DNA of 53,474 bases, taken from positions 1 through 53,474 of the IMG/VR virus record IMGVR_UViG_3300050139_000115; one strand, given 5' to 3'. A program made the position numbers and the translations under genes. Below, in pieces: positions 1 to 53,474 of the stretch. The notes beneath the pieces were generated by a model. That model ran no database searches and was not told the origin of the DNA. It saw nothing but the letters and a program-made list of their open reading frames with translations. Numbering within the stretch: position 1 is the stretch's first letter; every line of letters begins with the position of its first letter. This stretch comes from a virus.

Positions 1-127
1 ACGACTCGAAAATCATCCCCCTGCAGCAGCTTTACCTTTCAACCCTTGTCGCCCTCGTCAACGCCGACAAACTGGACGCGGTGCAGCAAGACCTCGGCCA
101 GGATGCCGGCCGCTTGTGGCTGGTGAG
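1..127. repeat. Terminal direct overlap, identical to 53348-53474
   Basis: Bases 1-127 are identical to 53348-53474, the last 127 bases of the window. The repeat lies inside a single open reading frame that stays in frame across it. An exact overlap of this length is typical of a circular molecule assembled with a fixed k-mer, so it is more likely an assembly sign of circularity than a biological terminal repeat. Confidence 0.95.
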
Positions 128-332
128 CAACGGTAGCACCGTCCCGGTAGCGCAGATCGCCTACAAGTTTGGCATCGACGACGTGCAGCTTGTGATCATC
201 ACCCGCGACGAGCGGAAACTTTCGCGCCTCGTCAAGTACGCCGAAGGCATCGACGGGTTTCTGGAAGAGTTGCAAAAATTCCTCCAGGCGAACCGCTTGA
301 CAGATGTCAGCAAGCGCAAGCGCGCCGCCTAA
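1..332 (+). CDS. Hypothetical protein, 3' part of the gene that crosses the circular junction
   Basis: This is the C-terminal part of a protein whose ATG is at 53344 near the other end of the window; the 127-base terminal overlap puts both pieces in one frame. The joined product is about 109 residues, mostly alpha-helical in look, with a basic end (KRKRAA). I recognise no family. It follows the DUF932-type gene by about 56 bases and precedes the clamp-like gene, so it is probably in the same early + strand transcript. It is complete only when the sequence is circularised. Confidence 0.8.
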   Translation, partial: DSKIIPLQQLYLSTLVALVNADKLDAVQQDLGQDAGRLWLVSNGSTVPVAQIAYKFGIDDVQLVIITRDERKLSRLVKYAEGIDGFLEELQKFLQANRLTDVSKRKRAA

Positions 333-427
333 TGCCTCAGCGTCTGCCCGGTGACAGCGGGCAGCAACGGATGCACTACCGCAACCGCAGGCGCCTCGGC
401 TGAATCCGGGGCTATAGGAGCAATACC

Positions 428-1669
428 ATGAAAACCACCAACAAAGGCAGGATCACCAACCCGGCGCAAGCCTGGGCCCCCGCTCACCGCGAGAACGAGG
501 ATCGCCGCAACGCGCCTCACGTCGCCGCCTGCGAACTCTCGCGCATCACCGATGGCAAGCTTGCCCTGCGGTTCGCGCTGATGGAATACCGCGCCAGGTC
601 GGAATACGGCGACGGCTGGCGCGAACGTCTGGCCTATGAGGTCGAGTGCGAGGAAACCCGCGTGCTTGACCAGGACGAAGCCAGCGATCAAGCCGACGAC
701 GAATACGACTTCCGCCAGGAACAGTCGGAGCACGACGAACATTGCAGCGTTGGCCAAGTTGTCCCGTTTGAGGCCGCCGAACAGCCCAACACGACGCCGC
801 CGCTCCAGCCCTTACAATCCCTCATCCTGCCGCTCAAGTTGATCGCCTCGGCCCTCCATATCGCGGCCAAAGACGACATACGCTACTATCTCTGCGGCGT
901 GTACATCCACGCGGTCGACGGCGAAATCCGCGTCTGCTCAACCGACGGCCACCGGCTGCTGGTATCCAGGTTCGAGATCGGCAAGGACTCGCCGGTCCCA
1001 ACCTGGGCCGAGGAAGGCATCATCATTCCCCGGAACGACCTGGCCCAGATGCTCCCGCTGCTCACCAAAAACGCGATCGGCAACAAATGGGACCACAGCG
1101 AGCCCTCGCTTGTCATCGACTACGGCAAGGGCAACCCGGAAATGTTTATCCGCAGCTCGAACGGCTTCGCGCAGTTCAAGGTTAAGCCACTCGACGGAAA
1201 GTTCCCGGACTACGCCAAAATCCTGGCGAGCAGCGGCGCCACCCTGGCCCGCGGCGACAACGAAGCCATGACCGCCTCGGCCATCAAGTCGCAATACCTC
1301 AAGAGCGTCGCCGAAGTGGCCGACAAACTTGGAGCGGGCGCGGTGCATTCATTCATCAACGGCAGCGACGCCTCGGCCGCTTTCTTTACGTTCGACGGCG
1401 CCCCGGATACGGTGCTGATCGTGATGCCGATGCGCTGCGGCGAAGCGGTGTCCGACAGCGTGGTGAAGCTGATCGGCTCTAACGCGGTCTCCCTTTCGAT
1501 CATCGCGATGAAGGCGCACATCACGCGTACCACCAAACTGTTGGCTAGCGCCAAAGGCCACGATGCGCAAGAGCTGGAAGCGAAGCGGATCGGCTACCAG
1601 GATCGCATCGCGCACCTGATGGCGCTCACCGGGAACGGTCCGAAGCAACTGGCGGCGCCGACAGCGTAA
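428..1669 (+). CDS. Sliding-clamp-like protein (DNA polymerase III beta subunit-like) with N-terminal extension
   Basis: The C-terminal two thirds (about residues 130-400 of 413) look like a DnaN beta clamp. There is a YLCGVYIH strand, STDGHRLL at 171-178, a FPDYAKIL segment and a VLIVMPMR ending, all clamp hallmarks. The first 130 residues are not clamp-like and include a very acidic stretch around 80-110. Bacterial clamps are about 366 residues, so the clamp part is shortened and the protein is a variant. AGGAG sits 7 bases before the ATG. It may tether host polymerase to phage DNA or compete with the host clamp; the function is inferred. Confidence 0.7.
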   Translation: MKTTNKGRITNPAQAWAPAHRENEDRRNAPHVAACELSRITDGKLALRFALMEYRARSEYGDGWRERLAYEVECEETRVLDQDEASDQADDEYDFRQEQSEHDEHCSVGQVVPFEAAEQPNTTPPLQPLQSLILPLKLIASALHIAAKDDIRYYLCGVYIHAVDGEIRVCSTDGHRLLVSRFEIGKDSPVPTWAEEGIIIPRNDLAQMLPLLTKNAIGNKWDHSEPSLVIDYGKGNPEMFIRSSNGFAQFKVKPLDGKFPDYAKILASSGATLARGDNEAMTASAIKSQYLKSVAEVADKLGAGAVHSFINGSDASAAFFTFDGAPDTVLIVMPMRCGEAVSDSVVKLIGSNAVSLSIIAMKAHITRTTKLLASAKGHDAQELEAKRIGYQDRIAHLMALTGNGPKQLAAPTA

Positions 1670-1678
1670 ATCGATTCA

Positions 1679-1702
1679 ACCGGCGGGCCTTTGCTCGCCG
1701 GT
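1679..1702 (+). other. Ten-base-pair hairpin after the clamp-like gene
   Basis: A 10-bp stem (one G-T pair) with a CTTT loop lies 10 bases after the clamp-like stop codon. No T-tract follows, so it is not a canonical intrinsic terminator. It may protect the 3' end of the upstream message or attenuate the next genes. Confidence 0.4.
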
Positions 1703-1716
1703 CACCAGGAGCTAAA

Positions 1717-1782
1717 ATGAAACTCGAATTCAGCACCGCACCCTTCGAGGAGCAACACCATGACTGCACACCCAAACCGTAG
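1717..1782 (+). CDS. Possible 21-residue leader peptide
   Basis: A short frame starts at ATG 1717 with AGGAG 5 bases upstream and ends at 1782, overlapping the start of the HTH gene by 23 bases. The strong ribosome site and the overlap suggest a translated leader that could couple to the HTH gene. Its length gives no family signal, and it may be only a chance frame. Confidence 0.3.
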   Translation: MKLEFSTAPFEEQHHDCTPKP

Positions 1783-1990
1783 CAAACACAACCCGTCAGT
1801 GTCGCGCAACCCAACGCCGGCCGAAATAAAAACGGCACGCGAGTCGGTGGGTCTGACTCAGACCGAAGCGGCCGACCTCGTGCACACGACGTGCCGCACC
1901 TATCAACAGTGGGAAGCCGGCGATCGTCGCATGCACCCCGCTATGTGGGAACTTTTCAACATCAAAATCAAACGAAGGATCACCAAATGA
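1760..1990 (+). CDS. Small helix-turn-helix DNA-binding protein
   Basis: A 76-residue protein with an XRE-like helix-turn-helix at about 22-65: ARESVGLTQTEAADLVHTT is the first part, followed by a recognition helix with QQWEAGDRRM. It has its own GAGGAG 7 bases before the ATG. Its stop overlaps the start of the radical SAM gene by 4 bases (ATGA), so the two are translationally coupled. It is probably a local transcription regulator or accessory DNA binder; the target is unknown. Confidence 0.7.
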   Translation: MTAHPNRSKHNPSVSRNPTPAEIKTARESVGLTQTEAADLVHTTCRTYQQWEAGDRRMHPAMWELFNIKIKRRITK

Positions 1991-2832
1991 ACCAGCAAAC
2001 CATTGCAATGCCTGCCAGCACCCGTGGCACGCCCATAATCAACCCGGACGGCGCATCCATCAAGGGGTGCTCTTTCATCTACGCGCCAGCGGGCCAGGCC
2101 GGTGAGTATTCGCCACTCGCTACCAACCCGTACCGCGGCTGCGGCCACGGCTGCGTGTACTGCTACGTGCCGGATGTGCTGCGCATGAAGCGTACCGAGT
2201 TCGACGCCGGCGCTGTCCCACGCGCCGATTTTCTCCTGAGCCTACAGAAGGATGCGCGTAAGTACCAAGCGGCTGGATTGACTGGCCAGGTGATGCTCAG
2301 TTTCACCACCGACCCATACCACCCCGGCGACAATTCATTGACGCGCGACGTGCTAAAAAATCTACAACACCATGGCCTCGGCATCTGCACCCTGACCAAA
2401 GGCGGCGCGCGCGCGCTTCGCGATATCAATCTGTTCCGGCCGGAACGCGACGCTTTCGCTTCAACGCTCACCAGCCTGGACGATCGGTTTTCCAAAAAAT
2501 GGGAACGCAACGCGGCGCTGCCATCGGATCGAATCGCTACCCTCAAGAAGTTTCACGACGCCGGAATTTTCACATGGGTCAGCCTCGAGCCCACGATCGA
2601 CTGCGACAGCAGCCTCGCGATCGTGCGCGAGACGCACAGCTTCGTCGATCTGTTCAAGATCGGCCGCGTGAATTACTTGCCGATGACAAAGACCACCGAC
2701 TGGCGCGGATACACCGAACGCATGATCGAGCTATGCCAGCAGCTCGGGGCCAAAACCTACATCAAGAAAGACCTTCAGCCGTTTCTACCGAAAGGCTACT
2801 CGAACCCACTCCGGGTACCACAGCATCATTGA
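1987..2832 (+). CDS. Radical SAM enzyme, phage Gp37/Gp68-like
   Basis: The 281-residue product has a CX3CX2C cluster at Cys52, Cys56 and Cys59 (GCGHGCVYC), which binds the [4Fe-4S] cluster that cleaves S-adenosylmethionine. Downstream TTDPYHP and TKGGARALR fit the SplB-like radical SAM proteins often annotated in phages as Gp37/Gp68 family. The reaction is unknown; DNA or nucleotide modification is a reasonable guess. The ATG at 1987 was chosen over upstream frame extension because of the ATGA overlap. The 3' end overlaps the convergent methyltransferase gene by 71 bases. Confidence 0.75.
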   Translation: MNQQTIAMPASTRGTPIINPDGASIKGCSFIYAPAGQAGEYSPLATNPYRGCGHGCVYCYVPDVLRMKRTEFDAGAVPRADFLLSLQKDARKYQAAGLTGQVMLSFTTDPYHPGDNSLTRDVLKNLQHHGLGICTLTKGGARALRDINLFRPERDAFASTLTSLDDRFSKKWERNAALPSDRIATLKKFHDAGIFTWVSLEPTIDCDSSLAIVRETHSFVDLFKIGRVNYLPMTKTTDWRGYTERMIELCQQLGAKTYIKKDLQPFLPKGYSNPLRVPQHH

Positions 2833-3430
2833 GCCCCACCATCACCACGCCGAAGTAAAGCATCGCGCTGCCCTGCGCACGCTCGGCACACCAGCTTTTT
2901 TCAATCCGACAGTTCATCCGCCGCGCCATCGCGGAAATGGCGCGCGCGGCCAGTTCCTTTCCGGCCCGGCTTGATCCTGACAGCTTCGCCGTCGCGCCGG
3001 ACAATGTAGCAAGCGCGCCGGGTAGCGCACCGAATTTCAGTTTCAGGCCCGAGCCCTCGGTGAGCACGATCCCAATGCGCTCACCTGGCGCAACCTTTCG
3101 GCGCGCGGCGATGATGATGACAGGCTCCCACGGCGAGCCGTAACTATCCAGGTCGAAGATATGGAACGGCGCGAGGTCGATATTGCGAAGCACCCGCCTG
3201 CAGTCCGCCACAAACGCCAACCGGTCGCTGGGGAAGTAACGCACATCGCAACCCTCATAGCCACCAGGTGCGCGATGCCAGACCGCCGCATACATCGCCC
3301 CTTCGCCAGCGAAGCAATCAAACACGCGACCGCCTACCGCGTCCAGCACCAACTCGCGCAGCTTCACCTTGTCCGGTAGGCTCGCGGCGTGGTTGTCCAC
3401 TTTCTTGACCTTCGACAACCGCACCTGCAT
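2762..3430 (-). CDS. SAM-dependent methyltransferase, Trm1-like motifs
   Basis: VFDCFAGEGAMY (about residues 36-47) is a class I methyltransferase SAM-binding motif, and DLDSYGSPWEP (about 94-104) resembles the D-P-(F/Y)-G-S-P motif of Trm1-type tRNA guanine-N2 methyltransferases. The protein is far smaller (222 residues) than Trm1, so the substrate could be RNA or DNA. It is the last gene of the leftward early operon. A GTG at 3451 is an alternative start; neither has a good ribosome site. Its 3' end runs 71 bases into the opposite-strand radical SAM gene. Confidence 0.55.
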   Translation of the reverse strand: MQVRLSKVKKVDNHAASLPDKVKLRELVLDAVGGRVFDCFAGEGAMYAAVWHRAPGGYEGCDVRYFPSDRLAFVADCRRVLRNIDLAPFHIFDLDSYGSPWEPVIIIAARRKVAPGERIGIVLTEGSGLKLKFGALPGALATLSGATAKLSGSSRAGKELAARAISAMARRMNCRIEKSWCAERAQGSAMLYFGVVMVGLNDAVVPGVGSSSLSVETAEGLS

Positions 3431-3460
3431 TTTGGATTTCACGCCCAGCACCCGTCTGCT

Positions 3461-4129
3461 CTAAAACAGCGCATTGATCGTGCCGAGTTCGACTTCGACC
3501 CCTTCAAGATTGGCGGTCGCATCGCGCAGCGCCTTCAGGACCAGCGCCTGCTGCTTCAGCGGCCCGCGTAGAGAGATCCAAAATCGGTCCTGCAACTGGC
3601 TTATCTCCACCGCCGAGACGCCAGACGAGGCCGCGCGCATTGTCTGATCCAGCTCATCCGGTTCGAAGCCGGCCAATTCGACCGCGAAGCCGAGTTGCTT
3701 GAGATCCGCCAACTCCAGCGCCAGCAGCCCTTCGTCCCATCCCGCATTGAGCGCGAGCTTGTTGTCCGCCAGTACATACGCCCGGAACTGCGCATCGGTC
3801 CATCCGCGCACATCGAGCACCGGGATCGTGCCGGCGGGGAACGGCTCGATAGGTTCGGCGCCGGGTATTTCACCCGCAGCCCTTCCCGGCGCGGGATAAA
3901 TGGTCTTCCCCTGCGCGTAGAGCGCGCGCACCGCCTCGATGGTGCCGTGGCCCTTGGCAAGCGTCCCGTCGCGCACCACGACCGCGCCGACGAAGCCGAA
4001 CTCGTCGATACTCGCCGCGAGCTGCGCAATCTGCTCGGTAGGATGCACGCGCGCGTTGCGCTTGTATGGCGACAGCGATTCAATCATCCGATATTCAACC
4101 GCTATTTTCCGTTTTACGGCACCACTCAT
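3461..4129 (-). CDS. ParB-like nuclease-domain protein
   Basis: The N-terminal half carries a ParB/Srx-type fold: SPYKRNARVHPTEQIAQLA, GFVGAVVVRDG and GHGTIEAVRALY follow the order of ParB boxes with the GHG variant common in phage ParB-methylase proteins. The rest (about 130-222) is unrecognised. ATG 4129 is preceded by AGGAGG about 9 bases upstream, which decides against the start ten codons earlier. It lies between an HNH nuclease and a methyltransferase, so a role with DNA modification or nicking is likely rather than partition. Confidence 0.65.
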   Translation of the reverse strand: MSGAVKRKIAVEYRMIESLSPYKRNARVHPTEQIAQLAASIDEFGFVGAVVVRDGTLAKGHGTIEAVRALYAQGKTIYPAPGRAAGEIPGAEPIEPFPAGTIPVLDVRGWTDAQFRAYVLADNKLALNAGWDEGLLALELADLKQLGFAVELAGFEPDELDQTMRAASSGVSAVEISQLQDRFWISLRGPLKQQALVLKALRDATANLEGVEVELGTINALF

Positions 4130-4218
4130 CCCGACCCCCCCCCTCCTAATTTCGCGCACGGCGAAATGATGCTAGATAACGGTACAGCGCGGGGCGGTTG
4201 TAGACTTTCGAGCCACCC

Positions 4219-4593
4219 CTACCCCTCGCGACCGAAGCCGCCATCCTCGGTTGCGGTTTTCTTATCGTGACACACTTTCGCCATCGATTGCCAGTTACGC
4301 GGGTCCCAGAACAACACCATGTCCCCACGGTGCGGCTTGATGTGATCGACCACCGTGGCAAGGGTCACACGCTTACGGCCTTCGTCGCAGTCCTGGCATT
4401 GACACAACGGATGCGCGCGCAAAAACGCCTTGCTTGTTTGCTGCCAACGATATCCGTAGCCGCGTGCGGTCGGTGATCCTCGATCTCGTTCGTACTGCCG
4501 TGATACCGCTTTCAAGTGTGCGGGGCAGCGGCCCTTGTCCGTAAGTGCGCCACACCCTTGTTCATTGCATGGGCGCAGCGGGGCATTTGGCAT
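4219..4593 (-). CDS. HNH endonuclease
   Basis: This 124-residue protein has paired cysteines near the N-terminus (C-x4-C and further C-x2-C) and an HNH core: VVDHIKPHRGD, then DPRNWQSMAKVCHDKKT. The order His-Asn-His/Lys with FWDPRNWQ is typical of phage HNH nucleases. Such enzymes usually sit next to terminase and help packaging; here the gene is in the early operon, so a role in replication, recombination or as a free-standing homing nuclease is also possible. Confidence 0.8.
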   Translation of the reverse strand: MPNAPLRPCNEQGCGALTDKGRCPAHLKAVSRQYERDRGSPTARGYGYRWQQTSKAFLRAHPLCQCQDCDEGRKRVTLATVVDHIKPHRGDMVLFWDPRNWQSMAKVCHDKKTATEDGGFGREG

Positions 4594-4932
4594 AATCTAG
4601 TCGCGTCTGCAACCTACTCGCTGCGTCCGCTCGCTACCGGCTAATAGTAGGCACCAGCGGCATCCGCTTTCGGCTGTCCTTAAATGAAAACGGCCAGCAA
4701 CCTTTCGGCTCTGGCCGGTACTGTGCCCCACATCGGGGGCTCGCTTGTGTGCGCGCCGCGTGCGGGGTGCTGCTGTATTGGGGCCGTGCCGCAGTTCCAT
4801 CTATGGATTCACAACTGCGGTCGTGCCCCTTCGGGTATTCAATTCTTCATGGCGAGCGAAAGCGCCTCATCGACTCCTCGGGTACTTGGTCACAGCGCAC
4901 GCTGATGAGACCCAAAGGATGGATAGTGCTCG
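4594..4932. other. Gene-free region rich in inverted repeats
   Basis: No convincing gene is seen in these 339 bases. A 67-codon frame on the - strand (4597-4800) lacks a ribosome site and has an unnatural composition. At least three hairpins can be drawn: 4690-4716 (7-bp stem), 4725-4742 (5-bp stem) and a long interrupted one at 4780-4829 with an 8-bp and a 5-bp perfect stem. A structured RNA or a leader of the HNH gene is possible; the strand cannot be decided. Confidence 0.4.
4780..4829. repeat. Fifty-base interrupted inverted repeat
   Basis: The outer arms GGGGC/GCCCC enclose a 4x4 internal loop, then CCGCAGTT/AACTGCGG (8 bp, perfect) and an inner CCAT/ATGG. The symmetry is too long to be usual by chance in a gene-free stretch. 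No T-tract follows on either strand, so it is not a simple terminator. Confidence 0.45.
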
Positions 4933-5595
4933 CTACTTGCTGACGGATGGCAGCGTACCACGTTTTAATTGTGCCCGCAAGGGTCCGACGTTGCTGTCTT
5001 CGATCTTCTGCAGCAAGGCATGCGCCTTGACTAATCGTCCTTCCCAGTGCATCTCATAGCTTTCGCGCGATACGCTCAATGCCTGCTGCCTGGACCTGTG
5101 ATCCACCCGTGCAAGTCCGGCACCGCGGCAGAGCGCGCATGTCTTGGTCTGCGTATCACGGCCACGAATTTTGCCGATTGCAACCTGCCCACCACCGCCG
5201 CATTGGGCGCAGCGGTCATATAGATATTCGACGACAACGAGCGCGGCAAAACGAAACACGAGCGCATTGCCATCGCGAACACACCAATGCGCGTACTCGC
5301 GTTGTCGTCGCAAATAGTCGGCAAAGAGCAGAATCGCCGGGCGCACAGCCGCGCGATCGAGACCATACTTGGCGCGATCAAGGAGCGCCGCCATACGTCT
5401 TCGTGGGTTGATCTCCGCCACGCCAACCGCAGTCAGCTTCGCCTGCATTCGGCCGGCGTCCGAGTCAAAATAGCGATTGTGCGCTGCGGCGCCGAGCGCG
5501 CCGACAACACTTACCGCATGCCTGCCAGGACTTAGGTTCGTTGCGTTTACGGCCGTACCCAACATATCCTGGATCGAAACGACTGGCTCTTTCAT
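4933..5595 (-). CDS. Zinc-finger protein, possibly antiterminator-like
   Basis: The 220-residue protein holds two cysteine pairs, CAQCGGGG and CALCRGAG, about 20 residues apart, a DnaJ-like or zinc-ribbon pattern also seen in Q-type phage antitermination proteins. The N-terminal half is helical and basic. Position in the early operon and the need to read through several terminators in the late region would suit an antiterminator, but this is inference. Its ATG overlaps the stop of the gene upstream by 4 bases. Confidence 0.5.
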   Translation of the reverse strand: MKEPVVSIQDMLGTAVNATNLSPGRHAVSVVGALGAAAHNRYFDSDAGRMQAKLTAVGVAEINPRRRMAALLDRAKYGLDRAAVRPAILLFADYLRRQREYAHWCVRDGNALVFRFAALVVVEYLYDRCAQCGGGGQVAIGKIRGRDTQTKTCALCRGAGLARVDHRSRQQALSVSRESYEMHWEGRLVKAHALLQKIEDSNVGPLRAQLKRGTLPSVSK

Positions 5596-5870
5596 CGCTG
5601 TCCTTTCATGACCTTCCCCACCAACTCCCTTATCCGCATGCGCTTGATCAGCCGCATGGTGCCGGCGCCAAGCAAGCGGTCCTTGTGCATACGTCTGCGC
5701 TCACGTTCCACCCTGGCAATCTCAGTGCGTTCGATCCGCTCGGCCACGTCCGCCGGATCACCGTACATCCATGACGGCAGCAAGACTGCGCCGAGGGTTC
5801 GGCCCAACCCGGACAACGGGGGATACGGGGGATACGGGGGCTGTTTACAGCCCATTACCTTTTCTGTCAT
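5592..5870 (-). CDS. Hypothetical basic protein
   Basis: The protein has a proline-tyrosine stretch (PPYPPYPP) and a long charged helix (AERIERTEIARVERERRR). AGGGA lies 8 bases before ATG 5870, so I prefer it to the upstream ATG at 5918. The stop overlaps the zinc-finger gene start (ATGA). The PPYPPYPP run is encoded by tandem GGGGGATAC repeats, which may be DNA sites as much as coding sequence. Function unknown. Confidence 0.55.
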   Translation of the reverse strand: MTEKVMGCKQPPYPPYPPLSGLGRTLGAVLLPSWMYGDPADVAERIERTEIARVERERRRMHKDRLLGAGTMRLIKRMRIRELVGKVMKGQR

Positions 5871-5961
5871 TTTCTCTTTCCCTATTCCGACGTTCCCTTT
5901 CATCTTCTTATTTTTCATCTTTTCAAAACCTATAAAGAAAGGACCACACGTATCCCCCGTT
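5815..5961. repeat. Thirteen-base inverted repeat with tandem GGGGGATAC copies
   Basis: AACGGGGGATACG at 5815-5827 recurs as its exact reverse complement at 5949-5961. The GGGGGATAC unit is repeated in tandem next to the first arm (5818-5840) and a shortened form (GATCCCCCGTT) is near 6059. The set flanks the end of the helicase gene, so it may be iteron-like binding sites for replication, or a conserved coding repeat. Confidence 0.4.
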
Positions 5962-6066
5962 TGCGTGCCGCACTAATCCGGTGCCATGGCTTGAGTCGAA
6001 AAAAAAGTTTCGCCTGACACTTTTTGGCGGCGGCTGCAAACCTGCCCCGCATGCCCCGATCCCCCG

Positions 6067-7668
6067 TTAGCTGATTGGCATTATCTTCACCTTCCACAGT
6101 CTCACGTGATCGCGCTCGCCAGCGCTAACAATTTGTTTTCCATTGACAATGCGGCTTGAGTGGCGCCGCATCCAATAGCCAAGGCGGGCGCTGTCGATGG
6201 CGCCGGCGCGATCTTTTGCCACGTCCCGAAGCACCTGACCGAGCTTAGCTTCGGCTTCGGAAGTGACCGCACTGGTGACTTTCACAATGGCGTCGCGGCC
6301 AGTCATGGCCTCGTCGCCGAAGACCTCCAGCCATGCGTCGCACATACGCATGAGATCGGAGTGCTCCTGATCCTCATCCATCAACACCTGATGCGATAGG
6401 CGCGGGTCCGTGCAACCGACCCACACCAACGGAGCGCGAACCATCCTGGACCACGCCTCAAATCCGCCCCATGGGCCGACCCCTATATCCTCTGGTTTGA
6501 CCCCACTCACGACGAACGCACGCATCAGGGTCAGCCCGGCAATCACGAGCGCGGACCGATGCTCAAAGAAAAAATCCACCGCGTCGTAAGCAAAAGCCCG
6601 GTCTTCTGGCCGTTCCACCTTGGCGTCGAGGCGGCATAACATGGAGCGCGCGCGCAAGTCGCCGACGATCGATAAATGGTTGCCGGTCGCCAAAAACAAC
6701 ACCTGGGTCGGCGCGCGCACCGTGGCCGAGGAGCCGAGCAAGCGTTGTTTGAACTCCTCCGATGTGAGGATCGTGCACAACCATTCACCCTGCAACGGCC
6801 GCGTGACGTTATCGATCAGCACCACAGCATCGCCATCGAGCAACAGCGCGAGCGCGGTCTTTGCGGCTTCATCTTCTTTCGTCGGGTAGTTCATGGCCGG
6901 CGCCTTCGTACCCATGGCGAGGATGGCGATGCAATCAGCAAGTTTCGTCTTGCCGGAGCGCGCGGCGGGTGCCGTCAATCCACCCAAAGGGGCCGATGGC
7001 AGACTACGCCGCACCAGTGCGGTCAGGGCGAGGGATAGCGCGACGCCCAAGTCAACGCGCTCCTGAAATGGGAAAGTTTTGAACGCATCGAGCAGCACGT
7101 CGAGTGCCTCGCCAGCGTCATCGAGGGTCGGCTTATCTTTTACCTGCGGATACGCCGTCCCACAGGGGTCGTACCAGCATTGCGTTGCTGTGTCGTAGCC
7201 GGGCGTCTGCAGCAGCGATCCATCCGGTCTTAGAGTCGGCGTGCCGATCACCGCGCGCAGCGTCGGCAACTTCCAATGCCCCGAGCGCGCAAGGTACGTC
7301 TCGGCGACCATGCCGGGCGCATTGATACGGCGGTATTCCTCGGCGCGTGAATCCCAACGCTGCCAGCGTGCCGCGCGTGTGAGCGTCTCGACCAGGTACG
7401 GCTTGTCCACCATCAAGAGCCCCAGCGATCCCGCGGGCCGACGGAACTGACGCACAGTAGAGGCTTCGCGGATCACGATGCGCGCCAGCATTCCGCTGCG
7501 CTGGAACACGCGCACGTCGCCCTTGAGCAAGGCGGCCTCGGCCTCGTCGACGATGCCAGGCAATTGGCCGTCGCGCCAAACGATCTCTGGCAGCGTGAAA
7601 TCGTCGGGGTCATCCGGTGGGCCGCCCTTCTGAGCTGGCGTTTCCGCTCCAGTACCCGCGGTCCCGTC
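6067..7668 (-). CDS. Replicative AAA+ helicase part of primase-helicase (-1 frame of a split gene)
   Basis: This frame holds an ATPase with a Walker A-like APAARSGKTK, a Walker B-like AVVLIDN and a downstream ATGNHLSIVGDLRARSM segment with sensor and arginine residues, as in phage replicative helicases. The frame is open upstream to the A10 run at 7669-7678, where a -1 shift (A AAA AAG, 7668-7674) joins it to the Toprim frame for a product of about 751 residues. If started alone, TTG 7563 is the first listed codon, with no good ribosome site. It most likely works as the C-terminal half of the joined protein. Confidence 0.7.
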   Translation of the reverse strand, partial: DGTAGTGAETPAQKGGPPDDPDDFTLPEIVWRDGQLPGIVDEAEAALLKGDVRVFQRSGMLARIVIREASTVRQFRRPAGSLGLLMVDKPYLVETLTRAARWQRWDSRAEEYRRINAPGMVAETYLARSGHWKLPTLRAVIGTPTLRPDGSLLQTPGYDTATQCWYDPCGTAYPQVKDKPTLDDAGEALDVLLDAFKTFPFQERVDLGVALSLALTALVRRSLPSAPLGGLTAPAARSGKTKLADCIAILAMGTKAPAMNYPTKEDEAAKTALALLLDGDAVVLIDNVTRPLQGEWLCTILTSEEFKQRLLGSSATVRAPTQVLFLATGNHLSIVGDLRARSMLCRLDAKVERPEDRAFAYDAVDFFFEHRSALVIAGLTLMRAFVVSGVKPEDIGVGPWGGFEAWSRMVRAPLVWVGCTDPRLSHQVLMDEDQEHSDLMRMCDAWLEVFGDEAMTGRDAIVKVTSAVTSEAEAKLGQVLRDVAKDRAGAIDSARLGYWMRRHSSRIVNGKQIVSAGERDHVRLWKVKIMPIS

Positions 7669-8321
7669 TTTTTTTTTTCCGCATGGCCATTTGGCAAAGC
7701 GTTACCCATGATCAGCGCCTCGGCCTGCGCGGCCGTCCAGCCGGCTTCGAACGCCACGCCGAAATTCCAGCCCTCGGGCCAATCCGCGGTGACCGGCACA
7801 TCGACCTCAATTACCCCAGCAGCATAGCTGCGCAGAATCTTCGCGATCTTGGCGCGTGCTTTGTTTGTGCCAGCATCGGGCACAATCCACACCATCCGGC
7901 CGCGCAGCGGTGAAAAGTCCACGTCGTCGATCTTGCGCACACCGCCCGTCCAGGCGAGCGATGCGTAATGCGGCATCCATTCCCGCGCGGCATCAGCCGA
8001 GGCGCAATCGAACGTGATCATCACGGGGTACGGCGCCGCCAGCTCGGCGAGACGATGCAGGCCGTACAGCGGGCGCAAACTCGGGAACTGCACCCAACGC
8101 CACGCCCTCTCGTGTGCTGCGTTCGAACACCAGGTCAGCGTCTGCTGGATTTTCTCGCCGGTCGATCGGTAAAACGTGCAGACGTAACCGAGCGTGTTAT
8201 CTGCTTGGTCGCGGAAGTGGAAAATCTCTTTCGGCGTGCCGCGCACCTGGTGATCAAACCTTGGCGCGGGGGTGTCCTCTGGCACGGGAATGATCGGCGT
8301 CCATTGCTTGGGGCTTGTCAT
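7473..8321 (-). CDS. Toprim-type primase part of primase-helicase (zero frame, short form)
   Basis: The N-terminal 200 residues resemble the Toprim half of phage primase-helicases: RPLYGLHRLAELA, VMITFDCASADAAREW, WTGGVRKIDDVDFSPLRGR and WIVPDAGTN. After the A10 run the zero frame runs on for about 64 codons that look like non-coding arginine/serine-rich sequence, whereas the -1 frame continues as a helicase. Either a short and a long form are made by slippage, or the run has a one-base error. The ATG overlaps the methyltransferase stop by 4 bases. Confidence 0.65.
   Translation of the reverse strand: MTSPKQWTPIIPVPEDTPAPRFDHQVRGTPKEIFHFRDQADNTLGYVCTFYRSTGEKIQQTLTWCSNAAHERAWRWVQFPSLRPLYGLHRLAELAAPYPVMITFDCASADAAREWMPHYASLAWTGGVRKIDDVDFSPLRGRMVWIVPDAGTNKARAKIAKILRSYAAGVIEVDVPVTADWPEGWNFGVAFEAGWTAAQAEALIMGNALPNGHAEKKKTGPRVLERKRQLRRAAHRMTPTISRCQRSFGATANCLASSTRPRPPCSRATCACSSAAECWRAS
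7668..7678 (-). other. A10 run with A AAA AAG slippery heptamer
   Basis: On the - strand ten A residues are followed by G. In the primase frame the last seven bases read A AAA AAG, the same heptamer that drives -1 frameshifting in E. coli dnaX. A -1 shift enters the helicase frame exactly. Transcriptional slippage on A10 would do the same, and an indel error in this homopolymer is the plain alternative. Confidence 0.6.
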
Positions 8322-9649
8322 ACGAACATCGCCTGTTGGCGTTGGGCATTCTCAATGCGCTCGCACGCTATAGCGAAGTAAGCCGGGTCGAGGTCTATCC
8401 CGATAAACCGAAAGCCCTCGCGTTCAGTCGCCTTGCCAGTCGAACCACTGCCCATGAATGGATCAAGCACCGTTCCGCCTGGCGGTGTCACCAAGCGGCA
8501 TAGGTAGCGCATCAGGGCAGTCGGTTTTACGGTTGGGTGATGGTTCTGCGCCTCCCTGTTGGTGTTTTCCGATTGGAACGTGCCGGGCGACTGTTCACCG
8601 CTTGACCAGTTCAGCGGCTTAGTCGCCATGCCATGCAGGTCTTCATTACGGTCGTCGCGGCTTGCTTTGGCACAGTAGAAAAAACGGGCTGCACTCCCTG
8701 CGTCGCCGCGTGGATTGAACGTCTCGCGCGCGCCGTAGTCGCCGAAGACGTTGACGCTATCCTTGGTGCCGTGCTCAGGCCCGACGCTGCGCTGCTGTCC
8801 CGGTGCCCGCGGAAATACCGCCAGCACTTCCTCGCTGCCGTCGTGAATCAGGTTGGCGGGCCAGCGGCCGAGATCAGTTTCGCCGACGGCCTTTGAGGTT
8901 TGCAGCGAGCCGTCCACGCGCCCAGCCAGGGCGTTACCGGCGTACTCCACGTCGTCACGCATAGGCGCAACCTCTCGCAAGGGCCGCTTGCCCCCCCCCA
9001 TGCGCATGCTTGTTGAGCCGGTCGCGTTATCGTCTCTCGTGCCGTCATGGCCGCGATCGCCACTGAAGTTTCGAGCATAGGCATCGTCTTCGACCGGAAC
9101 CCTGCAGCCGTCAATGTTCAGCCCGCCAGTTCCGAACTGCTGCACGTTCTCCCCGACGTTGCCTACCAGCGGCTTACGCGCCATCACGATAGGCTCCCAT
9201 GCTGGTTTCAGCGCAGTGCCGCCCCACGAGCCATTACGTGATTTTGGAAAACCGGAACCGAACGCCCAGCCGATTTGATCGCGGATCTCAAAGCCTGCAT
9301 CCTCAATCGCGCAGGCCAGCCGGTGATAGGTTCGAGTTCCGCCGAAGGCGAGCAGGTAAGCGCCGGGCTTCGCAACACGCAGCACTTCGGCCCATATTGC
9401 AGGGTCGTGCGCAACGTTTCCGCCGTCCCATCCCATCCCCATAAATCCGGTTGTAACGCGGGCGCGCCCATATGGCGATTCAAGGTTAACGGATGCTGGT
9501 CCAGTGCCGCCCTTCTTTCCGGTCGTCAGGTGGTAGGGTGGATCGGTCACGATGGCGTCAACACTGTCCGCGGGCATCGCTGCCATGGCCTCGCGGCAGT
9601 CGCCCAAGTGCAACATCGCATTGCCGATGACGACCGGATTCACATCCAC
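8318..9649 (-). CDS. DNA methyltransferase (N6-adenine or N4-cytosine, beta class)
   Basis: DPPY at residues 36-39 is the catalytic motif IV and comes before the SAM-binding FMGSGSTG near the C-terminus, the order of beta-class amino methyltransferases. The long middle (about 100-360) is the target-recognition region. It could protect phage DNA against host restriction. No cognate nuclease is adjacent, so it is an orphan enzyme. It overlaps the winged-helix gene by 10 bases and the primase gene by 4. Confidence 0.85.
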   Translation of the reverse strand: MDVNPVVIGNAMLHLGDCREAMAAMPADSVDAIVTDPPYHLTTGKKGGTGPASVNLESPYGRARVTTGFMGMGWDGGNVAHDPAIWAEVLRVAKPGAYLLAFGGTRTYHRLACAIEDAGFEIRDQIGWAFGSGFPKSRNGSWGGTALKPAWEPIVMARKPLVGNVGENVQQFGTGGLNIDGCRVPVEDDAYARNFSGDRGHDGTRDDNATGSTSMRMGGGKRPLREVAPMRDDVEYAGNALAGRVDGSLQTSKAVGETDLGRWPANLIHDGSEEVLAVFPRAPGQQRSVGPEHGTKDSVNVFGDYGARETFNPRGDAGSAARFFYCAKASRDDRNEDLHGMATKPLNWSSGEQSPGTFQSENTNREAQNHHPTVKPTALMRYLCRLVTPPGGTVLDPFMGSGSTGKATEREGFRFIGIDLDPAYFAIACERIENAQRQQAMFV

Positions 9650-10044
9650 CCCGCCACCGCAAACACCTGCACCGCCCCAGCGCGATCGGCTGGCGTGCCC
9701 GTCGGCCCATATTTTGGTAGGTGAAGCGCGCGCACAGGAAAGCGCGGCGCACTACGTTTGATTATCGCCGTAACCGCAGGCGGCACCCACGCTGCCGTCT
9801 TCGTCGAAATCAGCGAGTACACTTTCGGTATCTGCGATCTCGCCGTAGCGCGTGCCGTCGCGTCGTACCGCGCACCCACCAACCCGGCGACTTCCGCATC
9901 GCTCAACATGCCGCGGACGCATGAGCGCGATAGCGCCATCACATGCGCAAGATCGGTAAGCGTGCTACCCGGCACAGCGCGCAAGCGCTCAAGCAGTTGC
10001 TCGCGCCTGGCTGGATTTCTACGTGCCCATGAGCGGTCTGACAT
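9640..10044 (-). CDS. Winged-helix-like DNA-binding protein
   Basis: Residues about 10-75 look like a winged helix: REQLLERLRAVPGSTLTDLA, then SRSCVRGMLSDAEVAGLVG and a YDATARAT wing with KVYSL. The C-terminal 50 residues are unstructured in look. The 3' end overlaps the methyltransferase start by 10 bases, so the two are coupled. It may regulate or recruit the replication and modification genes; no family is certain. Confidence 0.5.
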   Translation of the reverse strand: MSDRSWARRNPARREQLLERLRAVPGSTLTDLAHVMALSRSCVRGMLSDAEVAGLVGARYDATARATARSQIPKVYSLISTKTAAWVPPAVTAIIKRSAPRFPVRALHLPKYGPTGTPADRAGAVQVFAVAGWM

Positions 10045-10078
10045 GGGGGCCTAGTTCAGGTACTTGTCTCGTTGTTGA

Positions 10079-10435
10079 TCAAGGTGCAGGCTTCGAAGCC
10101 GGCGCAGGCAACGCCGTGCCGCCAGGGATCACTTCGAACGTGGGCCTGGCTACGACAGGTGTCTCGGCAGTGGCAGTAAGGCGTTTCGTGTCACACCACC
10201 ATCCATCCGAAACCTTGCCGTCCTTGTCGGCTTGCGGCATCACGTAGCCTTGAATGCAGCCGGATATGTCAAAGCTGATTGAAACGACGACCCTGGTGCG
10301 CTGGGTTACAGAATCACGCACTTGAAAGCCTAACAACGCTAAAAGATGTTCCATGGAATAGTTCCTTTCTGCTGGAGGTGGCGGCGGACGATGAACGCCA
10401 ACCGGTGGTGGAGGATTTGGAAATTTCTGGCTCAC
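10079..10435 (-). CDS. Conserved hypothetical phage protein
   Basis: The core LLGFQVRDSVTQRTRVVVSI, followed by ISGCIQGYV and DGWWCDTKRL, matches my memory of a small phage family of unknown function with a GCIQ-x-n-WFD-RL pattern. GTG 10435 overlaps the upstream stop (GTGA) and adds a proline-rich N-terminus (PPPP, PPPPP). ATG 10354, with AAAGGAA 8 bases upstream, is the alternative start and would begin just before the conserved core. Confidence 0.6.
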   Translation of the reverse strand: MSQKFPNPPPPVGVHRPPPPPAERNYSMEHLLALLGFQVRDSVTQRTRVVVSISFDISGCIQGYVMPQADKDGKVSDGWWCDTKRLTATAETPVVARPTFEVIPGGTALPAPASKPAP

Positions 10436-10602
10436 GACTTCGCTTCCGGCGGCAGCGGCCGCGGCGGTACATGGCCTGGCCAGATCCGCGCTGCGCGGTC
10501 GCTGATACGCCAGGCGCGCTCGCGGGCGTAGTGGAAGCCGATCACAAGTCCGGTCAACATGCCGAACGCATAGCCGATCAAGAAGGCGGTCAAGGGATTC
10601 AT
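10432..10602 (-). CDS. Small membrane protein
   Basis: A 56-residue protein begins MNPLTAFLIGYAFGMLTGLV, a single membrane segment, followed by a basic amphipathic tail (FHYARERAWRISDRAARIW). Its ATG overlaps the upstream stop and its stop overlaps the next GTG, giving a tight chain of coupled genes. Function unknown. Confidence 0.6.
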   Translation of the reverse strand: MNPLTAFLIGYAFGMLTGLVIGFHYARERAWRISDRAARIWPGHVPPRPLPPEAKS

Positions 10603-10814
10603 GCCCGCACCGCCTGAACCAGATGGCAGGCATCCCGAGCCAGCGTGCCATCGGCATCGAGGATCAGCGCCAAGGGGAAAAGCGGCATCGTGTGCTCACA
10701 GCGGCGCTCACTCGCCGTCTTTACTTGGCCGATGCGAAGAAAGAAGCGGCCTTTGCACAACTGCGCGCGCTGGCGTGGCGTCGGGCTTGTATTCTCGGTG
10801 CTGGCGGCGGTCAT
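10599..10814 (-). CDS. Hypothetical protein
   Basis: A 71-residue protein with no recognised domain. It has a middle basic stretch (QRAQLCKGRFFLRIGQVKTA) and the phrase LILDADGTLARD, which resembles a hydrolase motif but is too short to be one. It is held in place by 4-base overlaps with both neighbours, the main support for it being a gene. Confidence 0.5.
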   Translation of the reverse strand: MTAASTENTSPTPRQRAQLCKGRFFLRIGQVKTASERRCEHTMPLFPLALILDADGTLARDACHLVQAVRA

Positions 10815-11038
10815 TTACCACCCTTTCCCAATTTATCCCCACCAGAAGCAGATAATCCCAAGCGCGAGCAGCGTTGGGCAACGATAATAAAATCATGATA
10901 TTCAGCGACGATCATTTTTTCGAGCAGTTGCGCGGCGAGATCGCACGCATTACGACTCTGGAACTCCGCCATGACAGTCAGTTTGCGGTGCTGTTCGTCA
11001 GTAAGACGAACATGGACGGAGTTCTTTTCGGCTGCCAT
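10811..11038 (-). CDS. Ribbon-helix-helix (Arc-like) regulator
   Basis: SVHVRLTDEQHRKLTVMAEF, followed by NACDLAAQLLEKMIVAEYHDF, is a ribbon-helix-helix pattern: one beta strand then two helices. ATG 11038 was chosen because the domain begins six residues later; an upstream ATG at 11080 would add 14 residues and coincide with the divergent gene start. The C-terminal tail is glycine-rich. It probably regulates the leftward early operon, in which it is followed by a 4-base overlap. Confidence 0.6.
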   Translation of the reverse strand: MAAEKNSVHVRLTDEQHRKLTVMAEFQSRNACDLAAQLLEKMIVAEYHDFIIVAQRCSRLGLSASGGDKLGKGGK

Positions 11039-11079
11039 GTCCGGGGCTACGCGACACGGAAACGAATAGGAGACCACCA

Positions 11080-11370
11080 ATGAAACGTAACTACCTCGCC
11101 GTATTCCTGCTGCCTATTCCGCAGCGGGAACACCTGCAAATCGTTGAGGTTATACGGACTGCGTCGAAGGGGGATTTCAAGCAGGCGTTCTTTGGCGCAT
11201 TTGGTGGGGGCTACCTCTTTTGCAGCGAACTGCACCCTTGGGACCTCGACTTCGGCAAGGTGCTGCTGAATGACGACTCGCTCCTGATCGTCGAACTTGG
11301 CGAGACCTTCACGCATCGGAACCTCCGCGTGGCGGAGAACTGGCTGAAGGCCCATCAGGCGGGAAGATGA
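11080..11370 (+). CDS. Hypothetical protein on the strand opposite to the surrounding operon
   Basis: The 96-residue product (KRNYLAVFLLPIPQREHL, AFFGAFGGGYLFCSELHPWD, DDSLLIVELGE) has a natural globular composition. AGGAG lies 9 bases before the ATG. It is the only rightward gene inside the leftward early block, so transcription from the leftward promoter would run antisense through it. Expression in the lysogen is therefore possible. I recognise no family. Confidence 0.6.
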   Translation: MKRNYLAVFLLPIPQREHLQIVEVIRTASKGDFKQAFFGAFGGGYLFCSELHPWDLDFGKVLLNDDSLLIVELGETFTHRNLRVAENWLKAHQAGR

Positions 11371-11476
11371 AACACATCTGCGCCACGCGCAACCGATCCA
11401 TCGGCCACGCCATCCAGCGCAACAACGCTATCCAGGGCGCATCGAAAAGGCACCAGGTGTATACGCGGCGGTTCAT
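11309..11476 (-). CDS. Possible small protein coupled to the Cro-like gene
   Basis: A 55-residue frame whose ATG overlaps the Cro-like stop by 4 bases (ATGA). The start is hydrophobic and tryptophan-rich (WCLFDAPWIALLRWMAW). Its 3' end overlaps the opposite-strand gene by 62 bases. The coupling supports it; composition and overlap argue against. Confidence 0.35.
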   Translation of the reverse strand: MNRRVYTWCLFDAPWIALLRWMAWPMDRLRVAQMCFIFPPDGPSASSPPRGGSDA

Positions 11477-11661
11477 GCCGGCGCCTTGCTCTCGGTGCGG
11501 TCCTTGCCCCATAAATCGGGGCGCACTACCTTTATGAACATCAATCGCGCCGGCGGTATGCCATCCTCGCGCCATTGGGAAACCGCCTGCGGTGTCACCT
11601 TGCAAAGTTCAGCAACGGCGGTCGTTCCGCCAAGTTCATCAATGATCTTACTCGCGTCCAT
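11473..11661 (-). CDS. Cro-like helix-turn-helix repressor
   Basis: The 62-residue protein has an HTH of the Cro/YdaS type: IIDELGGTTAVAELCKVTPQ, then AVSQWREDGIPPARLMFI. It is the first gene behind the leftward promoter, divergent from the CI-like gene. The ATG at 11661 falls on the predicted transcription start, so the message may be leaderless. A TTG at 11697 is the -35 box, not a start. It likely binds the paired operators at 11670-11707 and 12426-12463. Confidence 0.7.
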   Translation of the reverse strand: MDASKIIDELGGTTAVAELCKVTPQAVSQWREDGIPPARLMFIKVVRPDLWGKDRTESKAPA

Positions 11662-11667
11662 TTCGGA

Positions 11668-11697
11668 ATTAAAGCATGCTTGAAACTCATTTGTCAA
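11668..11697 (-). promoter_or_regulatory. Leftward early promoter (PL-like)
   Basis: TTGACA (11697-11692), an 18-base spacer and TTTAAT (11673-11668) form a strong sigma70-type promoter reading left. The start point, about 7 bases on, coincides with the Cro-like ATG. Two operator copies cover the -35 and -10 boxes. Confidence 0.7.
11670..11683. promoter_or_regulatory. Operator copy 1
   Basis: TAAAGCATGCTTGA, a near-palindrome covering the -10 box of the leftward promoter. It is the exact reverse complement of the copy at 12450-12463. Confidence 0.65.
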
Positions 11698-11707
11698 GGA
11701 TGCTTGA
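11694..11707. promoter_or_regulatory. Operator copy 2
   Basis: TCAAGGATGCTTGA, a near-palindrome covering the -35 box of the leftward promoter, 24 bp from operator copy 1. Confidence 0.6.
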
Positions 11708-11732
11708 TGGCCGACGGAATACCCTTTGCGTC

Positions 11733-12080
11733 ATGATGTTACTGAGTGAGCGAGTGAAAGAGGCGATAGATGCCGCCGCGGACAACGGCCATACCGTTGC
11801 TCAAATTGCGAAGGCGTGCGGAATTAAACCTCAAGCCGTCTATCAATGGATGGATGGTGCCACTAAATCCATTGATGGCGAAAACCTGGTCGAGCTTGCC
11901 GAACTGTCCGGCTACCTTGCAATGTGGATAGTCAAGGAAAGGGGTCCAAAATCCGACACCAGATCAATGCAGCAGGCGGTCAAACTGATTAGACAAATGA
12001 CTCCGGAAAAGCAGGCAATCGCCGTTAAAATTATTGCTCCGCTTGTTGAACAGGACGGAGACAATGCAAAGGTCGGCTAA
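11733..12080 (+). CDS. CI-like repressor without a peptidase domain
   Basis: The 115-residue protein has an XRE-type HTH at about 6-50 (VKEAIDAAADNGHTVAQIAK, CGIKPQAVYQWMDG). There is no S24 self-cleavage domain, so induction by RecA-driven autocleavage is not expected. The C-terminal helices (VKLIRQMTPEKQAIAVKIIA) may dimerise. The gene lies between two promoters with the same operators, the place of cI in lambdoid phages. A second ATG follows directly (11736). Its own promoter is not obvious. Confidence 0.7.
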   Translation: MMLLSERVKEAIDAAADNGHTVAQIAKACGIKPQAVYQWMDGATKSIDGENLVELAELSGYLAMWIVKERGPKSDTRSMQQAVKLIRQMTPEKQAIAVKIIAPLVEQDGDNAKVG

Positions 12081-12107
12081 AATTTTCTCTCTTTTCGAGG
12101 AAAAAAA

Positions 12108-12308
12108 ATGATCCGCGCCATTGCCGTCGCCGCGCTGTTCTGCATGTTGCCCATGGCTGCGACGGCCGCTGATATGACCATTGCGGCGCTGACCCTCGGC
12201 GCGCCGCTGACTCTCCCAGAGTGCAAGTTTGAGTCGCGTTATGGCAGCAGCGTCCTTCACGATCTAGCTTCAACCGAGACGTGTTCACACGATGTGCGCG
12301 TGATTTGA
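12108..12308 (+). CDS. Small exported protein downstream of the CI-like gene
   Basis: The 66-residue product starts with a clear signal peptide (MIRAIAVAALFCMLPMAATA, cleavage after ATA-A). The mature part, about 45 residues, has two cysteines and no recognised domain. GAGGA precedes the ATG by 9 bases. Lying 28 bases behind the CI-like gene and inside the two operator-promoters, it is probably made in the lysogen and acts in the periplasm. Superinfection exclusion or lysogenic conversion would fit the position but is inference. It may also be a truncated remnant. Confidence 0.6.
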   Translation: MIRAIAVAALFCMLPMAATAADMTIAALTLGAPLTLPECKFESRYGSSVLHDLASTETCSHDVRVI

Positions 12309-12425
12309 TCTGCCGACGCCTTTCGCCTTCCGCATAACCCCTCCAAATAGTCCCTACCCGCCCAGCGGGTTCGCCGGCCGGTTTCACGCCTGACGGAGGC
12401 AAATACACCCTTTTTGGCTTAAAAG

Positions 12426-12439
12426 TAAAGTATGCTTGA
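12426..12439. promoter_or_regulatory. Operator copy 3
   Basis: TAAAGTATGCTTGA, covering the -35 box of the rightward promoter; same family as the copies at 11670, 11694 and 12450. Confidence 0.6.
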
Positions 12440-12465
12440 CATTTAATAATCAAGCATGCTTTAAT
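12436..12465 (+). promoter_or_regulatory. Rightward early promoter (PR-like)
   Basis: TTGACA (12436-12441), an 18-base spacer and TTTAAT (12460-12465), the same layout as the leftward promoter. It reads into the gene at 12504 and the long rightward block behind it. Confidence 0.75.
12450..12463. promoter_or_regulatory. Operator copy 4
   Basis: TCAAGCATGCTTTA, covering the -10 box of the rightward promoter, 24 bp from operator copy 3. It is the exact reverse complement of copy 1. Confidence 0.65.
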
Positions 12466-12503
12466 CTCCCATCAGCCGCACCCAGCGGACCAGGGAGCCC
12501 AGC

Positions 12504-12809
12504 ATGAGATCAGCCGGTTTCGCAGTAAGGAAAGACGAAGCTCGCATCATCGCCAAGATCGCCGCGCGCGCCGTATCGTTGGCGGCATCGGCCGGCATCA
12601 CCTATGAGTTCATGGACGCAGACATGGACATCACCGCTACGCACGCCAACGGTTGCCCGCTCAGACTCGACGACCTGCTCGCAGCGGACGAGTTCAATTT
12701 CGGCCATGACGTGTTCGGCATTCGCAACTGCCTTGACCGTGAAACCGGCAAGTTGCTGCGCAATTTCCTGCCGCGCTTCCACGCGAAACATGCCGAGGCG
12801 CGATCATGA
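12504..12809 (+). CDS. Conserved hypothetical phage protein, DUF6874-like
   Basis: First gene behind the rightward promoter; AGGGAG is about 8 bases before the ATG. The 101-residue product has ADEFNFGHDVFGIRNCLDRE, followed by LLRNFLPRF, a pattern I associate with a small phage family named DUF6874. No enzymatic motif is visible. Its stop overlaps the next ATG by 4 bases. Confidence 0.65.
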   Translation: MRSAGFAVRKDEARIIAKIAARAVSLAASAGITYEFMDADMDITATHANGCPLRLDDLLAADEFNFGHDVFGIRNCLDRETGKLLRNFLPRFHAKHAEARS

Positions 12810-13183
12810 ACGCCCTAACCGGAGTAACCGAAAACATCCTCGGCGATCTTTGGCGCGAGGTCGTCGCTGCTGGGCGGGCGGCAACATTTAGAAAGGCAAA
12901 GGCTGACCCACAGGCACACAAGCTGACGAAGGTTATGGACGAAGGAAAATCGGCAAGCTGGCGCTACTGGTCTGCCGCGCCGGATGGTTTCGGTCGGCAA
13001 GTCCGCTTTTGCTGGTCCTGCAACAGAAACGCGGCCGGGTACTTTCTCGGATGGCGTGAAGTGGTGAACAAGAACGGAACCATCAAACGGGATCGCTTCT
13101 TGTCGCGCAAGCTCAAGCACCGCGTGCGCGAGATCGCAGCGGCCAGGCGCGATTCCTGGAACGCAGAGCGGGTGCCAACATGA
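12806..13183 (+). CDS. Hypothetical protein
   Basis: A 125-residue basic protein. The central part WRYWSAAPDGFGRQVRFCWS, CNRNAAGYFLGWRE contains a C-x2-C pair that could bind metal or be chance. The C-terminus is strongly basic (RDRFLSRKLKHRVREIAAAR), which fits nucleic-acid binding. It overlaps both neighbours by 4 bases. No family recognised. Confidence 0.6.
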   Translation: MNALTGVTENILGDLWREVVAAGRAATFRKAKADPQAHKLTKVMDEGKSASWRYWSAAPDGFGRQVRFCWSCNRNAAGYFLGWREVVNKNGTIKRDRFLSRKLKHRVREIAAARRDSWNAERVPT

Positions 13184-13590
13184 ACACCCAAGCCCTCATT
13201 CAACTCTGGAACTGCACACAACGGCATCACGGCGCGTCGGGCGCCCGCGCCGCGGCCGGGGTGCTGCTCGGCCTATACAACGGCGATCGCTTCCCGTTCG
13301 ACCTCGTTGACCTGCGTGTGATGGACCAGAACTACCTGGACGCGGCGATAGAGGTCATTCGTTGCGATGCCACGCGCTGCCAACGGGAAGTGCACGAGTG
13401 GCTCAATCAATTAACCGGCCGTAGAGATTTTGGTATGCGGTTCGAACGCCTCGCTCACGAATACCGGCGCAAAGGCCGCTGCAAGCTAATCCATCTCGAT
13501 CCGGTCTCACCGGAGAACCTGTTGATTGAGCAGCCAGAGCCGATTGGTAAGCAGATCGTGCGCAGCAATCCAGCGCCGATGCTGTCATGA
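13180..13590 (+). CDS. Conserved hypothetical phage protein, DUF7673-like
   Basis: The 136-residue product has GVLLGLYNGDRFPFDLVDLR, a MDQNYLDAAIEVIRCD helix and TRCQREVHEWL, which I recall from a phage family labelled DUF7673. The role is unknown. It is part of the row of coupled small genes behind the rightward promoter. Confidence 0.65.
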   Translation: MNTQALIQLWNCTQRHHGASGARAAAGVLLGLYNGDRFPFDLVDLRVMDQNYLDAAIEVIRCDATRCQREVHEWLNQLTGRRDFGMRFERLAHEYRRKGRCKLIHLDPVSPENLLIEQPEPIGKQIVRSNPAPMLS

Positions 13591-13769
13591 GCGCCGCCGT
13601 GGAGCGCGCTATCCATGACGGCCTGAAGAACGCAATTCAGGCGATTGAGAAAGAGAACGGCATCCGGGTGCTGGATATTCACGTCGATTGGCGAGGAATA
13701 CGAGCGCTCGGCTCGCCTCCACAATTTTACGTTAACAGCATCCGAGCAACAACTGAGAGCGGAGATTGA
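13587..13769 (+). CDS. Hypothetical small protein
   Basis: A 60-residue protein with an N-terminal helix (ERAIHDGLKNAIQAIEKENG) and two short strands. The start overlaps the previous stop (ATGA). The segment VLDIHVDWRG is natural-looking, but no family is recognised. Confidence 0.55.
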   Translation: MSAAVERAIHDGLKNAIQAIEKENGIRVLDIHVDWRGIRALGSPPQFYVNSIRATTESGD

Positions 13770-13771
13770 CG

Positions 13772-14038
13772 ATGCAAGCCATCTGGAAATTTCCGCTCGG
13801 CTTGCAAGACAAAACGGTCATCACCATGCCGCGCAGCGCCCAGATCCTATGCGTGCAGACTCAGTTCAACAAGCCATGTCTCTGGGCGCTGATTCACGAT
13901 ATCGATGGACCGAAGGTTTCGCGCACGTACACCACCTACGGCACCGGCCACAAGCACGAAGCAATCACCGGACGTTACATCGGCACCTATCAACTCGACG
14001 GCGGCGCGCTCGTGTTTCATGTTTTCGAGGAGGCGTGA
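13772..14038 (+). CDS. Conserved hypothetical phage protein, DUF7352-like
   Basis: The 88-residue protein (IWKFPL, ITMPRSAQILCVQTQFNKPC, LWALIHDID, GTGHKHEAITGRYIGTYQ, LVFHVFE) is the all-beta phage family I know as DUF7352. ATG 13772 has GGAG 8 bases upstream and is preferred to TTG 13766. The function is unknown. The stop overlaps the next start (TGATG). Confidence 0.7.
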   Translation: MQAIWKFPLGLQDKTVITMPRSAQILCVQTQFNKPCLWALIHDIDGPKVSRTYTTYGTGHKHEAITGRYIGTYQLDGGALVFHVFEEA

Positions 14039-14340
14039 TGTGCTTACCCTCAATCGTTGATCTGCACCAAGCCGTCCCGGTGAGCGCCGCAGAACTGACG
14101 CGGCTGCGCCCGCTTGCTCAATTCGCCCTAGCCGTGCTTGAGGAAAGCCGTAACGAATTGGCGGACCTAGACGGCGGCTGGTTGCAGGACAAGGCCGAAG
14201 CCCTTGGCTTATTGGTGCGCGTTCCAGTAACAGAGCCATGCGGCGACGAATGTCGCTGCGCTGATTATGGCGCGTTTCCGCAGGACTGCCTGCGCTATTC
14301 GGATGAAGTGAGCGCGGCTCTAGGAAGGGCACAACCATGA
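14038..14340 (+). CDS. Hypothetical protein with cysteine cluster
   Basis: The 100-residue product has an N-terminal helical part and a cluster EPCGDECRCADYGAFPQDCL with four cysteines near the end, possibly metal-binding. It overlaps the next gene by 4 bases. I recall similar ends in other phage proteins but cannot name a family. Confidence 0.55.
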   Translation: MCLPSIVDLHQAVPVSAAELTRLRPLAQFALAVLEESRNELADLDGGWLQDKAEALGLLVRVPVTEPCGDECRCADYGAFPQDCLRYSDEVSAALGRAQP

Positions 14341-14567
14341 GTGCCCGCGCCGCCTATCCGAATGCCGCGATCTACCCGCACGGCGCTCTGACGGCGACGC
14401 AGCTCGAACAGCTTTGCCACGATCACAGACTGCGCCTGATGCAGACCACGCACGGATACCTTTACCTATCAACCGAGTCCACAGCAGCGCCTAAAGCGCT
14501 TCCCGTTCTCCTCCCTGTCGGGGACGTAGAGGGCGCTGCTGCTGGGCCACCATTAGAAGCGGCTTAA
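14337..14567 (+). CDS. Hypothetical protein
   Basis: A 76-residue protein with ATQLEQLCHDHRLRLMQTTH, GYLYLST in the middle and an alanine/proline-rich end. Start overlaps the previous stop (ATGA). No family recognised. Confidence 0.5.
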   Translation: MSARAAYPNAAIYPHGALTATQLEQLCHDHRLRLMQTTHGYLYLSTESTAAPKALPVLLPVGDVEGAAAGPPLEAA

Positions 14568-14762
14568 ATGGAACGCTACGCAAACAAGCGAATGATGTTC
14601 CGCCGCGGCGGGCGGTTCTCCAAGCCACCAACATTGGCCCAACTTGGCTATCCGGTAGCCACGGGACAAATGACCTGCGTATGTGGGCACAAGTTCTATC
14701 CGATCCTGATAACGGGGTACTGCCCTAAATGCGGATCAAGCGAAAAACAGGAGGCAGCATGA
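14568..14762 (+). CDS. Small zinc-ribbon-like protein
   Basis: This 64-residue protein has C-x-C (TCVCGHKF) and C-x2-C (YCPKCGSS) knuckles 13 residues apart, typical of a zinc ribbon. The N-terminus is basic (ERYANKRMMFRRGGRF). It starts directly after the previous stop. Likely a small nucleic-acid-binding or adaptor protein. Confidence 0.6.
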   Translation: MERYANKRMMFRRGGRFSKPPTLAQLGYPVATGQMTCVCGHKFYPILITGYCPKCGSSEKQEAA

Positions 14763-14881
14763 CCCACATCATCAGCAACGACTCGCCCAAGGAACGCCAC
14801 ATAGCCGCGCACCCCGCTGACTACATCGTCGGCAGCTTCCTCGTCGCCGTAGTGATCCTAGCGTTGCTCGGCTACATCTAG
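14759..14881 (+). CDS. Forty-residue single-span membrane protein
   Basis: The ATG overlaps the zinc-ribbon stop by 4 bases, with AGGAGG close upstream. The product has a polar N-terminal half and a C-terminal membrane segment (YIVGSFLVAVVILALLGYI). Function unknown; small phage membrane proteins of this kind can act in host takeover. Confidence 0.55.
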   Translation: MTHIISNDSPKERHIAAHPADYIVGSFLVAVVILALLGYI

Positions 14882-14892
14882 GAGACAACAAC

Positions 14893-15117
14893 ATGATCCG
14901 CCTTTTCTTCTCTCTCACCATCCACCTGGTCCTGCAATGGAACGCCCGCGTGAACGCCGCAGCACAGCGCCACGCAGCCGCGCACGCTGAGGAAGATATG
15001 CTCGCTTACCGCGCCGGCATCCCGAGGGCCGACGAATCCGCCCAGCATTGGGAATCGCGCGTGCGCGAAATCAAGACTGAACTACGGGCACGGAAACTTG
15101 CGAGGTTATTCGGATGA
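14893..15117 (+). CDS. Hypothetical small protein
   Basis: A 74-residue protein with a hydrophobic start (MIRLFFSLTIHLVLQW) and a charged helical remainder. GGAG lies 9 bases before the ATG. Possibly membrane-associated. No family recognised. Confidence 0.5.
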   Translation: MIRLFFSLTIHLVLQWNARVNAAAQRHAAAHAEEDMLAYRAGIPRADESAQHWESRVREIKTELRARKLARLFG

Positions 15118-15323
15118 ACACCACCGCCTCGCTCGATCTTCCGCTCGACATTCCCGTGAAGCCCCACGACGATCCGGAGCCGCGCGCGGTGTGGCAGACC
15201 ATCTTCGCGCCGACACGCCCGCACGTCACGTTCGAACAGGCGATGCGCGACCCAATCCTCGCCCACAGTATCACCCAGGTCTCGCTCAAGCGCGCACGGC
15301 GCCTCGCCAAGGCCGGCAAATGA
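15114..15323 (+). CDS. Hypothetical small protein
   Basis: A 69-residue protein with a proline-rich N-terminus (LDLPLDIPVKPHDDPEP) and a basic end (LKRARRLAKAGK). Coupled on both sides by 4-base overlaps. No family recognised. Confidence 0.5.
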   Translation: MNTTASLDLPLDIPVKPHDDPEPRAVWQTIFAPTRPHVTFEQAMRDPILAHSITQVSLKRARRLAKAGK

Positions 15324-15727
15324 TCCTCATCGGGTTGGCTGGCCCGCCAAGCGCAGGCAGGAGCACCGTCGCCATGCGCCTGAGCCATGGCCACAGTTTC
15401 CAGCGACTGCTGTTTCGCGGCCCCAACCTGGAACGCGAGGAAACCTGGCGGCAGCAGTATGGCGAGCGCTTTGAATTTCACCGCGCGCGAAAAACGCCTG
15501 GCGTCGTCCTCAACGTGCAATCCGACAAAGAGGCGGCATTCATCCGCGACCAGGGCGGCCAGGTTTGGCACCTGCAGCGCTTAGGCTATCTGACGCGCGC
15601 GGGCGATACCTACAAAGGCATCCTTCCGCAAGCCGCCGATCGCGGTCTGCTGAACGACGGCCCGATCGCGGCGCTCTACAACCGCGTCGACAGACTGCTC
15701 GACGACTTGGCCGACGCGCGCGGCTAA
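15320..15727 (+). CDS. P-loop nucleoside monophosphate kinase-like protein
   Basis: The 135-residue protein opens with MILIGLAGPPSAGRSTVA, a Walker A loop in place and context like phage deoxynucleotide monophosphate kinases, but with Arg in the position of the catalytic Lys. The later parts are short compared with true dNMP kinases (about 200 or more residues). It may be a degenerate kinase with a binding role. It sits before the ParB-like and MazG-like genes. Confidence 0.5.
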   Translation: MILIGLAGPPSAGRSTVAMRLSHGHSFQRLLFRGPNLEREETWRQQYGERFEFHRARKTPGVVLNVQSDKEAAFIRDQGGQVWHLQRLGYLTRAGDTYKGILPQAADRGLLNDGPIAALYNRVDRLLDDLADARG

Positions 15728-15745
15728 TCACTTTCAGGAGAACCC

Positions 15746-17521
15746 ATGAACGCACCCGCCACCGCCACCACGCCAGACAGCGCCTATCAATTCATCATGC
15801 TCGACGACATCGAGCCATCGAACACGCACATCCAACAGTTGCGCAGGGCTCGGTTCGACACCGCAGCCATGGCCGAGCTGGTCGCGACCGTCGAGGCGCA
15901 CGGCGTGCTGCAGCCGATTCTGGTGCGGCCGAAATACACCGTGCGCGTGCACCATGCCGGCGAGGGCCTCCACTGGTACGCCGAGATACTGGGATTTTCC
16001 GGCAATTGGAATACGCAGGGCACCGGCCATAAGACGCAGGCCGAGGCCGAGGCCGAAGGGGCACAGCTCTCCGCGCAACACGAGATCGTAGCTGGCGAAC
16101 GCCGTTGGCTCGCCGCGCGCGCGGCGAAGCTCGCGCAGATCCCCGCCGTGGTGCGCGATCTCACCGACCTCCAGGTGCTCGAATTCCAGTTGATTGAAAA
16201 TTTACAGCAGGAAGGCTTGCACCCGCTAGAGGAGGCCGAAGGCTTTGCCGACCTGATGAAGTTGCAAGAGGTAACCGCCGAAACCATCGCCGAAACTATC
16301 GGCCGCAGCAAGAGCCACGTGCACGCCCGTTTGAAGCTGCTCGAACTCATCCCCGCAGCCCGTGAAGCGTTCAACAGCGGCTTGATCGATTTATCCAAAG
16401 CGCAGCGCATCGCGCGTATTCCGGTGCCAAAGCTGCAAGCAAAGGCGCTCAAGCTCGCGGCGACTCCCGACTACCGCGGCGACGCCATTTCGTTTAGAGA
16501 TTTCACGCACGGTCTCGAAAACAATAAATTTGTGATCGCGCTGAAACTCGCCACATTCAGCTTACGCGACTCTACCCTACCCGGCGGCGATTGCATTGGG
16601 TGCCCCAAACGCACGGGCAATCTGGGTGATTTGTTCACCGACATCAAAGACCCCGACGTATGCACCGACCCCGGTTGTTTCGATAAGAAGACCACAGCCC
16701 ATCAAAAGCACCTGCGCGCCCAGGCCGATGCAACTGGCCGCACCATCATCAGCGGCGACGCGGCCAAGGCGATCATGGGCCATCAAGATCAACTGCGCGG
16801 TTACATCGACCTCGATGCCATATCAAACGAAGAATTCCCCGAGGCGGAACCGGAAACGCCAGAGGACGGCGCAAAGACGCCAGAGTGGTTTGCCTGGGAA
16901 AAGCGCTTTGACGCCTTCACCCCGCGCACCTATCGCCAGATCCTCGGTGACATCGAAGCCGCCGTGCTGCTCGACACCGGCAAAACGCTACGTGAGATCC
17001 TCGCCATCGCCGATGCGCGCAAACTCCTCAAGCCGCACGGCATCACTTTGCCAGACTGGATTGACCGCAAACCAGAACCATCCGACCCAGCCGAACGAAA
17101 AGAAGAGGAAGAAAAGCAGCGCGAGCGCCAAGCGACCGAGGAAGAATTCCGCCGCGCATTGCTCGCGCAGATTCACGCCAAGTGGAAGGGACCGCTAAAA
17201 CGCGAGGACCTCATTGCGCTTGCCCGCTGGCTGCTGGAGACCACCGACACCACCGCGCTTGAACAAACGTGCTACGGCGGCAAGGAAATCAATCCCGAGA
17301 AAATGACCGAGGCCGAACTGATCCGCCTATTGGCGGAATTCACCGTGACGCAGACGATCGAGTACCTGAGCAACAATCCCGCCCCACTCCTCAATCTGGC
17401 CAAGCGCTGCAAGATTGATCCGGCCAAGGTGAAGAAGGACCTTGCTTCAGCGGCGAAGGCGAAAGCAAATCCGGCGCCGGCGAAGGCGCGGAGCACCAAG
17501 AAAAAGGCGGTGAAGAAATGA
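15746..17521 (+). CDS. Large ParB/RepB/Spo0J-like protein
   Basis: The 591-residue product has ParB boxes in order: HGVLQPILVRP, then EIVAGERRWLAA, LIENLQQEGLHPLEEAEGF and an HTH around IAETIGRSKSHVHARLKLL. About 50 residues (HAGEGLHWYAEILGF region) are inserted between the first two boxes. Four cysteines (CIGCP, CTDPGC) suggest a metal site, and the end is lysine/alanine-rich. CTP-dependent DNA clamping is known for ParB; here a plasmid-like prophage role or DNA-binding regulator is possible. AGGAG precedes the ATG. Confidence 0.8.
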   Translation: MNAPATATTPDSAYQFIMLDDIEPSNTHIQQLRRARFDTAAMAELVATVEAHGVLQPILVRPKYTVRVHHAGEGLHWYAEILGFSGNWNTQGTGHKTQAEAEAEGAQLSAQHEIVAGERRWLAARAAKLAQIPAVVRDLTDLQVLEFQLIENLQQEGLHPLEEAEGFADLMKLQEVTAETIAETIGRSKSHVHARLKLLELIPAAREAFNSGLIDLSKAQRIARIPVPKLQAKALKLAATPDYRGDAISFRDFTHGLENNKFVIALKLATFSLRDSTLPGGDCIGCPKRTGNLGDLFTDIKDPDVCTDPGCFDKKTTAHQKHLRAQADATGRTIISGDAAKAIMGHQDQLRGYIDLDAISNEEFPEAEPETPEDGAKTPEWFAWEKRFDAFTPRTYRQILGDIEAAVLLDTGKTLREILAIADARKLLKPHGITLPDWIDRKPEPSDPAERKEEEEKQRERQATEEEFRRALLAQIHAKWKGPLKREDLIALARWLLETTDTTALEQTCYGGKEINPEKMTEAELIRLLAEFTVTQTIEYLSNNPAPLLNLAKRCKIDPAKVKKDLASAAKAKANPAPAKARSTKKKAVKK

Positions 17522-17847
17522 GTGCCGCACCGGAGAGTTTCGATCTGATCGCCCACCTGCGCCGGCAGTGTGAATTTTCCCTTCACACTTTCGGACCCGG
17601 CGAGCGCACGGACGGATTGATCGATCACATCATCAAAGAGCTTGACGAGATCGAGTCGGACCCGACCGACCTCTCCGAGTGGATCGATGTCGTGATTCTC
17701 GCCCTGGATGGCGCGTGGCGAATCGGAGCGACGCCGGAGCAAATCGTCGCCGCTCTGGTAGCAAAGCAGACCAAGAACGAGGCGCGCGAATGGCCTGACT
17801 GGCGCACCGCTGCACCAGGGAAAGCCATCGAGCACGTTGAAGACTGA
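17518..17847 (+). CDS. DUF550, MazG-like dATP/dGTP pyrophosphohydrolase
   Basis: FSLHTFGPGERTDGLIDHII, then KELDEIESDPTDLSEWIDVV, AWRIG and KQTKNEAREWPDWR match the DUF550 pattern of phage MazG-like nucleotide pyrophosphohydrolases. EIE and E-W-I-D supply the metal-binding acids. It probably trims purine deoxynucleotides or alarmone-like signals in the infected cell. It overlaps the ParB-like stop by 4 bases. Confidence 0.75.
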   Translation: MSAAPESFDLIAHLRRQCEFSLHTFGPGERTDGLIDHIIKELDEIESDPTDLSEWIDVVILALDGAWRIGATPEQIVAALVAKQTKNEAREWPDWRTAAPGKAIEHVED

Positions 17848-17866
17848 CCCACAACCAGGAGCCCAC

Positions 17867-18481
17867 ATGAACGCACCAGAATCAAAGACCGAAGTTCCCA
17901 CAATCATCGGCACACCCTACGGCGGCGGTTTCTTCTACGGCCGCATCATCGACGGCGATCATCTGTTCGCACTGATCGTCGCGCCTAAGGACGGCGGCGA
18001 GCATGACGACACGCCGTGGAATAAGTCAAGGAAGGCTGTTGCCGGCGCCGGCAGCTACTTCGACGGCATGGCCAACACACGCGCGATGGCTGAGGCAGGC
18101 AGCGGACTCGCCCAGTGGGCGCTGGGCCTGAAACTCAACGGCGAGAGCGACTGGTATCTGCCCAGCCGTGACGAGCTGGAGATCCTGTACCGCAACCTCA
18201 AGCCTACCACCCACGAGAACTACGAGTACCGCAACGGCGACAATCCGAGCAGCGTGCCGGCAGGGTATCCATACACCGCCAAGCTGCCAGCGCAAACCGC
18301 TGCCGAGCACTTCCGTACTGGCGGCCCCGAGGCATTCGAGGACGCCTGGTATTGGACCTCAACGCAGTGCGCCCCGGACGACGACTATGCCTGGGCGCAG
18401 GATTTCCTCAACGGCTTCCAGAGCAACTACCGCAAGGACGACGACTTCAGGGCTCGGGCGGTCCGCAGATTGCCCATTTAG
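17867..18481 (+). CDS. DGR1 target protein 1, DUF1566-like with variable C-terminus
   Basis: The 204-residue protein has a DUF1566/C-type-lectin-like fold: SDWYLPSRDELEILYRNLKP, then DAWYWTSTQ and the closing RARAVRRLPI. The variable repeat VR1 (18363-18467) encodes the C-terminal 35 residues. Compared with the template repeat it differs at 13 bases, every one an A in the template. No signal peptide. AGGAG is 6 bases before ATG 17867. It lies in the early or accessory half, far from virion genes, so it is not an obvious receptor-binding protein. Confidence 0.85.
   Translation: MNAPESKTEVPTIIGTPYGGGFFYGRIIDGDHLFALIVAPKDGGEHDDTPWNKSRKAVAGAGSYFDGMANTRAMAEAGSGLAQWALGLKLNGESDWYLPSRDELEILYRNLKPTTHENYEYRNGDNPSSVPAGYPYTAKLPAQTAAEHFRTGGPEAFEDAWYWTSTQCAPDDDYAWAQDFLNGFQSNYRKDDDFRARAVRRLPI
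18363..18467 (+). repeat. DGR1 variable repeat 1 (VR1)
   Basis: 105 bases aligned without gaps to the template repeat at 19437-19541. Thirteen differences, all at template A (to G, T or C). Directly after it VR1 reads GATTG where the template reads AATGA, the usual break at the initiation of mutagenic homology. Confidence 0.95.
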
Positions 18482-18509
18482 TCCATTCAACAATTTCAGG
18501 GGTGAACCG

Positions 18510-19010
18510 ATGAAAAACGCGAAAGCACAATGGATCAAAGAAAACCTCAAGGAAGGCGAGGAATACAGCGGCCTAATTCTTGGCAAGGGCGGCGAGTCGG
18601 ATTACCACCTGATCCTGCGGCCCGGCGAGGCAGAATCCGTCACTCACGAACAAGCCAAGGAATGGGCCAAGAAAGCCGGCGGTGAACTTCCGACTCGCCG
18701 CGACCAGGCGCTGCTCTATGCCAACCTGAAGGAGCAGTTCCAGCCGCGCTGGTACTGGTCTGGCGCGCAGTACGCCCCGGACGACGGCTATGCCTGGGCG
18801 CAGGATTTCGGCTACGGCACCCAGGGCTTCTACCCCAAGGACGACTACTACAGGGCTCGGGCGGTCCGCAGATTGACCCTTCAACAATTTAACCTTTGCT
18901 TTTCAGCATGGCCATTCACACACAATTGCCGATCTACAAGGTTGCGTACAACCTCGCCGATCTTGCCGTCGATCTCATCAAGAACATGCCGCGTGAAGTC
19001 AAAGCGGTGA
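18510..19010 (+). CDS. DGR1 target protein 2, DUF1566-like with variable C-terminus
   Basis: The first 70 residues (LKEGEEYSGLILGKGGESDY region) differ from target 1, then ELPTRRDQALLYANLKEQF and PRWYWSGAQ give the same lectin-like end. VR2 (18766-18870) has 15 differences from the template, all at template A. Unlike target 1 the frame has no stop after RAVRRL and runs 46 residues further, 103 bases into the avd gene. AGGGG precedes the ATG. The diversified residues lie on the predicted ligand surface of this fold. Confidence 0.85.
   Translation: MKNAKAQWIKENLKEGEEYSGLILGKGGESDYHLILRPGEAESVTHEQAKEWAKKAGGELPTRRDQALLYANLKEQFQPRWYWSGAQYAPDDGYAWAQDFGYGTQGFYPKDDYYRARAVRRLTLQQFNLCFSAWPFTHNCRSTRLRTTSPILPSISSRTCRVKSKR
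18766..18870 (+). repeat. DGR1 variable repeat 2 (VR2)
   Basis: 105 bases aligned without gaps to the template repeat at 19437-19541; 15 differences, all at template A. It is followed by GATTG as in VR1, not by the template AATGA. Confidence 0.95.
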
Positions 19011-19264
19011 TCGGCGGCGAGCTTCGGGACGAGTGTCTGCGGCTGTTGGTCCTGATCTTCAGGGCCAACGTCGCCACGGACAAACGCGCGCACCTGACTC
19101 AGTTGATCGAACGCCAGCAAGTGGTCGAGTTGCTTCTCCGCCTGTCGCGGGATAAGCGCTTCATTTCGACCGGGCAGTATGCGCGGGCGGTTCAGTTGAC
19201 CGAGAGCATCGGCAAGCAAGCCAATGGATGGCGCAAAGCTTCCGCATCGTCGCCTGCCACATGA
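18908..19264 (+). CDS. avd: DGR1 accessory variability protein (Avd-like four-helix bundle)
   Basis: A 118-residue, all-helical basic protein (LPIYKVAYNLADLAVDLIKN, DECLRLLVLIFRANVATDKR, GQYARAVQLTESIGKQANGW). Length, composition and position between the targets and the template repeat fit Avd, which binds the reverse transcriptase and the template RNA. There is no clear ribosome site; the ATG lies inside the end of target gene 2, so translation may be coupled. It differs clearly from the Avd of the second DGR. Confidence 0.85.
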   Translation: MAIHTQLPIYKVAYNLADLAVDLIKNMPREVKAVIGGELRDECLRLLVLIFRANVATDKRAHLTQLIERQQVVELLLRLSRDKRFISTGQYARAVQLTESIGKQANGWRKASASSPAT

Positions 19265-19331
19265 AGGTCAAGGCTTTCATGTCCGTGCGATATTCAATCT
19301 GGTCGTGCCGCTTCCTCACGAGGGAACCGAT

Positions 19332-20666
19332 ATGCGCGTAGTGGACACCCACGGCAGCAGCCGGGACGGGTCCGGCGCAGTTTCCCCGCTGATCGGCGCG
19401 AGCCTTCGCCGGGGTGACGTAGATAGCACGAACGACCGCAGTACGCCCCGAACAACGACTATGCCTGGGCGCAGAATTTCAACAACGGCAACCAGAACAA
19501 CTACCACAAGGACAACAACTACAGGGCTCGGGCGGTCCGCAAATGAATACGATGCTGGCCATGCTGATTTTTCTTTTGAGGAATTGGTAGTCGCGTACCT
19601 GGACTGCCGCAAGAACAAGCGCAACACCCACACCGCCGTCGCGTTCGAGCAGGACTTAGAGCGCAACCTGTCCCGGCTTCACAGCGACCTGGTTGACGAG
19701 TCCTACACGCCCGGCCGCTCGATCTGCTTCATTGTCACCAGGCCAAAGGCCCGCGAAGTCTGGGCGGCCGACTTCCGCGATCGCATCGTCCACCATCTGC
19801 TATACAACCGGATCGCGCCACGGTTCTATGCCAGCTTCATCGCTGACACCTGCGCGTGCATCCCAGGCCGCGGCACGCTCTTTGCCGCCCAACGACTCGA
19901 AGCGAAGATCCGGAGCATCACGCAAAACTGGACGCGGCCGGCGTGGTATCTGAAATGTGACATCGCCAATTTCTTCGTCAGTATCGATAAGCGCGTGGTG
20001 CGCGAGCAGCTCGCCGCGCGCGTCACCGAATCGTGGTGGATGGCGCTGGCGGAGACGGTGCTGTTTCACGATCCACGGCCGGGCGCGTCAATACAGAGCA
20101 CACCTGCATTGATGGCACGGGTGCCGCCGCATAAAAGCTTGCTGAACCAGGTCGAGAATCTTGGCCTCCCCATCGGCAATCTATCGTCGCAGTTTTTCGC
20201 CAACGTCTATCTTGATGCCTTGGACCAGCATTGCAAGCACCGCGTGCGTGCGCTGCACTACATCCGCTACGTGGACGACTTCATCCTGCTCCACGAATCA
20301 CCGCAATGGCTGAATACGGCGCACGCCGACATCGAGGCTTTCCTGCCGCGCGAACTTGGCGTCAGGCTGAATCCATCAAAAACCATCTTGCAGCCGGTCG
20401 ATCGCGGCGTGGACTTCGTTGGCCATGTGATCAAGCCCCACAGCCGCACTGTTCGGCGGCGGACCGTCCGCGTAGCCATCGAGCGCATCAGCCGAATGGA
20501 AGGCGAGGACTTATATCGATCGGCGAACAGCTATTTCGGCTTGTTGCGCCAGTCACCGCAGAGCCACACCGACCGAGCGCGCCTGGGCAACGTCCTGCGT
20601 AGCCGCGGGCGTTCGATCAACAAGCAGTTCACGCAAACTTATCGGACGGCTCGAAATGACGATTAA
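19332..20666 (+). CDS. DGR1 reverse transcriptase
   Basis: The conserved enzyme begins near FSFEELVVAYLDC (about base 19568) and carries RSICFIVTRPKAREVWAADF, KCDIANFFVSID, LPIGNLSSQFFANVYLDALD and IRYVDDFILL. YVDD holds the catalytic aspartates, and the IGNLSSQ motif is of the DGR type. No ATG, GTG or TTG with a ribosome site exists between the TR and the domain, so ATG 19332 (AGGGA upstream) is given; this start makes the TR part of the coding frame. A start within the TR (ATG 19461) is also possible. Confidence 0.85.
   Translation: MRVVDTHGSSRDGSGAVSPLIGASLRRGDVDSTNDRSTPRTTTMPGRRISTTATRTTTTRTTTTGLGRSANEYDAGHADFSFEELVVAYLDCRKNKRNTHTAVAFEQDLERNLSRLHSDLVDESYTPGRSICFIVTRPKAREVWAADFRDRIVHHLLYNRIAPRFYASFIADTCACIPGRGTLFAAQRLEAKIRSITQNWTRPAWYLKCDIANFFVSIDKRVVREQLAARVTESWWMALAETVLFHDPRPGASIQSTPALMARVPPHKSLLNQVENLGLPIGNLSSQFFANVYLDALDQHCKHRVRALHYIRYVDDFILLHESPQWLNTAHADIEAFLPRELGVRLNPSKTILQPVDRGVDFVGHVIKPHSRTVRRRTVRVAIERISRMEGEDLYRSANSYFGLLRQSPQSHTDRARLGNVLRSRGRSINKQFTQTYRTARNDD
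19437..19541 (+). repeat. DGR1 template repeat (TR)
   Basis: 105-base template with ten Asn (AAY) codons in the frame matching the targets, the usual design for A-specific mutagenesis without stops. It shares invariant bases with both VRs and ends GGGCGGTCCGCA. It follows avd by 172 bases and ends only about 26 bases before the conserved start of the reverse transcriptase. Confidence 0.95.
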
Positions 20667-21168
20667 GCCTGTCCGTTTTTCGCTTGACGACGCGCAGACC
20701 GCGGCCGGTGGGTTTTTCAATTGCGGGCCAGCAGCATTGTGCGCCGTCGCTGATCTACTGCCGGATGAGGCGGTGTCCAAGCTGCGCGGTTTCGAGCGAA
20801 AGCACTACACCAATCCCTCGATGATGCAGCAGGCCCTTGGCGATCTCGGCATCAAATTTCAGCGCGTCTATGAATGCCTCGGGCTCGGCATTGCGCGCAG
20901 TCCGCTTTATCCAACTTTCGGCCTTGTCCGGGTGCAGTGGGGCGGCCCGTGGACGAAACCTGGCGTTCCGGTGGCCGCCAGATACCGGCATACACATTGG
21001 ATCGCCGCCAGCGATGAAATGCGCTTCGACGTTAACGCGATGTGCGTTGGCGGCTGGTTGCCGCGCGCCGAGTGGGAAACGCAGCTTGTGCCGTGGCTGC
21101 TGAAGGAATGTGAGCCGAAGGAAAACGGCGAATGGTGGCCAACTCATTGTTGGGAAATTTCGAGGTGA
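20656..21168 (+). CDS. Conserved phage protein, possible papain-like cysteine peptidase
   Basis: The 170-residue protein has FNCGPAALCAVADLLPDE near the N-terminus, YRHTHWIAASDEMRFDVNAM in the middle and LVPWLLKECEPKENGEWWPT near the end. Cys in NCGPAAL, His in HTHWI and Asp in FDVN are in the order of a papain-like triad. I recall this family from other phages as uncharacterised. It overlaps the reverse transcriptase stop by 11 bases, so it may belong to the DGR1 transcript. Confidence 0.55.
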   Translation: MTIKPVRFSLDDAQTAAGGFFNCGPAALCAVADLLPDEAVSKLRGFERKHYTNPSMMQQALGDLGIKFQRVYECLGLGIARSPLYPTFGLVRVQWGGPWTKPGVPVAARYRHTHWIAASDEMRFDVNAMCVGGWLPRAEWETQLVPWLLKECEPKENGEWWPTHCWEISR

Positions 21169-21175
21169 CCAATCC

Positions 21176-21499
21176 ATGACCGCCCCCGTCCGCGTCCAGC
21201 TCTCGCGCAAGAAAGGCTTCCGGCTGCCGCCGAACACCGCCAACGTGGCACGGCCGTCGCAGTGGGGCAACCCGATCAAGGTTGGTGGCACGTTGCGCGT
21301 AGAAGCCGATGGCGACATGGTTGAAGCCGCCATCACGCCGGCGATCGCCGTCGAACTCTTCCGCGAATACATCGCCGGCGCGCTGCGCAAACACCCGGCA
21401 CTGCTCGAACCGCTGCGCGGCAAGCGCCTAGCCTGCTGGTGCGCGCTCGATGCGCCATGCCACGCCGACGTATTGCTCCAGTTGGCCAATAAACCATGA
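21176..21499 (+). CDS. DUF4326 protein
   Basis: VRVQLSRKKGFRLPPNTANV, then WGNPIKVG and GKRLACWCALDAPCHADVLL are the marks of DUF4326, a small phage family with conserved cysteines near the C-terminus. The biochemical role is unknown. AGGTGA lies about 7 bases before the ATG. Its stop overlaps the next gene by 4 bases. Confidence 0.8.
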   Translation: MTAPVRVQLSRKKGFRLPPNTANVARPSQWGNPIKVGGTLRVEADGDMVEAAITPAIAVELFREYIAGALRKHPALLEPLRGKRLACWCALDAPCHADVLLQLANKP

Positions 21500-21762
21500 A
21501 CCGGGCTGGCCCCATCGAAAACGTCGCCTACAAATCAGAGGCCGAGATCCGCGCCTATTTGCGCGGCCTCGATGATGGTGGTTTGATCGCCCAAGAAATG
21601 ACGCAGAAGGGCGCCATGCACGCCATCCGCTTCATCCTCCAGACCCCAGGCGATGCGCGCGAACTCGCCAAGCAGATGCGCGACAACCTGCGCTGGCACG
21701 CGATGATCATCAGCGAAGAATGTGCGCGCCGCGGCCTGCCCGTTGTCGCGGAGAACGGCTAA
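21496..21762 (+). CDS. Hypothetical protein
   Basis: An 88-residue helical protein (YKSEAEIRAYLRGLDDGGLI, ARELAKQMRDNLRWHAMIIS). Coupled to DUF4326 by a 4-base overlap and followed by the DUF4224 gene. No family recognised. Confidence 0.6.
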   Translation: MNRAGPIENVAYKSEAEIRAYLRGLDDGGLIAQEMTQKGAMHAIRFILQTPGDARELAKQMRDNLRWHAMIISEECARRGLPVVAENG

Positions 21763-21765
21763 GCC

Positions 21766-21975
21766 ATGTTTCTCACCGCCGCCGAACTGCGCGAACTGAC
21801 CGGCCGCGCCCGCCGCAAGGATCAACTCGTCTGGCTCAAAGCCAAGGGCTACAAGCACGAAGTGAACGCGCTCGGCAGGATCATCGTCGCCCGTGCCCAT
21901 GTAGATCACCGACTTGGTTCAGGCCAGCCGCCGGCGCCGGAGCCGGATTTCTCGGTGTTCCACAAAGCGGCGTAA
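21766..21975 (+). CDS. DUF4224 protein, possible excisionase-like partner of the integrase
   Basis: MFLTAAELRELTGRARRKDQ, then LVWLKAKGYKHEVNALGRII is the DUF4224 pattern, a small DNA-binding-like module found next to phage integrases. The position 12 bases before the integrase suggests a directionality factor, which is inference from context. Confidence 0.75.
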   Translation: MFLTAAELRELTGRARRKDQLVWLKAKGYKHEVNALGRIIVARAHVDHRLGSGQPPAPEPDFSVFHKAA

Positions 21976-21986
21976 GATAGCCGCCC

Positions 21987-22991
21987 ATGTCCCGCCGCCG
22001 GCTTACCGACCTTCACCTGCCCGTCAGGGTGTATTTCAAGAACGGCAGTTATCGCTATGTTGATCCCGCTAACAAATGGCACACCCTGGGCCGCGCATGG
22101 GACAGGGAGGCGCGCGCAGAGTTCGACCGGCTATCCAGGGGCACCGCACCACCGCAGACCGTATCAGCCCTCCTTGACGCCTTTCTGAAGCATCGCGAAG
22201 ACGAAGTGCGCGCCGGGACGAAGGCGATGCGCACCCTGGACGACAACGAGCAGGAAGCCAAGACGTTGCGCATGGTATTCGGGCAGATGCCGGTATCGAC
22301 GGTCAAGCGCCAGCACGTTGCCCGATATCTCCGGGAGCGCAACGACAAGGACGGCAAGCCGGCGCCAGTGCGCGCCAACCGCGAAGCTGCCCTCCTTTCC
22401 TCTGCCTTCGCCTGGGCGATGGGCCTGCGCGATTGGGACATCAACGAGAATCCATGCTACGGATGCCGGCGGAACACGGAGCGGCCGCGGCGCCGTTACA
22501 TTGAGACATCCGAGCTGGCAATATGGAAGCGCACCGCACCGGCAAGGCTCCGAGCGTTCGTGCTGTTGAAGCGCCTCACCGGATCGCGCCAAGGCGAGCT
22601 ACTCGCGCTCACGCGGGCGAGCATCACAGATCGAGGGCTTACGATCGGGATCTCCAAGACAGGACGAACCAAGATCGTGCGCTGGTCATGGGCGTTGCGT
22701 GTAACGATCGATGCGATCCTGAAGATCCACGGCAAAGTGCCGAAGATCGCGTTATTCCCGGCCAGGAACGGCGGAGCGTTGACCGGGCGAGGATTCAAAA
22801 GCGCATGGGCTCGGGCGATGGAGCCTTACCTTACGGCCGGCGGGGCGCGGTTCCGGGAGAACGACATCCGGGCGAAGACCGCGAGCGACATGAGCACGGC
22901 CGATGCGCAGCAACTGCTCGACCACGCGAGCCCATCGATCACGCGCCGCACCTACCAGCGCGCGCCGGTGAAGGTCAGGCCGTTGCGCTGA
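21987..22991 (+). CDS. int: Tyrosine integrase
   Basis: The 334-residue protein has an N-terminal arm-binding part, a core-binding helical part (about 56-150) and a catalytic domain with Arg201 (TGSRQGELLAL), Lys224 (SKTGRTK), Arg295 (NDIRAKTASD), His313 (LLDHASPS) and Tyr323 (RRTYQR). The first His of the HxxR box is Asn292. It should recombine attP, found 63 bases downstream, with a tRNA-His gene of the host. Confidence 0.95.
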   Translation: MSRRRLTDLHLPVRVYFKNGSYRYVDPANKWHTLGRAWDREARAEFDRLSRGTAPPQTVSALLDAFLKHREDEVRAGTKAMRTLDDNEQEAKTLRMVFGQMPVSTVKRQHVARYLRERNDKDGKPAPVRANREAALLSSAFAWAMGLRDWDINENPCYGCRRNTERPRRRYIETSELAIWKRTAPARLRAFVLLKRLTGSRQGELLALTRASITDRGLTIGISKTGRTKIVRWSWALRVTIDAILKIHGKVPKIALFPARNGGALTGRGFKSAWARAMEPYLTAGGARFRENDIRAKTASDMSTADAQQLLDHASPSITRRTYQRAPVKVRPLR

Positions 22992-23024
22992 TTGTCTAAT
23001 ATCCAAAATAGATTTTAGACAATC
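22990..23024. repeat. Ten-base inverted repeat behind int
   Basis: GATTGTCTAA and TTAGACAATC are exact reverse complements separated by 15 bases. No T-tract follows, so it is more likely an arm-type site for integrase or DUF4224 protein than a terminator. Confidence 0.5.
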
Positions 23025-23053
23025 GCGCTTTCGACTCTTCTAACCCCTTGATT

Positions 23054-23098
23054 TGGGGTGGCTGATGGGGCTCGAACCCACGACAACCGGAATCACAA
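23054..23098 (-). other. attP: attP core: 3' half of a tRNA-His gene
   Basis: Read on the - strand, 45 bases match the end of a proteobacterial tRNA-His from the anticodon loop (TTGTGAT, GTG anticodon) through the T arm (GTTCGAGCC) to the CCCA end. The match to the typical gene stops at 23098. No complete tRNA is present. Such partial tRNA identity next to int restores the host tRNA after integration. The 188 bases from 23099 to 23286 show no gene or clear signal. Confidence 0.85.
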
Positions 23099-23286
23099 AC
23101 CAAGCGACTTTTGCTGATTTTTAACTAGAAAACAGGAAAGTGTCAAAATCGAGCAATCGGCCGCAATCCGGGCGATTCTAGCCCCTTTCCCGCTGCCGTA
23201 CCCTACCACCCCACCCTAAGCGAACGCACGCGCCCTACCCCTGATCCAAAGGCGCCCGGCTAGAACGTAGCGCCACCCCGTAAACG

Positions 23287-23320
23287 CAAAAAATCCCAGA
23301 CCAGCCGAAGCTGATCTGGG
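23287..23320 (-). terminator. Intrinsic terminator of the late operon
   Basis: On the - strand an 11-bp stem (one T-G pair) with a TTCG loop is followed by ATTTTTT. It lies 33 bases beyond the last late gene and so ends the long leftward late transcript before attP. Confidence 0.85.
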
Positions 23321-23352
23321 TAGTTCCACAGCAACGCCTTCAGGGTGTCCAG

Positions 23353-23781
23353 CTACGCGCTCGTGACCTCGCCGCCCGTAATAAAGCCATGCCAGGCGCA
23401 TCCACCAATCAGCAGCACCGACCGATTACCACCACCTCCTACCGCGTCGCCGTTCAGCGTCAGGTCGTCGAGACTGGTCCCCGATATTGACCAGCGGCCC
23501 GGACCTGGACGAGCATCCTCGGGCGTGCCGCGGCTTCGAGACCAGCAGACCACCAGGTGAGTGCCGACCGGGCCGCCGTTTGCCGCAAAGCACTTCGGGC
23601 ACAGGAACTGGATGCCCTGCGCTTCGGCAATTGAATCGACGGGGTGCATCACGACCTGTTCGCGCAATTCGGTGTGTGACCCACTCGCCGAGCCGACCGC
23701 CGGATCGTTGACGATTTCCGTTGGCCAGTTTGGTGTCACCACGCGCCGCAGGAAGTGCGGATCGAGTTCGATCAGCTTCAT
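23353..23781 (-). CDS. Phage protein of the DUF6527-like (WHG) group
   Basis: IQFLCPKCFAANGGPVGTHL, PGPGRWSISGTSLDDLTL and GCAWHGFITGGEV characterise this 142-residue protein. C-x2-C, the WHG motif near the C-terminus and the beta-rich build recall phage proteins labelled DUF6527. Three other genes in this genome end in the same WHG pattern (41330, 41686, 41997). It is the last gene of the late operon and overlaps the endolysin stop region by 4 bases. Confidence 0.6.
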   Translation of the reverse strand: MKLIELDPHFLRRVVTPNWPTEIVNDPAVGSASGSHTELREQVVMHPVDSIAEAQGIQFLCPKCFAANGGPVGTHLVVCWSRSRGTPEDARPGPGRWSISGTSLDDLTLNGDAVGGGGNRSVLLIGGCAWHGFITGGEVTSA

Positions 23782-24260
23782 GAGTCCGCCGCCCCATACT
23801 CCAAATCATTCGCCGCGCGATTCACCCACCCCTTCCCGGCGGCCGGCCAGTTCGACAGCTTGGTCCAGTAGCGCAGGCGCTGCGCCACGAACAGCATGAT
23901 CATGTCGGTCACGCTCTTGGCCTTGATCGCCGCAACCGTCACCGGCCCGACGTGCCCATCGTCAGCGACACCTGCCGCGGCCTGTAGCTTTCTGAGCGCG
24001 GTGTCAATCCCGCTGTTCACGGCGAAGTCGAACACCTGGAAGGCGATCGCCGGGTCGTACTCGTCCATGTGGCCGCGCTGCCAGAAGTCACGCAGGTAGA
24101 TCGCCTTCGCCCCGTCGCGCGTGAGCGCCTTGATGTCGACGTCCGGGTAGGAGCGCTTGGAGATGCCCCAGTTGGTCTCGCCTCCGGGGTCAGAGGCAAG
24201 GTTGCTATACCCGCCCTCGTTTCCCAGGAGGCGATCGCAAGCAAGATCGAAGCCGGTCAT
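23778..24260 (-). CDS. Endolysin, GH108 N-acetylmuramidase-like
   Basis: FDLACDRLLGNEGGYSNLAS with the catalytic EGGY Glu, DPGGETNWGISKRSYPDVDI and LRDFWQRG match glycosyl hydrolase family 108. The C-terminal part (LRKLQAAAGVADDGHVGPVT) is a peptidoglycan-binding module of family 3 type. No signal peptide, so release would need a holin; holin-like genes are just upstream. Confidence 0.9.
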   Translation of the reverse strand: MTGFDLACDRLLGNEGGYSNLASDPGGETNWGISKRSYPDVDIKALTRDGAKAIYLRDFWQRGHMDEYDPAIAFQVFDFAVNSGIDTALRKLQAAAGVADDGHVGPVTVAAIKAKSVTDMIMLFVAQRLRYWTKLSNWPAAGKGWVNRAANDLEYGAADS

Positions 24261-24409
24261 GGCGTCACCCTAATGCTTTGGCATACCGCCACCATGCGCT
24301 GATTGTTGAGGGGCTTGGCTACCGCTTCGCAGCGCGTGTACTCAGAATAAGCACTGTCAATCACAAGCGACGGAGCGCCTGCGTAGAGAATAACAAGCAG
24401 ATAGATCAT
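24257..24409 (-). CDS. Small exported or membrane protein of the lysis cluster
   Basis: A 50-residue product starting MIYLLVILYAGAPSLVIDSA, a signal-peptide or membrane segment, followed by two cysteines. ATG and stop overlap both neighbours by 4 bases (ATGA). The place between a lipoprotein and the endolysin suggests part of a spanin-like pair, but it is unusually short. Confidence 0.5.
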   Translation of the reverse strand: MIYLLVILYAGAPSLVIDSAYSEYTRCEAVAKPLNNQRMVAVCQSIRVTP

Positions 24410-24525
24410 TTACAGTCTGTCCAGAAAAAGAACTTACCCCCTGGCTGGCCGCAGCCGTAGTCAGGGGGCAGTTGCGCGCAACCGGCGATCAGTGCCAGCG
24501 CGAGCGTGGTTATGAATCTACTCAC
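24406..24525 (-). CDS. Small lipoprotein, possible outer-membrane spanin
   Basis: A 39-residue product with GTG start overlapping the upstream stop (GTGA). It has a basic start, hydrophobic stretch and lipobox LIAGC, then a short proline/glycine-rich mature peptide. Size and place fit an Rz1-like lipoprotein. A second small lipoprotein is at 27434. Confidence 0.55.
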   Translation of the reverse strand: MSRFITTLALALIAGCAQLPPDYGCGQPGGKFFFWTDCK

Positions 24526-24839
24526 GCCGCCGATTTGTCGTAGTTGGCATCGAGCGCAGCGAGGCGCGAGGTCTGGTCCGCTTTTTCAGCATCGGTCGGC
24601 CCGCGGTTCTCTTTCTGCATCAGAGCAACGCGCGCCGCGCCCTCGTTGACCAGGTGAGTGACATCGACGCCAGCGGTGATGAGAGCGGGGAGCTGGACCA
24701 GAAGCTGCGTGGCGAAGGTCTCGACCGGTGAGGGGGTCGGTGACGGGTTCGAGTTGGTGTGGTTAATCAAAGCCGCAACCGAAAAGCCGGTCTGCAAAAG
24801 CTGCGGCAACGCTTGTAGGACCAAGAGGGCGAGAGGCAT
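24522..24839 (-). CDS. Hypothetical membrane-associated phage protein
   Basis: The 105-residue protein starts with a hydrophobic segment (MPLALLVLQALPQLLQTGFS), a proline/serine linker and a helical region ending in a charged tail (DAEKADQTSRLAALDANYDK). Possibly a lysis-cluster membrane protein. No family recognised. Confidence 0.5.
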   Translation of the reverse strand: MPLALLVLQALPQLLQTGFSVAALINHTNSNPSPTPSPVETFATQLLVQLPALITAGVDVTHLVNEGAARVALMQKENRGPTDAEKADQTSRLAALDANYDKSAA

Positions 24840-24911
24840 GGCGGTGATTCCTTTTCAATGATGAATGGTTAACTGACTCGATGCACTTCGACGCGTTACG
24901 TGCGCGCGCTG

Positions 24912-25322
24912 CTACTTCGTGCCGTACTTGTTGCTGATGCTCTGGAACGCGGAGAGCCCCGACTTCATCGCGGTAAGCGCGGTCGAGATCACGTCGCTCC
25001 CAAATCCCGGGGTATCGACGGCGGTCTGCGCAGCAGCGAGAGAATCGCGAGCGACGTTACGCGCCTTAGTGATCTGCGCAATGACTGCGGGATCGCTGCA
25101 GGGCAGCACGGCTGGAACTGCGCATCGGGAAAGCTGCGCATAGGCGGTGGCGAGTCGCTCGGCGACCCCGTAGCCTTCCTTCGCGGCAAACACGTCGCGC
25201 TGTGCTTTTGTGATGTCGAAGACTGGCGCGCTCACCTCGGTGGTTGGTGAGTTGGAGCAGCCGCTGCCCGCAAGCATCGCGAGCGTGACGGCAATGAACA
25301 ACGATGCAAATAACTTTTTCAT
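24912..25322 (-). CDS. Lipoprotein-like protein of the lysis cluster
   Basis: MKKLFASLFIAVTLAMLAGS, then GCSNS is a signal peptide with a cysteine at a lipobox-like place (position -3 is unusual). The mature 110 residues are helical. AAGGA precedes the ATG, and the start overlaps the holin-like gene stop by 4 bases. It might be secreted rather than lipidated. Confidence 0.6.
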   Translation of the reverse strand: MKKLFASLFIAVTLAMLAGSGCSNSPTTEVSAPVFDITKAQRDVFAAKEGYGVAERLATAYAQLSRCAVPAVLPCSDPAVIAQITKARNVARDSLAAAQTAVDTPGFGSDVISTALTAMKSGLSAFQSISNKYGTK

Positions 25323-25699
25323 GGCGTGGTTCCTTTCGTGGTCGGTTGTACAGCGGGTGGGACGACATTGAGCGCCTCAGCCATCGAGGACTGCGGCGCA
25401 ACAAATGCGGCGATAATTTTCGTGGTATCTGCGGGAGAGACCGGCGGTGTGGCGCCTACGGTGGAGTCCGCCACCGCGACACCCGCGTTGACCGCGATGA
25501 CCTCACGCGCCTTGGTAGCTTGCTCAGAGCGGTGCTTGTCCCACACCCCCCAAACGATCGGGATGACGATCATCACGGCACCGATGATCTCATTGACCGA
25601 ATCGGCATCGATGTATTTGTGCGTCGCCATCCACATCCCGGCCACGCCGAGCATGGTCCGCACCGCGCTTAGCAGGGATTGCTTGGTTACATCATCCAT
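25319..25699 (-). CDS. Holin-like protein, Pam3 gp28 type
   Basis: RTMLGVAGMWMATHKYIDAD, then IIGAVMIVIPIVWGVWDKHR gives two membrane segments with a short polar turn, followed by a charged cytoplasmic or periplasmic tail. The arrangement resembles the Pam3 gp28 family of phage holin-like proteins. It stands four genes before the endolysin. Confidence 0.75.
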   Translation of the reverse strand: MDDVTKQSLLSAVRTMLGVAGMWMATHKYIDADSVNEIIGAVMIVIPIVWGVWDKHRSEQATKAREVIAVNAGVAVADSTVGATPPVSPADTTKIIAAFVAPQSSMAEALNVVPPAVQPTTKGTTP

Positions 25700-25700
25700 T

Positions 25701-26204
25701 TCATTTCTCCGTTAGCATTGCCAAGCTGGCGCCACCGGCGAGCGCAGCCTGAACCACCGAGGTCGGTGTCGGGCTTTCGTAATTCTCAAGCAGCATCTGC
25801 GCGCGAATGAAAGCCGCAAGCTCGGCGCATTGCCAGACCCCGTTCGCGCCAGGCGTGACCTTGGCGATGAAAGACTTGACGGCCTCCCATTTGGAATAGG
25901 GCTCGCCGATCTTGGAGAGCGCAGTTAGTTCGGTGGCATCCGTCCACGGTTCGCGCTTTTCGCCCAAGAGCCAGTAGCATGGCAACAGGCGCGACAGCGG
26001 AAATATCCGAACAGCCGGCACCACGGCCTCGATCACCAGCACCCGATCGCCGATACACCAGGCAACCGCGGCGTGCGCGTACTCGCTACGCGTGAACATG
26101 CGGACACCCTGCACCTGCAGGTCGTACCAGCTACCCCACGCCTCATGTCCCCAGGCGAGCAGATCTCCGGAACGGATTGACGGGCGGGCGTCGGCGTAAT
26201 TCAC
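25701..26204 (-). CDS. YiiX/NlpC-P60-like cysteine hydrolase
   Basis: RSGDLLAWGHEAWGSWYDLQ, SEYAHAAVAWCIGDRVLVIE, PLSRLLPCYWLLG and GVWQCAELAAFI give the order of a permuted NlpC/P60 (YiiX-like) fold: His in EYAHAAV and Cys in WQCAEL are likely catalytic. It may cleave peptidoglycan peptides during entry or exit, or act on lipids. Located between the coiled-coil protein and the holin-like gene. Confidence 0.65.
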   Translation of the reverse strand: MNYADARPSIRSGDLLAWGHEAWGSWYDLQVQGVRMFTRSEYAHAAVAWCIGDRVLVIEAVVPAVRIFPLSRLLPCYWLLGEKREPWTDATELTALSKIGEPYSKWEAVKSFIAKVTPGANGVWQCAELAAFIRAQMLLENYESPTPTSVVQAALAGGASLAMLTEK

Positions 26205-26210
26205 TCTTTT

Positions 26211-27047
26211 CTACCGAACAAAAGTCTGCCCGCTCGGTGTCTGCCCGCTCGGTGTCTGCCCGCTCGGTGTCTGCCCGCTCGGTGTCTGCCCGCTCGGTGT
26301 CTGCCCGCTCGGTGTCTGCAAGTAGAGCACCTGGGGAGCTTGAGCCACTGGTGCCGTCGATTTGGTTTCCGCGAAGATCAGCGCGACCACGGCCACGGCG
26401 ACGCCGGCAACCGCCAGGATTGCGGCCCAGGTCGAGCCGATGCCTTCGCTCTTGCCTTGGTTCGCCGACTGCGCTTTGACCATGTTGCGCATTTCGGTCA
26501 TCAGCTCGGCCATCGCCGGGTCGGTGTAGGCGCTTCGCCCCTGTCCGGTGTACGAGGATTTTTCCAAGGTGGCGATGCGTTCGGTGAACTGCGCAGTCAG
26601 CGCGTTTTGCGCCTTCGCCATCGTGTCGGCGGTGGTTGCCACCAGGGCGCGCAGCGCGTCCGCCGATGCGGCCACCTGATTCGCCAGCACCGAGGCTTGC
26701 TGCCCGGCGCGCTCACTTGCCACCGCCACCGCCGCTACGTCCACGGCGCGGATGGCGTCGATGCGCTTCGCCTCCGCGAGCGCCAGTTTTTCATGGAAGT
26801 CAGCGACCAGCTTTTGCTGTTCGTCAATGCGCCTGCTTTCCGCCCCCCTCAAATCGTCGAGCCTCTTGCTCTCGGCCACAGAACGAAGCAAGGCGGTATC
26901 TTTCAAGTTGCCCATCACCGCGTCGTAATACTTATTGTCCGACTTGCGCAGGTCACGCTGCGCTTTGACCGCAGCCTTGACCAGCGCCATGACGTTCTCG
27001 GTCGGGTCAACGGCGCCTTTGCTATTTCTTTGTTGATCGACGGTCAT
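26211..27047 (-). CDS. Coiled-coil membrane protein with six TPSGQ repeats
   Basis: The 278-residue protein has a long helical region (AESKRLDDLRGAESRRIDEQ, LALAEAKRIDAIRAVDVAAV), a membrane segment (WAAILAVAGVAVAVVALIF) and a C-terminus of six TPSGQ units. GGAG lies 8 bases before the ATG. Coiled coil plus transmembrane anchor suggests a lysis or envelope-associated role; the repeat tail would be outside the inner membrane. Family unknown. Confidence 0.7.
   Translation of the reverse strand: MTVDQQRNSKGAVDPTENVMALVKAAVKAQRDLRKSDNKYYDAVMGNLKDTALLRSVAESKRLDDLRGAESRRIDEQQKLVADFHEKLALAEAKRIDAIRAVDVAAVAVASERAGQQASVLANQVAASADALRALVATTADTMAKAQNALTAQFTERIATLEKSSYTGQGRSAYTDPAMAELMTEMRNMVKAQSANQGKSEGIGSTWAAILAVAGVAVAVVALIFAETKSTAPVAQAPQVLYLQTPSGQTPSGQTPSGQTPSGQTPSGQTPSGQTFVR
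26224..26319 (-). repeat. Tandem 15-bp repeats, six full copies
   Basis: Six exact copies of a 15-base unit (GTCTGCCCGCTCGGT on the + strand) plus a 6-base remainder. They encode TPSGQ units in frame at the end of the coiled-coil protein. Exact identity means recent expansion and possible copy-number variation without frameshift. Confidence 0.95.
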
Positions 27048-27062
27048 CGCGTGTTCTCCGTT

Positions 27063-27443
27063 TTATTTCGCCGTGCGCCAAACGCGCTCGCCGAGCAAGT
27101 AGAATTTGTCCCAGGTGTACGGCTCCTGCTCCCAACGCATCACGTTCGGATAGCGATTGTCCAGAACGTAATCCTCATTGCCCAACGTCGCCACCAGAAC
27201 ACAGTGGTATTCGTCTTTCTCGGTGTAGCACAGACCGAGTTTCAACTGCTCACGCGGCCAACCGGCGGCCAGTAGCTTCCGCATTTTGGCGATCGCATAG
27301 TCCTCGCAATCCCCCTCGTTGCCTTCGTCGAGCGCGTCTTCCCACCAATCGTCGCGCTTGTACTTGGTGGCGTCATCAACGTAGGTCACCGCCGAGTTGA
27401 CTTCGGTGTTGATCGCGGTGAGCGCATCGAGTGTCACTGACAT
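27063..27443 (-). CDS. Transglutaminase-like cysteine peptidase (BTLCP, DUF920-like)
   Basis: NEGDCEDYAIAKMRKLLAAG, then EKDEYHCVLVATLGNEDYVL and DNRYPNV hold Cys, His and Asp in the order of bacterial transglutaminase-like cysteine peptidases. A 126-residue domain on its own is common in phage tail and lysis clusters. It may process a tail-tip protein or cut peptide cross-links. Overlaps the lipoprotein gene by 10 bases. Confidence 0.8.
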   Translation of the reverse strand: MSVTLDALTAINTEVNSAVTYVDDATKYKRDDWWEDALDEGNEGDCEDYAIAKMRKLLAAGWPREQLKLGLCYTEKDEYHCVLVATLGNEDYVLDNRYPNVMRWEQEPYTWDKFYLLGERVWRTAK

Positions 27444-27595
27444 TCGGATCTCCCCGGATGCTCATTGCAGTACGCCGTCCAGTTCGGATTTGCGTCCGTT
27501 CTGCCGCCCATCGGTATGGTGCTGTCCGGGCCGGCCGGTTGTACCGGAGCGCACGCCGAGGCGAGCAGCAATAAAATGACGCAATATCGCCTCAT
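27434..27595 (-). CDS. Small lipoprotein
   Basis: The 53-residue product MRRYCVILLLLASACAPVQP has a lipobox LASAC and a short proline-rich mature part with two cysteines. ATG 27595 shares its A with the stop of the gene upstream. Like the product at 24406 it could be an Rz1-like spanin subunit. Confidence 0.6.
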   Translation of the reverse strand: MRRYCVILLLLASACAPVQPAGPDSTIPMGGRTDANPNWTAYCNEHPGRSECQ

Positions 27596-28053
27596 CACAG
27601 ACCCAGCTTCGCTTTCTCTGCGCGCCCCCACGTGCGCACGGCCTCGACGTGCGCGCCGAAAGCCACCAAAGCATCACGCTCCCCCGCTTCGAACGTGTAC
27701 GCCCCAAGCGCTACGCCCACACCAATCCGAGCAAAATACTGCTCATCTTCGAGGCTATAGCGCGCTCGAATCTGCTCCTGCATCCGGGACGAGATCAGTG
27801 CGACATGCGGGCTCGCCGCCTTGATCGCGTCGCGCAGCGCGTCGGTGAGCGTCACCGGCGCCACGTTTGCCGCGATCTCTTGCGGCTGCTCGGCAGGCAG
27901 TGCGGCCCCGTCTGGCAGGGCGACATAGGTAATGCCCTCGACGGTGGCCAGTTCGGTGCCCAGACGCTGGCGCGTCGTTGGGTCTTCAGGCAGCCGCAGC
28001 TCGCGGGTGATCTGCTCGTCGATATGCTTGCGGTAGCCAATGATGGAGGGCAT
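27595..28053 (-). CDS. Hypothetical protein behind DGR2
   Basis: The 152-residue protein starts at ATG 28053 with AAGGAG 7 bases upstream (MPSIIGYRKHIDEQITRELR). The C-terminal region ARIGVGVALGAYTFEAGERD, then AFGAHVEAVRTWGRAEKAKL is conserved-looking. It overlaps the 3' end of the DGR2 reverse transcriptase gene by 68 bases. The place after tail-fibre genes suggests a tail or fibre accessory role. Confidence 0.6.
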   Translation of the reverse strand: MPSIIGYRKHIDEQITRELRLPEDPTTRQRLGTELATVEGITYVALPDGAALPAEQPQEIAANVAPVTLTDALRDAIKAASPHVALISSRMQEQIRARYSLEDEQYFARIGVGVALGAYTFEAGERDALVAFGAHVEAVRTWGRAEKAKLGL

Positions 28054-29002
28054 GGTTGTGCTCCTTGAGATAACGCAGCATGTGCTGCAATGAATGGGTG
28101 CGGCGCGCATGGCCGAGCACTGAAACCGTGCTCTCCATTTCGCCGCGCTTGACGGACTGGCGGAAGGTATAAAGGCTATGCCGGCGCACGAAGCGCTTGC
28201 TGATCCAGGTGCGGTAGCCGACGAAGTTCATGCCGCGCTTCACCCGCGCCAGGGTAGACTTCGACAGCTCGAGATGAAGGCCGGCGATGAACTCCACGAT
28301 CCGCGCCTTGCAGATCAGTAGTGCCTCGCGCGTCAAACCGAACAGCACGAAGTCGTCCACATAGCGGCAGTAGCGCTTGATGTGCAGAACGCGCTTGATG
28401 AAGTGATCGAGCGGGTTGAGGTAGATCAGTGCGTAGAGTTGCGAAAGCAGGTTGCCGATTGGAATGCCAACCGGCTCGCCGTGGTCCGAGAACAGCATCA
28501 TCAGATCCACGAATCGCCGGTCCTTGATCTTTCGTTCGATCAGGCCGCGAAGAATCTTCCGATCGATACGATAGAAGAACTTTCGGATGTCGAGCTTCAA
28601 CGTGTAGCTGCCAGGCGGGCAGGCTTGCAGAGCCTCCTGCGCGTAGTCAGCGGCCTTGTGCGTGCCATAACCGACGCGGCATGCAAACGATTGATCGATG
28701 AAGCCGCGGTCGAAGATCGGCCCGGCCACGGCATAGATGGCATGCTGCACCACCAGGTCGCGGAAGGCGGGAGCATAGATGCGCCGCGGCTTCGGTTCGT
28801 AGACCATGAAACTATAGTACGGGCGCGGCTTGTAGCTGCCGTCTGCCAGCTCTCGGTGCAGTGCGTCCATATTGGCGGCCAGGCGCTTCTCGAAGTTGAA
28901 ACACGCACGCTTGCCGTGCTTATGTCTCGCCGCGGCGTGGAAGGCCAACCGCAGCGCCTCCGGTGTGAAGGCGGATTCGAACAGATAACCGAAGCGCTTC
29001 AT
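27986..29002 (-). CDS. DGR2 reverse transcriptase
   Basis: The 338-residue enzyme shows YSFMVYEPKPRRIYAPAFRD, LKLDIRKFFYRID, VGIPIGNLLSQLYALIYLNP and RYCRYVDDFVLFG. YVDD is the catalytic motif and the IGNLLSQ motif 4 is of DGR type. GGAG is 8 bases before ATG 29002. The sequence is clearly divergent from the DGR1 enzyme (different motif surroundings and length), so the two DGRs are not recent copies of each other. Confidence 0.95.
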   Translation of the reverse strand: MKRFGYLFESAFTPEALRLAFHAAARHKHGKRACFNFEKRLAANMDALHRELADGSYKPRPYYSFMVYEPKPRRIYAPAFRDLVVQHAIYAVAGPIFDRGFIDQSFACRVGYGTHKAADYAQEALQACPPGSYTLKLDIRKFFYRIDRKILRGLIERKIKDRRFVDLMMLFSDHGEPVGIPIGNLLSQLYALIYLNPLDHFIKRVLHIKRYCRYVDDFVLFGLTREALLICKARIVEFIAGLHLELSKSTLARVKRGMNFVGYRTWISKRFVRRHSLYTFRQSVKRGEMESTVSVLGHARRTHSLQHMLRYLKEHNHALHHWLPQAYRRADHPRAAAA

Positions 29003-29159
29003 TACCGGAACTCCGCTTGACGTTCGAGACGGCATGCCGCCCTACCAGAAAAGCGCCGGCACACCGATTTCGCCGTGACTATCATGGCGCTAATCACGCG
29101 CCGGAAAGCGTCTCCCTTGATTCCACTTCGACCCTGCAGCCCGTGAGGTGAAATCGAGT

Positions 29160-29274
29160 CCGCGCGAAACCCCACGTTGTTGTTGGAGTTGCTACGCACA
29201 TTGTTGAGATTGAAATACCAGACCCCGGCGTTCGACGAGTTGTTCCAGTTGCCGCCAGAGATCGGGCACATGTC
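29160..29274 (-). repeat. DGR2 template repeat (TR)
   Basis: 115 bases aligned without gaps to the variable repeat at 29715-29829. It contains eleven AAY codons in the frame of the target. It lies between avd (overlap 2 bases) and the reverse transcriptase, the order known from Bordetella phage BPP-1. Confidence 0.95.
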
Positions 29275-29683
29275 AAGACGCTTCCCGTTTTTCGAGCTGA
29301 TGTTCGGCGACGATCCAGCCGCCGAGCATCCTGCCTAATTCGTCCACCAGCCGCGAGAGCGCGAGATACCGATGCTCGCCCAACGCGGCCGGAGATTTGT
29401 CCACCTTCTTCCCATCCTTGAACTCGAAATATCCGAGCGTGTACGCGAGGCGCACCAGCATGCGCAGTTGCTCGTGCCGGATGTCCAGATTCGTCAGGCT
29501 GGTTTTCTTGTGATAGCGCTTCTGCGCTTCGACGATGAAACCATAGACCTCGTAGGCCGCGCGCCGGATTTCGAGCGCGAGACCGTACTTTTCATGCTTC
29601 GGGAAGTGATTCAGATGCACGTTCATCAGCTTCGCGAATTCCATGAATTTCTGATCCAGTTTGGCTTCGTCGTGTAGCCCCAT
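29273..29683 (-). CDS. avd: DGR2 accessory variability protein (Avd)
   Basis: The 136-residue helical basic protein (KYGLALEIRRAAYEVYGFIV, HEQLRMLVRLAYTLGYFEF, RLVDELGRMLGGWIVAEHQL) closely follows the pattern of Bordetella Avd, whose last helix also reads as a GRILGSWI-like motif. It should form a pentamer binding the reverse transcriptase and template RNA. ATG 29683 is 17 bases after the target gene stop. Confidence 0.9.
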   Translation of the reverse strand: MGLHDEAKLDQKFMEFAKLMNVHLNHFPKHEKYGLALEIRRAAYEVYGFIVEAQKRYHKKTSLTNLDIRHEQLRMLVRLAYTLGYFEFKDGKKVDKSPAALGEHRYLALSRLVDELGRMLGGWIVAEHQLEKREAS

Positions 29684-29700
29684 CGCTATCGCTCGGGGCC

Positions 29701-31050
29701 TCAGAGATACAAGGCCGCGCGAAACCCCACGCTGTAGGCGGCGTTGCCACGCACATCGTAGAGACTGAAATCCCAGACCCCGGCGCTCGACGAGGCGTTC
29801 CAGTAGCCGCCAGAGAGCGGGCACATGTCTGCCACACGATAATCGTAGAAGGCATCATTGCCGAAAGGGTTGGTGCCACCAACCCCGCCAACCAGGGGGC
29901 CACCAACCCCGGTCCATTGCCAGGCGAGTCCGCTGGTGGCCTCGCTGAACACCTGCGCGGCATTGCCGTAAAGCTTGAGACTGGCACTGGCAAGCGCCGC
30001 ACCGTAGGTCGCGCCGAGATCGTCGTAGTTCGCCGCCAGTTGCCCGGCCGTGCCCCAGAGATCGAGCGCGCCACCAACGCCGGCCGTCATGTCCTTCATG
30101 CGCGCCGAAGTCTTGAGCACGTAGTAATGCGTCGCGGCCGTCTCAGAAACCAGGCCAAGATCGATGTTGTAGATGAGGCCATTCAAATCGGCGACGCCGC
30201 TGTTCTGGCCGTTGTGTGTTGTCCGACTGAACAGGTTCGCCGATCCCGTCTTTCCGCAGTTGGTAGCCGTGCCATCGTTCAGGTAGAGGATGGCGGCGTC
30301 CTGCGCATCGCCCAGGGCGTTGTTGTTGCAGCCCTTGGGGAAGTTATTCACGGCGTGATACCAGGCGCAGTAGGTGGTGGTGCTCGACGCCTGGCCGTGG
30401 GCGTAGGCCAAGAGCGCCAGCGCCGCGCGGATGAAGCGAGACGAGCAGAAGAAGTTCGCGCCGCGCGTCTTGGCCGCCGCGATCGCGCCGTAGTAGGCAT
30501 CGATGGGCGCTCCGGTGAGGGAGGCAAAGTTCGTGTTGGCGATGCCTCCACGCAGGGCACTTGCCAGCGGGATGCCGTTTTTCAGGCTGGACGCAATGCC
30601 GCCGTTGCGACTCGGCACGTATTTGTCCACGAAGAAACCGGCCTGAATCGCGCCACCATCGTAGAACGCCCGGTGCAGCGCATAGCCCGCGGCGTTGGCC
30701 GTGGCCACGTCGACGTAAGCGGAAAATGGCTGGATCGCCACCTGGTTCAACGTGACGCCATTCGCGCCGGTCCCCCATTTGTAATAGAAGGCGGGAATCC
30801 AGACCATGACCGAGCCATCGGAATACTGGTAATTCCCGTAGGCGTCGGCGAGTGGATTCTGGTAGTCGGACAAACCGCCCATGCCGGCTGGCAGCGGGCC
30901 GGGACAGACGCCGACACCGAATCCAGCCTGGCCGGCAATGCCGATGTTGTTGATGCCACCCAGGGCGCCCGAGCCGATGACGATGCCGGTGGGGAACTGC
31001 ACCGGCTGGCCGTCCTTGCCGGTAATTTTGCGAAGATTGAGGTTGCTCAC
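29701..31050 (-). CDS. DGR2 target: tail protein with variable C-type-lectin end
   Basis: The 449-residue protein starts at GTG 31050, overlapping the upstream stop (GTGA). Its C-terminal half has the pattern of DGR-diversified phage receptor-binding proteins; the last 43 residues (from MCPLSGGYWNAS to GFRAALYL) come from the variable repeat. It lies between tail genes and lysis genes, so a distal tail fibre or receptor-binding role is most likely. Glycine/alanine-rich regions in the middle suit a fibre. Confidence 0.85.
   Translation of the reverse strand: MSNLNLRKITGKDGQPVQFPTGIVIGSGALGGINNIGIAGQAGFGVGVCPGPLPAGMGGLSDYQNPLADAYGNYQYSDGSVMVWIPAFYYKWGTGANGVTLNQVAIQPFSAYVDVATANAAGYALHRAFYDGGAIQAGFFVDKYVPSRNGGIASSLKNGIPLASALRGGIANTNFASLTGAPIDAYYGAIAAAKTRGANFFCSSRFIRAALALLAYAHGQASSTTTYCAWYHAVNNFPKGCNNNALGDAQDAAILYLNDGTATNCGKTGSANLFSRTTHNGQNSGVADLNGLIYNIDLGLVSETAATHYYVLKTSARMKDMTAGVGGALDLWGTAGQLAANYDDLGATYGAALASASLKLYGNAAQVFSEATSGLAWQWTGVGGPLVGGVGGTNPFGNDAFYDYRVADMCPLSGGYWNASSSAGVWDFSLYDVRGNAAYSVGFRAALYL
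29715..29829 (-). repeat. DGR2 variable repeat (VR)
   Basis: 115 bases aligned to the template at 29160-29274 with 15 differences: 13 at template A, and two T-to-G changes (TAT to GAT and TCC to GCC). The repeat ends GTTTCGCGCGG; beyond it template and VR differ. Confidence 0.95.
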
Positions 31051-31484
31051 AGAACGCTCCAATTTGAGTTGTCGGCTAGGGTCACTTCTACGCCGTCGCC
31101 AATGGTTAAAGGGCCGGCCGAATAGGCGTTATAGCCGGATGGTATGGTTACGTCGGCAAGTAAAGTCGTAGGGTTCATCCGCACCGCCGGATTGAGATCC
31201 GGATTCGCGGCAAGGGCCGCAGTCCATGCAGCCTGAGCAGCGACGCTGGCAGCGGCAGCGGCGATGGCATTGGCGGTCGCATTGGCAAGTCCGGCATTCA
31301 ATGCGGACTGCGCTAGGACGCCGGCAGATGTGGCCAATGACTGCTTGGCGTTCACATCGACTTGCAAGGCGTTCGCTTCGGTGACGAACGTCGGTAGTGC
31401 AGCCAAGAATGTATCTGCACGCGCCGCAAACGTGGTTGGGTCGATCGTGCTGGGCGGAGTCGGCAGCGGAGTGATACCAGGCAT
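31047..31484 (-). CDS. Tail fibre-associated protein
   Basis: The 145-residue protein has an alanine-rich helical region (ALNAGLANATANAIAAAAAS) and an end SAGPLTIGDGVEVTLADNSN, WSVL, a beta pattern common at the ends of phage tail fibre or baseplate proteins. It is coupled to the DGR2 target by GTGA, which suggests the two work together in the distal tail. Confidence 0.6.
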   Translation of the reverse strand: MPGITPLPTPPSTIDPTTFAARADTFLAALPTFVTEANALQVDVNAKQSLATSAGVLAQSALNAGLANATANAIAAAAASVAAQAAWTAALAANPDLNPAVRMNPTTLLADVTIPSGYNAYSAGPLTIGDGVEVTLADNSNWSVL

Positions 31485-32695
31485 TATATTTCCTCCAACT
31501 CTAGGGTGATTGTCGCTTTGTCCTGAAGGACCGAGTCCACGAGAAACTGCTTGTAAATACCGAGGATCGCCGTCATCTCAAACCAGTCGCTTGTCGAGTC
31601 ATCAAGACCCGTCCATAGCGCCGCTACCGCGTTCAGCGCTACCCGCGCATCGAGCGCCTTGTTCACGCGAGCGCTATCGAGCAGGAGCACCGAATTGGTC
31701 TTTGGCACCGTGCGTCGAGGAACCAAGGTTGCGTTCCCCCATGCGTCACGGGTAATCGAGCTGAAATTCACCCCATCGTTCGTCGCGTGCTCCTGCACGT
31801 CCCCGAGATATACAAAAGTCCCGAACACGGCCGCGCCGCACTTCACATTCCCGCTAGTATCCGAGAGCGTGAGCGTCACGATGATGTCCGAGTAAGGAGG
31901 AACATCAAACACCACCTTGCTAACCTTCGACGAGAAGGGCTCAAAAAAATACGCATACCCGTCGCTCACCTCACGGGTGCGCAGGTCGAACGTCGCGCCC
32001 GACACCACCGACCAGAATGTGGGCGAGCTGGCAGGGGCGTGTCCCGCGTTCCCATCCTGCAACGACTGGTAGCAGGTCGCAAAGCCCACCGTCACGCAAT
32101 CGCCTTTCGCATAGGTTAGACCAGGGATATAGGGCAGCGGGTACACGATGCCGCCCCCCGCAACCGAGGTCGCGCTAATGACGAGCGTGGTGCCCTTGAC
32201 GCCCGTAATGCCTACGGTGTTGATCCGCTCGCCAGGCGCCACGACCACCGCGAGGGGCGAGGCATGCACGGTCTGCGTATTGCGGGCGAGATCGAACATT
32301 GCCCATCGGTTCGTTGGACCAACATCGAGCCATTTTGTCGTGACGGTATCGGGGGGCACAGGCAGCGGATTTCCGATGTTGCCCGCGGCGAGCGACTCGT
32401 AGCAGCGATGGGTCGTGGCAGAGGAGCACGTGTCCCCAAGCGCGTAGGTGGTGGCCGCATTGTATGCGGTCTCGATCGGCCCAAGAATGCGCCACCACAA
32501 AGGCGAGGCGTTCGGGGTATGCCCGATGTTCGCGTTCGCTATCGATTCATAGATGGTAAAGTCGGCTGCGACGAGCGCAATATCCCCAAACGTGTAGGTT
32601 GTACCCGCCACATACGCAGGGGGAGCGTGCGGCTCGGCCGCCGAACTGCTGGTCAGCTTCGCGTCGGTAATCACCACTGGCGGGGTTACTCTCAT
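31484..32695 (-). CDS. Tail protein with carbohydrate-binding-like repeats
   Basis: The 403-residue protein holds three copies of a short module with the pattern aromatic-G-D-x-n-YES/YQS-x-n-N-x-G-(H/N)-P-W: TTYTFGDIALV, TTYALGDTCSS and LTYAKGDCVTV each start one. This resembles chitin-binding-type (CBM5/12) modules. The C-terminal part is beta-rich. Following the tape measure gene, it is probably a distal tail or adhesion protein. Confidence 0.65.
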   Translation of the reverse strand: MRVTPPVVITDAKLTSSSAAEPHAPPAYVAGTTYTFGDIALVAADFTIYESIANANIGHTPNASPLWWRILGPIETAYNAATTYALGDTCSSATTHRCYESLAAGNIGNPLPVPPDTVTTKWLDVGPTNRWAMFDLARNTQTVHASPLAVVVAPGERINTVGITGVKGTTLVISATSVAGGGIVYPLPYIPGLTYAKGDCVTVGFATCYQSLQDGNAGHAPASSPTFWSVVSGATFDLRTREVSDGYAYFFEPFSSKVSKVVFDVPPYSDIIVTLTLSDTSGNVKCGAAVFGTFVYLGDVQEHATNDGVNFSSITRDAWGNATLVPRRTVPKTNSVLLLDSARVNKALDARVALNAVAALWTGLDDSTSDWFEMTAILGIYKQFLVDSVLQDKATITLELEEI

Positions 32696-35600
32696 GCCGC
32701 TACCGTTTGCAGCCTCTGACCATCTGGGGTCATGTTGCGAATTAGGTCATAGTGTTTCTTGACGCTCTGCGCGGTGACGTTCGATACCGCAACCAGCTTA
32801 TCAATTCGACCATTCAGCGTCTTGATCTCCTCTAGCAGATCATCGTTCGCGGCGCTCCCTCCGCCCCGCCAATTTGACGCCTGGGACGGGGTGAGTACAG
32901 CCTCGCCCTTGTGCGCACGCATCAGGTAGTCGTCGCTTGGCACATAGCGGAGGCCCAGCGCGTGGCCGGGAATCGCGGCGATGATCGCTTTCTGTGCCGC
33001 GATGTTGTCGGCGATAGCCTGCAACTGTGCCGCCTGTCCGTAGGTCTGGTCGTAGACGCCGCCCGCCTTCCAGAACTCCGCTTTGAATCCTGCGAAGTCA
33101 GAGTTGGTATACCCTCCGAGCAGTTGATACTGGCTCGTATTCTGAAGAATGCCCGCCGCGTCGACGTAAAGCTGTGCAGCCGCGCCACCCGAAGCGGTTT
33201 GCTGATTCACCCCATACGCGGAAACGAGTGAGTTGATACCGGTGATGCCCACGTTAACCGAAGCGACGAGTGCCGACTGCTGCGCAACAGATGCCGAGAG
33301 CGCGGCTTGTGCGTCGCTGAGGCGCTTTGCGTCAGCCGCAACCGTCGCAGCCTTTGCTGCTGCATCATCGGCTGCGGTCTTCGCTACCGCGGCTGCGTCT
33401 GCATTCTGCAAGACGCTTTGCTTGGTCAGATCAACCAAAGTCTGGAGTAATGTCGCTGTCGTCTTCGAAGCAAGGGCAATTCCATCGAGACTGTCGCTCT
33501 GAATCGTGGATCCAGAGATCAACGACGTGAGCATCGCGCTGGAATAGGTCGCGTTGAGTAGGGTTATGCTCTTGACCGCATCTTGAATTGTGTTCCCCGT
33601 CAGTACCAACTTGCTTTGCGCATCCGTCAACGCATTGCCCGCCAGAATCGCGGTCACCTGTTGCAAAGTGAGCGCGTTCCCTGCGGTAAGCTGCGCAAGC
33701 TGATTCGCGGTAATCGTGTTGCCCGCCAAAATCGCGGTCACTTGTTGTGTGGTGAGCGCGTTGCCAGAAGAAAGGGCCGCAAGCTGCTGCGCGGTCAACG
33801 TGTTCCCGGTCAGAATCGCGAGCATTTGTTCGGAGGTCAGCGCGTTCCCGGCAGAGAGTTGAGTGAGTTGCTGCGCGGTGATGGTATTCCCCGTCAGGAT
33901 TGCGACAACCTGTTGCGCGTTAAGCGTATTGCCCGCGGTGATCTGCGCAATCTGACTTTGCGTGAGCACGTTCCCGGCGAGAATCGCAAACACCTGTTGC
34001 GAGGTCATTGTGTTACCCGCAACGAGCTGGGTAAGCTGCTGCGCGGTGATCAAATTTCCAGCCAAGATTGCAAGCACCTGCTGCGTGCTCGTCGCGTTCC
34101 CTGCGGAAAGTTGCGTTACCTGCTCAGCGGTCAGGCTATTCCCAGCCATGATCGCGACAATTTGATTTGCGGTCAGCGCATTGCCCGCGGCAACTTGCGC
34201 AACCTGGTCAGAGGTCAACGTGTTGCCCGACATGATCTGGACAATCTGCGAAGCGAGCAGCGCGTTGCCCACGCCAATCTGCGCAACCTGATCAACCGTC
34301 AGCGCGTTGCCAGCATTAAGCTGCGCGATCTGAGCTTGCGTTAGCGCGTTCCCCGCGATGAGTTCGACCAACTGCGATGCGGTGATGCTGTTGCCATTGG
34401 TAATCTGCGTTACCTGCTCAGCGGTCAGGCTATTTCCGGCGATGATCTGCCCCGTCTGATCTTGTATGAACAAATTCCCGTCAATCACCTGCACCGTCTG
34501 CCCCAGAAGCGCGGCATGGATTGTGTCAAGCAAAGCGAGTTGGCCTTTGAGAATTTCCGTGTTCGGGTCGACCTTGCCCAGCTCCGCCTTAACCTGCTCC
34601 AGCACCGCGACCTGGGTTTGGAGCAAGGCAGCGTTGTGTTCTTCCCAATTTATCGACGCAACCGCAGCGGCGTTCGCTTTCTGCAACATGTCCACCACTT
34701 TGCCTTGATCTCGCGCATAGGCGTTGGCGCTGGTAGCGGTGGCCATGCTCGCAGCGAGGTAGTCGTCGGCGGCTTTCGGCAATGCCTGCAGCGCCGAAAC
34801 ATCCCCGCCCATGGCTGCGCTGAAAGTTTGATTCAGAACCTCCGACGCGCTCGACTTCCCCGCACCGATGATTTTGGTAATCTCTGCGGTGAGGTTGGTG
34901 CTGATCTGGCGATAGGTATCCGCCAGTCGGTGCGCCGTGTTCGCTGCGCTACTGCTCGCCTGTATCTCGGCGCTCACCGCTGCGGTTGCTGCCTGCTGCG
35001 CCGTGGTGATCTGCTGTGCAAGGGTCTGCACCGCATTCGCGGCGCCGGTGGCAGAGGCCGCGAGATCCTGTGCGGCATAGATCTGTAGCTGCAATGCGGC
35101 TAATGATGGGTCAAGGGCCTTGAGTTCATCCTCGCGCTTCGCGGCGAGAGCGCCGATCGCGTTGCCTTGGAGTTCCATCAGTTGGATCTCCATCTGCCGG
35201 CGCTGATTGTCGAGCGCGAGCTTGGCGGCGATCTGCGCGTTGGTGATTCGAACGAAAGTCTGCGTGAGCGACTCACCGCTTTGCTGCAACGCGGCGATAT
35301 TCGGGATCAGGGTAGAAGCAATGGTATCTGACGTCTTCGCGAGCACATCGATCATGTCCTGCTGGACGCCCTTGCCCGAGTTCGCGGCTTGCACCGTGAT
35401 TGCAGCGAGCCCGGAGGTATCCATATTCAGCGCCTTCGCTTGCGCTTCCATGCTCGCGAACACCTCTGCGACCGACTTGTTAAATGCGGTGAGCGAATCC
35501 GCGGGTATTGGATCGACGCGAGATCCGCCCCAGTAGTCATTCGGTGGAGTGCCGATCATCGTGGTCACGCCCCCACCCGAGAGACCCCCGCGTGAAACAG

Positions 35601-38202
35601 AACCCGTCAAATAGTTCCCAACGTCCTGCGCCTGGCGGTCGCTCCCGCCCCCGCCGAACATCGAGCCAATCATGCCCCCTAGAGTGGAGCCAACGATAGT
35701 GCCAATCGGACCGAAGTAGCTTCCCGCAATACCGCCGAGCGTCGATCCGATTCCACCCGCCACATTCCCGGTAGCGGCCATGACCAAACCGCTAATGAAG
35801 GGGAGGCCAAACCCGTAGTTTCCGATGTCCGCAATCCACTGGGAGCCCATGCTGACGCCCATGTCTTGGAACACCCCGTTCGCCATCCCGGTCACCCCGG
35901 TCGCGCCTTTCGAGAACATACTCCCGATGCTGCTCATGCTACTCAACGAACTCAGCGAACTGGCTGCAGTTCCACCCGCCACTGTGCTACCCGCTGCGCT
36001 CGCCACACCCGCTGCACCGCCGCTGACGACGGACCCAACAACGGTCACCATGAACTTCTGCGCCGCCAAGCGTGCGAGCGCATCCTTGAGGACGGAAATG
36101 AAGTCGGCCATCCCGAGTTTGCCGTGGCGGAAGAAGTTGTACACCGCGTCTTCCATACCCTTGAATGCGGTGGCGAACGCATTCTTGGTTTGCAATGCCG
36201 AGTTGGTGGCATTGTCCATGTACTCGTTGTACGCTTGCTTCGCGCCGGCGACCCAGTCGCGCTCTTTTGCAATCTTGAAAGCAGTTACATCGAGCACCTG
36301 TGCTTTCTGGTCTGCCGCCTCTTTCACCAGCAAAGCCTCTGCCGCCGCGTACTGCCCTCGGTCATCGTTGCTCGCTCGCGCTTGCGCAGCGAGGGCGAGG
36401 AGCTTGGTGCGCAGTTCGACATCGATCTTGTGCGCTTCATTCAGCAGCGCCTGCTCCGTGGTGGTCTTCCCAAGCAAATCGATCTGGAACTTGAGATCCT
36501 CCAGGTACGCAGCATCTTTCTCAAGTGTGGGGTCAACCATCGCGCGCATCGCGAGCGAAGCCTTGCGCGCATCCGCCGCCGCAGCTTCCGCCAGCACTTG
36601 ATTCCCCTGCACTTCGGTTAGATGCTGCAAACTTCCCGCGAGGTGCGTCACGCTACCGTCGGCAGCCATGACATCTCGCCCGTACAATTCCATCGCTACT
36701 TTTTCAGCATCGGTCTTCTCGAGCGCTGAACCAGACTTGATCTGCAACTCGTCCAGTGTCTTGGTGAACAGAATCACCTGCTTCAGCGCATCGACATGTC
36801 GCGCAAGTGCCAACACGTTTCCGGCGTGACTCTCGCCGTTCTTGTCAACGTCGAAAGAAAGTTTCTGCAATGAACCAGACAGCAACTGGTACATCGTTTT
36901 CTCTTCTTGGGTCTGGTTATCCAGCTTGCCCATTTCCTGCTCAAGCGACTGCATGGCGTGCTCGTAGAGCTTCAATTCGGCGGCGGCAAGCTTCGGGTCA
37001 CCGACAGCGAAGTTAAGGGGCTTTTTGACGACAAGTTGACCATACTGATCAACGGCGCCGGACCAAGGCCCAGGTTCTCCGGCAGGCCCAACCCCAGTCT
37101 TGGCAAGTGACTTACGATACTCAATCGCCTTCTGCACCTTGTCCGCAAAGGACTCAAATCCCATCGCAGCCTTGTTGATATCCTCCAACATCGCGTCATC
37201 AATGGTGCCAACCTGCGTTTTAAGGTCATTCCACGCGGCAACTATTCCTTCGGTGTTGAGCGCGGGTTTCTCGCTTGGTTTTGACTTCAGCGCCCAAGCT
37301 TCCGTGCGCCCCACCGTTGCCATCGCGCCGCCAATTCCCTTGCCTATGATATTGACAACGGTCGCGAAACCCTTGAAGCTGTCAACTGCATTCGCAACCG
37401 CAATCGCAATACCATCCGCCCAGTCAGCTAGCGTATTATCAGCGGCGAGCCTTTTCACCGCGCCACCTAGCGAATCCGACTGCGTGGCCGCCTCAAGCAA
37501 TACGCCTACAAAGGTCTGCATCGTTGGAATCAGCGCACTTGCAATCGTGTTCCAGAGAATTTCCTTTTGCTGGTTCAACTTGGCAACTTCAATCCGATAC
37601 TCTTCCGCTCGCTGCGCTTGCTCGGTGGTAACGCTCGCTTCGATATCCCCGAGTTCGAGCAGTTTTTTCATAACCGGAATTTGATCCGCGCCCGCTTTCC
37701 CCAATATCGCGCGTACCACCGCGAGCTTGCCCGCGCCGTCGCTGTACTTATCGAGCGCAACAGCGATGTCTTTGTACATCGTGTTTAGGTCTTTTTCATT
37801 CCCAGTCGCGTCCTTCGTCGTCAGACTCAGCTTAGCGAGTGCCTGAGTCGATACCGCAGTTGCATTCCCAGACGCCGACATCGTCTTGCTCAGAATCGAC
37901 ATCGCCTGCTCCACGCTCGCGATGTCTTTCCCGGCAATCCCAGCAACAAATTGCAGCTTCGAAAAGTTCTCTACGCTGACCCCGGTTTTCTCCGACGCGT
38001 CTTTCAGTCGCGCCATCGAATCCACTACGGAGTCAATTTTATCGATCAACATCTTCGCCGAAAACCCGACCCCGATCGTCCCAAGAATCTGTTCGATTCC
38101 GCGCACAGCATCCCCCACGATGCGATTTGCCGAGGCCATATCTGACGTCAGACGCGCCATGTTGGCGAGCATCTGAACCTCGAGTGTGCCGGCGAGCGCC
38201 AT
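32692..38202 (-). CDS. Tail tape measure protein
   Basis: The 1836-residue protein is the largest in the genome and follows the tail tube and chaperone genes. N-terminal half: long helical regions; middle: glycine/alanine-rich hydrophobic segments (VGSVVSGGAAGVASAAGS; IGTIVGSTLGGMIGSMFGGG). Residues about 1240-1550 are 22 copies of a 14-residue repeat. ATG 38202 (MALAGTLEVQM) has GGGA 7 bases upstream and is preferred to TTG 38214. By the usual rule of about 1.5 angstrom per residue the tail would be roughly 270 nm. Confidence 0.9.
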   Translation of the reverse strand: MALAGTLEVQMLANMARLTSDMASANRIVGDAVRGIEQILGTIGVGFSAKMLIDKIDSVVDSMARLKDASEKTGVSVENFSKLQFVAGIAGKDIASVEQAMSILSKTMSASGNATAVSTQALAKLSLTTKDATGNEKDLNTMYKDIAVALDKYSDGAGKLAVVRAILGKAGADQIPVMKKLLELGDIEASVTTEQAQRAEEYRIEVAKLNQQKEILWNTIASALIPTMQTFVGVLLEAATQSDSLGGAVKRLAADNTLADWADGIAIAVANAVDSFKGFATVVNIIGKGIGGAMATVGRTEAWALKSKPSEKPALNTEGIVAAWNDLKTQVGTIDDAMLEDINKAAMGFESFADKVQKAIEYRKSLAKTGVGPAGEPGPWSGAVDQYGQLVVKKPLNFAVGDPKLAAAELKLYEHAMQSLEQEMGKLDNQTQEEKTMYQLLSGSLQKLSFDVDKNGESHAGNVLALARHVDALKQVILFTKTLDELQIKSGSALEKTDAEKVAMELYGRDVMAADGSVTHLAGSLQHLTEVQGNQVLAEAAAADARKASLAMRAMVDPTLEKDAAYLEDLKFQIDLLGKTTTEQALLNEAHKIDVELRTKLLALAAQARASNDDRGQYAAAEALLVKEAADQKAQVLDVTAFKIAKERDWVAGAKQAYNEYMDNATNSALQTKNAFATAFKGMEDAVYNFFRHGKLGMADFISVLKDALARLAAQKFMVTVVGSVVSGGAAGVASAAGSTVAGGTAASSLSSLSSMSSIGSMFSKGATGVTGMANGVFQDMGVSMGSQWIADIGNYGFGLPFISGLVMAATGNVAGGIGSTLGGIAGSYFGPIGTIVGSTLGGMIGSMFGGGGSDRQAQDVGNYLTGSVSRGGLSGGGVTTMIGTPPNDYWGGSRVDPIPADSLTAFNKSVAEVFASMEAQAKALNMDTSGLAAITVQAANSGKGVQQDMIDVLAKTSDTIASTLIPNIAALQQSGESLTQTFVRITNAQIAAKLALDNQRRQMEIQLMELQGNAIGALAAKREDELKALDPSLAALQLQIYAAQDLAASATGAANAVQTLAQQITTAQQAATAAVSAEIQASSSAANTAHRLADTYRQISTNLTAEITKIIGAGKSSASEVLNQTFSAAMGGDVSALQALPKAADDYLAASMATATSANAYARDQGKVVDMLQKANAAAVASINWEEHNAALLQTQVAVLEQVKAELGKVDPNTEILKGQLALLDTIHAALLGQTVQVIDGNLFIQDQTGQIIAGNSLTAEQVTQITNGNSITASQLVELIAGNALTQAQIAQLNAGNALTVDQVAQIGVGNALLASQIVQIMSGNTLTSDQVAQVAAGNALTANQIVAIMAGNSLTAEQVTQLSAGNATSTQQVLAILAGNLITAQQLTQLVAGNTMTSQQVFAILAGNVLTQSQIAQITAGNTLNAQQVVAILTGNTITAQQLTQLSAGNALTSEQMLAILTGNTLTAQQLAALSSGNALTTQQVTAILAGNTITANQLAQLTAGNALTLQQVTAILAGNALTDAQSKLVLTGNTIQDAVKSITLLNATYSSAMLTSLISGSTIQSDSLDGIALASKTTATLLQTLVDLTKQSVLQNADAAAVAKTAADDAAAKAATVAADAKRLSDAQAALSASVAQQSALVASVNVGITGINSLVSAYGVNQQTASGGAAAQLYVDAAGILQNTSQYQLLGGYTNSDFAGFKAEFWKAGGVYDQTYGQAAQLQAIADNIAAQKAIIAAIPGHALGLRYVPSDDYLMRAHKGEAVLTPSQASNWRGGGSAANDDLLEEIKTLNGRIDKLVAVSNVTAQSVKKHYDLIRNMTPDGQRLQTVAA
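33559..34482 (-). repeat. Twenty-two 42-bp repeats inside the tape measure gene
   Basis: Each unit encodes 14 residues with the pattern x-G-N-x-h-T-x-x-Q-h-x-x-h-h, for example AGNALTAQQVTAIL-like units. Copies are diverged in DNA but constant in length, 22 in a row by my count. The period equals two heptads, so a regular helical structure is likely. Confidence 0.9.
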
Positions 38203-38214
38203 GTGTTTTCCCAA

Positions 38215-38240
38215 TAAAAAGGCCCGCCGAAGCGGGCCTT
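38215..38240 (-). terminator. Terminator just before the tape measure gene
   Basis: On the - strand a 7-bp GC stem (GGCCCGC/GCGGGCC, 9 bp with two outer A-T pairs) with a TTCG loop is followed by TTTTT. It lies 13 bases before the tape measure ATG, so expression of that gene needs read-through, antitermination or a local start. Confidence 0.8.
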
Positions 38241-38259
38241 GATTTAGAGCGTTTCAGTG

Positions 38260-38451
38260 CTACTTATCGCGCAACCATATTGTTAAACGGCAGCCGGCTA
38301 TCAGCGCCGCTCCAAGAGTAAAAAAGATAGCCATCAACGCCGACTGGTCTAGGTCTGTTCGGTTGCCCATCTTCACGAAAATCCAAACACTATAAACAAG
38401 CAGAGCAAAGCCGAGCAACTGCCCCACCTTCAGCCAAGTTTCGATTCGCAT
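38260..38451 (-). CDS. Small two-span membrane protein
   Basis: The 63-residue product has two membrane segments (LLGFALLVYSVWIFVKMG and LMAIFFTLGAALIAGC) with a short charged loop. GGAGGGAACCG directly before the ATG is a strong ribosome site. A membrane protein between tail genes is unusual; superinfection or DNA-entry roles are possible. Confidence 0.65.
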   Translation of the reverse strand: MRIETWLKVGQLLGFALLVYSVWIFVKMGNRTDLDQSALMAIFFTLGAALIAGCRLTIWLRDK

Positions 38452-38493
38452 CGGTTCCCTCCATTGCCCAAAAATGGAACGATACGCCGATTC

Positions 38494-39006
38494 CTAGAGC
38501 TTTTCGAAGTTTTGAATTGACAGTTGCAGCGCTGTCTTTTCCGGTTTTAGATCAGGCGATTTCCACGGCGGCGCACAGCCTAGCTTTTCGGCGCGGTGCG
38601 ATTCAGACAGATATTCACCCGACAGACGGCGCAGCGTCTTCGCTTCCCATGGTTGTAGATTGACGCCTGTTTCCTGTTGCCAGGCGATTAAGTCTTTGCT
38701 GGTGATAGGCCCCGCGCCCATTCCGGCCGCGACGGTTGGCCCAACGTCGAGCAGGTAGCCAACCAGATATGCGCCCTGTTCCAGCGGCGGCATCTCCGGC
38801 ATATACGTATCGCGCATTGCCTCGACAATCGCTTCCGAAACCCACCCAGCCCATTCCGGTGCCCATTCTTCCCGTATGCGCTCAAGTCGCGAAATCTGCG
38901 GTTCCTTTGATTTGTCGTGCTTCGCCCTCTCCGGGGTTGCGTTCAGATACGCGACCTGCTTTATGTAGAGGGCAAGGTCGCCGAAGAGGGCTTGCTGAAA
39001 TTGCTG
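38494..39006 (-). CDS. Tail assembly chaperone, downstream (T-like) frame
   Basis: This frame opens at 39006, inside the end of the upstream chaperone gene, and is -1 relative to it. The sequence FGDLALYIKQVAYLNATPER at its start and GPITSKDLIAWQQETGVNLQ later, with PWEAKTLRRLSGEYL, looks coding throughout. No start codon with a ribosome site covers the N-terminal part; the first ATG is 38817. By analogy with lambda G-GT it may be made as a -1 frameshift extension, but no classical slippery heptamer is in the overlap. Confidence 0.6.
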   Translation of the reverse strand, partial: QQFQQALFGDLALYIKQVAYLNATPERAKHDKSKEPQISRLERIREEWAPEWAGWVSEAIVEAMRDTYMPEMPPLEQGAYLVGYLLDVGPTVAAGMGAGPITSKDLIAWQQETGVNLQPWEAKTLRRLSGEYLSESHRAEKLGCAPPWKSPDLKPEKTALQLSIQNFEKL

Positions 39007-39377
39007 TCATCGTCCAGGAACTTGATGACCTGTTTCGTGATGTAGCCGAGCTTCGGATTCGCGTACAGTTCTGCAGGCGGGACTGGAAAATTGTTGATTA
39101 CCAGCGTGCAAGCGGTGAGCTTCTCGACCATTTCCGCATCTGCCGCCTCAGCAGCCCGCTTGTCCACCTTGCCGCGAAATAGGGCCTGCAAGCGAAGCTG
39201 CGCCTGTTGGCCTGCCTTGTGCAGCGCCTTGACCGCTTGGCGGCTTCCCGACCCGTATAGCGCGATTGTGACTGGGGTTTCGCCGTCGGCCCCAATCAAG
39301 TCATCGTCGCCCTTGGCGTTTTGAACCGTTAGAACTGCGGTTTCCTCAAGCTCGTATTTCGATACATCGAAGTCCAT
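38961..39377 (-). CDS. Tail assembly chaperone, upstream (G-like) protein
   Basis: The 138-residue protein MDFDVSKYELEETAVLTVQN follows the tail tube gene and precedes the tape measure region, the position of lambda G. AAGGAAAATC precedes the ATG. It contains KGDDDLIGADGETPVTIALY, SRQAVKALHKAGQQAQ and a conserved C-terminal helix, as in related tail chaperones. Confidence 0.75.
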   Translation of the reverse strand: MDFDVSKYELEETAVLTVQNAKGDDDLIGADGETPVTIALYGSGSRQAVKALHKAGQQAQLRLQALFRGKVDKRAAEAADAEMVEKLTACTLVINNFPVPPAELYANPKLGYITKQVIKFLDDDSNFSKPSSATLPST

Positions 39378-39477
39378 GATTTTCCTTTCCTGGGAAATTA
39401 TGCCCGTGCCCAGCCCGCGCGCCCCAGGAGAGGGCGACATCGGGCCGGGTCGGTGCTGGTGATGGGCTTTCGCCCGA

Positions 39478-40050
39478 TTAGACTGCGGCGACGGTGACCG
39501 GCGCTTTGCAAAATTGCAGGTTCGCCGTCCGCTCTTTCGCAGCGCCTTCCGATGCCGCCGAGGCTTTCCACGAGCAGACCAGGCAGTCGAAATAGGTGAT
39601 CTCACCATCCGGGAACGTGGCTTTGATGCTGTAATGATTCGGCGAGTCATTGGCTGCTGCGCAGATCACCTGGCCGGCATCGGCCGGCATGTCGCCGACC
39701 ACCATCGGGCCGCCGCCGTAGTTCGCGGTGCCCTTAGTTTTTTCAATGGGACCGGCAATGGGTTTCCACTCGTTCACCGCGCGATCGGCGCCGAACTCGG
39801 GAAACGACTTCACCTTGCCGATGGTGGTGTAGACGATCGAGGTGAGACCGTAACCGGCGGCGTCATAGGTTGTGGGCAGCGTTGCGCTGATGGCGTAGAC
39901 GGTATCTGTGTACGACTCGACGGCTGTGTGGGCTGCCTGGAGCAGGAAGCCGCTTCGTTGCATGTAGTTGAACAGCTTGTCATTCGCCAGTTCAAACAGG
40001 GAAAACACCGCCGAAGCCAGCGGCCGAACAAGTGATTTAATGCTTTTCAT
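39478..40050 (-). CDS. Major tail tube protein
   Basis: The 190-residue protein has the tail-tube pattern AISATLPTTYDAAGYGLTSI, GKVKSFPEFGADRAVNEWKP, PDGEITYFDCLVCSWKASAA. It follows the tail terminator group and precedes the chaperone pair. GAGGA lies 10 bases before ATG 40050. The first 30 residues are extra compared with usual tube proteins; MQRSGF at residue 30 is an alternative start. Confidence 0.8.
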   Translation of the reverse strand: MKSIKSLVRPLASAVFSLFELANDKLFNYMQRSGFLLQAAHTAVESYTDTVYAISATLPTTYDAAGYGLTSIVYTTIGKVKSFPEFGADRAVNEWKPIAGPIEKTKGTANYGGGPMVVGDMPADAGQVICAAANDSPNHYSIKATFPDGEITYFDCLVCSWKASAASEGAAKERTANLQFCKAPVTVAAV

Positions 40051-40076
40051 GATTTCATCCTCTCGACGGTATTTCA

Positions 40077-40103
40077 AAGAAAAAGCCCGCGACTTAGCGG
40101 GCT
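40077..40103 (-). terminator. Terminator before the tail tube gene
   Basis: On the - strand the 7-bp stem AGCCCGC/GCGGGCT with a 6-base loop is followed by TTTTC TTT. It separates the genes upstream from the highly expressed tail tube gene. Confidence 0.75.
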
Positions 40104-40124
40104 GGTGGTGGTGCTCGGTGGTGC

Positions 40125-40370
40125 TTATCGGCGCAATCGATTCACGATGCGCGCGATGATGCCGGGATCAGGCCGTAAGATCGCGATGTCCTGCCCGTTG
40201 TCTAAAATCACGCATTCGAAGTCGTCAAATACTTCATTCAGCATCGCGGCGGCTTCGCCACGCTGCTTGTCGGTCAGCCGAAACGGACAGCGGAATAACA
40301 CGACATCGCCCGCGCGCAAGCTGACCACGGCAGCGGATTCGAAGACGGACAGTGGATTTTCAGCGTCCAT
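40125..40370 (-). CDS. Hypothetical protein
   Basis: The 81-residue product (ESAAVVSLRAGDVVLFRCPF, RLTDKQRGEAAAMLNEVFDD, CVILDNGQDIAILRPD) is a compact alpha/beta protein. Its ATG overlaps the end of the glycosyltransferase-like gene by 11 bases. Role unknown; similar small proteins with a DVVLF-x-n-LT pattern are known in phages without function. Confidence 0.6.
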   Translation of the reverse strand: MDAENPLSVFESAAVVSLRAGDVVLFRCPFRLTDKQRGEAAAMLNEVFDDFECVILDNGQDIAILRPDPGIIARIVNRLRR

Positions 40371-40887
40371 CAACTTTGCCCGACTCAACACGCTCGACCT
40401 CGATCCCAGTCGCGCGCAACTCGGCGGTAATCTGCTCCAGCCCTTCGGTGAAGCCGTAAAACCCAAACTCGCCGTGCGTCTTGTCGTACGCTTGCGGGTC
40501 GAAACCAAGCAGCACGATCTTGACGGCGCCGGCAAGGGCGGCAATGCGGATCGCGGCGAGCGCGTTGTTGCGGATCTCGATCGTGTGGCCGGGCTCGATC
40601 GTGACGGTCTCGTACATCATTCCTGGATACAACGCGTCGATGTCACACTCAACTCCACAGATGCGCAGGCCCTTGAAACCGGCTGCGGCCTCCCAAAACG
40701 GATGATGCGGATCGAGCGCAACGAACATGTCGGCCCAGGGCGCAAACTGCACGGCGCGATTAACCGCGATGGTCTTGTAGCCGCGGGCGCCGTCGGCAAC
40801 AGCTTGGCTCATGCTTGGGGCATTGCCGAGGATGGCGACGGTCTCGCCTTTCCATAGATCGTTCGGGACAGTCCACGGTTTCGTCAT
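40360..40887 (-). CDS. DUF115/sialyltransferase-like protein
   Basis: GETVAILGNAPSMSQAVADG, then YKTIAVNRAVQFAPWADMFV, ALDPHHPFWEAA and AALAGAVKIVLLGFDPQAYD match the nucleotide-binding fold of DUF115/MptE and GT29-like proteins found in phages. It lies between the tail terminator and tail tube genes. It might transfer a sugar to a virion protein. A similar domain forms the N-terminal half of the protein at 44379. Confidence 0.6.
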   Translation of the reverse strand: MTKPWTVPNDLWKGETVAILGNAPSMSQAVADGARGYKTIAVNRAVQFAPWADMFVALDPHHPFWEAAAGFKGLRICGVECDIDALYPGMMYETVTIEPGHTIEIRNNALAAIRIAALAGAVKIVLLGFDPQAYDKTHGEFGFYGFTEGLEQITAELRATGIEVERVESGKVDGR

Positions 40888-40901
40888 GTTCGACTCCTAA
40901 T

Positions 40902-41333
40902 TTATGTGCCTACCCAGCGCACTAAAAAATCCTGCGACTTCGTCCACAAATCGGTAACCTGGTCATGCAGACTTGGCCCGAGCGTATCGGGGCTTATGCT
41001 GTCAACGACAATCCCGTTGACCGTCGCCCGTTGGCTAGGGCACGCCGCCACGACGAGTTTAAGCAGTGCCTTGCATCCGGCTTTGCCGTCGCCCTGCGGC
41101 GTTCCATACTGCCCTTTGCACAAGACGGCGACCTGCACACGCTCCGTGTACAGGTTTAGCCCATCGCTAATCTTTATCGTTTTGTAGCGCACGGTATCAA
41201 TGTCATCCACAACAATGAATGGCATCACCGCGCCCAGGGCTGGGTCGTTGTCTTGAATGCGCGCAGCGGGCACGATAGCGAGGACCGGGCCGTTGTTGGC
41301 CAGGAGGTAGCGGATTACCGCAGTGCCGCTCAT
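40902..41333 (-). CDS. Tail terminator-like protein (DUF3168-like)
   Basis: The 143-residue protein MSGTAVIRYLLANNGPVLAI, RIQDNDPALGAVMPFIVVDD, YTERVQVAVLCKGQYGTPQG, GCKALLKLVVAACPSQR has the order of gpU/DUF3168 tail completion proteins, with a beta hairpin and helix pairs. Location between gp10-like and tail tube genes supports this. Confidence 0.75.
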   Translation of the reverse strand: MSGTAVIRYLLANNGPVLAIVPAARIQDNDPALGAVMPFIVVDDIDTVRYKTIKISDGLNLYTERVQVAVLCKGQYGTPQGDGKAGCKALLKLVVAACPSQRATVNGIVVDSISPDTLGPSLHDQVTDLWTKSQDFLVRWVGT

Positions 41334-41689
41334 TCCGGATCACCAACGACACCGTTGGTCAGCCATCCGTGATACCGACCGACGAAGTTGATCGACGGGT
41401 GCATGGTGATATTCGGCGGCACGCCGGTCACAGTCCAGCAGTCGTAGTGGCCTTTCTCTGCGCTGAACCCCTGGCCGTCGATGAGAAAATAGTTCCTGCC
41501 GGGCAACATCACCACAAGTGGCTTGCGGTTTGCGTTCTGCGCGAAATATTGCGCGGTCAGGTGACGCTCTTTCAGTTCCTCGGCTGGCACGTCGAGAAAC
41601 CACATATCGCCGATCTCGCGCTTGGAAACGTCGACGTTGCCGTCCTCGTTGAGTTCCGGCTTTTCGATCAAGCGGCAGGGCCAGCTCAT
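41330..41689 (-). CDS. DUF6527-like (WHG) protein 2
   Basis: The 119-residue protein has GDMWFLDVPAEELKERHLTA, PLVVMLPGRNYFLIDGQGFS, WTVTGVPPNITMHPSINFVG and ends RYHGWLTNGVVGDPE. The PxITMxPSI and YHGWL-x-G pattern is that of DUF6527 as I recall it. Coupled to the next gene by an overlap. Role in virion unknown. Confidence 0.65.
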   Translation of the reverse strand: MSWPCRLIEKPELNEDGNVDVSKREIGDMWFLDVPAEELKERHLTAQYFAQNANRKPLVVMLPGRNYFLIDGQGFSAEKGHYDCWTVTGVPPNITMHPSINFVGRYHGWLTNGVVGDPE

Positions 41690-42000
41690 ATTTTTACCCA
41701 GATACCCTTCGTCAGATGCCCGTGCCAACCGTCGCTCTCCGATCCCGGGCCGGCCATGTCGCCCAGCGACGCCGTGATCGTCAGCGTGCCGTCCGGTTCC
41801 TCGGTGAACACATGTGGCGGCGAGACGACGTGCTGCACACTACGCGCTCGCGCTGGCGCACCGGGATCGCGCGCGTTCGGCTTTAGGAAAAATACGGCAG
41901 GTTTGTCGCCCGTGTAGCCCGTAACCGGGCCGCAGTAGTCACCAGGTTGCTCCGGCGTCGGGTGCTGGCCGGGGATCAGGGGAAGGCGCCGACCGATCAT
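41686..42000 (-). CDS. DUF6527-like (WHG) protein 3
   Basis: The 104-residue protein has EEPDGTLTITASLGDMAGPG, SDGWHGHLTKGIWVKI at the end. Proline-rich first half. ATG 42000 overlaps the upstream stop (ATGA). Second of three consecutive genes with the same C-terminal motif. Confidence 0.6.
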   Translation of the reverse strand: MIGRRLPLIPGQHPTPEQPGDYCGPVTGYTGDKPAVFFLKPNARDPGAPARARSVQHVVSPPHVFTEEPDGTLTITASLGDMAGPGSESDGWHGHLTKGIWVKI

Positions 42001-42239
42001 TCTTTTCTCCAAATGCCGCGCTCTAGGAACCCATGCCAGCTCGGGCGCCCCGTTCCTTGTTCAATCAGTATTGACGGGCTTACAGTGATCGTGCCGTCGT
42101 CGTGCTCAGTGACGGTGTGATTTTCGAGCGACCCGAGATGCACGTTCTCATCAGGCGGACGCGCACGCCATACGCCATTAGCATCCTTGCCGTAATCGCC
42201 CGGCCCGTATGAATTCGTGTAGACGCGCCGACCTTGCAT
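41997..42239 (-). CDS. DUF6527-like (WHG) protein 4
   Basis: The 80-residue protein has LENHTVTEHDDGTITVSPSI, then SWHGFLERGIWRKE, the clearest form of the motif. GTG 42245, which overlaps the upstream stop, is an alternative start; ATG 42239 has AAGGGGA 10 bases upstream. Placed directly after the gp10-like gene. Confidence 0.65.
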   Translation of the reverse strand: MQGRRVYTNSYGPGDYGKDANGVWRARPPDENVHLGSLENHTVTEHDDGTITVSPSILIEQGTGRPSWHGFLERGIWRKE

Positions 42240-42241
42240 GG

Positions 42242-42814
42242 TCACTCATCCCCTTCGATCAGTACCGCCGAAGTGTCGATGCCTTCCTTTGTCGCAAGGC
42301 GCTGCTTTATATACTCCGCCGCGGCAATCACAGCGTTCTGCGCTTGGCTATCCAGTGCAGGTCGTAAGAACGGGTGTGCGACAAGGGGCGGGTGCATCAC
42401 GGTTTTGCGGAAGAGCCCACCAATGGAAAGGAACCCGCCCTTCTTGAACGCCGCAATCGGATAAGGAGTTGTGGTGTGGTGTTTCCAAAACCCTTCGATC
42501 ATGTGCGCATAGAACACGTCGGCGCCGGTCTTTTTATTTTTTCCGCCGACCGTAACCATTGAGGTGACCCATTGGCCCCTGACGCGCGTCCCGATGCGGA
42601 TGCTATCTCTCAGCGCCCCCATGTAGCCTCCGTACAGCCGGACATTTTCTTTGTTCGGCGGCCCGACCGGGCAATTGGCAACGGCTGCATCCCTGATTGG
42701 TTTGATGCCTGCGCGCAACGCCCCGCGCATGATGTTTTTTTCCATCTTGACGGGAAATTCATCGAGGAATTTCTGGAGGTCCGAAAGGCCCTTGACGTGG
42801 ATCGTATCGCTCAT
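42242..42814 (-). CDS. HK97 gp10-like head-tail protein
   Basis: The 190-residue protein IHVKGLSDLQKFLDEFPVKM, IMRGALRAGIKPIRDAAVAN, CPVG, ADVFYAHMIEGFWKHH and AHPFLRPALDSQAQNAVIAA follow the HK97 gp10 family (head-tail joining). Order with the neighbours (adaptor, closure, gp10, terminator, tube) is the standard one. Confidence 0.85.
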   Translation of the reverse strand: MSDTIHVKGLSDLQKFLDEFPVKMEKNIMRGALRAGIKPIRDAAVANCPVGPPNKENVRLYGGYMGALRDSIRIGTRVRGQWVTSMVTVGGKNKKTGADVFYAHMIEGFWKHHTTTPYPIAAFKKGGFLSIGGLFRKTVMHPPLVAHPFLRPALDSQAQNAVIAAAEYIKQRLATKEGIDTSAVLIEGDE

Positions 42815-43197
42815 GACGAGTACCGCTCCGCCATCACCTCATTCGACTCCCGATTACCGAACGTCGCAGGCCCAGCGACAATCTGGAATGTCTGATCCGC
42901 CTCGCCGCCGCGGCCGTGCAGGGTGATGCGCATGGCGGAATTCAGATCGTCACGCCACGGATAGATGCGTATGCGGACTTGCTCGCGCGCCGTTGGGAGT
43001 CCCATTTTCACGGCCTCGCTATATGATGGCAGCACGTCTTTCGCATTCGCCCAAAAGCGCACTGCGGTTGGTGGGCTATCATTCGTCGGCACAAGCGGCA
43101 CCCAGGCCACAATCTCCGTTCCGGTATTTGGGTCCAGATCGGGCGGCTCTTTTATTTTCCACACGCTGATCAGCCGGTCGTAGTCTGCGATGCGCAT
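42811..43197 (-). CDS. Head closure protein (SPP1 gp16/HK97 gp7-like)
   Basis: The 128-residue protein ADYDRLISVWKIKEPPDLDP, AWVPLVPTND, VRFWANAKDVLPSYSEAVKM and FQIVAGPATFGNRESNEVMA has the pattern of phage head closure proteins of the Phage_H_T_join type. Overlaps the next gene by 4 bases. Confidence 0.8.
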   Translation of the reverse strand: MRIADYDRLISVWKIKEPPDLDPNTGTEIVAWVPLVPTNDSPPTAVRFWANAKDVLPSYSEAVKMGLPTAREQVRIRIYPWRDDLNSAMRITLHGRGGEADQTFQIVAGPATFGNRESNEVMAERYSS

Positions 43198-43198
43198 T

Positions 43199-43864
43199 TC
43201 ACACCCCGAGGCCTGTCCGGTAATTCCACCACAAGTCATGCACGCGCATCGGTAAAGAGAACGTCTGCGCAGCGCTCACTTCCTCGCGGTTCATGAACAG
43301 CGAGCCGATGACGAGCAGCATTCCGGCCTTAACGAGAAACGGCACAGCAGCCGGCGCCATGCCAGCAACAAACTGCACAATCACAGCGTCGTCCAAACCG
43401 TAGCCACTCCGCCTGAAGTTTTCGCTCTCGCTTGAGGCATTCGAGCCAAAACCTACTGGCCACATATCCATCTCATGGTCGAGCCGGTGATAAACAGCCG
43501 GCCACGTCTGCCCGATCTTCAGCCGCAGCTTCGGCTCGTTAAGGTTTCCGTTCAACTCATACACGGTGTCGGCAAGCGTCTGCCGAGCGCCGGCCGCGTC
43601 CAGATACGTCACACTCACAATCGAAGTCACCGGCGGGAATAGCGGAACACCAAAATTGCGCCCGCGCGCCTCACGTGTCGATACGGCGAATGCGCGCTGG
43701 CAAAACTGTTCGGCCATTTCGCGCGCGGTGCTGATCAGGCGTGTAACGTCGGCGTCGGTCGGGTGCGCCGTCACATCAGCCGGGTCGGCCGTGATCTTCA
43801 GATGGGAATTTGCCTCACCGAGCGTGATCGGTTCCACGATGGTAGTTTCAGAATCTATGCTCAC
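43199..43864 (-). CDS. Head-tail connector/adaptor (phiE125 gp8-like, HK97 gp6-like)
   Basis: The 221-residue protein has ITLGEANSHLKITADPADVT, RLISTAREMAEQFCQRAFAV and a long C-terminal helix (FLVKAGMLLVIGSLFMNREE). This is the gp6-like adaptor fold. GTG 43864 with GGAGG 6 bases upstream and a GTGA overlap is chosen; the next upstream start would overlap the methyltransferase by 25 bases. Confidence 0.8.
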   Translation of the reverse strand: MSIDSETTIVEPITLGEANSHLKITADPADVTAHPTDADVTRLISTAREMAEQFCQRAFAVSTREARGRNFGVPLFPPVTSIVSVTYLDAAGARQTLADTVYELNGNLNEPKLRLKIGQTWPAVYHRLDHEMDMWPVGFGSNASSESENFRRSGYGLDDAVIVQFVAGMAPAAVPFLVKAGMLLVIGSLFMNREEVSAAQTFSLPMRVHDLWWNYRTGLGV

Positions 43865-44391
43865 GGGGCCCTCCAGTAGCATTGACACGGTGCCGATTCG
43901 ATCACATGCAGCCCCGCCGCTTCAATCGCCTTTGCCACACCAGCGCAGTTCTTCCAATGCCAATCATCGAACACCACCAGGCCGCCTGACACCATGCGCG
44001 GGCGCAACCATACGATTGCGTCCGCCGTACTTTTCTCCAGATCCATGTCCACATGGGCGAAAGCCACCTGATCGTGCAGCCCTTCGGCGGATTGAGGGAA
44101 CAACCCGGCGATCAGGGTGACGTTCCCCGGCATCCCGGCCTGGACGGTGGTCAGAGTCGTGTCGCCGAATTCGCCCGGCTTGTGGAAGTCGATCGCCCGC
44201 CATGATTCGGCCGGCATGCCGGCGAAGGTGTCGAACCCGTAACAGGACCGCCGAGGCGAGGCCTGGGCTAGGGCTTTCAGAGTTCCACCCTGGTACACCC
44301 CAAGCTCCACGATAGCGCCCTGCAGGCCCTCCACCGTAGCCAGCAGCCGCAACAAGGCCGCGGACTTGGCCGGCGTCATCAGTGTTTGCAT
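43861..44391 (-). CDS. TylF-like O-methyltransferase
   Basis: The 176-residue protein has IVELGVYQGGTLKALAQASP as SAM-binding motif I, CYGFDTFAGMP, HVDMDLEKSTADAIVWLRPR and GLVVFDDWHW. This order is that of TylF/MycF sugar O-methyltransferases. Between the glycosyltransferase and the connector gene, it could methylate a sugar put on a virion protein. Its ATG overlaps the glycosyltransferase stop by 13 bases. Confidence 0.75.
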   Translation of the reverse strand: MQTLMTPAKSAALLRLLATVEGLQGAIVELGVYQGGTLKALAQASPRRSCYGFDTFAGMPAESWRAIDFHKPGEFGDTTLTTVQAGMPGNVTLIAGLFPQSAEGLHDQVAFAHVDMDLEKSTADAIVWLRPRMVSGGLVVFDDWHWKNCAGVAKAIEAAGLHVIESAPCQCYWRAP

Positions 44392-45923
44392 GTTTCCTCG
44401 ATAAATTTTGCAATCCGCTCCCGCGCCGCCGGCACATCGATCGCCTTGTCGTGGTTGCAACCATGCGACCAACACGCGCACGGCTTCACCGGCTCGATGG
44501 CGCACCAGGGCGAATACCGCGCACCGGCTGAAAACGACCGCGCATCCTCGAATCCGCCGAAAATAGCAATGACTGGCGTGCTGACCGCCTGCGCCAACAC
44601 CAGCGCAAAGCCGGGCGAGCAGAACACTAGATTCGCCGCCGCCGTGAGCGCGGCAATCGTCTCAAAATCCAACTCGCCGCGGTGAAACTCGGCGTCGGCC
44701 TTGATCTGCGGGCCGATGAGCCACTCAATTCCGTCCATCAGGTCCGCCAGACTGATCACGAAATACCGATCGCGGATGCCTGCGATCAACGCGTGGCTGG
44801 CTGCCAGGTCGGGGTTACGCGCGACCTTCGCCCGCGCCGAGCCGTTGTTCTGGTCCGAAATTGCGACCGGCGGCCGGTAGATCAGCAGCGGCTTCGTCGG
44901 TTTCAACTTCGCCAGCAGCGCGTCGGCCTTCGCTTTCCATTCCGGCTTGATTGGCATGCGGAAGTCGCCAACCGGAACGCCGCATACATGGGCCATCACG
45001 CCGAGTACGGAGCCGCAGTCCTTCACACCACGCGGCATCATGGACAGGTAACCGTTTTCAATCGTCCGCGCGCCTCGCGGTGGCTGCGTGGCGCCGTAGA
45101 GTGCTGCCGCGCGCACCTCATTCTTCGCCATCCAGCAAATCCGCGACTTTTTCGGCACTAGGTGCAGACGCGGCATATCCCAAAACACCTGCGGCCAGGA
45201 AGTCGTCAGCCAAACCTCGTTCGACTTCATCAACTCGCGCACAAGCGCCCGTTCGTGCAGGTTGTCTCCGAGGCCGTGCATGCCATGCAGGAGCAGCGCC
45301 TGCTTACCCGGCGCCAGCGCTTCCTCGATCGGCAGCCGCTCAAAACACGTGATCGCCGTGCGCCTGGTAGCGTTGACGACCTCGACTCCGTGCGAGCGCA
45401 GATCCGCACCGAGCTGCACCATGCGCCGGCCCCACTCCGGCATCGTCCCCAGGTTTGGCAAATTCCCTTCGTGGTCGCCGTGGTGATGGCTCTCACCCTT
45501 CGGCCCGCGCTGCATGTCGTAGCCGAGCAGGATGATCCGCGCGGCACCCCACATATAGGCGAGGTTAATCGCCTGGTAGCCGCTGTTCAGGCCGGTATGG
45601 ATGCGGCCTGGCTTCGTCCCCAGCCCAGGCTCGTCAACCGCCTCTACGTGGTTGATGACGCCTCGGAGCCGGTCGGCGCACGTCCAGCATTCCCCGGTGA
45701 AGTTCCGCTCGACTTCCTCGCTGTACACTGTCCACCAGCGCATGTCTGCCGCGTAGCACGCGTCGGCCCATAGCGCCTTGCGAAATGTCGTGCAGACTGC
45801 GATTACGCGCCGCTCTTGCGGTGCTTTCCGGCGCCAGGCTTTGACAAGAGCGACTTCCCCATCGCTAAGGCTTGGTCCACTGGCGAGGCAGACGACGGTG
45901 GAACCTTTCCATCGTCCGGCGCT
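44379..45923 (-). CDS. Two-domain glycosyltransferase-like protein (DUF115-like + GT9-like), in -1 frame
   Basis: First domain: STVVCLASGPSLSDGEVALV, RRVIAVCTTFRKALWADACY and NSGYQAINLAYMWGAARIIL (DUF115/GT29-like). Second domain: LLLHGMHGLGDNLHERALVR and LVFCSPGFALVLAQAVSTPV, AIFGG (GT9/heptosyltransferase-like). No ATG, GTG or TTG lies in this frame between 46283 and about 45746, yet the conserved start is near 45900. The frame joins the upstream 106-residue gene by a -1 shift at GGGAAAA (45929-45923). Joined product about 581 residues. An indel error is the alternative. Confidence 0.7.
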   Translation of the reverse strand, partial: SAGRWKGSTVVCLASGPSLSDGEVALVKAWRRKAPQERRVIAVCTTFRKALWADACYAADMRWWTVYSEEVERNFTGECWTCADRLRGVINHVEAVDEPGLGTKPGRIHTGLNSGYQAINLAYMWGAARIILLGYDMQRGPKGESHHHGDHEGNLPNLGTMPEWGRRMVQLGADLRSHGVEVVNATRRTAITCFERLPIEEALAPGKQALLLHGMHGLGDNLHERALVRELMKSNEVWLTTSWPQVFWDMPRLHLVPKKSRICWMAKNEVRAAALYGATQPPRGARTIENGYLSMMPRGVKDCGSVLGVMAHVCGVPVGDFRMPIKPEWKAKADALLAKLKPTKPLLIYRPPVAISDQNNGSARAKVARNPDLAASHALIAGIRDRYFVISLADLMDGIEWLIGPQIKADAEFHRGELDFETIAALTAAANLVFCSPGFALVLAQAVSTPVIAIFGGFEDARSFSAGARYSPWCAIEPVKPCACWSHGCNHDKAIDVPAARERIAKFIEETCKH

Positions 45924-46123
45924 TTTCCCGCTTCGGCCACGATAGCTGCGGCACCGCGCACGCTCAGCGCCTGATCGACGCGGCGCGCTATGAGCTTCAC
46001 GCGCACGAGGCCGGCGCGCTCCAAGTCGCGCGCAAGGCCCTCTTCCATCAGCATCGGCCGGCCTTCGTCCGCGTTGATGTGGCCGTGGACAAAGGAGGTC
46101 AACGGCACTGCTTCGACTTGCAT
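45803..46123 (-). CDS. Capsid-adjacent conserved protein (zero frame)
   Basis: The 106-residue protein MQVEAVPLTSFVHGHINADE, GRPMLMEEGLARDLERAGLV, RVKLIARRV is of a kind often found directly after the major capsid gene; a decoration or connector-related role is possible. GGAGAAAAGATA precedes the ATG. It ends 120 bases after the slippery heptamer at residue 66-67, so the short form lacks the glycosyltransferase part. Confidence 0.65.
   Translation of the reverse strand: MQVEAVPLTSFVHGHINADEGRPMLMEEGLARDLERAGLVRVKLIARRVDQALSVRGAAAIVAEAGKAPDDGKVPPSSASPVDQALAMGKSLLSKPGAGKHRKSGA
45894..45929 (-). other. Candidate -1 frameshift signal: G GGA AAA plus hairpin
   Basis: In the zero frame codons 65-67 read GCG GGA AAA, giving G GGA AAA. 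After a 6-base spacer (GCGCCG) comes a stem GACGATGG/CCACCGTC (7 of 8 pairs) with a 7-base loop. Heptamer, frame and spacing all fit a programmed -1 shift into the glycosyltransferase frame. Confidence 0.6.
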
Positions 46124-46135
46124 TATCTTTTCTCC

Positions 46136-46163
46136 AAAAAAAGGCCCGGCCGAAACCGGGCCT
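46136..46163 (-). terminator. Terminator after the major capsid gene
   Basis: On the - strand the stem GGCCCGG/CCGGGCC with a 6-base loop is followed by TTTTTTT. It lies 20 bases after the major capsid stop codon and would lower expression of the genes further on. Confidence 0.85.
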
Positions 46164-46182
46164 GGTTGCATCACTCGACGGA

Positions 46183-47469
46183 TTACGTCGCCGGCAGGTC
46201 AGTATTCTTGATGAAACTTTCCGGCCGATACACCGCGAGTCCCAGTCTCTCTTCGTTGCGCACCGAAACCATGTTGCGCACAAAGTTGTCCTGATCTTCG
46301 CTCGATATCACGACGTTCGAATCCTCCCGGTCGAACACCTGCGCGCCAAGCTTGAACGCGCCGACAAGCGCCGTGTCCACCGTCATCGCCGGAGTATCCA
46401 CTACCGGCCGCCCCCACAAAGCAGGTTGCGCCAGCGATTGCGGATTCGCGAAGATGTAGGCGCCGATATCGTTCTTCGTCAACTCGATCGCCGCCCAGTC
46501 CGACGGGTGCATCACGATACCGGTCGACGGAAATAGCGCGAGTTCTGCCTGCAACAGCATCAGGCGAATCACGTCGATCTTGGTCGCTTTCGCAATCGCG
46601 ATCGGTGCGCTAAACGCAGTTGCCTGCGTATAGATGCCGTTCAGGTTGTTCCCGACACCGGAGCCCTTCAGCAATTGCGTTTCTTCTTTGAATTGCAGGC
46701 CGTAGCGGAGCCGTTGGTCGATCATCGATTGCAGTTGCGCAAAGTCATCGAGGATCTGCTTCGATGCCTTGATCCAGTGCGCGACCGTGACGACAGCCGA
46801 CTGCATGAGTTCGTAGGTGATGTCCGATTCCGGCTTGAGCGTCGTTTCCGAAACGGTCGCGGCGTTGTTGGTAAACCCAGTTTCCTTCACGTACTGGATC
46901 AGGTTCGATCCGGTACGACCAGGGCTGATCAGGTCGCGCACCGTCATACGCCGCTGCGGAATGCCGATGATGCCAGGCTGAAAGTCCGGCGCCACCCCCG
47001 TGGTCGTCGTGTTCGTTGTCGGGATGCTGGTGAGCGCCGCCTTGACCGGCAGCACGTAACCGGACTGCGCGCTCTTCATGCCGCCAGCCCCGATCCACGC
47101 CTTGAATCCGTCGTCCGTAACGAGCATTTCCCCGAGCGTCTGCGCCTGCGGCTTTTCCTCGGACCCGCGCCGCGCCGCCTTCTGCTCCACCTCGAGCAGC
47201 CGCGCCTGCAGCTCGCCCTGCTTGACCAGCATTTCGTCGACCTTCGGCTTGTCGGCCGCGTACATGTCGCCGTATTTCTTCGCCTCGGCCAGAGCCTTTT
47301 CGCCGGCCTCTTTAACCTGGTCGCCGATCTTGTCCAGCGCGGCCTTGATTTCTTTCGGGTCCATGTCGTACAAAACCATGCCGACGCGCCCCATGTACCC
47401 GGTCAACGCGCGGTGGAGTGATTCCCCGAGCGCTACCGCCACGGCAACAGCCATTACTTTCAGTTTCAT
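46183..47469 (-). CDS. Major capsid protein, HK97 gp5-like
   Basis: The 428-residue protein has a charged coiled-coil delta domain (about 37-105; MDPKEIKAALDKIGDQVKEA) and an HK97 fold part: VKETGFTNNAATVSETTLKP, WIKASKQILDDFAQLQSMID and NPQSLAQPALWGRPVVDTPA. The delta domain should be cut off by the protease encoded upstream. The hydrophobic first 20 residues are unusual for a capsid protein. Confidence 0.95.
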   Translation of the reverse strand: MKLKVMAVAVAVALGESLHRALTGYMGRVGMVLYDMDPKEIKAALDKIGDQVKEAGEKALAEAKKYGDMYAADKPKVDEMLVKQGELQARLLEVEQKAARRGSEEKPQAQTLGEMLVTDDGFKAWIGAGGMKSAQSGYVLPVKAALTSIPTTNTTTTGVAPDFQPGIIGIPQRRMTVRDLISPGRTGSNLIQYVKETGFTNNAATVSETTLKPESDITYELMQSAVVTVAHWIKASKQILDDFAQLQSMIDQRLRYGLQFKEETQLLKGSGVGNNLNGIYTQATAFSAPIAIAKATKIDVIRLMLLQAELALFPSTGIVMHPSDWAAIELTKNDIGAYIFANPQSLAQPALWGRPVVDTPAMTVDTALVGAFKLGAQVFDREDSNVVISSEDQDNFVRNMVSVRNEERLGLAVYRPESFIKNTDLPAT

Positions 47470-48344
47470 GGTGATTCCTTTCCAATTTCTATTGAGAACG
47501 ATTTCAATGCAGCGAGAACTTCACTTGCCTCGGCAGCGTTCTGCGTGCCGACTTCGGTAGCGCCAGGCGTACCTGTTCCGGTAGCGCCAGGCGTACCGGC
47601 CTTGAATTCTTGGAGTAGCGCGCGCCGTTCGCTGCGCGGCATTCCGGCTTTCGCCAGCCCCATGTCGAGCAAATAGGCCGCGATTTGGTCTTTTTTCACG
47701 CTCGCGCCTTTTTTGACCTCATCGGCAGGGAGTAGTGCGTCGGCAAAACCTTGGTCAACCGCCGCCGCGCCGCCGATCCACGTTTCCGCGTCCATCATTT
47801 TCAGCATGGCCTTCGTCTCACCGCCGGTGCGCGCCGCGTAAATGTCGGCCATCGCGGCGTCGAACGGTTCCAGCGTGTCGGCGATTGCGCGCAGATCGTT
47901 GCGGTTTCCCATCGCCATGACCCATGTGTCATGAATCATCAGGAAGCCCGCGCGCGCAATCAGGATCTCGTCGCCAGCCATCGCGACGACGGACGCGGCT
48001 GAAGCTGCGATGCCAAGCACCTTGACCGTTACGCTGCCCTTGTGGTCGCGCAGGAGGTTGTAAATCGCCATGCCTTCGAACAGGTCACCGCCGGGACTGT
48101 TCATCAGCACGGTCACATCCTTTTCCGCGCCGATGGAGCGAAGAATCCCCGCCATGCGTTTCGCGGTCATGCCTTCGCCGGTCCACGGGTCCACGCCGAT
48201 CGGCTCAAGCACCGAGACCGTGTTTTCCGTAGCCGCGGCCATCAGGTCGGGCGTCCAGCGCTCCAGGGCCTGGGGCGAGATTTCCCATTGCAGCCCGTTC
48301 GGGCGGTCGATCTGGCGGGCTTGCGGCATGGTGCGTTTAGACAT
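47466..48344 (-). CDS. ClpP-like prohead protease
   Basis: VTVLMNSPGGDLFEGMAIYN, then GIAASAASVVAMAGD (nucleophile Ser115) and FLMIHDTWVMAMG (His138) are the marks of ClpP-type S14 phage head maturation proteases. The C-terminal 60 residues are low complexity with repeated GTPGAT units and may act as scaffold. It overlaps the capsid gene by 4 bases. Confidence 0.9.
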   Translation of the reverse strand: MSKRTMPQARQIDRPNGLQWEISPQALERWTPDLMAAATENTVSVLEPIGVDPWTGEGMTAKRMAGILRSIGAEKDVTVLMNSPGGDLFEGMAIYNLLRDHKGSVTVKVLGIAASAASVVAMAGDEILIARAGFLMIHDTWVMAMGNRNDLRAIADTLEPFDAAMADIYAARTGGETKAMLKMMDAETWIGGAAAVDQGFADALLPADEVKKGASVKKDQIAAYLLDMGLAKAGMPRSERRALLQEFKAGTPGATGTGTPGATEVGTQNAAEASEVLAALKSFSIEIGKESP

Positions 48345-49680
48345 TTGTTTGCTCCTTCGCCGGTGCGCCGGCAGATAAGTCGATTCCTAACCACGCTTTT
48401 AGCGCGTCGGCTGCGCTTTGGGCCGCGGCGTTGGTGCCCTTGTTCATGTCATCTATTCCTACCATTGCCGATTGCACCGTGAGTACCCCAGCGTTGCCGC
48501 CCTTCGGCGCGAGATTCTCCAGTTGGCGGCACTCGTCTCTGGTATAGAGACCGTTGCTCACCATCATCGTATAGAACGTCGCGCGCGAAGTAGAATCTCC
48601 GCGCAGCAAACCTTCCATATTCCACTCGGCGAAATATCGGAGGCGCTCTGCCGGGGTGAGCAAGCTCTTGCGCACCGCCTGTTCGATCCGCACGCACCAT
48701 TGCCGCAACGTGAACGTCAGGAACCAGAGCATCTTCTGCTCAAGTCCGGTTCCCCAGTTCGAGTCTTTCCCTCCATGCCCGATCATCGCGGGGTCAACGC
48801 GGAACCAACGTGTTATCTCTTCCGTGTTCCACTTGCGACTGTCGAGCGTTTCGGCGGACACGGGATCGAAACCTAACTTCTGGTACGAGCTTCCTCTTTC
48901 CAGCACGTAGACGCCGCCTTCCGCATTCACGCTCTTGATGTGCGCCCGAATTTCCTCGCGTTGCTGTTTCTGCAGGACCGAGTCCATCGTTACTATGCCG
49001 GTCGCGCGCGTTGAATCGCGGAATACCTCGGCGGCCGCGCGGTCGGTCTCGATCGACGCGCCAAACACGTTTGCGCCGTACACAATCGGCGACAGTCCAA
49101 GAAAACCGTCGGTTGAAAACGCGAGGATGTGCATCATGTCGGCTTCTGCAATCACGCGCGCCGTCGCGGAGGCAGGGTAATCTCGGTAGCGAAACTCAAG
49201 CGTCCCGTCGTACAAGCGGCGCACCACCATCCGCGCCGGGTGCAGGAAATGCAGCGAGATAATCGTGTTGCCGCTACGCATTATCTCGATGTAGGTATTG
49301 CCCCAGAGCAGCATGCTCGCGACCACGACCTCCCAAAATATGACCGCCGTCATGTCTGCGTTCGGTTGATAGTGGAGAATGTCGTAGAGTTGGTGATTCG
49401 TGGCGGGCGCGCGCGAACCATCCGGCTTTTTCTCATAAAACCCAAGCGGCAACGTAGCCAGTGTCTCCGCAATCAGCCGCACGCAAGCCCACACCGTCGC
49501 GAGCTGCAGCGCCTTATCGACGGTGATGTTCTTGCCTAGAAACGATCCGGTGCCGCTCAATTGCCGCCAGAAGTCCCCGGACTGCAATGTGATCGGAACC
49601 CCGAGCCAGTCTTGCAGAGACGCTTTGATCGACAGCGGGCGCACGCCGTCCGCAATGGCCGCGATCAGCGATTTAGCCAC
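48337..49680 (-). CDS. Portal protein, HK97 family
   Basis: The 447-residue protein has TVWACVRLIAETLATLPLGF, HQLYDILHYQPNADMTAVIF, LLWGNTYIEIMRSGNTIISL, RWFRVDPAMIGHGGKDSNWG and FLTFTLRQWCVRIEQAVRKS, all typical of HK97 gp3-like portals. It overlaps the protease gene by 8 bases. Confidence 0.95.
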   Translation of the reverse strand: MAKSLIAAIADGVRPLSIKASLQDWLGVPITLQSGDFWRQLSGTGSFLGKNITVDKALQLATVWACVRLIAETLATLPLGFYEKKPDGSRAPATNHQLYDILHYQPNADMTAVIFWEVVVASMLLWGNTYIEIMRSGNTIISLHFLHPARMVVRRLYDGTLEFRYRDYPASATARVIAEADMMHILAFSTDGFLGLSPIVYGANVFGASIETDRAAAEVFRDSTRATGIVTMDSVLQKQQREEIRAHIKSVNAEGGVYVLERGSSYQKLGFDPVSAETLDSRKWNTEEITRWFRVDPAMIGHGGKDSNWGTGLEQKMLWFLTFTLRQWCVRIEQAVRKSLLTPAERLRYFAEWNMEGLLRGDSTSRATFYTMMVSNGLYTRDECRQLENLAPKGGNAGVLTVQSAMVGIDDMNKGTNAAAQSAADALKAWLGIDLSAGAPAKEQTNV

Positions 49681-49864
49681 GGTAGAGTCCTCTCAAAATC
49701 ACCGCCGCGAACAGAAAACACGGAAGAGCACCCGCGAGCATCGCCCAGCCAGGCCCCGCTAGGAGGTAGATGCCACCGACGGCCAGGCCCGCGCCCGCCA
49801 CAAGCGCAAGGCAAGCCATCACCGGCGCCCAAGGAAACTGGCGGGGTGTATCTAATTCACTCAT
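49673..49864 (-). CDS. Small two-span membrane protein between terminase and portal
   Basis: The 63-residue product has two membrane segments (VMACLALVAGAGLAVGGIYL and GWAMLAGALPCFLFAAVILR). The ATG overlaps the terminase stop (ATGA). Small membrane proteins at this place are seen in other phages; the role is unknown. Confidence 0.65.
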   Translation of the reverse strand: MSELDTPRQFPWAPVMACLALVAGAGLAVGGIYLLAGPGWAMLAGALPCFLFAAVILRGLYRG

Positions 49865-51612
49865 GCGATGATTGCGTTCGCTAGAAAGTCGGAAAGGCCG
49901 AGATCGACGCCCAGCATCGCCCGCGACATGGCGATGATCAACATCAAGGCCGGATCTATTTTCTTTTTTGTCGCGCCGCGTAGCGGAAACCAACTATCGT
50001 TTTTTCCGGGTTTGACCGAGACGTTCGACACGCCCCAAGTCGCAACAGGATCGCCGCAATGGTGAAGACGCCCATCGGTGACTAAGGCGTCGATGAATTT
50101 CATCGGCACCGATAGGTGCGAGGGCATTTGCGGCACGGCAATGACGGTGAAGCCCGCGTTCTGCAGATTTGCCGAGATCCCGGCGGCGCCCCAGGAGTCT
50201 ATTCCGACCTCGCCGCAGTGGAATAGATCAATGTCGCCGACGATGCCGCGTTCGATCAGCGACTGGTCAATCATGTTGCCCGGCGACTCTATCAGCCAGC
50301 CCTCACGCTTCCATCCCTGGTAATGCCGGTTGACCGGATCGTTAATACACGCCTCGGGCAGGTAAAAGCGCCAAAAGGCGTAAAAATGCGTCTTGTCGTT
50401 GATGACGCGTTTGAATACGCGACAGTCTCCGGCAATGTCTTTCTGATTCGCGAGATCGAGCCCATGCCATACCTGCTCGCCCAGAAAATCCTCAATCTTC
50501 AGTGTGCGATCGGCGAGCCCTTTCCACTCATGCAGATTCAGCCACGGGTTCGACGAGCCGACCCACATATTCAAATGTTTCGTCTGAAACCCAGCCTGCT
50601 TGCGCGGATTGCGCACCGCCTCGGCTTGGTCGGCGAGCATCGTATCGCGGTCGATCGAAATGCCGTAGTTCGGATTGGCTTTTATCAGCGCCTCTTCTGA
50701 TGTCCAATCGTCTCCCGGTTGCGACACTTCGCCGTCGCGTTCGATCGGCTGATCGATTCCATAGATGATGCCGAAACGCCGTTCGTCCACAACCGCGCCC
50801 TCGAGGATGGACTGCAAATCCTCTTGATGCGCATAACACGGGCCAGATACATCATCGCCCGCAGTGGTGATCATCAGCATTAACGGCTGCGAGCGTGCGC
50901 CCATGCCGGTCTTCATCGTGTCGTACAACTCTTCCGTCGGGTGCTCGTGGTATTCGTCCACGATCGCGCAGGAAGGTGAAGCCCCATCACCAGGTTTGCC
51001 GATGATCGGCTCGAATTTGCTGTTGGTGTTTGCGATGGAAATATTCGACGCGCGCACCGTTACACCGAACCGGGACAAAAATTCCGGCGTCCCCTCGGCC
51101 ATTTTTTTTGCCGGATCGAAAACTTCGAATGCTTGGTCTTCTGAGGTAGCGCCGGAATATATTTCGGCGCCAAACTCACCATCGGCCGAGAGCATGTAGA
51201 GGCCAATGCCGGCGGCTTTTGTGCTCTTAGCGTTCTTGCGAGGTACGAACAAATCCGCCACGCGAAAGCGCCGCCGCAGCGTCTCGCGATCGATCCAGCC
51301 GAAGATCGAGCCGACGATAAACACCTGCCACGGCTGCAGGAGAATTTTTTCGCCACGCGCCGCCCAATCACCTTTTATGTGCGGCAGCATTTCGAGGAAC
51401 GTACACACGCGCTCGACCGGCGTCGCGATCTTACCTTGTTCGACCGGTAGCGCCGGGTTCCATGCGTAACGCCAGGGTGTGCCGTCTGGGTTCACCCGCG
51501 CGAGGTCATCGAGGTGCCGCTGGCAGGCAAGTCTCGCCCACTTGTTAGCGAGCAGCCTCCCTTCAACAATGTCGCGCGCGTACTGCGTCGCGGTCTCGGC
51601 GTAGTCCTTCAT
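49861..51612 (-). CDS. terL: Terminase large subunit
   Basis: The 583-residue protein has the ATPase Walker A VPRKNAKST (123-131), Walker B CAIVDE (215-220), ITTAGDD as coupling motif and a C-terminal nuclease part with WHGLDLANQKDIAGD. This is the Terminase_1 group of HK97-like phages, packaging DNA into the head. Its ATG overlaps the small subunit stop. Confidence 0.95.
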   Translation of the reverse strand: MKDYAETATQYARDIVEGRLLANKWARLACQRHLDDLARVNPDGTPWRYAWNPALPVEQGKIATPVERVCTFLEMLPHIKGDWAARGEKILLQPWQVFIVGSIFGWIDRETLRRRFRVADLFVPRKNAKSTKAAGIGLYMLSADGEFGAEIYSGATSEDQAFEVFDPAKKMAEGTPEFLSRFGVTVRASNISIANTNSKFEPIIGKPGDGASPSCAIVDEYHEHPTEELYDTMKTGMGARSQPLMLMITTAGDDVSGPCYAHQEDLQSILEGAVVDERRFGIIYGIDQPIERDGEVSQPGDDWTSEEALIKANPNYGISIDRDTMLADQAEAVRNPRKQAGFQTKHLNMWVGSSNPWLNLHEWKGLADRTLKIEDFLGEQVWHGLDLANQKDIAGDCRVFKRVINDKTHFYAFWRFYLPEACINDPVNRHYQGWKREGWLIESPGNMIDQSLIERGIVGDIDLFHCGEVGIDSWGAAGISANLQNAGFTVIAVPQMPSHLSVPMKFIDALVTDGRLHHCGDPVATWGVSNVSVKPGKNDSWFPLRGATKKKIDPALMLIIAMSRAMLGVDLGLSDFLANAIIA

Positions 51613-52121
51613 TACAGCGCGTGAAACCCACCGGCCGGCGCCCCGGTAGCGGGCGTGAATGGCAACGACATCTGTGGATCGGACGGCGAGACACGCGTGC
51701 GTGCACTCGGCGACATGCCGAAGTCGGACAGGAATTTCCAGCAGAACTCCATGGCCTTATTGCTCACCGACAGCCACGGCGATTGCACCGGGAACCCGTT
51801 CGGTGTTTTCACAAAAAGACCAGCGCCGATTGGGTCGCGGTCCGCCGCCTTCTTGATGATGTCTTCGGCCTCGACGTGTCTGGCCCAGTTGACGCAGTAG
51901 AACGTGAGGTCCGCCCGGTCGACGTGCGCGATCAGCCCGTACTGCGCCAGCTCGGCGGTGACACGCTTCCATTCTTTATACGCCTCGACGTTCTCGCGCA
52001 CATGCGCGGGCGGCCGAGGAATCGCAACCGCCGGGCGAAACTCGTCCAGCTTCAGCGGCCGGCGCCCAGGGTTGCCCTGGATCAGCTTTAGCACCGTTGG
52101 TTTAGGTTTGCGACCTTGCAT
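51612..52121 (-). CDS. terS: Terminase small subunit, P27 family
   Basis: The 169-residue protein MQGRKPKPTVLKLIQGNPGR, RPLKLDEF and YKEWKRVTAELAQYGLIAHV, DRADLTFYCVNWARHVEAED match the P27 terminase small subunits. ATG 52121 is the start of the conserved GRKPKP region. It opens the leftward late operon. Confidence 0.9.
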   Translation of the reverse strand: MQGRKPKPTVLKLIQGNPGRRPLKLDEFRPAVAIPRPPAHVRENVEAYKEWKRVTAELAQYGLIAHVDRADLTFYCVNWARHVEAEDIIKKAADRDPIGAGLFVKTPNGFPVQSPWLSVSNKAMEFCWKFLSDFGMSPSARTRVSPSDPQMSLPFTPATGAPAGGFHAL

Positions 52122-52267
52122 GATGTGATAACTCCCACAAAAAGCTAATGTTTTGCTCACCTTACGAGGGTAAAAATAAGACTTGCGTAATACGCGCAAT
52201 GCGCATATCCTTAAATCTGGTTCAACGAACCGCCGCGCCTCGGGTACTGGGGCTAAGAGGACACCAA
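52122..52267. promoter_or_regulatory. Divergent promoter region between terS and the DUF932-type gene
   Basis: A rightward candidate is TTGCGT (52183-52188), 17-base spacer, TATCCT (52206-52211), weak at both boxes. The stretch also has TTGCG/CGCAA and ATGCGCAT symmetries that may be regulator sites. A clear leftward late promoter is not visible, which fits control by an activator or antiterminator. Confidence 0.4.
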
Positions 52268-53287
52268 ATGGCTCATGAAATCGATCACAGCAACAACCGC
52301 GCGAACATGGCATACGCGGGCGAAAAACCCTGGCACGGCCTGGGCTTCAAGATCAACGCCGAAGCGAGCATTCAGGAATGGCGCACCGCGGCCGGCTTGG
52401 ATTGGGAAATCAAAAAAGGCGGTCTCGTAATGCGCGCCGAAGATGGCGCGCTCGTTGACGCCTCCGACCTTAACCGCTCCATCCTCTACCGCAGCGACAC
52501 GCACGCGCGGCTGTCTATCATGTCCACCAGCGGCCACCACGTGGTGCAGCCGGATGAAATTCTTTCATTCATCGGCGACAGCGTGAAGGCCATGGGCTGG
52601 AAAATGGAAACCGCCGGCAGCTTGAAAGGCGGTCGCAAAATCTGGGCCCTAGCAAACATCGGCGAAGAAGCCGAGGTCGGCAAAGGCGACAAGGTCAAAG
52701 GCTATCTGCTCGCCGCTACCGCGTGCGACGGATCGATGGCCAGCGAGTTTATCTTTACCTCGGTTCGCGTGGTCTGCGACAACACCCTGCACATGGCCGT
52801 CGATGGCAGCATCAAGGAAGCCAAAGGCGACGGCGCGCGCGTTAAGGTGTATCACTACAACAGCCTCAACGTGGCAGCGGTCAAGCAGCAGCTCGGCATC
52901 GCTACTTCAGTCTGGTCCGGCTTCATCGAACGCGCCAAGACCCTGAGCCGGATCAACCTGTCGGACAAAAAAGCGGTCCAGATCCTGCGCAGCGTTTACG
53001 CACCGGAGGAAAAACAAGTCGAAGGCGAAGTGATCTCCGACGAGCAATTCCTGAAAGAGAACGCCACCGCCCGCCGCGTGCTCGAACTGTACCAAGGCGC
53101 CGGCATCGGGATGCAACTCAAGACCGCGCGCGACACCGCCTGGGGCTTGGTCAATGCCACCACGGAATTCTACGACCACACCAGCAAGACCAGGTCCACG
53201 GACAATCGGATTAATTCCGCATGGTTCGGCGCCGGCGCAATCAAAAAACAGGAAGTGATGGACGCCTGCTTCGAAATGGCCGACTAG
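52268..53287 (+). CDS. DUF932 phage/plasmid-like protein
   Basis: The 339-residue protein starts MAHEIDHSNNRANMAYAGEK, PWHGLGFKINAEASIQEW and has DEILSFIGDSVKAMGWKMET, LLAATACDGSMASEFIFTSV, RVVCDNTLHMA, the pattern of the DUF932/TIGR03299 family. Members are carried by phages and plasmids; the activity is not known to me. AGAGGA is about 7 bases before the ATG. It opens the rightward early transcript that crosses the junction. Confidence 0.85.
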   Translation: MAHEIDHSNNRANMAYAGEKPWHGLGFKINAEASIQEWRTAAGLDWEIKKGGLVMRAEDGALVDASDLNRSILYRSDTHARLSIMSTSGHHVVQPDEILSFIGDSVKAMGWKMETAGSLKGGRKIWALANIGEEAEVGKGDKVKGYLLAATACDGSMASEFIFTSVRVVCDNTLHMAVDGSIKEAKGDGARVKVYHYNSLNVAAVKQQLGIATSVWSGFIERAKTLSRINLSDKKAVQILRSVYAPEEKQVEGEVISDEQFLKENATARRVLELYQGAGIGMQLKTARDTAWGLVNATTEFYDHTSKTRSTDNRINSAWFGAGAIKKQEVMDACFEMAD

Positions 53288-53343
53288 CAAATCCGGGCGG
53301 CGCAGTCCCGGCCGCCCACCTTACCCTACACCGGAGAATCAAA

Positions 53344-53474
53344 ATGAACGACTCGAAAATCATCCCCCTGCAGCAGCTTTACCTTTCAACCCTTGTCGCC
53401 CTCGTCAACGCCGACAAACTGGACGCGGTGCAGCAAGACCTCGGCCAGGATGCCGGCCGCTTGTGGCTGGTGAG
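53344..53474 (+). CDS. Hypothetical protein, 5' part of the gene crossing the junction
   Basis: ATG 53344 (MNDSKIIPLQQLYLSTLVAL) with GGAG 7 bases upstream starts the protein that continues at base 1. Bases 53348-53474 repeat 1-127. The full product is about 109 residues and has no recognised family. Confidence 0.8.
   Translation, partial: MNDSKIIPLQQLYLSTLVALVNADKLDAVQQDLGQDAGRLWLV

Follow-up and report, generated by a model that had tools for sequence, protein, structure and literature searches.

Organization of the DGR1 cassette

The window, by which we mean the whole 53,474-base virus record that was analysed, from a temperate phage, has a 127-nt repeat at each end and carries a complete, intact diversity-generating retroelement (DGR1) on its + strand at 17867-20666. 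Two target genes (T1 and T2) are followed by an Avd gene, a template repeat (TR) and a reverse transcriptase gene (RT1). A Megablast search with the first 25 kb of the record found no real relative among phages. The parts of DGR1 are listed below, with the VR mismatches counted over 108 nt.

17867..18481, +: T1, a diversified stand-alone lectin-fold protein of 204 aa (Lcl_C, PF07603, E 2e-12)
18363..18470, +: VR1 (14/14 mismatches to TR at template A)
18510..19010, +: T2, a second diversified lectin-fold protein of 166 aa, including a 44-aa read-through tail
18766..18873, +: VR2 (16/16 mismatches to TR at template A)
18908..19264, +: Avd accessory protein (bAvd, PF22296, E 6.9e-14; PHROG "Avd protein of DGR", E 2.6e-32)
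19248..19438, +: RT-15 structured RNA (Rfam RF03018; 167 bits against a gathering score of 82, E 5.6e-41)
19437..19544, +: TR of DGR1
19545..20666, +: RT1, the DGR reverse transcriptase (RVT_1, E 1e-16; phrog_1423, E 1e-115); the coordinates give the conserved part of a frame that is already open at 19224

The translation of RT1 contains the PIGNLSSQ and YVDD motifs, as a DGR-type reverse transcriptase. The first-pass annotation had counted 13 and 15 mismatches in 105 positions between the template and its two copies, all of them at template A, and our recount over TR 19437-19541 gave the same values for VR1 (13/13 at A) and VR2 (15/15 at A). Given 34 A residues in these 105 nt, the hypergeometric P values are 7e-8 and 3e-9, respectively, and a chance repeat as the origin of the TR/VR pairs is thus ruled out (P below 1e-7). 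One more A-to-G change, at 19542 and common to both VRs, lies just past the 105-nt comparison, and a direct comparison of VR1 with VR2 gives 13 differing sites, again all at template A. A residues occur in 22 of the 34 template codons, only one of which can become a stop codon, and from these codons about 10^19 protein variants are reachable per target. The Avd gene and the RT-15 RNA were absent from the earlier annotation.

That annotation had also described both targets as DUF1566-like and signal-less. Against Lcl_C/DUF1566 (PF07603), T1 scores 47.8 bits and exceeds the family cut-off of 34.9, whereas T2 stays below it (24.8 bits, E 2.8e-5), so that by profile the family assignment holds for T1 only. 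The predicted structure of T1 (pLDDT 94.5) has the C-terminal domain of Legionella Lcl as its top PDB match (Z 12.3, rmsd 3.1 over 123 residues). In the T2 model, residues 1-123 have a high pLDDT and the last 44 residues form a low-confidence tail; it matches the C-terminal domain of Bd2740 (Z 12.9) and Lcl (Z 12.7), and the predicted fold of T2 therefore agrees with an Lcl_C-type domain despite the sub-cut-off profile score. Foldseek found similar domains inside long tail proteins, and Mtd, the solved BPP-1 target, is absent among the structural matches listed, which is uninformative either way. The VRs lie at the C-terminal side of their lectin-fold targets, with T2 continuing for 44 aa beyond VR2, because the TAA stop codon of a relative (L003) reads CAA at the equivalent site here. 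The extension past the lost stop overlaps the Avd gene in a different frame (18870-19010).

No recognised domain besides the lectin fold was found in T1 or T2. A hydropathy scan of 51 T1 and 50 T2 family members revealed no evident signal peptide or transmembrane segment, in line with the signal-less description, and the small number of hydrophobic stretches that it flagged among T1 homologs match a conserved strand of the fold (ALIVAPK type). The framework is strongly conserved, with 8 invariant columns in the T1 family (51 sequences) and 13 in the T2 family, and the two are maintained as separate subfamilies across many genomes. In a comparison with the PADLOC anti-phage defence models, neither target matched a family.

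The RT-15 RNA adjoins the DGR1 template on its 5' side, and in all 38 of the large relative records searched it likewise lies just 5' of the template. This constancy suggests that the template RNA of the RT1 lineage probably includes RT-15, and the tie points to a role for an Rfam family for which, within a limited literature, we found no functional description. We also asked whether template RNA structure extends into the RT coding start by using third-position variability among 145 RTs, which showed no depression there, with only three usable columns in the first 30 codons.

Placement on the early strand and a second retroelement

DGR1 lies on the + strand, and the terminase, portal, protease and major head protein genes are all on the - strand. 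The features that define its surroundings are the following.

4933-5595, -: Q-like antiterminator
11676..12080, +: HTH repressor-like gene that opens the putative left operon (PHROG transcriptional regulator/repressor, best E 1.4e-9)
15746..17521, +: ParB-like protein, encoded upstream within the same closely packed genes (ParB_N, E 3e-21)
17518..17847, +: dATP/dGTP pyrophosphohydrolase, "MazG-like" (PF04447, E 1.3e-23), 20 nt upstream of T1
21987..22991, +: tyrosine integrase at the end of the putative left operon (phrog_1 integrase, E 1.6e-38)
51612-52313, -: terminase small subunit

The targets had been placed between a MazG-like enzyme and the integrase; the position stands, with the neighbour now specified as a PF04447 dATP/dGTP pyrophosphohydrolase. 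The ParB gene overlaps the pyrophosphohydrolase gene, T1 begins 20 nt after the latter, RT1 overlaps the next ORF, and small ORFs occupy the space between RT1 and the integrase. These overlaps, together with the lack of any promoter- or terminator-like site on the + strand at 15500-23100, fit a single operon, and the layout suggests that the run from repressor to integrase corresponds to a lambda-like left operon. The pyrophosphohydrolase raised the idea of a 2-aminoadenine phage, which we rejected, as the record holds no PurZ-like gene; the relatives' loci scanned contain no close match to this PF04447 protein.

Three repeats were observed elsewhere in the record. A 38-nt inverted repeat (11668-11705 / 12428-12465) flanks the repressor-like gene, a tandem 15-nt unit, GTCTGCCCGCTCGGT, occupies 26209-26328 at the end of ORF 26211-27047 (-), and imperfect repeats with an 84-nt spacing lie at 33635-34447 in an 1840-aa ORF (32692-38214, -) that has no PHROG match.

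The late gene block contains a second complete retroelement, DGR2 (27986-31062, -), with its own Avd, TR, RT and a 453-aa target.

29701..31062, -: T3, the DGR2 target, a tail-region protein of 453 aa that carries the VR (PHROG tail protein, E 2.9e-8)
29712..29829, -: VR of DGR2, 86% identical to its TR
29273..29683, -: Avd of DGR2 (bAvd, E 3.1e-18; PHROG Avd, E 9.9e-24)
29157..29274, -: TR of DGR2
27986..29002, -: RT2, a BPP-1-like DGR reverse transcriptase (RVT_1, E 1.1e-12)

Two of the TR/VR mismatches of DGR2 are at T and all others at A. RT2 is 61% identical to the RT of Pseudomonas phage Bise, its closest phage record, and 36.5% identical to the BPP-1 brt; in Bise, the RT and four-helix-bundle (Avd-type) genes follow tail/baseplate genes. 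The two elements are not a recent duplicate, as RT1 and RT2 are 29% identical and T1 and T3 have no meaningful alignment. When 54 large records with RT1 relatives were searched for RTs, only one, the IMG/VR relative L079, gave two matches; its second DGR (12394-16176, -), on the strand opposite to the early DGR, has an 11/11 A-directed VR that ends a 715-aa ORF. By this comparison, carrying both an early and a second DGR appears to be rare; the two phages that do so share just 67% identity between their RT1 proteins.

The RT1 lineage in databases and cultured phages

RT1 relatives were found in 397 stretches of IMG/VR and in 123 of GTDB genomes, the latter mainly from Burkholderiales, Rhodocyclales and Pseudomonas. 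Two to four VRs are present in 128 of the 161 loci examined, in which 98% of the TR/VR mismatches fall at template A; the VR scan is biased to A-mismatches, and a count over a fixed 90-nt core likewise gave 98%. The distance to the RT end is 3.2 kb or more for fifty VRs, and no VR was detected downstream of the RT in the 161 loci.

Three pairs of near-identical contigs (L044/L046, L012/L013 and L031/L032) differ at 14, 14 and 19 VR positions, respectively, with identical templates and a single VR differing per pair. All 47 differences are at template A, and across about 8.3 kb of sequence outside the VRs the three pairs together show a single difference. Differences confined to A against a near-zero background indicate recent mutagenic retrohoming, suggesting that the RT1 lineage is active, with the trace of this activity in the relatives and not in this phage.

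The early, non-tail placement of the lineage is strongly supported. The cassette and the terminase or portal lie on opposite strands in 24/24 records with a match to either of the latter (related records, and so not 24 independent observations), and the cultured relatives agree, which bears out the earlier claim that DGR1 lies outside the virion gene block. Lcl_C matches in 38 large records cluster around the RT, mostly within 10 kb, and of the 67 new loci with enough flank that came from a T1 profile search, 59 have an RT at most about 6 kb away and in every case on the strand of the T1 match. The first-pass annotation had named homologs fixed in tail modules as evidence against its reading: none were found among close relatives. 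More remote homologs of T1 (38% and 28%) are encoded close to tail or lysis genes in PMBT3 and QHHSV-1. In phage Medea1 (L084, 13313-15132), two lectin-fold genes of the family occur with no adjacent Avd or RT, followed by a gene that looks, by eye, like a NUMOD4-type endonuclease.

Neighbouring genes share no single function: among 135 proteins from 12 loci, integrases (6) and C5 methylases (5) lead, a superinfection-immunity domain is present, and most proteins have no known function. In the cultured phages Magia, Haboob and phPA-G, the cassette lies between the repressor and the integrase with recombination genes nearby, and in the two Pseudomonas phages among them DNA methyltransferases lie by the cassette. 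A Lar-like restriction-alleviation protein is also near it in phPA-G, and in Haboob a glycosyltransferase gene adjoins the repressor. LPPA56 and QDWS carry the cassette upstream of the integrase, in an integrase-proximal cluster that in QDWS adjoins a methylase and a host-nuclease inhibitor, and Cruim01, whose own annotation includes an RT-15 feature, carries it too. Each of these six phages has two or three A-directed VRs. The methyltransferase, Lar-like and host-nuclease inhibitor neighbours point to host takeover or counter-defence, as a tendency and not as a constant. The cassettes of Haboob and phPA-G are 97% identical over 3.16 kb and their flanking DNA mostly does not align, which indicates that the cassette moves as a module.

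Possible function and comparison with known systems

By analogy with established DGR biochemistry, from which the copying and replacement steps are taken, a transcript spanning the RT-15 RNA and TR would be copied by RT1 with Avd and mutated at template A, and the cDNA would replace the 3' end of T1 or T2, altering one face of a small lectin-fold domain; the outcome of these steps is visible by sequence comparison in the relatives. T1 and T2 would be free-standing binding domains, probably made early and cytoplasmic, while DGR2 would perform the classical variation of a tail protein. The early placement, the free-standing domains and the separate tail-region DGR argue for a role of DGR1 other than adsorption. 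Considering in addition that no signal and no virion-anchoring domain was found, we regard a function in the cell or in lysogeny as a reasonable inference, with the reservation that the placement of a gene does not prove where its protein acts. The most likely role, to which we give about an even chance, is the intracellular binding of a variable partner. Host anti-phage or competing-phage factors would be the most probable partners, and counter-defence or superinfection control is the function we favour.

A first alternative, which we consider unlikely but the best of the rivals, is that T1 and T2 serve as minor components of the virion or tail tip whose genes happen to lie out of place, with DGR1 varying adsorption as DGR2 would. 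The targets of studied phage DGRs are mostly receptor-binding tail proteins (PMC8144416), the Magia announcement proposes a host-range change (PMC7883833), Lcl_C-like domains are found in some long phage tail proteins, and the distant homologs of PMBT3 and QHHSV-1 have tail or lysis genes nearby. However, the cassette is opposite to the late genes in every one of the 24 records, the targets are single domains lacking a fibre or anchoring part, this genome already has a tail-region DGR, and close homologs accompany the early RT (59/67 loci) and not tail modules.

It is improbable, though conceivable, that the targets act in the lysogen as exported or membrane-associated lectins that change the cell surface, keep out other phages or help adhesion. 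Such a role would suit an integrase-proximal operon of temperate phages, the Haboob glycosyltransferase beside the repressor, the superinfection-immunity domain among the neighbours and the frequent occurrence of surface proteins among cellular DGR targets (PMC8144416), but the 101 aligned family members show no signal peptide or transmembrane segment by hydropathy, and the gene run, judged from its layout, resembles an early lytic operon. Least probable is a self-maintaining passenger that spreads between phages as a module with targets of little importance, as the Haboob/phPA-G cassette and its presence in many otherwise different phages might suggest, since the framework is strongly conserved down to the invariant columns of both families, the T1 and T2 subfamilies stay separate across many genomes, and Medea1 retains two targets with no neighbouring Avd/RT.

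Intracellular binding of a variable partner thus remains our preferred reading. Its broader form, which is tentative and to which we give somewhat less than an even chance, is that a widespread lineage of temperate phages maintains a dedicated, constantly mutated set of small cytosolic binders, antibody-like and acting within the bacterium, against variable host or rival-phage defences, in addition to and apart from the tail variation driven by DGRs. Receptor switching is the usual explanation for phage DGRs; if this reading is true, a large active lineage with early single-domain targets would mean that phages also use programmed hypervariation after entry. The cultured members Magia, Haboob, LPPA56 and QDWS make the question of function testable.

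DGR1 shares with the BPP-1 DGR (mtd-avd-TR-brt) the order target-Avd-TR-RT, adenine mutagenesis and a C-terminal VR in a C-type lectin fold, and DGR2 is of the BPP-1 kind. BPP-1 diversifies a tail fibre from a tail module on the late strand; here DGR2 lies on the late strand, whereas DGR1 lies opposite to the late genes and has two free-standing domains in an early operon as its targets. In addition, a recognised structured RNA (RT-15) lies 5' of the DGR1 TR and the RT frame directly follows it, whereas BPP-1 has a spacer 3' of its TR.

The idea of a phage DGR acting on a non-structural protein was published before, for Quimbyvirus, in which a second target of this kind was proposed (PMC8008677). 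Like those of DGR1, that target lies away from the structural module, on the other strand and near defence-related genes (PMC8008677); in Quimbyvirus, however, one DGR serves both a structural and a non-structural target, while here DGR1 serves early targets only and DGR2 the tail region. The announcement of Burkholderia phage Magia reported a DGR with short targets, genes 47 and 57 (PMC7883833), to which our analysis adds a third VR in gene 46. Magia resembles DGR1 in its RT lineage (64% identity), operon position and short lectin-fold targets; the announcement analysed neither position nor activity and noted no second DGR (PMC7883833). The DGR of Stenotrophomonas sp. SKA14, with six VRs, five in DUF1566 proteins, likewise combines several DUF1566 targets with a single DGR, and the available part of its description does not present it as an early phage operon (PMC6642488). 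In a large survey, viral DGRs of three clades act mostly on tail proteins (PMC8144416). Within the limited literature compared, the following appear to be new: the early placement throughout the lineage, a DGR dedicated to several targets beside another one for the tail region, the signs of activity in the sequences, and the link of the RT-15 RNA to the template.

Follow-up and report, generated by a model that had tools for sequence, protein, structure and literature searches.

The window analysed here is a 53,474-nucleotide stretch of virus DNA (IMG/VR virus record IMGVR_UViG_3300050139_000115, positions 1 to 53,474). Among its head and tail genes lies an open reading frame for a two-domain glycosyltransferase, and this frame lacks a usable start codon. 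How is such an enzyme produced, and what would a phage glycosylate with it from this position?

The glycosyltransferase locus

The relevant features, in the order of transcription, are as follows.

46183..47469, minus strand: major capsid protein gene of the HK97 fold family, directly upstream of the small gene (phrog_10, E=2e-67)
45803..46123, minus strand: small post-capsid gene with an ATG at 46123 and a zero-frame product of 106 aa
45923..45929, minus strand: slippery heptamer G_GGA_AAA, in phase with the zero frame of the small gene; after the slip, AGC codon at 45923
45309..45923, minus strand: DUF115/Maf/GT42-like glycosyltransferase domain, predicted to be entered via the frameshift (phrog_4603 and fold)
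44379..45308, minus strand: glycosyltransferase domain of GT9 type (GT-B), continuing the DUF115 domain in the same frame (GT9/TibC fold, GLGD motif)
43861..44391, minus strand: TylF-like SAM-dependent O-methyltransferase (PF05711), overlapping the end of the GT9 domain
43199..43888, minus strand: head-tail adaptor gene, after the module (phrog_442, E=1.6e-15)
40360..40887, minus strand: second, divergent DUF115-like protein, in the tail-completion region (phrog_4603, E=3.1e-10)
39478..40077, minus strand: gene for the major tail (tube) protein, following the second DUF115-like gene (phrog_158, E=7.2e-8)

The preliminary description had recognised a DUF115/GT9-like, a TylF-like and a second DUF115-like gene inside the head-tail block, and all three are indeed there, on the minus strand and close to where it had placed them. 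The genes flanking them code for capsid, protease, portal, terminase, head-tail adaptor, gp10-like and tail tube proteins. To say that the enzyme genes interrupt the standard order is an overstatement, as the same genes are found in the head-tail block of D3, PP9W2, PAJU2, Psp6 and S20; the enzyme trio is also present in Mulvp2 and Eowyn.

In the listed ORF, residues 133-324 match phrog_4603, annotated as 'alpha-2,3-sialyltransferase' (E=2.9e-42), and residues 330-579 match phrog_6804 (E=4.6e-23). The Pfam MptE-like/DUF115 score stays under the gathering cut-off (17.5 vs 34.6 bits). The AlphaFold model (mean pLDDT 90.9) consists of two domains, one Maf-like and one GT9. The TylF-like protein matches PF05711 well above the cut-off (about 53 bits, 52.8-53.7, vs 23; E=2.3e-14). 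The second DUF115-like protein scores below the Pfam cut-off; its gene has its own ATG and a Shine-Dalgarno-like sequence, and the 31 relatives that were placed occupy varying positions inside the neck/tail-completion block.

The -1 frame transition

The DUF115-GT9 enzyme is encoded in a single open frame which ends at 44379 and overlaps the separate 106-aa gene (46123-45803). From 46202, which lies within the capsid gene, to 45803, beyond the conserved ASGPSL motif, the enzyme frame of the window contains no ATG, GTG, TTG, CTG or ATH codon. The preliminary description had let the enzyme gene begin at 45923, where there is no start codon; this position corresponds to the first codon after the slip. 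A start further upstream in the enzyme frame is ruled out for the window by the lack of start codons, and is contradicted by the codon-position pattern described below.

The same arrangement recurs widely. We read 107 related loci, which were reduced to 90 non-redundant ones, phage D3 among them, and 70 of the 90 lack ATG, GTG or TTG within 120 nt. All 70 start-less loci also have a small ORF (60 aa or longer) in the -1 arrangement (the +1 arrangement was found in 21 of 70), and the capsid gene is directly upstream in 70 of 70. Altogether the start-less arrangement is represented by at least 70 distinct loci plus Pseudomonas aeruginosa phage D3, and the frameshift-type loci include prophages of Achromobacter, Halomonas and others. 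About 20 relatives, including PAJU2, Eowyn and Mulvp2, have a possible start of their own, so fusion to the small protein is not essential to the enzyme family.

An in-phase slippery heptamer is present in 52 of the 70 start-less loci, against 16.6 +/- 3.4 expected from 500 codon shuffles (maximum 28). Heptamers within the overlap are distributed over the three phases as 68/10/10. For GGGAAAA, the heptamer of the window, the distribution is 21/0/1 (non-redundant loci), and for CCCTTTN and CCCAAAN it is 6/0/0 each. In 17 of the 18 remaining loci, which lack a heptamer, a Z_ZZN tetramer of an active type is in phase, the activity hierarchy of tetramers being taken from PMC4066793; the exception, locus L063, has neither. 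The class of motif has switched at least 27 times on the tree with the phase unchanged. D3 carries C_CCA_AAG at 5837-5843 of NC_002484.2, where orf6.5 would be joined to orf7 with the predicted junction ...VESEIPK-ACGWRVAV...; this is one of the most efficient slip motifs in E. coli; G_GGA_AAA of the window is not among the top E. coli motifs, which counts against it. Divergence at the three codon positions changes at the slip site, in the group of the window, from.36/.29/.58 in the zero frame to.20/.19/.42 in the enzyme frame.

A stimulatory RNA structure or an upstream Shine-Dalgarno-like sequence is common in -1 frameshifting, though not obligatory. Downstream RNA is no more stable than in synonymous-codon shuffles (for the window alone, z is 0.26 against dinucleotide shuffles), so no stimulator is shown and a general downstream hairpin or pseudoknot is unsupported. 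Shine-Dalgarno-like sequences occur in 12 of 52 loci, compared with 3-7 in control intervals. Some of the relatives can form long stems in the stretch from the GRW to the ASGP codons.

Overall, the comparative sequence evidence strongly supports a real -1 frame transition at the slip site, and in this phage, as in at least 70 distinct relatives, the glycosyltransferase appears to be made only via a -1 slip from the capsid-adjacent gene.

The small protein and the putative target

The 106-aa protein is predicted by AlphaFold to have an ordered domain (approximately residues 1-44, pLDDT about 90) followed by a disordered basic tail. The ordered domain can be superimposed on the C-terminal domain of lambda gpFI (2lsm; Z 5.0, rmsd 1.4, 43 aa), with non-phage folds scoring higher, and on YqbF (2hjq, Z 5.4). 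Run against 10,766 ORFs, a profile of the small protein picks out lambda gpFI (E about 0.009-0.02), hhalign gives E 8.5e-4 at a probability of 24%, and Pfam Packaging_FI (PF14000) had no match among the 43 members scanned. These models suggest a weak resemblance to the head-binding domain of gpFI, and the small protein probably docks on the phage head. Locus L099 was considered as a natural fusion of capsid and small gene and was rejected, its long upstream frame not being that of the capsid.

The reading that we prefer, and regard as reasonably probable, is that a docking domain is fused to the glycosyltransferase by -1 frameshifting, that the fusion glycosylates virion proteins and that the methyltransferase caps the glycan. 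A slip at 45929-45923 would join the first 67 residues of the small protein, i.e., a gpFI-like head-docking domain plus linker, to the two-domain glycosyltransferase, with a minor 581-aa fusion and an abundant 106-aa protein as the predicted products. The docking domain may carry the enzyme to the capsid lattice or the assembling procapsid. There the Maf/GT42-like domain would attach the first sugar to a virion protein, probably from a CMP-activated donor, the GT9 domain would lengthen the glycan and the TylF-like enzyme would cap it by O-methylation. The slip rate would provide few enzymes per head, as with Gag-Pol in retroviruses. The fusion as product, its docking on the head and the capsid as substrate are what we infer from this organisation. 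As for many HK97-type siphophages, we see an even chance that a Gag-Pol-like frameshift places a protein glycosyltransferase on a head-docking chaperone domain, with a small number of enzymes per procapsid glycosylating the capsid lattice, an arrangement unannotated even in D3.

Virion decoration had already been preferred to host surface modification in the preliminary description, on the basis of gene position. The preference holds and now has stronger evidence behind it, while the frameshift and the 106-aa gene had been overlooked. Virion decoration is favoured since ribosomes very probably reach the transferase by shifting frame within the gene that immediately follows the capsid gene, since the ordered domain of that gene's product weakly resembles the head-binding domain of gpFI, and since the nearest folds of the two transferase domains include protein-glycosylating enzymes (Maf, TibC) as well as glycolipid enzymes.

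It is unlikely, though worth weighing, that the frameshift is real but only sets dosage, the N-terminal domain having no targeting role and the target being host surface glycans or another phage protein. Ratio-setting by frameshifting is known in other systems, PAJU2, Eowyn and Mulvp2 have the enzyme family without the N-terminal domain, LPS enzymes are found within families GT42 and GT9 (CstII, WaaC, WaaF), and both head docking and the virion acceptor are reached in our reading by inference. A dosage device alone would need no fixed partner, yet all 70 frameshift-type loci share one and the same post-capsid partner, directly after the capsid gene, which weakens this explanation. A host surface target is also opposed by the nearest folds, which are those of protein glycosyltransferases (Maf, and TibC tied with the GT9 structure 3tov).

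A still less probable explanation is that the DUF115 domain has lost its glycosyltransferase role and acts as a structural or nucleotide-binding head domain, or has a pterin-kinase-like (MptE) activity. The fold also fits archaeal HPPK/MptE (Z 11.6), and in many relatives DUF115 is retained and neither a GT9 nor a methyltransferase was detected close by. However, Maf is closer (5mu5; Z 16.6, rmsd 2.8, 180 aa), with CstII (1ro8) at Z 11.7, and adjoining genes often code for sugar-modifying enzymes. The domain carries the motifs ASGPSL, NSG, LLGYD and H-x-HGDH; in 33-38 diverse sequences H148 and H153 are invariant, H150 is nearly so and NSG is conserved, as expected of an enzyme. The GT9 domain matches 3tov (Z 19.7) and TibC (4rb4; Z 19.6, rmsd 2.7, 257 aa), and its acidic GxGD motif, GLGD in the window, is kept in all fused relatives shown. 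All these matches come from fold comparison, as a PDB sequence search with the enzyme profiles gave nothing significant.

We consider it very unlikely that the enzyme is a separate protein initiated, independently or by coupling, from a non-AUG start within the overlap that has escaped recognition. The relatives in PAJU2 and Eowyn, located elsewhere in the phage genomes, do begin with an ATG of their own, immediately ahead of the same motif, and upstream of the slip site the enzyme frame contains a GTG in D3 and a TTG in PP9W2, which counts against frameshifting. Yet in 55 of the 70 loci there is no ATG, GTG, TTG, CTG, ATH or ACG in frame from -60 to -6, in 26 there is none anywhere in the whole open enzyme frame, and initiation of this kind leaves the roughly three-fold excess of in-phase slippery motifs over chance unexplained. 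A sequencing or assembly error, conceivable in a contig of an uncultivated virus, has a negligible probability, and chance or artefact is refuted for the family, as isolated phages (D3, PP9W2, Psp6, S20) share the -1 overlap with genomes of Bordetella, Achromobacter, Pseudomonas and Halomonas and with independent metagenome contigs that number in the dozens.

Comparison with known systems

To our knowledge, frameshifting in tailed phages mainly concerns tail chaperones, with few capsid variants known; in the window it would couple an enzyme with a protein that is probably head-associated. No annotation or paper on this frameshift was found in the collections searched, in which subscription literature is thinly covered, so a prior description is possible. 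In the six D3-group records inspected, the enzyme is trimmed to an internal start codon or the small gene is omitted. Family profiles and structure libraries derived from entries cut in this way may miss the first motif of the enzyme. If the capsid is the target, phages would possess their own route for delivering a modifying enzyme to their shell, with a bearing on virion glycosylation and immune recognition of therapeutic phages.

Maf flagellin glycosyltransferases (PF01973/DUF115) and GT42 CstII share with the window enzyme the fold of the first domain and the region of the GPS motif; the conserved His/Asn motifs probably correspond as well. The protein that Mafs glycosylate is structural and self-assembling. 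Unlike Maf, the window enzyme lacks the Maf flanking regions, falls below the Pfam cut-off and appears to be translated by slippage out of a phage head gene. GT9 heptosyltransferases, including the TibC-type protein O-heptosyltransferases (PMC4358343), have the GT-B fold and GxGD motif in common with the second domain, which in the window sits fused behind the DUF115 domain and lacks the N-terminal beta-barrel of TibC. Four cysteines are present, but their spacing (C-x7-C-x1-C-x4-C) differs from that of the TibC iron finger (C-x2-C-x15-C-x11-C; PMC4358343).

In mycobacteriophages, phage glycosyltransferases and an O-methyltransferase are described as modifying capsid and tail tube (Freeman et al., 2023, as related in PMC11600133 and PMC11256854). 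The kinds of enzymes are similar by description; in contrast to the window, a frameshift fusion or head-docking domain is not mentioned in these two accounts.

The packaging chaperone gpFI of lambda and YqbF appear to have the small fold in common with the window's small protein, together with the pattern G-x-x-F-x-V-S-x-x-x-A...G-L-x-R. The gpFI gene, like the small gene, directly follows the capsid gene; the domain is C-terminal in gpFI, whereas its window counterpart is N-terminal and followed by the basic tail. As in the lambda G/GT tail chaperone and the head proteins of A2, T7 and PSA, slippage in a morphogenesis gene (-1 in lambda G/GT, A2 and T7) would give a minor extended product. 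What would be added here is an enzyme, and it would extend the product of a post-capsid gene instead of a tail chaperone or capsid protein.

Gene content and the missing start

Genes for a DUF115/GT9-like protein, a TylF-like methyltransferase (its family match is well over the cut-off) and a second DUF115-like protein are all located between the capsid and tail tube genes, as the preliminary description had it; all lie on the minus strand. The genes on either side are arranged as is standard for the HK97 type, with terminase, portal, protease and capsid followed by adaptor, gp10-like and tail tube. The window, 53,474 bases long, constitutes a virus record in its own right. The features relevant here are as follows.

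46123 (ATG) to 45803 (stop), minus strand: small gene (106 aa) directly after the capsid gene, overlapping the GT frame
end at 44379, minus strand: GT frame, the DUF115-GT9 open frame
40360-40887, minus strand: second DUF115-like gene, which has its own start and belongs to a separate family

In 31 viral contigs, members of this second family sit at varying positions between the genes for the head-tail adaptor and the tail tube, which suggests that the gene is mobile cargo within the neck block. Three small tandem genes of the tail block (41330-42245) share the motif W/Y-H-G-x-L-x-x-G; two match DUF6527, one just over and one under its cut-off.

The GT frame contains no ATG, GTG, TTG, CTG or ATH codon from its conserved ASGPSL motif (45884) back to 46202, a position within the capsid gene. 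Read in the small-gene frame, the overlap includes GC[G GGA AAA] GCG with a slippery heptamer at 45929-45923, and a -1 slip here makes AGC at 45923 the next codon. Position 45923 had been taken for a gene edge; it marks the first codon after the slip, in a frame that has no start. A -1 frameshift fusion protein is strongly implied and would comprise 67 residues of the small protein and 514 of the enzyme.

Slip motifs and frame change in homologous loci

Homologous loci were drawn from phage records, IMG/VR and GTDB genomes (107 loci, 90 non-redundant). A nearby ATG, GTG or TTG is absent in 70 of the 90. All 70 have a capsid gene directly upstream and, in the -1 arrangement, a small ORF of 60 aa or more; such an ORF in the +1 arrangement occurs in 21. 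The enzyme homology starts within the small post-capsid gene of D3, PP9W2, Psp6 and S20, in the -1 arrangement every time; in PAJU2, Eowyn and Mulvp2 the enzyme is sited elsewhere and has its own ATG.

X_XXY_YYZ heptamers in the overlap number 68, 10 and 10 by phase, and GGGAAAA 21, 0 and 1; the 70 loci share kinship and these counts are not fully independent, which motif turnover and the shuffle control cover in part. In-phase heptamers were observed in 52 loci versus 16.6 +/- 3.4 expected (maximum 28) in 500 runs of zero-frame codon shuffling, zero frame being that of the small gene. The motif class has changed at least 27 times on the enzyme-domain tree, therefore the slip site is not merely inherited. 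Seventeen of the 18 heptamer-less loci carry a Z_ZZN tetramer, mostly C_CCU, C_CCC or U_UUU; such tetramer kinds were shown to slip in E. coli (hierarchy in PMC4066793). D3, left outside the 70 loci by a GTG within 120 nt, has C_CCA_AAG, which is among the strongest motifs in the same E. coli study (PMC4066793).

The enzyme is unlikely to initiate at a non-AUG codon, since near-cognate codons are absent from -60 to -6 in 55 of the 70 loci. A start further upstream in the enzyme frame is opposed by codon-position divergence, which switches frame at the slip site: among the window's close relatives it peaks upstream at third positions of the small-gene frame (.36/.29/.58), and from the slip site on at those of the enzyme frame, both in the overlap (.20/.19/.42) and beyond it (.21/.22/.49). 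A general stimulatory structure is not supported: RNA downstream of the slip site is no more stable than synonymous-codon shuffles, and dinucleotide shuffles of the window give z 0.26; some relatives can form long stems, but within conserved motif codons. Stimulators are also absent from some tailed-phage frameshifts (PMC5009743). Overall, we consider it very probable that the frameshift occurs.

None of the D3-group records inspected carries a joined CDS. In the public annotation the D3 enzyme orf7 (NC_002484.2, 4331-5046) is truncated at an internal start codon, with loss of the first conserved motif, and orf7 is likewise cut in the other records inspected. As the GT9 and methyltransferase genes are variable, with neither detected in many relatives (tblastn with the window's proteins as queries), the small gene-DUF115 pair is the conserved core.

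The two proteins and the putative virion acceptor

The AlphaFold model of the window enzyme has a mean pLDDT of 90.9. For residues 1-207 the first match is the flagellin glycosyltransferase Maf (5mu5; Z 16.6, rmsd 2.8, 180 residues), followed by CstII (Z 11.7) and archaeal HPPK (Z 11.6). The target of Maf is flagellin. The invariant His and NSG motifs of the DUF115 domain are kept. Residues 208-516 match GT9 3tov (Z 19.7), TibC (Z 19.6, rmsd 2.7, 257 residues) and WaaF (Z 18.1), and the GLGD motif is retained by every fused relative shown. TibC transfers heptose to autotransporter proteins (PMC4358343).

The small protein is predicted to be ordered at residues 1-44 and disordered in the remainder; its C-terminus is basic in most relatives. 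Phage proteins among its fold matches are YqbF (Z 5.4) and the lambda gpFI C-terminal domain (Z 5.0, rmsd 1.4, 43 residues), though unrelated small folds reach Z 7.0. The family profile finds lambda gpFI at E 0.009-0.02 (10,766 ORFs), and profile-profile comparison with gpFI gave E 8.5e-4 at a probability of just 24%. Like the small gene, lambda gpFI directly follows the capsid gene. According to PMC7889075, gpFI probably binds the major head protein, and a gpFI relative in TP901-1 was proposed to be joined to capsids through frameshifting (PMC4493119). As Pfam Packaging_FI does not match the family, we infer docking of the small protein on the head, with support from these likenesses, rather than gpFI membership.

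The enzyme would thus meet a virion acceptor, with the first sugar presumably supplied by a CMP-type donor and followed by putative GT9 extension and O-methylation. Capsid and tail-tube glycosylation is known in mycobacteriophages with glycosyltransferases and an O-methyltransferase (PMC11600133, PMC11256854), which makes such biology plausible here. Given the frameshift, we regard virion glycosylation as fairly likely.

Other elements in the window

A diversity-generating retroelement (27986-29274 and 29701-31062) includes the following parts.

27986-29035, minus strand: reverse transcriptase
29157-29274: template repeat
29712-29829: variable repeat, at the 3' end of a tail gene

Fourteen of the 16 differences between the two repeats are at template adenines. 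A second reverse transcriptase gene (19224-20666, plus strand, 480 aa, phrog_1423 E=1.3e-115) is located away from the tail genes. In the tape measure protein, near-repeats of the form GN-x-LT-x-x-Q-V-x-x-I follow one another over a long stretch (33583-34600), and a perfect 15-bp unit, GTCTGCCCGCTCGGT, forms a tandem array at the end of a minus-strand ORF (26209-26328).

Follow-up and report, generated by a model that had tools for sequence, protein, structure and literature searches.

A conserved -1 frameshift behind the phage major capsid gene is predicted to fuse a small head-gene protein to a glycosyltransferase

In a phage, the small gene that immediately follows the gene for the major capsid protein is predicted to be joined, by programmed -1 frameshifting, to a two-domain glycosyltransferase (GT) frame that lacks a nearby start codon. 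The stretch of DNA that was analyzed (the window) comprises positions 1 to 53,474 of IMG/VR virus record IMGVR_UViG_3300050139_000115. On the evidence of sequence comparison, we put the probability that programmed frameshifting yields this fusion at about 0.94. Conservation of the arrangement, the identity of the slip sites, a switch in codon periodicity, covariation in a stem, and a natural in-frame fusion all lend strong support to the programmed -1 frameshift that the original prediction had proposed for this locus. The arrangement seems to be common to dozens of phage lineages, including Pseudomonas phage D3.

Arrangement of the locus in the window

Genes on the minus strand run in the order terminase, portal, ClpP-type protease, major capsid protein, a 106-aa gene, the GT frame, a TylF-like methyltransferase, and a head-tail adaptor (Table 1). 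The open GT frame spans 46283 to 44379, and the sole ATG, GTG, or TTG upstream of its conserved motif is the TTG at 46283, which lies inside the capsid gene. Its register is exactly -1 relative to the 0-frame gene (46123-45803). Within that gene, GGGAAAA (45929-45923) stands in X_XXY_YYZ phase at codon 67, where the 0-frame codons read GCG GGA AAA. The absence of a start codon near the conserved GT N-terminus, the exact -1 relation, and the G GGA AAA in the preceding gene had all been claimed in the original prediction, and each of them holds. The predicted fusion has 67 + 514 = 581 residues with the junction ...VAEAGK/SAGRWKGSTVVCLASGPSL. RNA folding places a 10-bp stem after a 4-nt spacer, and its 8-bp core (45916-45909 paired with 45898-45891, 6-nt spacer) matches the 6-base spacer and eight-position hairpin described beforehand. 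The stem by itself is not exceptional against shuffled sequences (z -1.2); a stem is also predicted in two relatives, L001 and L002 (L numbers denote loci of the survey). G_GG.A_AA.A is outside the strongest E. coli shift motifs. Because the Trp of a G-R-W motif that precedes the conserved motif is kept in nearly all relatives, the GT frame extends further upstream. A start at the out-of-frame ATG 45912-45910, hidden by a single-base indel, was ruled out by the same Trp, which is kept in the GT frame.

Two neighboring features may bear on expression and chemistry. A terminator-like hairpin follows the capsid gene, with 0.8 such hairpins expected by chance in the stretch scanned. Since L001 and L002 carry inverted repeats and T runs that resemble it by eye, the hairpin may set an expression step after the capsid gene. 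The TylF-like methyltransferase is likely to belong to the same glycan pathway as the GT, and methyltransferases are found near the GT in D3, PP9W2, and Psp6 as well. Elsewhere in the window, among the tail genes, a second MptE-like protein related to PHROG 4603 has its own ATG (40360-40887, minus strand) and weak similarity to the GT N-half.

Table 1. Features of the capsid-glycosyltransferase locus in the window
Feature	Coordinates	Strand	Basis
Major capsid protein (HK97 type), directly upstream of the 106-aa gene	46183..47469	-	Pfam Phage_capsid E 1.8e-56; phrog_10 E 2e-67
Terminator-like hairpin AGGCCCGG-TTTC-GGCCGGGCCT followed by a T tail, separating the capsid and N-domain genes	46142..46163	-	Consensus scan
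0-frame gene (ATG, 106 aa), unshifted product: N-domain fold at residues 1-44, then a tail predicted to be disordered	45803..46123	-	Translation; AlphaFold2; family alignment
Slippery heptamer G_GGA_AAA, predicted shift after Lys67	45923..45929	-	Sequence; same place in L001/L012, L002/L013, L178
Predicted stimulatory stem-loop, arms 45918-45909 and 45898-45889	45889..45918	-	RNA fold
Glycosyltransferase of two domains in the -1 frame (N-half MptE/Maf-like; C-half GT-B, GT9-like); 514 aa follow the shift	44379..45922	-	phrog_4603, phrog_6804, fold matches
TylF-like methyltransferase, directly downstream of the GT	43861..44391	-	Pfam TylF E 2.4e-14

Conservation among relatives

Two viral contigs (67% and 60% identity) retain GGGAAAA, the -1 relation, and the absent start, so the heptamer keeps its place in the two nearest relatives; conservation of the heptamer was a check named with the original prediction. 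Larger scans found 205 loci with a GT match, which fall into 66 groups at 85% identity. The arrangement of a GT without a start, a -1 relation, and an overlapping 0-frame ORF is present in 54 of the 66 clusters: 49 have an overlapping 0-frame ORF and lack ATG, GTG, and TTG within 40 codons of GPS, and 5 more have only GTG or TTG. The major capsid gene directly precedes the small gene in 51 of the 54. For D3, PP9W2, Psp6, and Tetraselmis virus S20, GT homology already begins ahead of the annotated GT start, where it runs in the -1 frame relative to the gene before it. D3 reads ATC CCA AAG at this point, that is, C_CC.A_AA.G, and its orf6.5 and orf7 (L005, 5691-6409) look like a single gene pair joined by frameshifting. 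About 30 codons of the conserved domain precede the orf7 start as annotated, and the same is true of PP9W2, Psp6, and S20; a missed recoding event would thus leave the GT N-terminus mis-annotated in many records.

A relative with a normal GT start had been named as evidence that would speak against the frameshift. Such copies do exist, namely the stand-alone GTs without an N-domain in PAJU2, Eowyn, and Mulvp2, but they sit in other gene neighborhoods and own-start GTs occur only outside the close kin of the window. Their existence implies that the N-domain is not required for GT function everywhere. The PAJU2 homologue is labeled a structural protein in its record.

The survey also turned up relatives in other settings. 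Two contigs binned as Omnitrophota, their putative host group, have the capsid gene, the N-domain, and a GT in the -1 frame as well (L179, L180). Tetraselmis viridis virus S20 (L010) is filed as a green-alga virus and resembles a tailed phage, with the head-gene order of proteobacterial phages and the frameshift; its true host may be a bacterium. In phage P1 (79649-80185), the "morphogenetic function" genes pmgO and pmgP overlap GT homology, by which PmgO-type proteins may be glycosyltransferases; the main text of a P1 virion proteome paper makes no mention of PmgO, PmgP, or PmgN.

Slip-site identity and coding constraint

In-phase XXXYYYZ heptamers occur in 31 of the 54 clusters; the other two phases have 9 and 6, and codon shuffles give 12.7 +/- 3.1 with a maximum of 23. 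Adding C_CC.[UCA] raises the count to 52 of 54 (22 and 19 in the other phases; shuffles 31.3 +/- 3.2, maximum 42), although the C_CC.Y part of this enrichment is partly post hoc because the motif was counted after being seen in the data. The phase contrast of the plain heptamers and the contrast of CCY against CCG are the fairer tests. At a fixed distance of 15 nt from the conserved Trp codon, the C_CC.Y site reads CCCT in 17 cases, CCCC in 8, CCCA in 1, and CCCG in none. This makes 25 CCCY of 26 (binomial P 4e-10 versus local proline codon use), whereas these genes use CCG most often for proline. Every D3-type context has CCCAAAG, while AAA or AAG occupies the fixed position in the window, L013, L178, L019, L191, and L061. 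The five minimal cases are L183, L174, L186, L168, and L188, in which a stop in the -1 frame leaves 5-9 codons for the shift, always with C_CC.U or C_CC.C. In about 15 clusters the motif lies further upstream than the fixed site or there is no Trp as a reference point, and 2 of the 54 have none of the counted slip motifs. For comparison, Sharma et al. (2014, PMC4066793) ranked tetramers in E. coli as A_AA.G >> U_UU.C > U_UU.U > C_CC.U = C_CC.C > A_AA.A, with C_CCA and C_CCG weaker, and found C_CC.A_AA.G to be the most efficient heptamer (54% with the IS3 pseudoknot).

The pattern of substitution follows the predicted change of frame. Among 43 distinct D3-type haplotypes, in which the heptamer is invariant, variable sites before it fall on 0-frame third positions at 20 of 46 compared with 5 and 2 at the others. 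After the heptamer, they fall on GT third positions at 15 of 44 compared with 6 and 5, in a stretch where the 0 frame is still open. A change-point fit puts the switch from the 0 frame to the GT frame in the interval from -44 to -19 nt relative to the GPS codon, and the heptamer is at -42. The log likelihood is -191.4 at the fitted switch and -213.6 for a switch at the 0-frame stop, which is 22 log units worse. In the trio to which the window belongs, periodicity downstream of the slip agrees with the GT frame.

Stem covariation and a natural in-frame fusion

A 10-bp stem is formed in 21 gap-free relatives by GGCCGCTGGC with GCCAGCGGCC, starting 5 nt after C_CC.Y. The codons for G-R-W and A-S-G-P make up this stem, in which 94.3% of cells are paired. 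One pair only has changed on both sides, from GC to CG in L193 and L197 and from GC to AU in L184 and L033; in these four sequences a nonsynonymous change on one arm is matched by the synonymous wobble base of a glycine codon on the other. RNAalifold recovered the same helix. The window trio has a shifted stem, in which the G-R-W codons pair with T-V-V codons.

One relative has the fusion without the shift. In L032 (2839-3582), the N-domain and the GT share a single 247-aa ORF directly after a probable capsid gene, with the junction RDRP/RDGRW compared with the VIRDRP/FANRW expected from the shift in L176. L032 sits among frameshift lineages on the GT tree; as it is one contig only, an assembly indel is possible. 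On this tree, which is partly resolved, there are several changes of own-start form and of slip-site type (14 when all labels are counted), and the repeated exchange of slip motifs implies that the frameshift itself has been kept. In L097 (1300-2158), the GT is sister to a C_CC.Y lineage and the N-domain-like sequence upstream is out of frame without showing the usual -1 register, a layout that may reflect decay, another recoding, or an assembly error.

Domains of the predicted fusion

AlphaFold2 modeled the 0-frame product with pLDDT 91-93 at residues 1-40 and pLDDT 51-66 afterwards. The nearest phage folds of the N-domain are those of the lambda gpFI C-terminal domain (gpFI-C, 2lsm; Z 5.0, 43 residues aligned, 1.5 A) and B. 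subtilis YqbF (2hjq; Z 5.4), both modest scores, and GINS B-domains reach Z 5-7, as high as gpFI-C or higher. Binding to the major capsid protein is described for gpFI, whose proposed action is via that protein (PMC7889075). For the N-domain and the GT N-half, profile searches against solved structures returned chance-level matches only.

The GT matches PHROG 4603, annotated as alpha-2,3-sialyltransferase, at E 2e-42 over its N-half (profile 1-174 of 178) and phrog_6804 at E 2.6e-23. The N-half score against Pfam MptE-like (PF01973) was 18 bits, below the gathering cut-off of 34.6. Sequence profiles do not place the C-half in glycosyltransferase family 9: Pfam gave no match, and the match to 1psw has E 0.97 only. 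In the GT model (pLDDT 86), the N-half resembles Maf (5mu5, Z 16.1), an archaeal pyrophosphokinase (8sd5, Z 11.7), and a sialyltransferase (9c08, Z 10.2), and the C-half resembles the GT9 structure 3tov (Z 19.5), TibC (4rb4, Z 19.4), and heptosyltransferase II (1psw, Z 18.2). Maf and TibC are enzymes of protein glycosylation. Across the GT alignment, GPS and HxHxDH are invariant and NSG is nearly so. The MptE-like and GT-B halves form one ORF in the window (44379-45922), L181, L029, L183, and L188 (Bordetella, Achromobacter, and Burkholderiaceae prophages) and separate genes in D3, PAJU2, and Psp6.

Proposed role and alternative explanations

In the proposed mechanism, most ribosomes would finish the small gene at its stop and release the 106-aa product. 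A minority would slip one base back at G_GGA_AAA, aided by the stem-loop in the first GT codons, to give a 581-aa minor protein with the N-domain, a linker, the MptE/Maf-like GT, and GT-B. Because it would be made only upon a -1 slip, the enzyme would always be attached to the small head-gene protein. The N-domain, which resembles gpFI in position and weakly in fold, would bind the capsid protein or procapsid, so that the frameshift would both dose the GT and dock it on the assembling head. There, the GT and the neighboring methyltransferase would glycosylate a virion protein. The original idea of an enzyme delivered to the head is plausible, as it fits a partner gene behind the capsid gene and the weak gpFI-C-like fold. 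We give even odds to docking on the head via the N-domain, and an acceptor that is protein rather than lipid or LPS seems to us equally a coin toss. The broadest version, against which we lean slightly, is a widespread strategy in which a few copies of a protein GT are frameshifted onto the assembling head via a gpFI-like docking domain, coupling capsid glycosylation to assembly at a set stoichiometry. If true, the slip in this strategy would in many cases fall on C_CC.Y, a tetramer seldom described, together with a stem made from codons of the enzyme's own conserved motif.

The frameshift could also be real and serve only to set a low GT dose, with the N-domain as an incidental leader and the enzyme acting elsewhere, such as on host LPS or O antigen. 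Stand-alone GTs without an N-domain and the resemblance of the GT-B half to LPS heptosyltransferases speak for this reading, which we consider less likely than not. A weak start codon could give a low dose, nearly every cluster draws its partner from one small-protein family and keeps the pair behind the capsid gene, and L032 keeps the N-domain though it has dropped the frameshift. Separate initiation of the GT at the upstream TTG (46283), a weak GTG or TTG, or a nonstandard codon is highly unlikely. D3-type loci do offer a GTG or TTG 22 codons before GPS, but the divergent D3-like loci L155, L156, L157, and L159 have neither and yet retain CCCAAAG, several loci have a GT-frame stop about 14 codons before GPS with no start codon after it, and TTG 46283 is inside the capsid gene. 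We give still less credence to transcriptional slippage as the source of the fusion. Runs that would suit it are AAAAAAA in L021 and L022, TTTTTT in Psp6, and a short A run in the window, but most sites (CCCY, CCCAAAG, GGGAAAA) are runs too short for polymerase slippage, and the phase of the motif relative to the reading frame matters. A sequencing indel or decayed gene, which a single base could mimic in one contig, has a negligible chance: the arrangement recurs in 54 clusters, among them D3-type isolates sequenced independently and numerous bacterial genomes, and the GT residues are under selection.

A programmed frameshift that ties an enzyme to phage heads would make virion glycosylation in Pseudomonas-type siphophages testable in a laboratory phage. 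The natural series of slip sites at one position (C_CC.Y, A_AA.G, GGGAAAR, CCCAAAG) should also be useful for frameshift rules beyond IS elements and tail chaperones.

Comparison with known systems

Literature searches, which covered few subscription papers, turned up no account of this frameshift, nor did term searches within a frameshift review and the PRFect paper point to one; this is no proof of novelty. A conserved recoding event has apparently been missed even in well-studied phages such as D3. On the protein side, lambda gpFI-C (2lsm) and YqbF (2hjq) weakly resemble the N-domain in their small fold, at a modest score and with no sequence-level proof. The genes for gpFI in lambda and YqbF in the skin element lie behind a capsid gene, like the N-domain gene, and neither protein is known to carry an enzyme. 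The Maf flagellin glycosyltransferase (5mu5) and the TibC protein heptosyltransferase (4rap/4rb4) share the folds of the two GT halves, but at low identity, and neither is part of a head-gene frameshift.

As for recoding, T7 gene 10A/10B and the phage A2 major head protein likewise use a -1 slip in a head-region gene to make a minor, C-terminally extended protein. In those phages the capsid protein itself gains a structural domain, whereas here a separate small protein would gain an enzyme. The lambda G/GT tail chaperone (of the Xu et al. 2004 type) is likewise a widely conserved -1 frameshift in a small morphogenetic gene with a heptamer of the GGGAAAG kind, but it differs in gene position, partner, and product class, which is a chaperone there and a glycosyltransferase here. 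Closest of all is phage D3, where orf6.5/orf7 have the same arrangement with CCCAAAG and appear to be the same system, annotated as two genes with a late orf7 start, with orf7 as an alpha-2,3-sialyltransferase and the GT-B half separate as orf12.
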